A stretch of DNA of 36,572 nt from Methanospirillaceae archaeon (lineage in GTDB: Archaea; Halobacteriota; Methanomicrobia; Methanomicrobiales; Methanospirillaceae). Location: contig JAFGOM010000059.1 of NCBI GenBank assembly GCA_016926505.1, positions 1 to 36,572 on the forward strand, in the 5' to 3' direction. Position numbers and translations under genes: made by a program. This document shows positions 1-36,572 of this stretch, piece by piece (within the stretch, counting starts at the first letter, position 1; every line of letters begins with the position of its first letter). The notes beneath the pieces were generated by a model. The model did no database searches, was not told the DNA's origin, and saw only the letters and a program-made list of their open reading frames with translations.

Positions 1-405
1 ATTCCAACTCCTGTCTGTTCCTCTCTGAATAATTACATTTTCTCAACGAAGGGTCTTTTACCCTGAAGCCCTCCACCATACAATACCCTACCTCGCTGTA
101 CGGTTTGCCAGGATTCCCGTTTTAATCTTTTCTTCACCGGTGTAATCAAAAAAGCATGTCTGGTCATTGTTAACCATAGAGAAAGGAATACCCGGGATGA
201 GCGGATCTTTTTTGAGAGGAACTGTCAGGGGGACGAGTATTATGATACCTATTCCTGATATTTTAAAAGAGAAAGAACGGAAACATAATGATATTGTTAT
301 CGGATGCAACCTCATCGATTGCGAGGACTGAAAAATTGATAAACTTCTTGTGTAACAGAGCAAGTAAAAGAAATTTTATAAACAATGTGGGGTCATCAGG
401 GGTAT
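1..405. other. Stretch without a convincing gene
   Basis: No reading frame here carries a motif I recognise. A 91-codon minus-strand frame (88-363) is open, but its composition is unremarkable, it has no ribosome site that I can see, and its product resembles no family I know. It may be a relic or chance. The minus-strand ATPase gene to its right ends at 406, so part of this stretch is that gene's 3' flank. Confidence 0.4.
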
Positions 406-1956
406 TTATCCTACCTCCCATCTCTCAATATTTCGGGTATCAGGATTAAAGACGATCCCAATCTCATGAACCGGCACAGTACCGGAGCGATATTTTTCTG
501 CATATCTTTTGTCCTTTATCTGGATAAGCGGGCTTTTTTCACCGCTTTTGTCAATACCGAGAACTTTAAATTCAAATATCCAAATCCCGGTCTTTGTTTT
601 GACCGTCAGATCGATCCGCCCTTTGTTCGTGGTGTCTTCAGGGATAACCTCATACCCAAGACTGGCAAAACAAGTGTATATGACACTGGCATAAAATCCT
701 TCAAAATGAGAGATCTGATTCTTCCGGTAATTATCATGAGGTATTGAGGCGAAGAAACCATGCAGGATATCCCGTAACTGGTCAGTATCAGCCAATTCAA
801 TGCCTTTGCGAATCTCTTGCAGAGAGCCCTGTTCATTCTCATCCCGGAGCAGGATGAGGATCTGACGGCAGAATGCCTCCCTGACTTCGCGGTTTGGAAA
901 CCCAAGGGTATACCAGGTTCCTTCATCCGGATTACTGACAAAAGACTGAATCGTCAGGTAGCCAGCCTGGAAGAGAAGGGTTTCTATCCTGATATGCTCA
1001 GGATCAAATGATCCAAGGAGTTCATCGCCGGCTTTGAGTCCGTCATACTCTGCTGGCAGCCGTGGTTGGGTCTTCCAGAGTTTCATAAGAAATGTTGGTG
1101 TTCCGGTCTCAAACCAGTATGGACGAAATACTCCTTTATCAAATAGCAGGAGTATATCAAATGGATTGTACACGGCATCCCCTGTCCAGGAATATCCATT
1201 ATACCACTCCTTTACTTCATCAGTATCAAAAGCATCGAGGCGATCCGAGAATACCCTTTCTAGATCTACCTGCGTATAGCCACAGATTGCTGAATATCTA
1301 CAGTCTATGGTGATATCATTTAAGTTATTGAGATCTGAGAATATTCCTGCCTTCGCGAATTTCGAAACGCCAGTCATAAAGACAAAACTGAGATACGGAT
1401 CAAGGGGCTTTATCGCCCCATAAAAGTCTTTTAGATTATCCCGCATCTCAATTGCAATGAGCGGATGATTGATAGTGTCTAGAATCGGTTTATCATATTC
1501 ATCCACGAGGATAACCACCTTCCTGCCGGTAATCTGTGATATTTTAGGTATCAGCGAAAGTAATCGATCCCCGGGTGATCCACTGGTTTTTCCGGTCTTA
1601 TACTGATTTTCCCATTCATCCAGGATACGGGTAAGGCGGCTGGTGAGATCAGACACACTCCGGAGTGATCCCCCCGCAAAGTCGATACGCAGAACCGGTT
1701 CTATCCGGGTAAAATCCCATCCCGCCTCATCGGTATCAAGGTAAAGCCCGGAGAAAAGTTCACGCTTTCCAGAAAAAGCACAGTCAAGGGTATCTACAAA
1801 GAGAGATTTTCCAAACCGGCGGGGACGAGACAGGAAGTAATAAGATCCGTTTTTTACTAACGCTGAAATGAACGGAGTTTTGTCTACATATGCATATCCT
1901 TGTGTCCTGATCTTCACAAATGACTGAATGCCGGTGGGTAGTCGCAGAGGTTGCAT
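406..1956 (-). CDS. AAA-ATPase-like protein with C-terminal PD-(D/E)XK nuclease-like domain (AAA-ATPase_like + DUF1703)
   Basis: The 516-residue product has the architecture of the predicted AAA-ATPase family (Pfam AAA-ATPase_like) joined to a DUF1703/PD-(D/E)XK domain. The N-terminus carries the family's Walker A variant RRFGKS at residues 46-51, preceded by the typical YAYVDKTPFI stretch. Walker B is VVILVDEYD at 147-155. The C-terminal nuclease-like core shows D449 and the EFK triad (E462, K464). Length is normal and the frame is intact. Such genes occur in many divergent copies in some anaerobes and methanogens; their role is unknown, with defence or mobile-element-like behaviour proposed. 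The gene stands alone, with a 283-bp gap before the next relic. No Shine-Dalgarno site is visible ahead of the ATG, so it may be leaderless. Family assignment is firm, function is not. Confidence 0.88.
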   Translation of the reverse strand: MQPLRLPTGIQSFVKIRTQGYAYVDKTPFISALVKNGSYYFLSRPRRFGKSLFVDTLDCAFSGKRELFSGLYLDTDEAGWDFTRIEPVLRIDFAGGSLRSVSDLTSRLTRILDEWENQYKTGKTSGSPGDRLLSLIPKISQITGRKVVILVDEYDKPILDTINHPLIAIEMRDNLKDFYGAIKPLDPYLSFVFMTGVSKFAKAGIFSDLNNLNDITIDCRYSAICGYTQVDLERVFSDRLDAFDTDEVKEWYNGYSWTGDAVYNPFDILLLFDKGVFRPYWFETGTPTFLMKLWKTQPRLPAEYDGLKAGDELLGSFDPEHIRIETLLFQAGYLTIQSFVSNPDEGTWYTLGFPNREVREAFCRQILILLRDENEQGSLQEIRKGIELADTDQLRDILHGFFASIPHDNYRKNQISHFEGFYASVIYTCFASLGYEVIPEDTTNKGRIDLTVKTKTGIWIFEFKVLGIDKSGEKSPLIQIKDKRYAEKYRSGTVPVHEIGIVFNPDTRNIERWEVG

Positions 1957-2239
1957 ATGAGAATGTAATAACTAATACTTTTTCCAGGGGATATACATGT
2001 GGTTTTGAGCCAACAATGTGCGATATCTTATTCAGCTACCTTTACATAAAAAACACTGAATTAACTCCCTTTCTTAAATAACCCTCAATAGGCAGAAGAT
2101 TCTACGCGGTAAAGGCGCAAACAAATTATTCAGATCACGATAGGGAAGAGTGATGAGAAAGAGAACCAGATCGGTTTTTCTCATCCCACGAGATGAAATG
2201 GCTATTCGCGTCAATATCATCAAGGTCTTGTTTTAGTGA

Positions 2240-2828
2240 TCGCTTTCGCTGCTCAGTGATAAGAGTGATAACCTTGTCGCCAGCTGGCCATGCCCGGCAG
2301 GGTACTCAGAAGAAGAACGGCTCGTGCAGTACAAGGAAGACCATATAAAGAACTATCTTGTCGTCATGGAGGCACTCCTCTCAGAGAACCTCGATCCCGA
2401 CGCACCAGAGCCTGATACTGGTGCCGGTCAGCTGACCGCCCGGGTTGCAACCATCATCAGGTTCATCCAGACCAGCCGGGCGGCTCTCGAAGAGAATTAT
2501 AATGCCCCCTCTTTCATGCAGACGATACCTCCGGTACAACGAGATGGAGGGCTACCTTGACAACGAGGCTGCCGATAATCCGGTGGAGACAGACCTTGTG
2601 GCATTAGAAAGCCTTGCCGGAGTATCAGGCGGGTTTTTTAGGCAGGAGAAGCGGTTATTGCACAAACTGATATCTCTGGTTTGACGGGTCTCATTCATAC
2701 AGCTCATCTCGACCGGCAGGTTCCCGGATGATGCCTTTACACTTGCTGCTGCGGCATTTGATGAGGGAATATCCCGGTATAATCTCTCTGACTACCTGGC
2801 CGAGCGATGCCGGGATTATTATGCCTGA
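2240..2828 (+). pseudogene. Multi-frameshift relic of an unidentified protein gene
   Basis: Several plus-strand segments in different frames read like real, acidic, helix-rich protein and join end to end. Frame one runs from a stop near 2237 through EEERLVQYKEDHIKNYLVVM to about 2515. A second frame continues with YNEMEGYLDNEAADNPVETD (about 2535-2630). A third covers about 2643-2700 (GEAVIAQTDISGLTGLIHTA). A fourth, about 2703-2828, contains FPDDAFTLAAAAFDEGISRY and ends in a natural-looking stop. At least three frameshifts would be needed to make one protein of roughly 190 residues. I do not recognise the family. The 283 bp to its left (1957-2239) show nothing I can support. That this is one decayed gene is inferred from the continuity of coding character, not from a match. 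Confidence 0.5.
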
Positions 2829-2907
2829 CATTATTTTAAATGGAATACCACTTCAACCTCCTTATCTTTTTATTATCCTTAATAAAACAATACGATTATC
2901 ACTCATT

Positions 2908-2919
2908 AAATTTATATGG
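2908..2919 (+). promoter_or_regulatory. TATA-like box of the clostripain-type gene
   Basis: The motif AAATTTATATGG is centred about 26 bp upstream of the ATG at 2940. An archaeal transcript would start at or next to that ATG, giving a leaderless or nearly leaderless mRNA. The AGGGAGATC immediately before the ATG is too close to be a well-spaced ribosome site, which fits this reading. Confidence 0.5.
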
Positions 2920-2939
2920 TGTATATTGACAGGGAGATC

Positions 2940-4841
2940 ATGAAAACCGTAATACTATTTATTTTTGGGGTACTCCTGGTCCTCGTTCTATCCCCGCTTG
3001 CTCTGGCAGAGACGGGCGGTTCTGCAACCCTCCTTGCTGTCTACATGGTCGGAAGCGATCTTGAGTCAGGATTTGGATCAGCAACCAATGACATCAATGA
3101 GATGATCGAAGGCTACAGGAATGCCGACCCGGCTAAATTCTCACTTGTTGTCGCATACGGAGGTTCAGATAAGGATGGCTGGGAAGGGATGAAGATTGCA
3201 ACCATCACTGATCTCAATGCAGATATGGCAGATGGCATCGTCGGCAACGAAGGGCTGGCACAGGAGTCCTACCCTGATATGAATATGGGATCCCGCGAAG
3301 CACTTGAGACTTTTATTGCATATATCCGGGACACCTACCCTGACTACCGGAAGATCCTCATCTTCTGGGATCACGGGGGTTCATATTACGGGGTCTGTTT
3401 TGACGAGAATTATGCGATGGATCCCCTGACACTCAAAGAACTCAGGCAGGGGCTCATGAGCGGGAGAACCGACTTTGACCTTATCGGGATGGACGCCTGT
3501 CTCATGGGGAGCCTTGAGGTTGCCCGGGCTGTCAACGGAACTGCAGATTATATTCTCATTTCAGAAGAAGTCGAACCCGGCCACGGCTGGGATTATACCC
3601 CGGCTGTCACTAGCCTGGCCCGGACCCCGGGTATCGGGATAACAGTGCTTGGAAAGAACATCATAGACTCATACATCGACAACCCGAACCATGAACCGAT
3701 GAAAAAGACACTCTCACTCTTGGATATCTCAAAGCTCGGGAACGTGCTCTCTGCATTAGACAACTTTGCAACAGAACTAACCCCGCTGATCCCTGAAGAA
3801 GGGTATGTTGCGATCGGCGAGTCGGTAAGGGACTCCCAGCGGTTTGGATACCACCCTGAAGCTGATGTCGAGGTCACTATTGATCTTATCGGACTTGCAG
3901 AGAATATCAATGATAACGTCGCATCGGCAAGCCCGGAGTCCCGGGCTCTGCAGCAGGCGATCAACAACTTCATCGTCTATGCCAGAAACGATGGATCGCG
4001 GCCGGGATCACACGGGGTCTCTATCTTTTCCCCGCGAAAGATACGGGTCGATGCATTAGAGGCGCTCCCGTCAGATGTCTACCTTTCAGATGACTGGGAT
4101 CTCTTCTTAAAGTCTTACATTGCGTACATCTCATCAGACCTTGACAGCCCTGTTATCACCAAGTCTGACGACGGTAAGTATCATGTTATTGACACCTCAC
4201 AGGATGCAGAGACAAAAGTGGCTACCCGCTGGTGGCCCTTTGGCCTTGAAGAACCGTCAGTTCTTATCAGGTCTGCTCCTGCAGTAGTCAATGCAACCGG
4301 GTATTATGATCCTGGCAAACCCTCATATACCGGGTATGCACTCCGGGATCTCAACTCCGGAGAGGAAGCCATCTTCTGGACGATCTCCCCGGGTTCTGAC
4401 AAATCCGGTATCAATTTTAACCATGGTGTCATCTCCATTGACCGGAACGGCGAGATTATTACCGCTTATATCGATGTCCTTTCAAAATCAAAGGTTGTCG
4501 GAACCGACCTTGTATACTCACTCATTCCGTACGAGAAGAACGGGGAAGAGACAGGTGACAGCAGGACTGACGTCCTCTTTACCAGATCTCCGGTGCAGTT
4601 TGAAGCAGGTGACGTTGTTACCACGTACGTCTCCAGGATGGATGTCATCGGAGAAGAGACCGATGAACCTGATATCTCATACACCCTTATCCCGTACGGT
4701 CAGCTAACCGTCACCGGTCCGGTAGAGGTAGTCCGGGAAGAACTGCCTGGTGGCGAGACCTGGGATCACCTGGTAGCAGAGGATCTTGCCGCAAACAGCC
4801 AGTGTCGTGATGTACCGGATCTCTCAAATCCGTTTGCATGA
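2940..4841 (+). CDS. Secreted clostripain-family (peptidase C11) cysteine protease
   Basis: The 633-residue product begins with a signal peptide (KTV start, hydrophobic core to about residue 22, cleavage near ALAE). The peptidase C11 fold follows: catalytic His145 in FWDHGGSYYG and catalytic Cys187 in DLIGMDACLMGS, with the family motif MVGSDLES near the start of the domain. The last 200 residues are beta-rich and lack known catalytic motifs; they may be an accessory domain. C11 proteases cleave after basic residues and are usually exported. There is no C-terminal membrane anchor or sorting signal, so the enzyme is probably released or held loosely at the surface. I chose the start at 2940 over the in-frame ATG at 2916 because it opens the signal peptide directly and agrees with the TATA position. 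The downstream flank is T-rich (4850-4862), possibly a weak terminator. Confidence 0.88.
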   Translation: MKTVILFIFGVLLVLVLSPLALAETGGSATLLAVYMVGSDLESGFGSATNDINEMIEGYRNADPAKFSLVVAYGGSDKDGWEGMKIATITDLNADMADGIVGNEGLAQESYPDMNMGSREALETFIAYIRDTYPDYRKILIFWDHGGSYYGVCFDENYAMDPLTLKELRQGLMSGRTDFDLIGMDACLMGSLEVARAVNGTADYILISEEVEPGHGWDYTPAVTSLARTPGIGITVLGKNIIDSYIDNPNHEPMKKTLSLLDISKLGNVLSALDNFATELTPLIPEEGYVAIGESVRDSQRFGYHPEADVEVTIDLIGLAENINDNVASASPESRALQQAINNFIVYARNDGSRPGSHGVSIFSPRKIRVDALEALPSDVYLSDDWDLFLKSYIAYISSDLDSPVITKSDDGKYHVIDTSQDAETKVATRWWPFGLEEPSVLIRSAPAVVNATGYYDPGKPSYTGYALRDLNSGEEAIFWTISPGSDKSGINFNHGVISIDRNGEIITAYIDVLSKSKVVGTDLVYSLIPYEKNGEETGDSRTDVLFTRSPVQFEAGDVVTTYVSRMDVIGEETDEPDISYTLIPYGQLTVTGPVEVVREELPGGETWDHLVAEDLAANSQCRDVPDLSNPFA

Positions 4842-5026
4842 GGCAGGCTTTTCCCTTTTTTCAGGATAAGGCTGGTAAATCAGATACAAATAAGGGTTTT
4901 ACTGTCATGAAAAGATAATTTTTTCGCTCTACAGGAAAAGGGATTATTTTACCTGCAACCATGTCATACAAACCGGAAAAGATTTGATTCCTGAAATTCG
5001 ATTCAGATACACGAGATAGAGGAAAT

Positions 5027-6112
5027 ATGAAGAAAAAAATTGTAAGAAGAGATGGAAAAGAACAGATTATTAATCAGGTAGTACCACGAAAAAACAGCCA
5101 GAGATGTCTCACCTTTTCAGGCGGTCTGTATCTCGTATTCGTCTTTTTGTGCGTTGCTGGTTCAACGGTTCTTGCTGATACGACTACGGATCCGGCGGTT
5201 TTATATGAGAATGGTCTTGCCCGGTATGAAGAGGGTACCATTGATGAAGCAATAGAGGCCTTCCTTCGTGCAACCGAACTGGATACGGCGTTTTACCCGG
5301 CGTATAAGGGTCTTGGTATCGCATATCAGGATAAAAAGATGACTGCAGAGGCACTTGCAGCATATCAGTCCTATCTGCAATACCGAAGTGATGATGGCGA
5401 GATCTGGTTTTTGGCAGGAAAACTGTACCTGCAGGAAGGTAAGACCGAAGAAGGACTGCAGGCACTCTCAACCGCAACAGAACTTCTGCCTGAGAAGACT
5501 GCAGTTGCTGCAATGTACGGCATGACGCTGACTGCTACCGGGAAAGCAGAAAAAGCAATTGCAGTCTTTGACAATGCTCTTGCACAGGCTCCACAAAATA
5601 CGCTTCTCCTCTATAATAAAGCACAGGCACTCACACTTCTGGGCAGGTATGAAGATGCATCGGCTGTATATGAGACTGCCCTTGCCCTCAGTCCTGAGGA
5701 TGCGAATCTCTGGTTCGGCGAGGCTGAGGTACTGCTTGCGCTAAAGGAGTATGCTGCAGCGGTTGATGCGTATGAAAAAGTCCTGAAGGCTGATCCGACT
5801 TCATCCATGGCACAATCAGGAAAGGGGATAGCTCTTTTCCATCTCGGTGAATTCCAGGATGCAATCACTGCTCTTACAGCAGCACTGCAGATAAATCAAA
5901 AAGACGCCATCAGCTGGCTTACTCTGGGGGATGTATACGCCGCTCTTGGCAATGATAATCAGGCAGCTGATGCCTACCAAAAGGCAGTTGATAGTGGTCT
6001 CTCCCTCCCTGCTGTATACGAGAAGCTGGGAACTGCACTAAAAAAAACCGGAAAAGAGAATGAGGCTGCAGAGGCATTTGCCCTGGCAGAGAATTCCGGT
6101 TCTTCCTCATAA
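5027..6112 (+). CDS. Membrane-anchored tetratricopeptide-repeat protein
   Basis: The 361-residue product has a basic N-terminus, one hydrophobic segment at about residues 30-50 ending in VLAD (signal peptide or anchor), and then eight or nine consecutive 34-residue TPR units to about residue 355. Each shows the usual pattern (for example YENGLARYEEGTIDEAIEAF and WFGEAEVLLALKEYAAAVDA). The TPR array would face the outside of the cell, where it could serve as a protein-binding scaffold; the partner is unknown. A GAGG lies 5 nt before the ATG. The gene has its own upstream gap of 185 bp and is followed by a hairpin at 6149-6180. The TPR call is certain, the role is not. Confidence 0.88.
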   Translation: MKKKIVRRDGKEQIINQVVPRKNSQRCLTFSGGLYLVFVFLCVAGSTVLADTTTDPAVLYENGLARYEEGTIDEAIEAFLRATELDTAFYPAYKGLGIAYQDKKMTAEALAAYQSYLQYRSDDGEIWFLAGKLYLQEGKTEEGLQALSTATELLPEKTAVAAMYGMTLTATGKAEKAIAVFDNALAQAPQNTLLLYNKAQALTLLGRYEDASAVYETALALSPEDANLWFGEAEVLLALKEYAAAVDAYEKVLKADPTSSMAQSGKGIALFHLGEFQDAITALTAALQINQKDAISWLTLGDVYAALGNDNQAADAYQKAVDSGLSLPAVYEKLGTALKKTGKENEAAEAFALAENSGSSS

Positions 6113-6148
6113 TCTGCAGGTTTTCAGATAGTTCTCTTCTCTGACAAA

Positions 6149-6180
6149 GGGACTGGCTGTTTTGTATCACTGCCAGTCCC
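6149..6180 (+). terminator. Perfect 9-bp inverted repeat after the TPR gene
   Basis: GGGACTGGC (6149-6157) and GCCAGTCCC (6172-6180) are exact complements around a 14-nt loop, 36 nt after the TPR gene's stop codon. No T-run follows, so it may protect the mRNA 3' end or assist termination rather than act as a classic terminator. Confidence 0.45.
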
Positions 6181-6705
6181 CCAAAAGACCTGAATACACT
6201 ATTGTTGTTAAGACAAAATGGAAATGTACCCGGGAAGGTAAGAGAATAATCCGGATCGTGGAACCAGAGATACCCTGTTCCTCTTTTTTATCCGTTTTTT
6301 TCAGGTAACCTGTCAGAAAAAACGGGATTATCTTTTCATGAACAATAAAAACCGGAACAGGACGGTTTTTAAGGAAGAGACAAAAAAATGAAAAATCCAG
6401 GTAATAACGTGTGATTCTTTTTGTCAGAGAACCAGATCAGTACATCATGATACTGTCCTGCTGTATTGGCAGAATACAATCCAAAGAGCATGATCCGTTT
6501 CGCTCCCTCTCACCGAGAATAGTGCACAACCGTTCTCCTTCCTGTTTCATCCCCTCTCAGTAAGAGACTTTTTTCCTGTGGTTCTCTTCCCGAAGAGAGG
6601 TAGTACCGATATTGTCCACTGTGCACTGGTGTGAAGTAATACCGGTATACTTCCCCGCTTATCCGTTCCTTCCCTCTGTTTTCTGCCTGAATCATGTCCC
6701 AGAGT
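6181..6705 (+). other. Gene-free stretch with two tandem U/A-rich hairpins
   Basis: No gene is visible. Two hairpins lie side by side. The first pairs CCGTTTTTT (6292-6300) with AAAAAACGG (6317-6325) and has a small inner CAGG/CCTG stem. The second pairs AAAAACCG (6347-6354) with CGGTTTTT (6363-6370) across an 8-nt loop and ends in a T-run. The second has the form of an intrinsic terminator for rightward transcription. Together they could end a short unannotated transcript or insulate the binding-protein gene at 6739. Confidence 0.4.
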
Positions 6706-6714
6706 CTAAATAGA
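6706..6714 (+). promoter_or_regulatory. TATA-like box ahead of the binding-protein gene
   Basis: CTAAATAGA is centred 29 bp before the ATG at 6739. It implies a transcript start a few bases before that ATG and rules against the in-frame upstream ATG at 6694. Confidence 0.4.
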
Positions 6715-6738
6715 AATACCCTGATACCTCTGTTCATC

Positions 6739-7848
6739 ATGTACAGATCTCTTGTTTTCATGACATTTCTCCTCCTTTTATCAGGGTTGTCGCTGGTATC
6801 GGCAACAGAACAGATAACGATCGGTGCACTCATTCCCAAAACCGGTGATGCCGCATCTGTGGGACCGGGCACTGAGGCGGCAGTCGACCTTGCCATATCA
6901 GACCTTAATGACAGCTACAAAAAAGCCGGGCTTGATACGACCGCAACGGTACAAAAAGCAGCTATTGACGGAACGAAAGAGACTGCAGCGAGTGCGAGAG
7001 AGGATCTGATAGCACGGGGTGCGGAGATTATCGTTGGTCCGCCTACCTCTGGAGAGGTGCAGGGGATGCTCCCCATCCTGACACAGGAGAGTATCATATC
7101 AGTAAATCCCTCAACATCGGTAGTACTGTCCATACCCGGCGATCCGATTATCAGGCTCTGTCCTGATGATGCACAGATGCTTGATGCAATTGCGATGTAT
7201 GAATCATCCCTCGATGGGTATGCGTTAAAAAAATTCCTGATTCTCGCACGGGATGATCCCTATGGCAGGACTTTGTCAGACGAGCTGAAAACTCGTCTCC
7301 CTGTCTCTGGTGTTGTCTTTTACAACACGGACACAGATGATTTTACCAAACCTCTGTCTGAACTGGATGCACTCGTGGCTCCTCTGATAAAGAAAGCTGG
7401 GGATGGGAATGTTATCGTCTTTGCCCTCTCGTACAATGAGATAACCCCTATTCTGGCAGAGGCAGCCGGGTTTCCCTCCCTCCTGCAGGCATCCTGGCCG
7501 GCTTCTGACGGGGTGGCATTAAATCCTGATATCGTCGGGAATATGGCCGTTTCACGGGTTGCTACGGCGACAGGACTGGTAGCCCTCCAGTATAACCGTG
7601 CCCAGCCTTCTGATTCGAAGTACTGGAGGGTGTATGACACAGTGCAGGCTGCAACCGGGAATGACAAACCGTCTGTCTACGAGATCCTGGTGTACGATCA
7701 GACGCTCTTTGCTGCATGGATCATCCAGAACAACCCCAAAACCCTTGATGAGATGCTGTATCTCGCTGATAATTACGGGGAATATTCGTACGGAGCAACC
7801 GGATGGCTGAAACTGAATGAGAACGGAGACCGGGAGTACGGGGATTAA
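6739..7848 (+). CDS. Secreted periplasmic-binding-protein (Leu/Ile/Val receptor type), frameshifted near its C-terminus
   Basis: The frame encodes 369 residues: a signal peptide (MYRSLVF start, hydrophobic core, cleavage near SATEQ) followed by a type 1 periplasmic-binding fold of the branched-chain amino-acid receptor type. The opening ITIGALIPKTGDAASVGPG is typical, as is the second-lobe motif LARDDPYGRTLSDELK. The frame stops abruptly in GDREYGD. The +1 frame then continues with plausible receptor C-terminus (YFYQVKEGDDGSFSWVSVTV) to about 7920. The junction reads GATTAATTAC: removing one copy of a tandem ATTA (7843-7850) restores GAT TAC and joins the two frames as GDYFYQVKEG. The missing end matches in kind the WYVHWRVEEGEF end of the first domain of the lipoprotein at 34289-36469. 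No ABC permease genes adjoin. The ligand is unknown. Whether the short protein still folds cannot be told. Confidence 0.8.
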   Translation: MYRSLVFMTFLLLLSGLSLVSATEQITIGALIPKTGDAASVGPGTEAAVDLAISDLNDSYKKAGLDTTATVQKAAIDGTKETAASAREDLIARGAEIIVGPPTSGEVQGMLPILTQESIISVNPSTSVVLSIPGDPIIRLCPDDAQMLDAIAMYESSLDGYALKKFLILARDDPYGRTLSDELKTRLPVSGVVFYNTDTDDFTKPLSELDALVAPLIKKAGDGNVIVFALSYNEITPILAEAAGFPSLLQASWPASDGVALNPDIVGNMAVSRVATATGLVALQYNRAQPSDSKYWRVYDTVQAATGNDKPSVYEILVYDQTLFAAWIIQNNPKTLDEMLYLADNYGEYSYGATGWLKLNENGDREYGD

Positions 7849-7967
7849 TTACTTCTACCAGGTCAAAGAGGGTGATGATGGATCATTCTCATGGGTTTCG
7901 GTTACCGTGTACCTGGATGATACCAATCTGGTTCTCCCCCCTTGCTTCAGTCAACATTACCTTCATG

Positions 7968-8679
7968 AATCATTATGGATAAACACATTCTTTTTTCCGT
8001 TCATCCGGACTGTATTGACCCACGTCAGTCAGGAAAGACCACCCTGGTCAGGAACCTGTTTCCTGACAAGCCATACCTTCTGCTTGAAGATCCTGATACC
8101 TGTTCCTTTGTTCAGGAGGATCCTCGGAGTTTTCTTGCACAATATCAGACGAGCGAAGCGAAAATAGATGAAGAACAAAACGTTCCCGAACTATTTCGTA
8201 TTTTTTGGGTGTTTTAGACAGGAGTCGTTCCCCTGGCAGATTTATTCTTATAGGTTCGCAGAATTTCTTATGATGATAGAGAAGACATCCCAGTCCCTCT
8301 CCGGGAGAATCAGCATCGTAATTCTGCTTCCCTTCTCCAGGACTGAACTGAGAGATGCCGGCATCAGGTATGAATGGTATGAGGAATACCTGTACCGTGG
8401 ATTGGATAGTAACCTCTTTTACTGGCAAGACAAGACCGGCCACGAGATTGACTGTCTCATCGATCGTGCCGGAACTGAAATTATTCCCGCCGGGAGGAAG
8501 TCGGAAGAACAATTGCAGGAGGCTTTTTTTAAAATAATCTGCACTGGAATAACCTGTCAGGTCAGTCTCCGGATCGTTCCTTTGTCATATCTGGTGGAGA
8601 TTAGGAACAGATTCGAAGTGGCGGGCATACCATCGGGGATGCAGATCTAAACGAGCTGTTTGACCTTCTGAAACATTGA
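7968..8679 (+). pseudogene. Decayed AAA_14/DUF4143 ATPase gene with internal deletions
   Basis: Pieces of one family appear in the right order but in several frames. The P-loop part is DPRQSGKTTLVRNLFPDKPY (from about 8018). Then come a shortened Walker B region (KIDEEQNVPELFR, near 8165), the sensor segment RFILIGSQNFL (about 8238-8270), MMIEKTSQSLSGR, and LLPFSRTELRDAG. The frame then passes from YEEYLYRG straight to LFYWQDKTGHEIDCLIDRAG, so most of the DUF4143 domain (on the order of 150-200 residues) is deleted. The end (DRSFVISGGD, then DLNELFDLLKH and a stop at 8679) is again in another frame. Intact relatives are about 400 residues long. No function is expected. Confidence 0.82.
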
Positions 8680-9252
8680 TTCGTTCATTTATAGATCTGT
8701 CGTGCCATTTGTGACCGGTACAACAAAGGGATCAGCGGACATGAGTATTTTTGCAGATACCCCTGATTCCCGGTCACTCATAACGAGATAGAAATAATTA
8801 GTGGCTAATTAGAGCTCAATCGCAATTTAGAGATAATATTATGTAATTTAGGAAAACTATTGTCATCGTTATGTATTGCAAAAACACGTGACAATGTCAT
8901 TTTTATCATATGGATATATTGCCTCCTTTCTAAATTCTAAACGATATTGTGAGTTTTCATTTTTACTCGTTATGTATCCGCGGGAATGCAGGAGATACTC
9001 CGTGTCTGGATAGCGGTCTCAAATCTGCTTTTTAATCTGAATGTACATCACCCTTGCTTTCTCCCCTGCCTGTTACGGATGAAAAAATTGGTTAAATGGG
9101 ATTTTTATCGATATAAAAAAAAGAAACACCCGGTGGCGATCACCGAAATATTCATGTATTATCATGTCATGTTAGAGTATTCAGGCTATTCCTGGTATGT
9201 TCTGATACACTCATTTCACTATCCATAAGAAATCAGAGATTATCCCCATGGA
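8680..9252. other. AT-rich intergenic region before the glucan synthase gene
   Basis: I see no supportable gene. The 80-codon plus-strand frame at 8986-9228 lacks a ribosome site and protein-like composition. A short palindrome, TAATTAG-TGG-CTAATTA, lies near 8797, and a 5-bp stem (CGGTG/CACCG) lies near 9132. The high AT content and lack of genes would suit a regulatory region for the very large gene that follows, but nothing specific is recognisable. Confidence 0.4.
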
Positions 9253-9262
9253 TTTTTAAATA
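9253..9262 (+). promoter_or_regulatory. TATA-like box of the glucan synthase gene
   Basis: TTTTTAAATA sits about 25 bp before the expected transcript start near 9283, so the mRNA would begin just before the ribosome site at 9285-9290. Confidence 0.45.
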
Positions 9263-9284
9263 GGAAATTTATTGAGCCTGATTA

Positions 9285-9302
9285 AAGGAGATACAACCAT
9301 TG
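9285..9302 (+). promoter_or_regulatory. Ribosome site that fixes a TTG start
   Basis: AAGGAG at 9285-9290 lies 9 nt before an in-frame TTG at 9300. No in-frame ATG occurs until about residue 75, well inside the conserved N-terminal region, so the TTG is the best-supported start of the giant gene. Confidence 0.6.
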
Positions 9303-12300
9303 TGGGATACATTTGTACATAAGCGAAAAATACGTGACAACAAAACGTGCATAGGGCAGATTGATGCCGATCCACTTCGGGATGAACTCTATAGCGGGGA
9401 TCAGCTGGCCCAGCATGCAAAGGATACTGCATGCTTGTACAGGATAGATACAAGATCCGGGCACGATCGCCTTCTTCCCAGACTTGCTGATAATGAGAAG
9501 GTCCTGCTTGAAACGCATGATCTGATGAACGCAGCCATTGAGGCAGACCGTCGGATTGCTCCTGCAGGTGAATGGCTTTTAGATAATTTTTACCTTGTAG
9601 AAGAACAGATACGGACCGCCCGTCACCATCTCCCAAAAGAGTACAGTACAGCACTTCCTCACCTGGCAAACGGACCGCTTAAAGGATTTCCCCGGGTGTA
9701 CTATATCGCCAGGGAGTTAATTGCTCATTGTGACGGGCGGATTGATACACAGAGCCTCTTTGATTTTATTGATGCATACCAGACCATAACTCCTCTGCTG
9801 CTTGGAGAACTCTGGGCAATTCCTATCATGTTCAGACTCTCCCTGATAGAGAATCTGCGAAGAATTGCTGATAGTATCTCAGCAAACAGCCTTGATTCCG
9901 AATCAGCAGGATATTTTGTGGATCAGATGAAAAAAGTTGCCAGAGAGGATCCAAAGAATCTGATCCTCGTCATCGCAGACATGGCACGATCAGATCCGCC
10001 CCTGACCTGTGCTTTTGTCGCGGAGATGGCACGACAATTACAGGGACAGTCAGGAACACTCATATTTCCCCTCACCTGGATAGAACATCGGCTTTCTGAG
10101 AGAAACCTGACCGTTGAGCAGATGATACATGCTGACTCACAAGCCCAGGCTGCCGACCAGGTGTCATTCGGGAACAGCATAAGCAGTCTTCGTCTCCTTG
10201 ATACGATGGACTGGCGGGAGTTCGTAGAACGGCTGAGTCTTGTCGAGCAGACCCTCCGGAGTGATCCTGCAGATATGTATGCTGCAATGGACTTTGAAAC
10301 CCGCGACCGGTACAGGCATGTGATTGAGGAGATAGCAAAAAAGAGAGAATTATTCGAGGGTGACGTTGCCCAAAAAGCAGTAGAGCTTGCTGCGTTTTCC
10401 CGGGGGAGGAAAGACAGACCAATCCGGGCATCTCATGTGGGATATTTTCTGATGGATGAGGGAAGAGACTCTCTTTTAGAAGCTCTCCATATTCATCCTT
10501 CTTTTTTTGATATGATACAGGGATCCGGTAAAAGACATCTCTGTTCCCTGTATTTCCTTGGGATCTCGTTCATAACTCTTATTGTGGCAATTTTTGGGTA
10601 TACCGGACTTTCCACCTCTGAATGGTATGTTGCTCTTCTTATTCTTGTACTTCTCCTCTTTGTAGGCACTCAGTGTGCACTCAATTTAAGTAACTGGATT
10701 ATCACAATCCTTATCCCCCCGGTTATAATCCCAAAAATGGATTATTCAGCAGGAATACCAGAGGATAGAAGAACCATGGTCGTGATCCCGACTGTTGTTT
10801 CAGGACTGTCTAATGGTACAGAACTCCTGGATTCACTTGAGATACGGTATCTCGCGAACCGTGATGCTAACCTGTACTTCGCCCTGTTGACTGATCTGAT
10901 AAGTGCAGATACAGAAGAACTACCGACAGATTCAGAGATAATAAACCTTCTTTCTGTCGGGATACAAGAATTAAACGTAAGATACCAGGATGAGAAGCCA
11001 GATACCTTCTTTCTCATGCACCGGTCCCGGACCTGGAATGCAGGTGAAGGGATCTTTATGGGATATGAAAGGAAAAGAGGGATCCTTGAGGCATTCAATA
11101 CCCTCCTATCAGGCAACGGGAAAAATCCATTCTCAAAAATTGTTGGCAACCAGGAGATCCTGACTGGTATCAGGTATGTGATAACCCTTGATACCGATAC
11201 TGAGCTTCCCCGTAATTGTGCGAAGAGACTTATCGGTGCGATATCCCACCCGCTCAATCAGCCGGTATCAGATCCTCATACCCGGGTAATCAGGGAGGGA
11301 TATGGAATTTTACAGCCCCGTGTTGCACTCTCGCTCTCAAAACCAGGGGTTTCTCATTTCGCATCACTGTTTGGGGGTGAACCGGGGATTGATCCGTATA
11401 CCCGGGCAGTATCTGATGTATACCAGGATGCCTTTGCCGAAGGATCCTATATCGGGAAAGGAATCTATGATAGGCACGCATTTTTTCATTCTGTTGAAGG
11501 GCGGTTTCCAGAAAACCGTATATTAAGTCATGATCTTCTGGAGGGTTGTTATGCGAGGACTGGCCTTGTCAGTGATGTACAGGTCTTTGAGGAGTACCCT
11601 GTCTGTTATCTTGCTGATAGCAGCAGAAGACACCGGTGGATTAGAGGTGACTGGCAGATAGTATCCTGGATCTTTCCCTTTGTCCAGGGTAACACTTCAA
11701 AAAAGCAGAAAAATCCGCTCTCATCTCTCTCCCGGTGGAAGATCTGTGACAACCTGAGAAGAAGCCTCGTGGCGCCTGCAACCGTTTTTCTCATCATCAT
11801 ATCAGCGACCAATCTTTTGGATCCACTCTTCTGGACTGCCTTTATCGCATCACTGTATTTGATTCCACCGGTATGTACTGCCGGCTGGAAGTGTGTAAAA
11901 AAGCCCGCAGAACAGACCTGGATGCTGCATCTGTTAGATATCCCATCTATTATCCGCGATCAACTGGCAGTTCCTCTCATCACCCTGGCCTTCCTCCCTT
12001 ATGAGGCATACCTATCACTAGATGCAATCTTTCGATCCTGTTGGCGAATGATTGTTTCTCATCATAATCTCCTGGAATGGACCACTCATCAGGAAGCCGG
12101 GCAGAGATCGCATGATCTTGCCGGGTTTTACCGGGTGATGTGGCCGGCACCGTTCATCGGGGCATTATTCCTTTTTTCCCGGTTTTTTATCTCCCCTTCT
12201 GCCGTACCTGTTATCGAAGTTTTTGCGTTTGCATGGATCCTTTCCCCGGCAATTGCGTGGTGGATAAGCCAGCCGATACAACATAAGATCACCCGTCTTT

Positions 12301-15300
12301 CTTTATTACAGGAACAATTCCTCCGGGGTATCGCACGCCGTACCTGGCGTTTCTTTGAGACCTATGTAGCGGCAGAAGATAACTATCTCCCCCCTGACAA
12401 CTACCAGGAGCAGCCGGTTTGTGCTGTTGCCCACCGCACCTCCCCGACCGATATCGGACTTTCACTGCTCGCCAGTCTTACCGCGTATGACTTTGGGTAT
12501 ATCCCGATGGGTGAACTGATTGAGCGGACGGAAAAGACCCTGAATACCATGGGACGACTAAAGAGGTTCCGTGGCCATTTTTATAACTGGTATGATACTA
12601 TCACGTTAGAGCCACTTCTCCCGCGATATATCTCTACGGTTGACAGTGGCAACCTTCTCGGAGATCTGCTCGTTTTACGGCAGGGACTGGATGAACTTCC
12701 GGGATGTCCCATCCTCTCAAAAAGATTCGCAGATGGTATGTCAGACACCCTCTCCCTCCTCTCTGATGCCATAGATGCTGCCGAAAAAGAGAAAAGAGGT
12801 GTTGTGCCGGTATCTGTCAGTTCAAAGATTGCAGAGTTAAAAGGTGGAGCAGTCCTGATATCAGGACAGACTCCCGAAGCAATTCGTTCTCTGTGCTCTC
12901 TTGATGAGATGGCAACAGAGGTACTGGCTGCACTCAGGAATCATCCGGATGATGAAATCAGATGGTGGGCTGATTCGGCAAAACGGCAGGCAGAAACTCA
13001 TCTAAAGGATTTAAAAACCTATATCACCTGGGTATCTGCCGGCAGTCCTCCTGATTCTATCCGAAATGAGGTTCCAGAAGAACTGAGATCGTCTCTTTAT
13101 TCCTTCTGTACAATTCTAAAGAGACAGAATAACCAGATACCAACACTCAGGGAGATAGCAGATCTTTCCGAGGTTCTTTACAGAGAATCCGGTCCCCTTC
13201 TGGAATGGCTTGAGATCCAAAAAGATACCGATAATGCCTTTGCTTCAGGTTCTCACTGGCTTGTTCGGATTGTTCAGGAGCTTACAACCTCAAGCGAGCG
13301 GGCAGAAGAACGTATTCGGTTGATATCATCTCTTACTGAAAAGATTCATGCATGTACCGGTATTGAGTATGAATTCCTGTATGAAAAAACGAGTAATCTC
13401 CTCTCCATTGGGTATAATGCGACTGATCTCAGGCGGGATGCCAGTTTTTATGATCTGCTTGCATCTGAGGCACGACTCACCAGCTTTATTGGAATCGCCT
13501 ATGGCCAGCTTCCGCAGGAGCACTGGTTTGCCTTAGGACGTCTTCTCACGACTGTCGGAGCAGGGAAGCCCACTCTTATCTCATGGAGTGGTTCTATGTT
13601 TGAATACTTAATGCCACTCCTTCTGATGCCGACCTATGAGAATACTCTTCTCGATCGCACGTATCATGCCGTAGTAGCCAGACAGATAGAGTATGGCAGA
13701 AAAAGGGGTGTTCCCTGGGGAATTTCTGAATCCGGGTATAATGTCACTGATACGACCCTGAACTACCAGTACCGGGCATTTGGCGTCCCGGGCCTTGGAT
13801 TCAAGCGTGGACTGGCAGAAGACCTGGTCATTGCTCCGTATGCTGCGGCGATGGGACTGATGGTCAATCCGACGCTGGCCTGTCAGAATCTTGAACTGAT
13901 GGACTCCCTTGGATATACAGGGCCGTATGGGTTTTATGAAGCAGTAGATTACACCCCTTCCCGAGTACCGCCTGGCCATAAACAGATGGTTGTTCAGTCA
14001 TTCATGGTGCATCACCAGGGAATGGTTCTGCTCTCGCTCGCCTATGCACTATTGAACCGACCGATGCAGAGAAGATTTGAGTCTGATCAGAGTCTTTTGG
14101 CAACGATGATGCTGCTTCAGGAGAAGATGCCCAGGAACACACCGTTCTACCCGCATGCCGGTGAAGTTCTGGGAGTTCATAAAAAAACCGGGGATTCAGA
14201 ATCCCTGGTTCGGATCTTTCAGACTGCAAATACCCAAAGACCTGAGGTGCATCTCCTCTCAAACGGCAGGTACCATGTTATGGTAAGCAACAGCGGATCT
14301 GGGTACAGCAGGTGGAACGATCTGGCCGTGACAAGGTGGCGGGAAGATCCAACCGCAGACAGTTGCGGTACTTTTTGTTACATCAGGGATCTGGCGAGTG
14401 GGGAGTTCTGGTCGAACGGATATATGCCGGCACGAAAGAAACCCGATACCTATCAGACAATTTTTAAGCAGGCACGTGCTGAATTCCGGCGAAGAGACCG
14501 GGATTTTGATACCCGTACCGAGATTATTGTCTCCCCTGAAGATGATGTGGAGCTTCGAAGAATATGGGTGACAAACAGATCCTGGACACGACGAACGATT
14601 GAGTTTACCAGTTATGCTGAAGTCGTGCTGGCACCTTTTGGTTCTGATGAAAGCCATCCGGCCTTTCATAACCTGTTTGTCCAGACTGAACTGGTACGGG
14701 AGAAAAATGCAATCCTCGCGACGAGAAGGCCACGATCAGAAGGTGATCATCCCCCCTGGATGCTGCATCTGATGACGGTTCATGGCAAGGAGGTACGACC
14801 TATCTCTTTTGAGACAGACCGGTTCCGGTTTATCGGGCGGACGAATTCGCTCTCAAGACCGGTTGCCATGACCGATTGTTCAACTCTTTCTGATACCGCG
14901 GGTCCGGTTCTCGATCCGATCGTTGCAATCAGGTGTACGATTACGATAGATCCTCAGGAGACGGCTGGTGTGAATATCTTTACCGGTGTCAGTGCGAGTC
15001 GTGAGGGATCAGTCGCTCTCATTGAGAAGTACTATGACGGGTACATCGCAGACCGGGTATCAGAGCTTGCCTGGACTCATGCTCATGTCATTATGAGACA
15101 ACTAAATGCAACTGAACGGGATGCACAGTTGTATGGTGCACTCGCAAGCTCGGTCATTTATGCAAATCCCTCACGAAGGGCAGGCCAGAATGTTCTTCTG
15201 AAGAACAGCCGGGGACAGTCCGGTCTCTGGGGGTATGGAATATCAGGAGATTTTCCGATAGTGCTTGTGAGGATACGGAGCAGGAGCCGGATCAGTCTTA

Positions 15301-18074
15301 TCAGAGAGATGGTACAGGCTCATGCATACTGGCGTATGAAAGGACTCATTGTCGATTTAGTGATATGGAATGAGGATCAGTCAGGATACCGGCAGGAACT
15401 GCATGATGAGATTATGTCTCAGATGCCCCAGGGTTCTGATTCATCGTTATTAAACCGGAAAGGAGGAATTTTCATCAGGCGTCTTGAACAGATCTCAGAT
15501 GAGGATCGCATCCTTATAGAGACCGTGGCACGGGCTATTATCTCAGATCGTGGAGGTACACTGGCCGAACAGTTGGAACGGACTGACTGGAATGAGATTG
15601 CAGTTCCCCGTCTTCTTCCCTCCCGGACAATTCTTCATGAATCAAAGGCCGGTCCTGGTATGACCGGTGAAGGACTTCTTTATTTCAACGGGACTGGTGG
15701 ATTTTCTGGAGATGGCAGGGAGTATGTCATTATTACAGGGCATGGGGTGGTAACCCCGGCACCCTGGGTGAATGTCATCGCAAACGAAACCTTCGGGACG
15801 GTCGTATCAGAGAGCGGGAGTGCCTACACCTGGAGTGAGAATTCCCATGAGTTCCGGCTGACGCCCTGGATGAATGATCCTGTTTCTGACCTGTCTGGTG
15901 AGACTCTGTATATCAGGGATGAGGAGACCGGTATATTCTGGTCTCCTACTCCTCTGCCTGCTCGGGGTTTGAATCAATATGTAACCAGGCATGGGTTTGG
16001 GTATACCGTCTTTTCATCCACTGAGCAGGGGATACATACCGAACTGACGATATATGTCAGTATTGACCGCCCGGTAAAATTCGTATCTCTTCGAATCAGG
16101 AACAAATCCGGTCGCAACAGACTTTTATCTGTCACCGGATATGTAGAATGGGTTCTTGGCGAACTCAGGTCACGATCACTGCTCTATGTGATTACTGAAA
16201 TCGATACGATATCAGATGCAATTTTTGCTAAAAATCCGTACAATCATGAATTTCCGGGAAGAGTTGCGTTTTTTGACTCCAATGTGCGGACAAGGACCGT
16301 AACCGGCGACCGGTATGAGTTTATCGGACGGAACGGTTCGATTGAAAAACCTGCAGCGATGAAGCAGGTACGACTCTCAAATAAAGTCGGAGCCGGCCTG
16401 GATCCCTGTGCCGCGATGCAGATCCCCTGCGAACTCACTGACGGAGAAGAACGGGAGATTATCTTTACCCTGGGTGTCGGACGGGATAGTGATGATGCAA
16501 GGAATATTGTCTTACAAAACCGGGGAGTTGGATCTGCACGCAGAGCAAAAAAAGCAGTACAGGAATACTGGAGCCAGACGCTTGGTGCTGTGCAAATTAA
16601 AACTCCTGACCGGTCGGTGGATCTGCTCGTCAACGGATGGCTTTTATATCAGACTATTGCCTGCCGGCTCTTTGCACGAACCGGGTTTTATCAGTCAGGA
16701 GGTGCATTCGGTTTTCGGGATCAGCTGCAGGATGTGATGGCACTTATTCATACAAGGCCGGATCTTATGAGGAAACAACTTCTCCTCTGTGCAGGGCACC
16801 AGTTTGTTGAGGGTGATGTCCAGCACTGGTGGCACCCGCCATTAAACAGAGGGGTGAGGACCCACTGTTCTGATGATTATTTATGGCTCCCGTTCGCGAC
16901 CTGCAGGTATGTCCATAGTACCCGGGATACCGGGATTCTGGATGAAGAGATATCGTTTCTCAAAGGGCGAGAGGTGCTCCCGGAGGAGGACTCGTACTAT
17001 GATCTGCCTGAGCAGTCAGATATCAGGAAATCCCTTTATGAACACTGCAAACAGGCTATCCTTTTGGGATTGGACTTTGGGGATCATGGTCTCCCGAGAA
17101 TGGGATCAGGCGACTGGAATGACGGGATGAATCTTGTTGGTGCAGAAGGGAAAGGAGAGAGTGTATGGCTCGGATTTTTCCTATTTGACCTTCTTATGAA
17201 GTTTGTGAAGGTAGCAGAGATCCACCATGATCCATTGTTTGCAGAAACATGTCGCACAAACGCAGGACAGATACGGGAGAACCTGGAGAGAGATGGCTGG
17301 GATGGTGAATGGTACCGTCGTGCGTATTTTGATTCAGGCCACCCGCTTGGATCGGCTGGAAACCCGGAGTGCATGATAGACTCGGTTGCCCAGAGTTGGG
17401 CCGTCCTGTCTGGAGCTGCACGTGATGAGCGGGCCAGAAAAGCGATGAGGGCAGTTGTAGAGCATCTTGTCTTATTCGATGACCGTTTAATAACCCTCCT
17501 GACCCCGCCCTTTGATCAGGGTCCCTTACATCCCGGATATATCAAAGGATACGTTCCCGGGGTCAGGGAGAACGGAGGGCATTATTCCCATGCTGCTATC
17601 TGGGTTGTGATGGCGTTTGCCGCTCTGAAGGATAACGGGCAGGCATGGGATCTGCTGCCATTCATAAATCCGGTTCATCATAGCAAGACCCCTGAAGATC
17701 TCAGGAGATACCGGGTTGAGCCGTATGTAATCCCTTCAGATATCTATGCAGCCCCTCCCCATACCGGCCGGGGTGGCTGGACCTGGTATTCCGGTTCAGC
17801 GGGATGGATGTATACACTCATCATTGAATCGCTTCTCGGGGTGCAGATATCAGGAGATATTTTAAGATTCGGGCCCTGTATTCCGATGACCTGGAGGTCG
17901 TATCAGATTGAGTACCGATACCGGTCTACACGATACCAGATTGATGTGCTCAATGCCGGTACGGGATCCAGGGTCAGGTCAGTTGTGGTTGATGGGATAA
18001 CACAGGCTGATATGACTGTTCATCTAAAAGATGATGGAAACGATCATTTGGTACAGGTAGAACTTGGGGAGTAG
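9300..18074 (+). CDS. Cyclic beta-1,2-glucan synthase-like giant enzyme (NdvB/ChvB/Cgs family; GT84 + glucoamylase-like + GH94)
   Basis: The 2924-residue product matches the full architecture of bacterial cyclic beta-1,2-glucan synthases, which are about 2800-2900 residues long. Residues 1-400 form the helical N-terminal region (motifs such as LPHLANGPLKGFPRVYYIAR). Membrane segments lie at about 412-475. The glycosyltransferase domain has D631-T-D633 in ITLDTDTELP, the block SHDLLEGCYARTG and the RWIRGDWQ motif at 779-786. More membrane segments lie at about 820-870, 887-910 and 948-990. The glucoamylase-like region (RTSPTDIGLSLLASLTAYDF near 1050; GISESGYNVTDTTLNYQYRA near 1475) is followed by GH94 phosphorylase modules, with the DWND signature at 2605-2608 expected to hold the catalytic acid. 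In bacteria the protein makes its own glucan primer from UDP-glucose in the membrane, trims chain length by phosphorolysis and cyclises the product. Here it should likewise make a beta-1,2-glucan, as osmolyte or envelope polymer. No exporter (NdvA/ChvB-partner type) or modifying gene adjoins. The frame is intact over 8.7 kb, which argues for selection. Confidence 0.92.
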   Translation: MWDTFVHKRKIRDNKTCIGQIDADPLRDELYSGDQLAQHAKDTACLYRIDTRSGHDRLLPRLADNEKVLLETHDLMNAAIEADRRIAPAGEWLLDNFYLVEEQIRTARHHLPKEYSTALPHLANGPLKGFPRVYYIARELIAHCDGRIDTQSLFDFIDAYQTITPLLLGELWAIPIMFRLSLIENLRRIADSISANSLDSESAGYFVDQMKKVAREDPKNLILVIADMARSDPPLTCAFVAEMARQLQGQSGTLIFPLTWIEHRLSERNLTVEQMIHADSQAQAADQVSFGNSISSLRLLDTMDWREFVERLSLVEQTLRSDPADMYAAMDFETRDRYRHVIEEIAKKRELFEGDVAQKAVELAAFSRGRKDRPIRASHVGYFLMDEGRDSLLEALHIHPSFFDMIQGSGKRHLCSLYFLGISFITLIVAIFGYTGLSTSEWYVALLILVLLLFVGTQCALNLSNWIITILIPPVIIPKMDYSAGIPEDRRTMVVIPTVVSGLSNGTELLDSLEIRYLANRDANLYFALLTDLISADTEELPTDSEIINLLSVGIQELNVRYQDEKPDTFFLMHRSRTWNAGEGIFMGYERKRGILEAFNTLLSGNGKNPFSKIVGNQEILTGIRYVITLDTDTELPRNCAKRLIGAISHPLNQPVSDPHTRVIREGYGILQPRVALSLSKPGVSHFASLFGGEPGIDPYTRAVSDVYQDAFAEGSYIGKGIYDRHAFFHSVEGRFPENRILSHDLLEGCYARTGLVSDVQVFEEYPVCYLADSSRRHRWIRGDWQIVSWIFPFVQGNTSKKQKNPLSSLSRWKICDNLRRSLVAPATVFLIIISATNLLDPLFWTAFIASLYLIPPVCTAGWKCVKKPAEQTWMLHLLDIPSIIRDQLAVPLITLAFLPYEAYLSLDAIFRSCWRMIVSHHNLLEWTTHQEAGQRSHDLAGFYRVMWPAPFIGALFLFSRFFISPSAVPVIEVFAFAWILSPAIAWWISQPIQHKITRLSLLQEQFLRGIARRTWRFFETYVAAEDNYLPPDNYQEQPVCAVAHRTSPTDIGLSLLASLTAYDFGYIPMGELIERTEKTLNTMGRLKRFRGHFYNWYDTITLEPLLPRYISTVDSGNLLGDLLVLRQGLDELPGCPILSKRFADGMSDTLSLLSDAIDAAEKEKRGVVPVSVSSKIAELKGGAVLISGQTPEAIRSLCSLDEMATEVLAALRNHPDDEIRWWADSAKRQAETHLKDLKTYITWVSAGSPPDSIRNEVPEELRSSLYSFCTILKRQNNQIPTLREIADLSEVLYRESGPLLEWLEIQKDTDNAFASGSHWLVRIVQELTTSSERAEERIRLISSLTEKIHACTGIEYEFLYEKTSNLLSIGYNATDLRRDASFYDLLASEARLTSFIGIAYGQLPQEHWFALGRLLTTVGAGKPTLISWSGSMFEYLMPLLLMPTYENTLLDRTYHAVVARQIEYGRKRGVPWGISESGYNVTDTTLNYQYRAFGVPGLGFKRGLAEDLVIAPYAAAMGLMVNPTLACQNLELMDSLGYTGPYGFYEAVDYTPSRVPPGHKQMVVQSFMVHHQGMVLLSLAYALLNRPMQRRFESDQSLLATMMLLQEKMPRNTPFYPHAGEVLGVHKKTGDSESLVRIFQTANTQRPEVHLLSNGRYHVMVSNSGSGYSRWNDLAVTRWREDPTADSCGTFCYIRDLASGEFWSNGYMPARKKPDTYQTIFKQARAEFRRRDRDFDTRTEIIVSPEDDVELRRIWVTNRSWTRRTIEFTSYAEVVLAPFGSDESHPAFHNLFVQTELVREKNAILATRRPRSEGDHPPWMLHLMTVHGKEVRPISFETDRFRFIGRTNSLSRPVAMTDCSTLSDTAGPVLDPIVAIRCTITIDPQETAGVNIFTGVSASREGSVALIEKYYDGYIADRVSELAWTHAHVIMRQLNATERDAQLYGALASSVIYANPSRRAGQNVLLKNSRGQSGLWGYGISGDFPIVLVRIRSRSRISLIREMVQAHAYWRMKGLIVDLVIWNEDQSGYRQELHDEIMSQMPQGSDSSLLNRKGGIFIRRLEQISDEDRILIETVARAIISDRGGTLAEQLERTDWNEIAVPRLLPSRTILHESKAGPGMTGEGLLYFNGTGGFSGDGREYVIITGHGVVTPAPWVNVIANETFGTVVSESGSAYTWSENSHEFRLTPWMNDPVSDLSGETLYIRDEETGIFWSPTPLPARGLNQYVTRHGFGYTVFSSTEQGIHTELTIYVSIDRPVKFVSLRIRNKSGRNRLLSVTGYVEWVLGELRSRSLLYVITEIDTISDAIFAKNPYNHEFPGRVAFFDSNVRTRTVTGDRYEFIGRNGSIEKPAAMKQVRLSNKVGAGLDPCAAMQIPCELTDGEEREIIFTLGVGRDSDDARNIVLQNRGVGSARRAKKAVQEYWSQTLGAVQIKTPDRSVDLLVNGWLLYQTIACRLFARTGFYQSGGAFGFRDQLQDVMALIHTRPDLMRKQLLLCAGHQFVEGDVQHWWHPPLNRGVRTHCSDDYLWLPFATCRYVHSTRDTGILDEEISFLKGREVLPEEDSYYDLPEQSDIRKSLYEHCKQAILLGLDFGDHGLPRMGSGDWNDGMNLVGAEGKGESVWLGFFLFDLLMKFVKVAEIHHDPLFAETCRTNAGQIRENLERDGWDGEWYRRAYFDSGHPLGSAGNPECMIDSVAQSWAVLSGAARDERARKAMRAVVEHLVLFDDRLITLLTPPFDQGPLHPGYIKGYVPGVRENGGHYSHAAIWVVMAFAALKDNGQAWDLLPFINPVHHSKTPEDLRRYRVEPYVIPSDIYAAPPHTGRGGWTWYSGSAGWMYTLIIESLLGVQISGDILRFGPCIPMTWRSYQIEYRYRSTRYQIDVLNAGTGSRVRSVVVDGITQADMTVHLKDDGNDHLVQVELGE

Positions 18075-18119
18075 AACCTGAGGAGGAGAATCCGGGTGAT
18101 GATTCCGGCTGCACACTGC

Positions 18120-18509
18120 CCGTAATCATGCATAACCTGGTTAATGATATAGGGTGTCGCATATCCATAGAAGTCATTTTTGGACTTCTTTTGCTTATCT
18201 CTCACAATATTTTTTATTTTTGATGTCTCTTTTCGATAATATGGATATAAGTAAAATCTATCGCAATCGGTATGGTTTTTCAGGATTAAGAATTGAAATG
18301 GCATCAGATGTGAGTATTTAAACATTTTTATCCTGAAGGTTATCAAAGTCAGGCTTGTTAAGATGGTGCGGCAATGAAGTTTCACATGGAACACCTTCAA
18401 GAGAATGAGAGATTGAATAAATGGATTCCTGATTTGAGGCCATTCCAACTACAGTTTCAAATATCGATCTCTGGTATCCTCTCGGTAAAGGAAAATCTCT
18501 CTGCTTCAT
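18120..18509 (-). pseudogene. Relic of an IS transposase
   Basis: Two overlapping minus-strand frames read as the N-terminal and middle parts of a transposase. One (18509-18318) carries SIFETVVGMASNQESIYSIS and VPCETSLPHHLNKPDFDNLQ. After a stop and a frameshift near 18260-18320 (where NILTSDAISILNPEKPYR can be read), the other frame continues with YLYPYYRKETSKIKNIVRDK and FYGYATPYIINQ. This is the order and spacing seen in IS4/IS5-like archaeal transposases, where the D-x-T-x-x-PYY(G)-E block marks the start of the catalytic core. The catalytic remainder and both terminal repeats are missing. The assignment rests on remembered motif pattern, not on a search. Confidence 0.6.
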
Positions 18510-19165
18510 CAGGGAAAGCAGGAGAATTGGACCGTTCCGCGAGGGTAGAAGAGGCTCTGTCAGTCTGCCTGGGAGATGAGATATTCTCTCTTGAACAGAC
18601 TGCTGCAGAACAGGCGGTCACCCTTGTAAAGGACAGGGACGGGATTATCCCGGTATCATTCAGAGAAGATGACAGCATTATCGTGTTCAGTCCGACAGAA
18701 GCCTTCTCTTCTGAGTTTACCCTGGCCTTTGATGATGTCCTTCCTCCTGATACTCTCCGTCCGACCGTAATAACCTATACTGACCGGAACAACCTGACCG
18801 ATGAAGAGAAGGGAATGGTTGGTTCTGCATCATATGTTCTCCTCGGTACCGTCTCATCCAATGCAGGTCACCGGTCAGAAGAGTACTATATTCCCCGGTT
18901 TTCACAGGATCTTAGGAGTTATGCAGAAGAGGCAGGAGTCACCGTAATCGGCATCTCACTCGGTCAGCCGTACGATATCATGTATATGCAGGATATCCCG
19001 GTATACCTGGCAACGTATGCCGGAAAAACCGGGGGCCGGAATCTGATCGCTGCGATACGGGCAATATCAGGAGAGATCCCGATACAGGGGACCCTGCCGG
19101 TAGCGATCACAGATGCAGAAGGAAGAGTCCTGTATCCGATTAATCATGGACTGATGAGAGGATGA
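18476..19165 (+). pseudogene. C-terminal fragment of a GH3 glycosidase (NagZ/beta-glucosidase family), catalytic barrel missing
   Basis: The open frame runs from an ATG at 18374, but its first 35 or so codons are antisense to the transposase relic. Family-like sequence starts near 18476 with ILSVKENLSAS, the end of the GH3 (beta/alpha)8 barrel. The complete C-terminal alpha/beta sandwich follows: AAEQAVTLVKDRDGIIPVSF, TYTDRNNLTDEEKG, and IPIQGTLPVAITD near the end. The barrel with the catalytic aspartate is absent. A TATA-like TATTTAAA at 18315-18322 and GATGGTG 5 nt before the ATG could allow expression, but both lie in relic sequence and may be chance. The frame itself has stayed open. It follows the glucan synthase gene and may once have been a beta-glucosidase acting on related sugars. 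Confidence 0.72.
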
Positions 19166-19232
19166 GAACAAAAAGATGTAGTCTGAGCTGCTGCTCCCCT
19201 TATTCCTAACGATCAGGGTTCAGTCCAGTCCT

Positions 19233-20867
19233 TTAGAGATCCTGTATCTTTTCCCTGACCGCAGAGGCTTCCCTCTCCTTTCCCAGAGCGGTATATGCAT
19301 CTGCGAGAACCGGGTATACTTCTGCTTCCGGTTTCCCATCCATCTTCAGAAGCTTTTCACAGATACCGACAGCCCGTTTTCCATATCCTGATCTGGTCAT
19401 GTACCGGGCCGATACAAGCATTGCATCAGCCTTCGGATACCCGGACCTGACTGCCTGATCGATACAATGTAATCCTCTTTTTATATCCTGATTCATTATC
19501 TGAACTATCCCCTTAAGGAGCCAGACCTGTCTGTCCATTCGATTCGACTCAAAAAATGGGATAAGGCGGGAGAAGAAATCAACCTCATATTGTTGTATCG
19601 CGTACTCAAAAAGTCTCATCGAATGAGAATTCGAGTTTAATTCTTCCTGATTCTCAAGAAGCAGGGTGAGTGCCTCATCATACTGTTCCTCGTCCATGAG
19701 CTCGACAAGCTTCAGATCAAGCAGATCTTCTCTGGGAATAATCCCTTCAGGGATTGTGGCTGCATAGGCAGATGCATCTTTCTTTCGATCCTGCTCAATA
19801 AGCGATTCAAATATTTTCTTCTGAAGGATGAAGTTTTTTGGATTATCAGCAATCAGTTGTTCTATCAGTTCTTCCCCGTCTGTACCCAATTCATCATCCA
19901 GAAACATGCACAGCGTTGTGATAATCGGGTCATCATTGCCGGGTGTAAGGGTGCGGAGTTCGGCCAATAACCCGTTCTCAAACTTTTTATGAAAAAGGAG
20001 TCCTTCGGTAATCTTTTTGGCGATATGCATGCCGGTTTCTTGGCAGGACAGGGTATCAAGGGCATTTTTGGCAGTTTCTATCTCCTTTGGATCGATAATC
20101 AATCCTTTTCCTTTCATCAGTTTTTTCGTCTGGCTCCTGGCTCCTGAACAGAACGCCGCTGCATGAGAGAAGAGTGGATAAATACTATCCATACCGTCCT
20201 TTTTTCCGGCAAGGGTTATCATCCTGATGCTGTTCTCTGCATATCGTTCCATATCTGATAGCAGTGCCATGACCTCCTCGATAAGGCCATCGGTGACCTC
20301 GTATTTCAAAAGAAGTTCGATCCCGAGGATATGTTCCTTAAACGAGAGATCACGCAGGATAGAATTGCTCTCATCATCAGGAAAAATAAGATTACGCCCC
20401 ATTATAAAGGATTTCTCCCGCTCTTTCTGCCTGAGTTCTTCCCACCTCCTGACAAAACCCAAAGAATCATCCATAAGACCTGATGCCAGCAGGGCACACC
20501 GCTCCCGGATCGGTTGCGTATTCGTATTTTGTGAGAGCAAAAACCGGAATTCATCAGTTGCTTCCTTTTTTTCACTGCATTTCTCATAATGTCGGGCTCT
20601 TCGAATCACAGAGACGGGATGATCACTCGCGAGTATGCTCTGATGAAGGACACATATTGCTTCTTCCACCTCTCCTATCGCAGAGTAGAGGTTTTCTAAG
20701 GAGAGTATCAGATCGAGATCATCGCAGTCATCCTCAAGAAATCCGGCAATTTCTTCAATTGCCGCTTTTATCTCTTTTTTCTTCAGGAAATCGGCACTGA
20801 TATCATATCCCTGTGAGAGATATTGTACCATCTCCGGGGAGGAGTACACAGATATAGGCTGGGTCAT
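19233..20867 (-). CDS. Helical-repeat (TPR-like) cytoplasmic protein of unknown function
   Basis: The 544-residue product has no signal peptide or membrane segment and is rich in paired amphipathic helices. Degenerate TPR-like units are visible near the N-terminus (LYSAIGEVEEAICVLHQSIL at about 59-80) and at the C-terminus (ARYMTRSGYGKRAVGICEKL, then LADAYTALGKEREASAVREK). The middle is helical without clear motifs. A scaffold or regulatory role is possible; I cannot name a family. The ATG follows directly on the TGA of a small upstream ORF (stop 20870-20868, start 20867), with no Shine-Dalgarno site in between, which suggests translational coupling if the small ORF is real. The gene converges on the GH3 fragment. 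Confidence 0.75.
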   Translation of the reverse strand: MTQPISVYSSPEMVQYLSQGYDISADFLKKKEIKAAIEEIAGFLEDDCDDLDLILSLENLYSAIGEVEEAICVLHQSILASDHPVSVIRRARHYEKCSEKKEATDEFRFLLSQNTNTQPIRERCALLASGLMDDSLGFVRRWEELRQKEREKSFIMGRNLIFPDDESNSILRDLSFKEHILGIELLLKYEVTDGLIEEVMALLSDMERYAENSIRMITLAGKKDGMDSIYPLFSHAAAFCSGARSQTKKLMKGKGLIIDPKEIETAKNALDTLSCQETGMHIAKKITEGLLFHKKFENGLLAELRTLTPGNDDPIITTLCMFLDDELGTDGEELIEQLIADNPKNFILQKKIFESLIEQDRKKDASAYAATIPEGIIPREDLLDLKLVELMDEEQYDEALTLLLENQEELNSNSHSMRLFEYAIQQYEVDFFSRLIPFFESNRMDRQVWLLKGIVQIMNQDIKRGLHCIDQAVRSGYPKADAMLVSARYMTRSGYGKRAVGICEKLLKMDGKPEAEVYPVLADAYTALGKEREASAVREKIQDL

Positions 20868-21155
20868 TCATGAATTAATGGGAGTTTTTCGTAATGAGTA
20901 TTTGGTCTCTCTTGTCTCAAAAGAGGGAAACCTGAATGCGAAGAGATGGTCATTTAGCCGGTGATATAATCGTGTTTTTTTCAGGATGTACTGCAAATCC
21001 GGAATTTCTCCTTCAGTAACCGGCTGAAAACCTGGGTTCACCGCACTACAGATCCTGCCGGGAGAAGATCTCGTATACCAAAAGGGAGCATCCCTGGTCA
21101 TCCTGGATAGTGGTACCGCTTCCCTGAATTCATACCCGTAAGGGGATAATTTCAA
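20868..21155 (-). CDS. Small ORF of unknown function abutting the helical-repeat gene
   Basis: The frame encodes 95 residues (MKLSPYGYEFREAVPLSR start), mildly basic and without a signal peptide. Its stop codon touches the ATG of the 544-residue gene, which argues for a real reading frame in one transcript, but the product matches no family I know and no ribosome site is obvious. It could also be the 3' part of a decayed gene that includes the ORF at 21163-21447. Confidence 0.3.
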   Translation of the reverse strand: MKLSPYGYEFREAVPLSRMTRDAPFWYTRSSPGRICSAVNPGFQPVTEGEIPDLQYILKKTRLYHRLNDHLFAFRFPSFETRETKYSLRKTPINS

Positions 21156-21162
21156 TTATTTT

Positions 21163-21447
21163 TCAGAAGATTCTATCGGGGTGGCATGTTTTCTTCTCGA
21201 GCACCGGATTTGTCACGATCAGAGTTACCCGGATCATTCTTTTTTTATCCCTGTATGATGTCTGGTATGAGAAGGGATAACCCTTAATTATCCTAATAGT
21301 ATCCTTGCCGTTCCGGTTCAATATCAATACTGAATTCCGGATACAATCGTTTTTTAAATAGGCCCGGGGGTTTTGAAAATTACGATTCACGTAATCTTTT
21401 ACTACTCCCGGGTACTGGTAGATTAATCTGAAAACCCCGCCCGTCAA
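21163..21447 (-). CDS. Small ORF of unknown function
   Basis: The frame encodes 94 residues with protein-like composition (NRNGKDTIRIIKGYPFSYQT, then RDKKRMIRVTLIVTNPV). No family is recognised. It lies 7 nt before the next small ORF in the same direction and is divergent from the CoA-transferase gene. It may be a genuine small gene or a gene fragment. Confidence 0.3.
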   Translation of the reverse strand: MTGGVFRLIYQYPGVVKDYVNRNFQNPRAYLKNDCIRNSVLILNRNGKDTIRIIKGYPFSYQTSYRDKKRMIRVTLIVTNPVLEKKTCHPDRIF

Positions 21448-21492
21448 AAACCGCGGGACACGAATCTATTGTTTTATCAGGCATCCCCCCGG

Positions 21493-21501
21493 TTATTTAT
21501 G
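21493..21501 (+). promoter_or_regulatory. TATA-like box upstream of the CoA-transferase gene
   Basis: TTATTTATG lies about 110 bp before the ATG at 21606, predicting a leader of roughly 85 nt. Confidence 0.3.
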
Positions 21502-21605
21502 CCTGATGATGCAATTATTGGATTCAAACCCGGGTTTTGATCACAAAGAAATACGAACCATTTCTTTATCTCTTCTTTTGCCGATTGAGTAGTACGGTGG
21601 AAAAA

Positions 21606-22916
21606 ATGTATTCCAGACAAGACTCCCGGTACCAGTCATTACTATCATCACCGGAACAGGCGGTAAACCATATCAAAAACGGCGAGACTATCGTATATGG
21701 AATGAGTATCTGCCAGCCCCCGGCACTCCTGAAAGCCATTGCAGATCATATCAGACAATACAATCTCAATAATATCAACATCTATACCTTTCTTCCAAGA
21801 GAGCACACCCGGGACACCGTTCTCTCTCTTGAGCTCTGTGACCAGATAACTCATCACTCATGGTTTACCGGCGTAGCAGACCGGGTACTCACCCGGTATG
21901 GACTTAGTTATTATGTCCCGTCATACCTGCACCAGATCCCAAGGTTATGCCGGGATTTCATGGAGATAGATACGGTAGTGACGACCGTCTCACCCATGGA
22001 CAAAGCAGGTTTTTTTAGTTTTGGGACCGGTAACGATTACATCTCAACTGCTGCACGGTATGCAAAGAAGGTGCTTGTTGAGGTAAACCACAATATGCCC
22101 CGTGTTTTTGGCGATTCACAGATACATATCTCTGATATCGACGGGATAGTGGAGTACGATACTCCTCTCCTTGAGATCGCCCCTCCTGTGGAAAAACCAG
22201 AAGACAACCTCATCGGTTCGATGATCGCAGAGATGATTCCTGACGGAGCGACCATTCAGCTGGGAATTGGTGGTCTGCCGAATGCGGTCACCAGTTGCCT
22301 GACAGATCATGCTGACCTGGGGGTGCATACCGAACTGTTCACCGAAGGAATGGTTGATCTGATAGAAGCCGGGGTGATAACCGGGAAGAAAAAGAATCTT
22401 CACCCGCAAAAACATGTATTTACCACCGCTGCCGGAACCCGGCGGATGTATGAGTTTATGGATGATAATCCCTCAATGGAGAGTTATCCTGCCTCGTATG
22501 TCTGTTCTCCTGAGATTATTGCCAGAAATGACTCGATGATCTCGATAAACTCTGTTCTTGAGGTGGATCTTCTCGGTCAGGCGAATGCAGAGTATTTGTC
22601 CGGTTCTCTCTTTAGCGGGACCGGAGGACAACTGGACTTTGTGCGAGGGGCATTTGATTCAAAAGGTGGAAAATCTATCCTTGCTTTCTACTCAACCGCG
22701 AAAAAAGGAACGATATCAAAGATTGTACCCCGCCTGAAAGAGGGAGCCGCAATTACCACCCCGAGACCTGATGTACATTACCTGGTAACAGAATATGGTA
22801 CTGCCAATCTGAAAGGAAAGGATACCCGGCAGCGTGCCCGTGCAATTATTGACCTTGCACATCCCTCATTTCGTGACGAACTATTGTGGGAAGCAGATAC
22901 CATGGGGATCATATAA
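21606..22916 (+). CDS. Acetyl-CoA hydrolase/CoA-transferase family protein (4-hydroxybutyrate CoA-transferase type)
   Basis: The 436-residue product has the two-domain fold and usual length of the family that includes 4-hydroxybutyrate and acetate CoA-transferases. Visible landmarks are LGIGGLPNAV at about 219-228 (oxyanion/CoA loop), the conserved glutamate E243 in GVHTELFTEGM, which forms the acyl-glutamyl intermediate in this family, and the later FSGTGGQLDFVRGA-type block near 337. I chose the ATG at 21606 because GGTGG lies 5 nt upstream and the protein then has the family's length; the longer TTG-started frame adds 23 unlikely residues. The reaction would be transfer of CoA between acetate and another acyl-CoA, or hydrolysis. 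No pathway partners adjoin. The acyl substrate cannot be read from the sequence. A link to acetate activation for the nearby acs operon is possible but unproven. Confidence 0.85.
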   Translation: MYSRQDSRYQSLLSSPEQAVNHIKNGETIVYGMSICQPPALLKAIADHIRQYNLNNINIYTFLPREHTRDTVLSLELCDQITHHSWFTGVADRVLTRYGLSYYVPSYLHQIPRLCRDFMEIDTVVTTVSPMDKAGFFSFGTGNDYISTAARYAKKVLVEVNHNMPRVFGDSQIHISDIDGIVEYDTPLLEIAPPVEKPEDNLIGSMIAEMIPDGATIQLGIGGLPNAVTSCLTDHADLGVHTELFTEGMVDLIEAGVITGKKKNLHPQKHVFTTAAGTRRMYEFMDDNPSMESYPASYVCSPEIIARNDSMISINSVLEVDLLGQANAEYLSGSLFSGTGGQLDFVRGAFDSKGGKSILAFYSTAKKGTISKIVPRLKEGAAITTPRPDVHYLVTEYGTANLKGKDTRQRARAIIDLAHPSFRDELLWEADTMGII

Positions 22917-23027
22917 GCAACAGTCGCCCGGTGTCATCATGGATTTAAGGAACTCTTTCTCACGAAGAACAAAGGACTGCTATACCGGGTTTTCATGGGG
23001 AAAAATATACGGATTCCGGCTATTTTT

Positions 23028-23783
23028 TTAGATCCGAAGTGGCATGGTTTTCTTATGAAGCACGACAACGGCGATGGTAAGAATGATAGTGAACAAGAGC
23101 AGCACTCCGATATCAACAAAAACCGGAAAAACCCCCTCCCCGGTGTAGGAAAACCGGGCAATATCGGTAAAGTAGGTGAGAGGTGATATCAGGGCAACCA
23201 TCCGGCCCGCTGCCGGCAACTGGTCTATCGGAATAAATATTCCGGAAACAAAAATGAGGGGGAATTTTATCAGGGTGGATAGGAGCATGATGTTTTGTGG
23301 TACTGCAGTTGGCGGGACTGACATGAGAATTCCGATTGCAGAGAAACAGAGGGCTCCAAGAATAATCGCAGAGAGCAGAAGTGCCCAGTGTATGGCCATG
23401 GCTCCCATCACAAGACCGATACCGAGTGCTATCGTGGTTATCACGATGCCAAATATGGATGATGCAATCATATCCCCGAATATGATTGATTCCGGGGCAA
23501 CCGGGCAGGAGATAAGCCGTTCAAGGGTTCTTGCCTGTCCTTCCCAGGGAAATATCACCGGGGATACGGCGGTTGCCGTAAAAAAAAGTGTCATTCCCAA
23601 AAGGCCGGCGATAAGAAATGAGACCGGCAATGGTTTATTTCCCATGAGGAATGCAAGGTACAGGAATATCGGCATTAAAACACCTGAAATAAGCACCGGG
23701 GGTTTGTAATAATAAATCCTGATATCCTTCTTTGCAATCGCAAAGGCCCTGCGGGCCTGTTCCTGAATTACCCGGATATTCAT
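23028..23783 (-). CDS. ABC-2 type transporter permease
   Basis: The 251-residue product shows about six hydrophobic segments (near 28-48, 55-77, 103-128, 134-156, 165-187 and 222-243) and the ABC-2 family signature region around PLTYFTDIARFSYTGEG. Its start overlaps the ATPase gene by 4 nt (ATGA), so the two are co-translated. Drug, lipid or polysaccharide export is typical of the family; the substrate here is unknown. It converges on the CoA-transferase gene with 111 bp between stops. Confidence 0.87.
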   Translation of the reverse strand: MNIRVIQEQARRAFAIAKKDIRIYYYKPPVLISGVLMPIFLYLAFLMGNKPLPVSFLIAGLLGMTLFFTATAVSPVIFPWEGQARTLERLISCPVAPESIIFGDMIASSIFGIVITTIALGIGLVMGAMAIHWALLLSAIILGALCFSAIGILMSVPPTAVPQNIMLLSTLIKFPLIFVSGIFIPIDQLPAAGRMVALISPLTYFTDIARFSYTGEGVFPVFVDIGVLLLFTIILTIAVVVLHKKTMPLRI

Positions 23784-24709
23784 GATGACACTCCACCGGT
23801 TAACTGCAAAAATACCTGATCAAGTGTCGGTTTTACCGTGTTTATCGATACAATCGGGAGGTTCTCACGTTCACATAAGGATACCAGAGATCTGATGGTG
23901 ATGTCCTGGTTATCTGCCGAGATGATCCATTTATCTGCTTTCCGGGTTACCCGGATGATACCGGGAAGATGTACGAGTTTTTCTTCTGAAAGAATCCCAT
24001 CCACACTTATCTCAATCTGATGCATCTGCCCGATGGTATCTTTTAATTTTTCAGGAGAATCAATTGCTATCAGGTCTCCTGATTTGATTATGCCAACACG
24101 GTGACAGAGGGAATTAGCTTCATCCATGTTATGAGTGGTAAGAAAGATGGTCACACCGCGGTTATTCATCTCCCGGAGCATCGAGAGGATTGTCTGTGTA
24201 CTTGCGACGTCAAGTCCGCTGGTCGGTTCATCAAGAAAAAGCAGTTGGGGTTCATGAATCAGTGCCATGGCAAGAACAAGGCGTTGTTTCATCCCCTTTG
24301 AGAACGATTTCACCTTTTTTTCTGCATGTTTCGATAAACCGAAAACAGAAAGGAGGTTTTTTGACTTTTCAGTCGCAGTGTTATGAGATAATCCATACAG
24401 TTCTCCCATAAACATCAGGTTCTGCCATGCCGTGAGATCAGGATATGCATTTGATGTCTCCGGAACAACACCGAATAACTGCTTTGCGGTAACCGGTGAC
24501 TGCATCATATTATGTCCCAGGATTACAATTCTACCGGTATCCGGTTCTATCACTCCGGTCAGCATCCTGCTGGTTGTTGTCTTTCCTGCTCCGTTTGGAC
24601 CCAGAAAACCAAATATCTCTCCTTTCCGTACAGAAAAAGAGATATGATTCACTGCAGTAACCTGACCATACGTCTTTGTAAGATCAGAGACGGTAATTAC
24701 GTTCGTCAT
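23780..24709 (-). CDS. ABC transporter ATP-binding protein (DrrA-type)
   Basis: The 309-residue product has Walker A GPNGAGKTT at 37-45, the signature FSKGMKQR, Walker B LLFLDEPTSGLD and the switch histidine in LTTHNMDE, followed by the C-terminal extension common to DrrA-type exporters. A longer open frame begins at 24886, but its extra 59 residues are unlike the family and overlap relic sequence, so I start at MTNVITVSDL (24709). It pairs with the overlapping ABC-2 permease to form a two-gene export system. Confidence 0.88.
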   Translation of the reverse strand: MTNVITVSDLTKTYGQVTAVNHISFSVRKGEIFGFLGPNGAGKTTTSRMLTGVIEPDTGRIVILGHNMMQSPVTAKQLFGVVPETSNAYPDLTAWQNLMFMGELYGLSHNTATEKSKNLLSVFGLSKHAEKKVKSFSKGMKQRLVLAMALIHEPQLLFLDEPTSGLDVASTQTILSMLREMNNRGVTIFLTTHNMDEANSLCHRVGIIKSGDLIAIDSPEKLKDTIGQMHQIEISVDGILSEEKLVHLPGIIRVTRKADKWIISADNQDITIRSLVSLCERENLPIVSINTVKPTLDQVFLQLTGGVSS

Positions 24710-24984
24710 AAAAACAAAAAAATGGTTCGTGTGAGTCCTGTTTTCTCTTCTTTCCTGCCACAAGTCTTGATAAAAACTTTTTGTTCTATTACAATCTCTC
24801 ATACGAGAAGAAAGATTTTTCTTTTTCGCTCCGGCATGATGGACAGATATCGTCTTTTTTCGTCTGTAAAAACCACATGGATACACACGTCCTGTTCTCC
24901 GATACTATGGATATCATACGATGAAATTATGATACCAAATGGAACCAGAGAAAATAGTCATTCATCTTTGAAAGGGACTATTAA

Positions 24985-25180
24985 GTTTATGGCAATCGGT
25001 GAATCTCTTAAATACCGGTATTATCGGGATCCTGAATCCAATCTGTACTTCCGGTGGATAAAACCCAGTCATGAGATCGACTGCATGATACAACAATCAG
25101 GAACAGTACCGGTATCGTGAAGGTAAGGGCAGAACAAACAATCAGGAACGATTGTAAAAATCCTGCAATCAGAGTGCTTT
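24985..25180 (+). pseudogene. Relic of the C-terminal part of a DUF4143 ATPase
   Basis: The frame reads ESLKYRYYRDPESNLYFRWI, then SHEIDCMIQQSGTVPV. It matches the C-terminal nuclease-like block of DUF4143 proteins (consensus-like NLYFWRDKTGHEIDCIID), the same block found in the relic at about 8410-8470. A further scrap (KVRAEQTIRND) follows in another frame after a stop. The P-loop domain is not found upstream. The remaining stretch 24710-24984 has no recognisable gene. Confidence 0.6.
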
Positions 25181-25197
25181 TCTGGTAAGGAACAGGT

Positions 25198-25260
25198 AAA
25201 AAAATGGTCCATTCACGGGTTTACCGATCCTGATCCGGTGTTTTGCTACCGGTAAACCCG
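25198..25260 (-). terminator. Intrinsic-type terminator after the DUF937/acs operon
   Basis: CGGGTTTACCG (25216-25226) and CGGTAAACCCG (25250-25260) form a perfect 11-bp stem with a 23-nt loop. On the minus strand it is followed 11 nt later by a run of seven T (25204-25198). It lies about 100 nt past the stop of the last gene of the operon and is the strongest hairpin I found in the window. Confidence 0.6.
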
Positions 25261-25363
25261 GCAGTCGTTTCGATACCGGCTCATCCTGTCATGCATCCCG
25301 GTTTACATAATCCGGAAAAAAAGCCTGAGTTGGGTTTATGTAATAATCAGGTCAGAGAAAGGA

Positions 25364-25939
25364 TTACTTCCCAAACATCTTCTTCAGTGATCCCATAACA
25401 CCCGCAGGCCCGCCTGCTTTTGAGAGAACCTGGCTTGCAAGGGCTGCAGCTTCGGGGTTTGACTGCATGGCCATCTTTGACTGTTCACCAAGGAGGCTTG
25501 AGAGTCCGGCCTTGTCCACATTTCCCCCTGTCATCTTCCCGAGCTGCCCGATGACGATCGGTGTTGCAATTTCGAGGACCTTTTTTACGACTGACGGTGG
25601 CAGTCCTGTTTTTTGTGCGATTGTATTGGATATCGTTCCCATCTGGCTCCCAAGGAGGGAAGAAACCATGTTCGATCCACCAGATGAGCCGGAACCGCCA
25701 AGGAATCCGGCAATGTTGTCCATGGGATTATCTCCTCCCATCTGCCCGAGCATACTGGTTATCATGTCTGCTCCCCCTGCTGTCGAACTTTTCTCTGAGA
25801 GTGCACCCATGATCAGGGGAACCCCCATCTCGAGAGCAGACTTCACCTTCGTCTCGTCCCCGCCAACAGAACTGCTGATAGAAGAGAGGTTCTCTGGTGT
25901 CAGTACTGCCTGCATTACGTTCTCAACCATTGAGTCCAT
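25364..25939 (-). CDS. DUF937 (YidB-like) family protein
   Basis: The 191-residue product has the DUF937 pattern: helix-rich N-terminus, the VPLIMGALSE motif at about 40-50, a Gly/Ser-rich low-complexity linker (GFLGGSGSSGG), a second repeat with the parallel motif IATPIVIGQLGKM, and a C-terminal AGGPAGVMGSLKKMFGK. No signal peptide is seen. The function of the family is unknown. It follows cooC by 24 nt and is followed by a strong terminator, so it probably belongs to the acs transcript. A role in that pathway is only guilt by association. Confidence 0.82.
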   Translation of the reverse strand: MDSMVENVMQAVLTPENLSSISSSVGGDETKVKSALEMGVPLIMGALSEKSSTAGGADMITSMLGQMGGDNPMDNIAGFLGGSGSSGGSNMVSSLLGSQMGTISNTIAQKTGLPPSVVKKVLEIATPIVIGQLGKMTGGNVDKAGLSSLLGEQSKMAMQSNPEAAALASQVLSKAGGPAGVMGSLKKMFGK

Positions 25940-25963
25940 GGTTTAACCTTGTGTTTGAAAGGG

Positions 25964-26716
25964 TTAAGGGTTTCGGATAATACCGATTCCCGGATCCTTA
26001 TATATTTTTTTCCCCAGCTCACAGACTGCTTCTCTCGCCGGTGATCCGGCAGGAACCCGTGAGACCGGATCTCCGGCACGATCAGCTGCATCGATCCCAG
26101 GATCGAGAGGAACAGAAAAGAAAGCATCAGTGTGGGGTATTCCGGGCCCGGCACGGTTGATGACCAGAACGATCCGGTTCTCATCCATCCCGAGATCGAC
26201 AGCCAGGCCTTTTATCCGGTCAGCCGTTCTCCTGCCCCTTGCCCCCGGGTCAGATATAACCAGCAAAAGATCCGGGATCCCTATCGTTCCCCGTGAGATA
26301 TGCTCCATTCCTGCCTCGTTATCAACGATGATGAACCGGTACTCCTGCCCCAGATTCTGCATGGCAGTTGTCAGAAGATCGTTTGCAAAACAGTAACACC
26401 CGGATCCTTCCGGTCTCCCCATGGCTATCAGATCAAAACCCCTGTTCTCAACCAGAGTCTTTCGAAACTGCAACGCAATATAATCAGCCCGTGTCATTCC
26501 CGCAGGAATAGAACGGGTAAATGCTTCTTCACGCATGGAACCGAGTGTCTCGGTGAGGGTGACACCAAGGGCCTCGTGCAGATTTGCATTGGGATCCGCA
26601 TCAACCGCAAGGATAGGCTCGATGCCCTGTTCAATCAGGCACCGGATCAGAAGGGAAGCAATCGTTGTCTTACCGGTCCCTCCTTTTCCGGCAATACCAA
26701 TAGTAACCGGTGTCAT
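25964..26716 (-). CDS. cooC: CooC/AcsF-type nickel-insertion ATPase
   Basis: The 250-residue product is a MinD-like P-loop ATPase with the deviant Walker A GKGGTGKTT at about 10-18 and the switch region AVDADPNANLHEALG at 38-51. The CooC-specific Cys-x-Cys is C107-Y-C109 in PEGSGCYCF; in CooC1 this pair binds nickel at the dimer interface. CooC proteins load nickel into CO dehydrogenase, and the AcsF branch into acetyl-CoA synthase. With no CODH gene here, the likely client is the ACS A-cluster encoded by the same operon. Its ATG overlaps the stop of mesB by 4 nt (ATGA). Confidence 0.88.
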   Translation of the reverse strand: MTPVTIGIAGKGGTGKTTIASLLIRCLIEQGIEPILAVDADPNANLHEALGVTLTETLGSMREEAFTRSIPAGMTRADYIALQFRKTLVENRGFDLIAMGRPEGSGCYCFANDLLTTAMQNLGQEYRFIIVDNEAGMEHISRGTIGIPDLLLVISDPGARGRRTADRIKGLAVDLGMDENRIVLVINRAGPGIPHTDAFFSVPLDPGIDAADRAGDPVSRVPAGSPAREAVCELGKKIYKDPGIGIIRNP

Positions 26717-27741
26717 AATGCCCGGACCATTCCGGTAATCTCTGCTACCGTCTTTGTGATTGCAACCGATGACGAAACGTCAGCAAGACGCAACCCACAG
26801 GACGGGGTTATCATTGCCTGGGCATCAAAGAGATCAACAGGGATATACTCTGATAACGCCGTTCGTATCGCAAGGTATCGCTCAAAAAGAGATGAAGTAC
26901 TCTCTTTTTCAAATTTATCCACCTCTGCCGGCACAATTCCCCAGGCAACCACTCCCCCCTGTTCGAGGTATGAGACGATATCATCTTTATACAAAAGAAA
27001 CTCGGTAGCATAGGCATAGGCATCAAACGAGATACAGGATGGACCAAGCGAGATAAGAAATCCCCAGTCGGTATTTGAACAGCAGTGAAACCCGATTCCT
27101 CCCTGAATGAGGCTGGAAAAATCCTCAAATGATGCCTCAACCATCCCGTTGTCAACCTGCATTACCGAGGAACCAAGGGCGGCAAAGTACGGTTCATCGA
27201 TGATGACAAGTGTATCAGGTGTGCCGGTCTTCCCGATGAGCGACTCGTACCACCGGGCACGAAGGGCGAGCATCTTTGAGAGCATATCAAAATACTGTGC
27301 ATCGTATGCTATCGGCCGGCGATCGCCGTCGGTTATTGTCAGACCGAATGTGACCGGCCCGGTTACCTGAACCTTGGTGCAGACAACCCCGGAGAGATCC
27401 CTGCCTGCAAGTTCATGATACCCCCCGGCATATCCTTCGTGCGAGGGGGCATGGTTCTCGTAATTACCCTCCATGAAATCCAGGTAAATCTGCTCCATTG
27501 CAAGAGAGAAATCAATTGAACGGTCGAGGTGCAGGGAATTACCTTTTAGCACTCCTCCGGGGAGATACTCGGCATCCCTCGTGATGATGGCCTCATAGGG
27601 GGTCCGTGCCGGAAGAGTCGGGGCTGTCGGGTATTCCGGCTGAAAGGCAAGAACCAGATCACAGGCTTCTTTGGGATCGGTATGAGGGAGTGAACCAACC
27701 CCGCTGGATGCGGAATGTGGGGAAGGTATCGTGCGAATCAT
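26713..27741 (-). CDS. mesB: Core (folate-independent) methionine synthase of the MesB type, MetE C-terminal-domain-like
   Basis: The 342-residue product corresponds to the catalytic barrel of cobalamin-independent methionine synthase without the folate-binding N-terminal half. The zinc ligands are present: His and Cys of the H-x-C motif (HCC, about residues 217-219) and the late Cys in TPSCGLRLADV (about 312). The opening SGVGSLPHTDP and the EPYFAALGSS region are also typical. MesB-family enzymes are described from anaerobes with the Wood-Ljungdahl pathway and are predicted to take the methyl group from the corrinoid iron-sulfur protein. Here the gene lies between the activator of that protein and cooC, which fits exactly. 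I chose the ATG at 27741: it overlaps the acsV stop (ATGA) and has GGGTGGT 6 nt upstream; the frame's earlier ATG at 27765 is inside acsV. A generic uroporphyrinogen decarboxylase-like methyltransferase is the main alternative. Confidence 0.78.
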   Translation of the reverse strand: MIRTIPSPHSASSGVGSLPHTDPKEACDLVLAFQPEYPTAPTLPARTPYEAIITRDAEYLPGGVLKGNSLHLDRSIDFSLAMEQIYLDFMEGNYENHAPSHEGYAGGYHELAGRDLSGVVCTKVQVTGPVTFGLTITDGDRRPIAYDAQYFDMLSKMLALRARWYESLIGKTGTPDTLVIIDEPYFAALGSSVMQVDNGMVEASFEDFSSLIQGGIGFHCCSNTDWGFLISLGPSCISFDAYAYATEFLLYKDDIVSYLEQGGVVAWGIVPAEVDKFEKESTSSLFERYLAIRTALSEYIPVDLFDAQAMITPSCGLRLADVSSSVAITKTVAEITGMVRAL

Positions 27742-29645
27742 GGATTTACCACCCTTATACGGCATTGCTGCAGAGCACGTTCTACCGTGGGAAAGAGGGA
27801 GAGATCGGTATGGGGAAGAAACGCACTGCGGGTGTACTCATCCATGAAGGATGGTGTGGCATTAAGTTCGATATATCCAATCTTTTCAGCAATCTCATTG
27901 AGCAGTTTCCGTTTTTTTCTGTCCAGTAAGGCCATGTTTGCTCCCTCTGCCGCACCATTTCCCAGATTTTTTATCTGGTCAATCGATACTTCCGGGATAA
28001 GACCGATGGTTGTTGCATGGTCTTTATTGATGTAATTACCAAATCCCCCGGCAAAATAGATAGTCTTTATATCAGTTCTTGTTATCCCTGCTACGTTCAT
28101 GAGCACCGTGCAGGCAGCAAGCGTAGAGGCCTTGCTCATAATAAGGTTCTTGATATCATTTTCGGTAATAACAATATCCTTGTTTATCCCTGCCTTTTCC
28201 TTCCATACGAGGACATATTCAGGATAATAGGGACCGGGTCTTATTCGGGGATGGGGTATCGCGGTATTTATCCTGCCGTTCCGGTCGATGACACAGGCTT
28301 TGAGTAGTTCAGCAAGGATATCAATAAGGCCAGACCCGCAGATCCCTAAGGGATTACTGTTGTTTATCGTTGAGAATGTCGGTTCCAGGGTTGCCGGATC
28401 GATACTGACCTTCTCGATGGCTCCCGGGTTTGCCCGCATCCCAAAGAGGACTTCACCTCCTTCAAGCGCCGGACCGGCAGCACCGGCACAGGCGAAAATC
28501 CAGTCATTATTTCCTAAAACAACCTCATAATTGGTTCCGATGTCAATCATAAGAGAGATATCTGAAGACCCGGTCATCCCACTGGCAAGGATATCAGCAA
28601 TAATGTCACCCCCGATAAAGTCACTCACCGCAGGAAAGATGAAGATGCCTCCGTTTGGTCTGACAGAAAGCCCAATCCGGGAAGCAGACGTTGAGAGTGC
28701 CCGGCGGACGACCGGTACATAGGGTTCGTGAATCATGTACGAGGGATCAATCCCCATCAGAATATGGGTCATGATGGTATTGCCGGCGATAACAACTTCA
28801 TAAATATCATCAATATCCACTCCGGCAGCATTCGCAGCGGTCTGAATCGCGGCATTTATCGACTCGGCAGCAAGCGCCTGGAGTTTGGGAAAACCGCCCA
28901 ATTTCCCGTAATTGACCCGGGAAAGAATATCCTCTCCACAACTGATCTGGCGGTTGTAGTTCGATGTCACCCCCAAGACCTGACCTGTTGTCAGATCACG
29001 CAGGAACACGACGATGGTGGTTGTCCCGAGATCGACAGCAGCTCCATACATCTTCTTTCTCGTATCCCCTTTCTCGATATGGATAAGACGGTACCCTCCG
29101 GGAACAAGAGCGATGGTTGCGGTAACGTTCCACCCGCTCTCCCGGGTCACTGAAGGGATACGGCGGAGAAGTTCTAAGGGGGCATAAATTCGTTTATCTA
29201 CCGGTCCCCCTGCATCATGAACTCCGTCAAGCAGGCGATCAAGATCAGATATCGGGTTGTCCAGGGTCGGGGGTTTTAGCTGCAGATGATACTTCCAGAC
29301 TGATGGGTTGAGATCAACGGTATGGCCAAGGGTATCGATCAGGATCTGCTGGGACTGAATGAGGGTTTGTTCCGGGACGAACACCTGACAGTCATCGATG
29401 ACATATGTCCTGCATGCGAGACAGGCACCGTTGTGTAACTCTTCGGCAGTAAAGAACTCTTCATACCTCTGATTATCAAATTCTGTTCTTCCTGACTTGA
29501 GAAACATGACACATTTGCCACATTTTCCAATCCCGCCACAGACAACATTGACCGGCAGACCTGCTTTCCGGGCTGCAGAAAGGATAGAATCCCCTTTTGG
29601 GACTTCAACTTTCTGAAATCCCGGCAAAAAAGTAACGGTGGGCAT
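27738..29645 (-). CDS. acsV: Reductive activator of the corrinoid iron-sulfur protein (RACo/AcsV type)
   Basis: The 635-residue product starts with a plant-type [2Fe-2S] ferredoxin domain: C36, C42 and C45 in CGGIGKCGKC and C78 in CLACRT. A linker and middle domain follow, then an ASKHA-type ATPase (DUF4445) from about residue 200 with GAAVDLGTTTIVVFL, IAGNTIMTHILMG, MIDIGTNYEVVLG and YFAGGFGNYI. RACo uses ATP to return accidentally oxidised Co(II) of CoFeSP to Co(I). The N-terminal [2Fe-2S] domain separates it from RamA, which carries C-terminal 4Fe-4S clusters. It sits 3 nt after acsC and overlaps mesB by 4 nt; a GAGGAG lies about 11 nt before its ATG. Its presence means the operon's CoFeSP is expected to cycle through Co(I). 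Confidence 0.9.
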   Translation of the reverse strand: MPTVTFLPGFQKVEVPKGDSILSAARKAGLPVNVVCGGIGKCGKCVMFLKSGRTEFDNQRYEEFFTAEELHNGACLACRTYVIDDCQVFVPEQTLIQSQQILIDTLGHTVDLNPSVWKYHLQLKPPTLDNPISDLDRLLDGVHDAGGPVDKRIYAPLELLRRIPSVTRESGWNVTATIALVPGGYRLIHIEKGDTRKKMYGAAVDLGTTTIVVFLRDLTTGQVLGVTSNYNRQISCGEDILSRVNYGKLGGFPKLQALAAESINAAIQTAANAAGVDIDDIYEVVIAGNTIMTHILMGIDPSYMIHEPYVPVVRRALSTSASRIGLSVRPNGGIFIFPAVSDFIGGDIIADILASGMTGSSDISLMIDIGTNYEVVLGNNDWIFACAGAAGPALEGGEVLFGMRANPGAIEKVSIDPATLEPTFSTINNSNPLGICGSGLIDILAELLKACVIDRNGRINTAIPHPRIRPGPYYPEYVLVWKEKAGINKDIVITENDIKNLIMSKASTLAACTVLMNVAGITRTDIKTIYFAGGFGNYINKDHATTIGLIPEVSIDQIKNLGNGAAEGANMALLDRKKRKLLNEIAEKIGYIELNATPSFMDEYTRSAFLPHTDLSLFPTVERALQQCRIRVVNP

Positions 29646-29648
29646 CGC

Positions 29649-30974
29649 CTACTTCCACTCCTCAGTTAAAAACCGCCCGATATCAGCAGCATCCCTGGGT
29701 CCGACAACAACCTTCCATCCGGTTGCATCCTCGATCCTTCCTGAAAGGGGAGATGCATATCCGGGAATGATAAGTTTCTTCTCATTCACTTCGTCTGCAA
29801 GACTGGTTTTTGTGATCCATTCTGCAACAACCGACTCGTTTAATTTCCCTGCAGCAACCGAGGTGAGCACTGACATCCCTTCAGTCTCAACGATGAGCAG
29901 GAAACAGGGAACCCGGGCCGCTTCAAGGTACCCCTGCAGGGTAAAGAAGGTAAGCGAGAAGTTTACCGTCATAAATACCGGTGAATCGGGTCCCGGATCG
30001 CCGATACGGTACAGTCCCGGCGTCATCTGGATCGGTTTTTGCGGGTCAGTGTAGATATTCTGGCGCAATACGAGAGCAGTTGTCATCTCTGCTACCGGGA
30101 GCTGGGGAGTGATAAGAACCGAGGCAAATTTGACGATTCCTGTCACGATATTGTCAGGAACCGATCCACTGCAGTCAAGAAGTATCGGAAAACCGAGTTC
30201 CGGTGCTGTCCGTGTAAGAGCCAGGCTCCGGACAAGCGTTGCACGGCTGAGGTATTCCCCGCTGTCAGCCCCGGTGATATCAAGAACTATCTTTTTTATT
30301 CCCAAACCCATGCACTCTTTTGATAATGCACCGATCTTTTCTACATCAGGTGCACGGACCACGAGCGGAGCATCGTATTTCTTTGCAAGATCACAGAGTT
30401 CCCGGTAATTGTGCTCTGTTGCTGCACAGATAAGCGGGTTATAATTTCCGCAGACAGCAAGGCATGCCTTGAGGATCTCCGGATCCTCTGATTGTAATAC
30501 CAGAGGAATATCTCCGCCTTCATTGGCTGTAGTGACTGCGGTCACCGACTGCTTTAGGGAACCTGACCCGAGATCAACTGCCAGTCCGTTTACCTGCAGG
30601 TCAATCCCGATTCTGGTTATCTTCTCCTCCCGAATCCGTGCTGCAAGGGCCGTTATCTCTTCTGCCGGTGCGGTATCCACGACCCGGTAGATAATTGCCG
30701 GTTCGTGATAGAAGGTCTTGTCATGGCGGTAAAATACGGTCTCTTCACCGATGGTTATCATTCGGCTTCCCATCCCGATGGTAATTTTTGCTATCGGGGC
30801 CCCGGTCTGGGATGAAAGGGCGGCTTTTGCTTCACTATCGAGGTACGGACAGGAGGCGGGATCCGCTTTTCCCTGTGCCAGTTTCATGGCAAACGAGAGA
30901 CAGGTCTGTTCCCCGCACTCCTTGCAGTTCTTCTTTGGCAGCAGTTTGTAAATCTCCAGAGGTTTAAGCGCCAT
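29649..30974 (-). CDS. acsC: Corrinoid iron-sulfur protein, large subunit (AcsC/CdhE)
   Basis: The 441-residue product begins with the 4Fe-4S domain: C17, C20, C25 and C42 in PKKNCKECGEQTC and ASCPYL. A TIM-barrel methyltransferase-like domain follows, then a C-terminal corrinoid-binding domain. It is the gamma subunit that carries the cobamide accepting the methyl group. The frame is open from 31058, but the family start MALKPLEIYKLLPKKN lies at 30974, with GGGAGGTG 4 nt upstream. This overlaps the end of acsD by 11 nt. The length agrees with AcsC (about 446). Confidence 0.92.
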   Translation of the reverse strand: MALKPLEIYKLLPKKNCKECGEQTCLSFAMKLAQGKADPASCPYLDSEAKAALSSQTGAPIAKITIGMGSRMITIGEETVFYRHDKTFYHEPAIIYRVVDTAPAEEITALAARIREEKITRIGIDLQVNGLAVDLGSGSLKQSVTAVTTANEGGDIPLVLQSEDPEILKACLAVCGNYNPLICAATEHNYRELCDLAKKYDAPLVVRAPDVEKIGALSKECMGLGIKKIVLDITGADSGEYLSRATLVRSLALTRTAPELGFPILLDCSGSVPDNIVTGIVKFASVLITPQLPVAEMTTALVLRQNIYTDPQKPIQMTPGLYRIGDPGPDSPVFMTVNFSLTFFTLQGYLEAARVPCFLLIVETEGMSVLTSVAAGKLNESVVAEWITKTSLADEVNEKKLIIPGYASPLSGRIEDATGWKVVVGPRDAADIGRFLTEEWK

Positions 30975-31914
30975 CAGACACCTCCCTGCGGGATCCCTCC
31001 CAAAGGGCATCAATCGCAGTTCGCAACGGCAAAACCGTCCCCGGGTGTCGTACCACAAGGATTGCTGCTCCTGCTATTGCAGATGCAACAGCCGTTGCCC
31101 GTTCCCATGATACCGCGATCTCAGAGGGACTATCAGACTCCCGTATCTCTTTTACGGTCAGGCTGTCAGCAGGAGCAGATATCATCGGCATCGCGAGATC
31201 GTCGTCACCTTTCAGAGCAGCAAACCGGATCCGTTCCATGGTTGAGTAGGTATACTCAAACCCGTAACCCAAAGCACCGGTATAGGGGTCGATAATGATG
31301 CGGTTATCCGGGATGCCGGTCTCACGGAGCAGGATATTTAATTGCTTGGCAAGATTGACATCAATTGGAGTCTGGGCAATGATGATGTGGTCATATGCCA
31401 TCGCTGCAGCAGCAACACTCCGGTACCGGTCTGCTTCGGCGGTTCCAAGTACGAGACGTTCTCCCTGTCCTGCTTCACCACACCTGATATAGACCTCAGA
31501 GTCAACGGCAGGATCTGCACTTCCTTCAATGATGAGGGGAAGCGTGGTTGCTGCAAGAACCGACTGTACCGTTGCAGAGATTGATGCAAAATCAGAGGAA
31601 TTCGGTTTTCGGGTAGAGGTGAGATTAAGCCTGATACAATCTGGTTTTAAGGTTTTTTCTCCATATGCAGCCCATGATGCCGGATCTGATATCCCTTTTG
31701 GCATGGCATCCCTGACTACCTGCGGCCAGATAGCGGTGTCATCACATATCTCATAGGCTAGTAACGGCTTTTTCCCGGACCGGTTCATAAAAGGGAGATC
31801 GGTATCGCCTCCGATCTCATATGATACCGATCTGGTCCCTCCTTCCTGTTTGGTTGCACCAATAGTAACCGTCTGTATCGATCCGGACCACGTATGAGGC
31901 AGGATATAGTTCAT
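30964..31914 (-). CDS. acsD: Corrinoid iron-sulfur protein, small subunit (AcsD)
   Basis: The 316-residue product is a TIM-barrel protein that pairs with AcsC and helps hold the corrinoid. The motifs ALGYGFEYTYSTMERIRFAA and MPMISAPADS are typical of the family. The length fits bacterial AcsD (about 310-320) rather than the longer archaeal CdhD. The chosen ATG at 31914 has AGGAGG 6 nt upstream, and that ribosome site overlaps the acsB stop codon, so the two genes are translationally linked. Confidence 0.91.
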   Translation of the reverse strand: MNYILPHTWSGSIQTVTIGATKQEGGTRSVSYEIGGDTDLPFMNRSGKKPLLAYEICDDTAIWPQVVRDAMPKGISDPASWAAYGEKTLKPDCIRLNLTSTRKPNSSDFASISATVQSVLAATTLPLIIEGSADPAVDSEVYIRCGEAGQGERLVLGTAEADRYRSVAAAAMAYDHIIIAQTPIDVNLAKQLNILLRETGIPDNRIIIDPYTGALGYGFEYTYSTMERIRFAALKGDDDLAMPMISAPADSLTVKEIRESDSPSEIAVSWERATAVASAIAGAAILVVRHPGTVLPLRTAIDALWEGSRREVSDGA

Positions 31915-31924
31915 TTCATTCCTC

Positions 31925-33952
31925 CTAGATGAGAGAAGGCATGGATAATGCCGGATGACTGACTGATTCAAGATAGGTGAGAAGTTCATCAAGAGTGACG
32001 GCATCTGTCTCGTCTGCAATTATTGAGAAGAGGGTATCAAACCCTTTTTCGTGAAAGGATTCACCCATCTTTACCCTGATCTCTTCTTTGAGATGAGCGG
32101 GCATCCAGACAACCCTTTGTATTCCCCCTTCAGCCTGTAAGAAACGGTCACTTGTGAGATAACTCTTAGATATCCCGATAAATCCCGGGGTCTGGGCACC
32201 TCCTCCGATCGTTCCTGCGAGCGTGGAGAACGTCATACCGAAAGGAGTATCACCTCTGAATTCACGGGTTACCACCATAACCCCGTTCGTCTCAGGGAGT
32301 ATCATGGCAATCGCTTCAAAACACCCGCAACACGTCATCGGTGCGTCCATGATACTGTACAGTACGCACCGCTGTATCTCGCCATGGGAGGCTTTTCTCA
32401 CAAACCGGTTCACCCCTTCATACTCTCCTGAAACGGCGTTGAGAAGGGTGCCTTTCTCAACCGGCTGGTTGGCTCCTGACGGTGAGATCTCGTACGCGGT
32501 CCTGCCGTCAAGCCAGGTGATCGCACCACATAATGCCGGTCGTTCCGGGGTTATGATACAGACATGGTTTGGTGCAAAGGTCTGGCAGAGAATGCAGGAG
32601 TAGTACAGGGATACGTCTTCATCTTTTAAGCCGGCGATGCGTTCATCACGTTTTTGATAAATCGCCTCTGCATCCGCTAATGCCCGGGTGACCGCATCCT
32701 TATCGGTGATGAGAGTAACCTGCACGGCATCAAGAAGGGACTCAAAATCCATCCTGAACCTGGCGGCAAGTAACTTCCCCAGATCGGTTATTTTGAGATT
32801 GTTTGCGACTGCTTCTTTCGTGATCCTGACCCAGATGAGATCGCGTTGGGCAACATGCCAGGATCCCTCGCCGTAATTGATGAAATTATGGATTCTTCGT
32901 TCCAGGACCGGTTCATAATCACTCTTCATCTGCTTCCCGGCAACCTCGATTATGATGCCAAGCGGGACAGCACTCCCTTCCGGTATCTGGTCAACATCCG
33001 GTCCGATAAGGGTGACTTTTCCATCGGTTACTTCCCCATGGGGCCGGGTTACCAGCAGTTCAAAGGCAGGTGACCGTCCCCCTCCGAACTCAACAAACAT
33101 CTCCTCTTTTCTGATGCTTTTCCCTTCAAAGGCAGGAGAACAGGCCATGGGAATCGGGATGGCAGTAACCCTGACGGTAATCCCCCGCAGTTCCATGCCT
33201 TTTGATACAGCGGTTTGTGGGTCAGAGAGCAGCCATTCCCCTCCTTCATACCCTCCCACCTGGATGATCGGGATATTGAGGATACGAAGAGCGTCGACAA
33301 ATGCAATCTCTTCATCAGAAAGGGAAGGAAACACAATGACAAAGGCTTTTGCACGTTCTGCGGCATAGGTAATCAGCCGGCTGACATCTCCGGGAGGGAC
33401 CCCGCCAAACATCATGGCAACTCTTGCAAGGATGTCTGCGAAATGAACTCCCTTTATTGAAGTTGCTCCCAGAGGAATAAGGCGGAGGGAGAGATCTACC
33501 TTTACTCCTGAGTCAGTAAGCACCGTAATGACCGGTCCACAAAGAAAGGTGAGCATCAGTTTTTCCTGCAGTTCCCTGCATATGGCAGCTGCGGTATCAG
33601 CTGATGGCGGAGTACCCAGTATCAGGCAGAGCCCGAGAATACTTCCATCAACGAGGGAGTATCCCAGTTTTCTGATTAAAGCATCTTCGATAAACCCGGT
33701 GTAGCCGGTTGCTTCCGATATTTCCCGTTCCTGCTCTGCAACCACTATCTCAGCACCGATAAGCATATTTTTGTCTGAATCTTCATAGGCTGTCCGGGCT
33801 GCATCGGCGGTATGCACTTCCCTGCCGGTTACTGCGTAGGTTATGGGAAGATGGTATGCAGTCTCAGGAAAGGCCAGATCACCGGTTAATGCCGAGATGG
33901 TACCTGATATTTTTTCTCTTCCCCTGATAATTGCAGACGGAATTTCAGTCAT
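31925..33952 (-). CDS. acsB: Acetyl-CoA synthase, bacterial-length AcsB with complete A-cluster
   Basis: The 675-residue product aligns by memory along nearly all of bacterial AcsB (about 730 residues), including the N-terminal domain that archaeal CdhC (about 470) lacks. The A-cluster ligands are all present: CILCQTFAPNHVC and PERPALCG at about 452-474, and the C-G-C motif in TCCGCFEA near 541-543. GPDVDQIPEGS, ERRIHNFINYGEGSW and GTIGGGAQTPGF are also diagnostic. ACS makes or cleaves acetyl-CoA from methyl-CoFeSP, CO and CoA. The frame is open to 34018; I prefer the second of two adjacent ATGs (33952), with AAGGGTGA 4 nt upstream (33955 is equally in frame). In bacteria the N-terminal domain contacts CODH and forms the CO tunnel; no CODH gene is present in the window. 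Confidence 0.94.
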   Translation of the reverse strand: MTEIPSAIIRGREKISGTISALTGDLAFPETAYHLPITYAVTGREVHTADAARTAYEDSDKNMLIGAEIVVAEQEREISEATGYTGFIEDALIRKLGYSLVDGSILGLCLILGTPPSADTAAAICRELQEKLMLTFLCGPVITVLTDSGVKVDLSLRLIPLGATSIKGVHFADILARVAMMFGGVPPGDVSRLITYAAERAKAFVIVFPSLSDEEIAFVDALRILNIPIIQVGGYEGGEWLLSDPQTAVSKGMELRGITVRVTAIPIPMACSPAFEGKSIRKEEMFVEFGGGRSPAFELLVTRPHGEVTDGKVTLIGPDVDQIPEGSAVPLGIIIEVAGKQMKSDYEPVLERRIHNFINYGEGSWHVAQRDLIWVRITKEAVANNLKITDLGKLLAARFRMDFESLLDAVQVTLITDKDAVTRALADAEAIYQKRDERIAGLKDEDVSLYYSCILCQTFAPNHVCIITPERPALCGAITWLDGRTAYEISPSGANQPVEKGTLLNAVSGEYEGVNRFVRKASHGEIQRCVLYSIMDAPMTCCGCFEAIAMILPETNGVMVVTREFRGDTPFGMTFSTLAGTIGGGAQTPGFIGISKSYLTSDRFLQAEGGIQRVVWMPAHLKEEIRVKMGESFHEKGFDTLFSIIADETDAVTLDELLTYLESVSHPALSMPSLI

Positions 33953-33955
33953 CAT

Positions 33956-34108
33956 TTCACCCTTGGTGTTACTCAGCTCTTGAATCATTAATGGATTATG
34001 GTTTCTTCTGGATGACAAAAGAGAGCATGGATACCGGCAATTGCACCAATTTTCCGCCCTGATAAACGGATTGCATCCGTTATGGGCAGAGGAGGGCCAC
34101 TGAGAGCC
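33956..34108 (-). ncRNA. Candidate structured 5' leader of the acs operon
   Basis: Read on the minus strand, the leader holds a strong composite hairpin. AACGGAT (34081-34075) pairs with ATCCGTT (34071-34065) over a GCA loop, and outside it CTGCCC (34089-34084) pairs with GGGCGG (34059-34054) with one G-U pair. It is followed by GGTGCAATTGCC (34047-34036), which has a self-complementary GCAATTGC. The region is too long and too structured for a simple untranslated spacer. It matches no riboswitch class I can name with confidence. Confidence 0.4.
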
Positions 34109-34126
34109 AAATTTTTCAACGTGAAA

Positions 34127-34140
34127 CGATTATACGATAT
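34127..34140 (-). promoter_or_regulatory. TATA-like promoter of the acs operon
   Basis: The minus strand reads ATATCGTATAATCG. A start about 25 bp downstream (near 34105-34108) would give a leader of about 155 nt. The rest of the gap to the lipoprotein gene (34141-34288) holds an A-run on the minus strand and no gene that I can support. Confidence 0.35.
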
Positions 34141-34288
34141 CTCCCTCTCTCATTACGCTATCTGATGAGTCTTTTTTTTTCTCTCCTATTTGGTAAACTC
34201 AGGTGGTTCGTCTACCCTGTTATCCCAGAAGAATCAGACAGGTACGTGTTCAGACAACCCCCGGTGTTTTTGTCTCATCTATTCCCTG

Positions 34289-36469
34289 TCAGTCTTCCTG
34301 CCTGACTGCTTCTTTTATCCTGCTCTCAACGATTTTGGAGAGGGTGTCAAACCTGGGGTTTACCGCAACTCTGGCACCATCATTGGAGAGATTGTAAAGA
34401 GCCAGTCCCGGGGTAAAATTATCATTGAGGGCTTCGGTTAATTCCCGGTATACAACCAGATCAAGGTTTTTTATGACCGATGCGATGACAACACCCGGCC
34501 CGAGATAGGACTGATCACAATCAACACCGATAATCTTGAGATCAGGCAGTTCTTTTGCTGCTGATATGGCTCCAAGACCGGATTCTCCTGCCACGGTAAA
34601 GATGATATCAGTCCCGTTCCGGTACATATCACGGGCAATCGCTGCTCCCTTCTCCGGCTGCTGGTATCCGGAGTTATCATCGGCAATATAGGTTATATGT
34701 ACGAGAACGCGGGGATCTTCATCTGTAGCACCCTGTACGAATCCGTCGGTAAAGCTGTCGATAACCTGGGCTTTTCTCCCGGCGATTACTCCTACCTGTC
34801 CGGTCTTTGTCTGGTTTGCAGCAAGTCTTCCGGCAAGATAACTTGCCCCATGCATAAAGAACGAGACGGTTTTGATGCCGGGAAGCGATACCGGGTCTGC
34901 ATCAATCACGATAACCGGTATATCAGGATACTGTTTCGCTATTCGCTCCGCATACTCTGTCATGGAGGATCCAAGCATCACGACAGTACCGGCATTCTTT
35001 CCGGTTATCGGATTTAGCACCGGATCCGGCTCATTTTCGGTATCTCCGGTGAATATCTCATGAACGGTCAGGTTCAGATCATCCCTGGCTCTCAGAATAC
35101 CGAGATATGCCTGGTCGGTAAATCCAAAATCTCCTTTTGCTCCATTGTAGACAAAAGATATCTCTGTCCTTGGATCTTTGATTGGATCCGGACAGACAGA
35201 CCCGTTCTGTACCGGTGTGATCCCCGGGTCCTGGTTTTTTCCCTCTCCGGTATATCCGGGGATGTATGAATCAGCGAGAAATTCCCCTTCCTCTACTCTC
35301 CAGTGAACATACCAGGTTTGTATGGGATCTGTTCCGGTTGCAGTATCATAATCAAGCGGTCCTGATGCACCGGAGAGATCAGGGAGATATCCTGCCCTGA
35401 TAAGCCTGACTGCCTGTGCCGTTCCCTGATCATCCCAGGACGTTATCATGTCCCTCCCCTGTACTACTGATACGATTGCTTTTTTTGGGTCTTTCGTAGG
35501 TTTTGTTTCCAGCCTTGCAAGAGTTGCTATTCCCAGAGCGAGGGCATCTCTCGCAGGAGCTGCATAATCGGACGGCATTCTTTCGAATGTTTTCTGGTAG
35601 GCAACGAAAAATCCGGTTTTTTTATCAGCCGTCGGACTAACTCCCTCTGCACCTTCTGCAGATTCGCCGGCATTTGTGAGAAATGTCTCGCAGCGTGCAG
35701 CATCAGTAAAGAACAACCGAACGGTGCTGTTTTGTGCATAAGTAAGACAGGCAGTCTCTGCAGCGACGGATCCCCTTGCGGCAACAATCAGGTAATCAGG
35801 ATTTTTTGAGAGTATTTCGGCAAGCAGATATGAGAGATTCTGTTCCCCTGCATAAGCCACGGATCCAGAATGAGCAACTCCTGATTTTTTGGCGTAATAT
35901 TCTGCCCAGTCTGCGAATGTCTTTCCGTATGTGTTGTTTTCATACAACAGAGCAACCGATTCTGCTCCCCGCCGGGCAAGCAGATCCATGATGATCCGGG
36001 TCTGGATTCGGTCCCCGCTCGTTGTCCGCCAGATATATCCTGATCTTCCAAACCGGTCAGCAATCTCTTCTGATGTGGCAGACGGAGTAATAAGGATCTT
36101 TTTTGCAGCAATAAATTCAGGAGCTACCGAAAAGACCTCATCACTTGTTGCCGGTCCGATGACAACCCGGATACCGGGATCATTAAGCATTTTTCGGGCA
36201 GCATCCATGATAGGGGTCACACTGGTATCTTCACACACCAGTTCAACATCCAATCCTTCCTTTCCCAATCCGGCCACGGTCCAGTTCAGGGTCTCATAAA
36301 AGTCCATATCACTATCCCCTGATGCAGGAAGGAGTACCCCTATCCGGTATGTACCGGCCTGTGGGGCCTCTGTTCCGGTTTTATCACCGCACACAGTACA
36401 AGAAAGCAATAGCATCGGGATTATGAAGAATATCGCCACGATTAGAGAAATAAAGCGTTTTGTCTGCAT
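34289..36469 (-). CDS. Lipoprotein fusing two periplasmic-binding-protein folds (Peripla_BP_6 + BMP family)
   Basis: The 726-residue product has a lipoprotein signal (hydrophobic stretch then LLLSC, lipid-modified C24). Residues about 40-395 form a branched-chain amino-acid receptor-type domain (YRIGVLLPASGDSDM, YENNTYGKTFADWAEYYAKK). After a linker of about 50 residues, residues about 450-715 form a second domain of the BMP/Med nucleoside-binding family (ISFVYNGAKGDFGFTDQAYL, GSSMTEYAERIAKQYPD, GVIAGRKAQVIDSFTDGF). The two folds are normally separate proteins of different transport systems. No permease or ATPase genes adjoin, so it may act as a sensor or scavenging receptor. The start at 36469 is chosen because it opens the lipoprotein signal; the frame's earlier ATG at 36547 adds a charged, unlikely leader. 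It stands 330 bp upstream of the acs operon in the same direction. Confidence 0.82.
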   Translation of the reverse strand: MQTKRFISLIVAIFFIIPMLLLSCTVCGDKTGTEAPQAGTYRIGVLLPASGDSDMDFYETLNWTVAGLGKEGLDVELVCEDTSVTPIMDAARKMLNDPGIRVVIGPATSDEVFSVAPEFIAAKKILITPSATSEEIADRFGRSGYIWRTTSGDRIQTRIIMDLLARRGAESVALLYENNTYGKTFADWAEYYAKKSGVAHSGSVAYAGEQNLSYLLAEILSKNPDYLIVAARGSVAAETACLTYAQNSTVRLFFTDAARCETFLTNAGESAEGAEGVSPTADKKTGFFVAYQKTFERMPSDYAAPARDALALGIATLARLETKPTKDPKKAIVSVVQGRDMITSWDDQGTAQAVRLIRAGYLPDLSGASGPLDYDTATGTDPIQTWYVHWRVEEGEFLADSYIPGYTGEGKNQDPGITPVQNGSVCPDPIKDPRTEISFVYNGAKGDFGFTDQAYLGILRARDDLNLTVHEIFTGDTENEPDPVLNPITGKNAGTVVMLGSSMTEYAERIAKQYPDIPVIVIDADPVSLPGIKTVSFFMHGASYLAGRLAANQTKTGQVGVIAGRKAQVIDSFTDGFVQGATDEDPRVLVHITYIADDNSGYQQPEKGAAIARDMYRNGTDIIFTVAGESGLGAISAAKELPDLKIIGVDCDQSYLGPGVVIASVIKNLDLVVYRELTEALNDNFTPGLALYNLSNDGARVAVNPRFDTLSKIVESRIKEAVRQED

Positions 36470-36551
36470 TGGATTCCGGTTTCTTTTTTCTTTTATAAAT
36501 GAGTTGCTTTTTGGTATGGGGGAATACCTGACGTAAAAACGAACCAATTTC

Positions 36552-36572
36552 CAATATATATAATTATATATA
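36552..36572 (-). promoter_or_regulatory. AT-only TATA region at the right edge
   Basis: The minus strand carries an uninterrupted alternating A/T stretch up to the window's end, about 85-100 bp before the ATG at 36469. It is the strongest TATA-like element in the window and probably drives the fused lipoprotein gene, with a leader of about 60 nt. Confidence 0.5.

Follow-up and report, generated by a model that had tools for sequence, protein, structure and literature searches.

The window, which is the whole stretch of 36,572 nucleotides analyzed here, corresponds to contig C63 in a genome of 2.94 Mb that is 99.97% complete. It carries a compact six-gene operon, acsB-acsD-acsC-acsV-mesB-cooC, on the minus strand between positions 25964 and 33952 (Table 1), hereafter called the cassette. 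Spacing is 10 nt between acsB and acsD and 3 nt between acsC and acsV, acsD and acsC overlap by 11 nt, and ATGA joints connect acsV with mesB and mesB with cooC. A sequence-only reading of this DNA had described the packing of the six genes, including the overlap and both joints, and all of it was found in place. The same reading held that the operon lacks CODH and acsE genes, and neither lies within 25964-33952. Archaeal CdhDE itself exchanges methyl groups with tetrahydropterins, so a missing acsE is hardly informative in archaea. No Rfam elements were found in the window.

Table 1. Genes of the acsB-mesB cassette in the window.
Gene	Position	Strand	Product
acsB	31925..33952	-	Three-domain (A1-A2-A3) acetogen-type acetyl-CoA synthase, 675 aa
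acsD	30964..31914	-	Small CoFeSP subunit, 316 aa
acsC	29649..30974	-	Large CoFeSP subunit with FeS motif, 441 aa
acsV	27738..29645	-	RACo-type reductive activator of CoFeSP, 635 aa
mesB	26713..27741	-	Core methionine synthase, MesB type, 342 aa
cooC/acsF	25964..26716	-	CooC-family P-loop nickel-insertion ATPase, 250 aa

Family evidence identifies five of the six genes, and MesB is identified by its fold and zinc motif. AcsB scores 868 bits against NF040764 (cut-off 800) and 591 bits against a solved ACS. Both CoFeSP subunits match PF03599. AcsD aligns with a solved CoFeSP small subunit at 211 bits, and AcsC also matches PF04060, NF003195 (502 bits, cut-off 306), and a solved CoFeSP (355 bits). 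AcsV is over the cut-offs of PF14574, PF17651, PF17650, and PF00111; its best NCBIfam match is AcsV at 546 bits, under that family's cut-off of 800. The best solved match for the cooC product is CooC of C. hydrogenoformans (71 bits).

MesB has no Pfam or NCBIfam match. Its structure was predicted with a pLDDT of 85.8, and the top 21 PDB matches of this model in Foldseek are all MetE-family methionine synthases; as modeled, the protein (342 aa) has the MetE catalytic fold and no N-terminal folate domain. The HCDC zinc signature is present (H219, C221, D240, and C315), and all four ligands are also kept in MesB relatives. Motifs, together with a weak hhalign hit on MesA, served to align MesB with MetE; in this alignment, S17 and D182 of window MesB stand at the predicted homocysteine-binding positions. 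MesB proteins of another family likewise retain Ser and Asp, and Ala/Gly and Asn replace this MetE-type pair in about 58 of 80 relatives. This loss in most relatives counts against the reading, given below, in which MesB makes methionine.

In acetogens, the A1 domain of ACS docks CODH; A1 is said to be missing in all methanogens, and CdhC lacks A1 and packs on CODH (2024 cryo-EM paper, PMC11474084). The cassette AcsB contradicts the claim for all methanogens. Foldseek matched its AlphaFold model, a middling one (pTM 0.44) used for domain content only, to whole ACS and to isolated A1 domain structures, and A1, A2, and A3 lie in one chain. The enzyme is distinct from archaeal Cdh (ACDS), in which an A1-less ACS is encoded with CdhA and CdhB: A1 is present, no cdhA or cdhB is a neighbor, and the Cdh genes of the host are on other contigs. 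A1 has 29-36% identity to acetogen ACS; for A2-A3, identity is 55% with Carboxydothermus ACS and 45% with the host's own CdhC.

Residues of the ACS alcove have been described (PMC11321310); in window AcsB, the alcove consists of R94, G97, Y98, V101, F182, and F459, the tunnel position is L175, and the A-cluster is formed by C453, C456, C465, C475, C542, and C544. All six cysteines are conserved throughout the 16 cassette AcsB that were aligned. Alcove residues G145, V149, and F229 are kept in all 62 cassette AcsB and F512 in 16 of 16, and I146 has become Tyr in all 62. At tunnel residue Mt A222, which is the one altered in the A225L variant of PDB 8cmw, all 62 have Ile, Leu, or Val. The A222L exchange was reportedly found by Tan and colleagues in 2005 to block the ACS tunnel. 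The N-terminal helical part of A1 is also shortened, with a 16-residue gap and a shorter N-terminus, and its Pfam domain scores 28 bits in window AcsB (under the cut-off of 32) and 100 bits in a natural CODH-ACS fusion.

The CODH/ACS of the acetogens Moorella, Carboxydothermus, and Clostridium autoethanogenum resembles the cassette in its three-domain ACS, A-cluster, and most alcove residues. It differs in that the solved CODH-bound ACS of all three (for Moorella and Clostridium, the sequences of PDB chains) have Ala at 222, Ile/Val at 146, and the helix kept, whereas the cassette has the short helical part, the two replacements, and no CODH gene in its operon. Natural single-chain CODH-ACS fusions from another family of the same phylum agree with the acetogen enzymes at all three features. 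Three cassettes with CooS downstream have the identical docking and tunnel changes. The cassette thus departs from CODH/ACS in having no CODH gene in the operon and in the sequence of both the A1 docking part and the CO tunnel, and the altered docking region and tunnel position fit uncoupling from CODH. Mt A265 was dropped as a diagnostic tunnel residue; it is bulky in most cassettes and was left out of the tunnel evidence because the natural fusion has Ile there. The 62 AcsB sequences are one clade, and their fixed changes may reflect a single event unrelated to CODH.

The host is a Methanomicrobiales-type methanogen, because its genome has archaeal Cdh genes and the closest public MesB relatives (62-66%, in a scan that took in methanogens only) come from MAGs labeled Methanospirillum. 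The same two observations rule out a bacterial (Dehalococcoides-like) origin of the window. CdhA, CdhB, and CdhC are encoded on contig C99, and CdhD and CdhE on contig C73 together with a second AcsV-like protein. The catalytic and CoFeSP subunits of this CdhABCDE are homologous to those of the cassette, with 33-45% identity between the cassette proteins and host CdhC, CdhD, and CdhE. CooS is encoded on contig C113, adjoining NuoE/NuoF/HoxU-like genes and a CooC-like gene; MesA is on contig C61 and HgcA on contig C15. A CODH-free host is ruled out by CooS and CdhA, and MesB as its sole methionine synthase is ruled out by MesA.

The sequence-only reading had looked to the rest of the genome for CODH, cdhABCDE, and another methionine synthase, and the outcome went against it: CooS, CdhA-E, and MesA are all encoded. 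It had named a separate methionine synthase plus a CODH that complexes with this AcsB as counter-evidence, and half of that is present, in the form of CooS, CdhA/CdhC, and MesA. With two CODHs and MesA encoded, neither uncoupling nor a need for MesB is forced in the host.

Co-occurrence across genomes was surveyed at the order level (150 genomes). MesB is present in 50 genomes and full-length AcsB in 49; these 49 genomes have both proteins, one has MesB only, and none has AcsB only. The sole MesB genome without AcsB (G108) is 89% complete. Fisher's test of the association gives p = 5e-39, a value that overstates independence because the surveyed genomes are related, though the trend is clear to see. 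Since 49 of 50 MesB genomes have AcsB and none has AcsB without MesB, the link of MesB extends beyond CoFeSP to AcsB. The earlier description of a self-contained unit of AcsB, CoFeSP, and MesB holds. Gene order is identical in the window and 20 fetched order-level relatives and is also kept in 80 public loci up to the limits of their contigs, the two sets being partly drawn from identical genomes; the shared order is far beyond chance. Recurrent neighbors of the cassette include a DUF2114 protein and what we take to be, as recognized by eye, a pyruvoyl arginine decarboxylase, an ACT-domain protein, and adenylosuccinate lyase; there are no methionine genes among them. A PF01717 (MesA-type) synthase is present in 141 of the 150 genomes, irrespective of the cassette.

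Full-length CooS is spread independently of AcsB (p = 0.73, 150 genomes). CooS lies directly downstream of the cassette in four genera-level loci (L079/L134, L080, L160, and L166), an arrangement that could mean coupling and that counts against uncoupling. Eight carriers that are 93-99% complete keep the cassette, and CooS, CdhA, and CdhC were not detected in any of them; one is a single-contig genome, 99% complete. Because no CODH was detected there, AcsB would lack a CODH as CO supplier in these eight carriers and is without a known source of CO made from CO2. AMP-forming acetyl-CoA synthetase is present in all eight. The cooC gene is retained in cassette carriers without CODH, so the CooC-family ATPase probably serves AcsB. 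The earlier claim that the operon is wired to a methionine synthase instead of CODH therefore gains from the eight CODH-free relatives and from the docking and tunnel changes, and loses from the presence of CODH in the host.

Dehalococcoides mccartyi has an incomplete Wood-Ljungdahl route of AcsB, AcsCD, and core-MetE/MesB (Deobald et al., 2020, PMC7005905, citing Zhuang et al., 2014). The acetate C2 label is found in the methionine methyl group, and the reaction sequence set out below for the cassette has been proposed there, with CO exiting the cell (PMC7005905). This route and the cassette have in common an AcsB decarbonylase, CoFeSP as methyl carrier, a MesB-type synthase, and no AcsE (for the cassette, in the operon only). 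The Dehalococcoides system is bacterial, and its core-MetE is near SAM genes, outside any acs operon, and is the only methionine synthase; in contrast, the cassette is an archaeal six-gene operon beside MesA and, in the host, CODH. With CooS, CdhA, and MesA, the host is not a Dehalococcoides-type genome devoid of CODH or other methionine synthases. The analogy drawn in the sequence-only reading is thus apt as a mechanism, but the host is a methanogen, and methanogens with mesB beside acsCD had been described before. Operons of mesB, acsC, and acsD are reported in some methanogens, with CoFeSP as predicted methyl donor and coexistence with MesA (Price et al., 2021, PMC7857596).

The cassette is probably a stand-alone methyl-transfer unit in which a CODH-uncoupled acetyl-CoA decarbonylase feeds methyl-CoFeSP to MesB. 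The CooC/AcsF-family ATPase would load nickel into AcsB, and AcsB would cleave acetyl-CoA, yielding CoA and CO along with a methyl group. The methyl would pass to CoFeSP (AcsCD), whose activity AcsV maintains, and MesB would transfer it to homocysteine to give methionine. CO may be set free, or oxidized by a separate CooS in genomes that have one.

ACS is reversible, and AcsB could instead run forward, making acetyl-CoA from CO and methyl-CoFeSP while MesB merely draws off some methyl. CO could come from CooS, CdhA, or the surroundings; the host encodes both enzymes, and CooS is directly downstream of the cassette in some relatives. We consider the forward direction unlikely, given that the cassette is complete even in carriers where no CODH was detected, that CooS is distributed independently of AcsB, and that the docking helix is short and the tunnel Ala replaced even where CooS adjoins the cassette. 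Archaeal CoFeSP needs no AcsE and could take its methyl from methyl-tetrahydromethanopterin, as in archaeal CdhDE, and pass it to MesB, with AcsB as an accessory (e.g., a methyl or CO buffer). This carrier is abundant in methanogens, and their methionine methyl is held to derive from it (PMC7005905). Such a source is nevertheless improbable: it leaves unexplained the constant presence of AcsB wherever MesB and CoFeSP occur and the invariance of the AcsB catalytic residues, and methyl groups of this kind are already the substrate of the widespread MesA.

In most relatives at least, MesB could also methylate a thiol other than homocysteine, for example coenzyme M. With MesA nearly universal, there seems little need for a second methionine synthase, and the Ala/Gly and Asn substitutions at the homocysteine site would suit a different acceptor. 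Against this, Ser17 and Asp182 are kept in window MesB and their counterparts in MesB of another family, and the fold and four Zn ligands are those of MetE/MesB, which makes another thiol quite improbable. The cassette enzymes might represent a second, so far unrecognized class of archaeal ACS in Methanomicrobiales. This would be a dedicated decarbonylase that keeps A1, has CODH docking and the CO tunnel closed, lets CO escape, and passes the acetate methyl to a thiol methyltransferase; we hold the chances of such a class to be evenly balanced.

Earlier publications cover the precedent in Dehalococcoides and the association of mesB with acsCD in methanogens. Strict AcsB linkage, CODH-free carriers, and the ACS domain and tunnel changes are not discussed in the text of PMC7857596, and no earlier report of them was found in the open literature searched; their novelty is provisional. 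In Methanomicrobiales that require acetate, the cassette may point to a role for ACS. For Methanospirillum hungatei, the role of Cdh was called undefined in the genome paper (PMC4704411), and those genes are not necessarily this cassette. The proposed route makes a testable claim, namely that acetate C2 enters the methionine methyl group and CO is released in CODH-free methanogens. Cassette AcsB proteins also provide naturally occurring changes in the CO tunnel and the alcove.

In four relatives that carry the cassette (L079, L080, L160 and L166), genes for the CODH CooS and a CooC-like protein lie about 2-3 kb downstream of it on the same strand, and DUF2114 follows these genes at two of the four loci. 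Natural CODH-ACS fusions occur at four loci from another family of the same phylum, where a single ORF of 1354-1395 aa encodes a CooS-type CODH together with an acetogen-type ACS. The fusion ORF is followed by acsD and then acsC, and cooC and acsV are also located alongside. Part of A1, the ACS domain that docks CODH in acetogens, appears to be missing from the L186 fusion.

The CooS encoded on contig C113 of the window's own genome adjoins a ferredoxin-like protein, NuoE/NuoF/HoxU-like genes, and a CooC-like ATPase; this cluster is possibly a pyridine-nucleotide-linked CO oxidation unit. HgcA, the corrinoid protein of mercury methylation, is encoded in this genome as well; it scores 419 bits, with the cut-off at 275.

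Among the cassette MesB proteins compared, which are that of the window and those of the public relatives, most have Ala or Gly in place of the homocysteine-site Ser and Asn in place of the Asp. Despite these replacements, the zinc ligands are unchanged in all cassette MesB compared.

Elsewhere in the window, an acetyl-CoA hydrolase/transferase family protein is encoded approximately 3 kb from the cassette on the opposite strand, and the Peripla_BP_6 and Bmp/PnrA fusion protein is encoded upstream of acsB on the strand that acsB occupies. The 2924-aa glycosyl hydrolase 94/glucoamylase-domain protein is encoded here by a methanogen.

Locations of features in the window, its own genome (L014, L018), and the fusion loci (L182-L184, L186)
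Feature	Location	Strand
MesB of the cassette	window 26713-27741	-
CooS neighbourhood, contig C113	L014:8912-15373	
HgcA, contig C15	L018:5869-6936	
CODH-ACS fusion ORF	L182:5244-9377	
CODH-ACS fusion ORF	L183:6591-10778	
CODH-ACS fusion ORF	L184:8164-12297	
CODH-ACS fusion ORF	L186:6300-10364	
Acetyl-CoA hydrolase/transferase family protein	window 21537-22916	+
Glycosyl hydrolase 94/glucoamylase-domain protein	window 9300-18074	+
Protein with two fused periplasmic-binding domains	window 34289-36547	-
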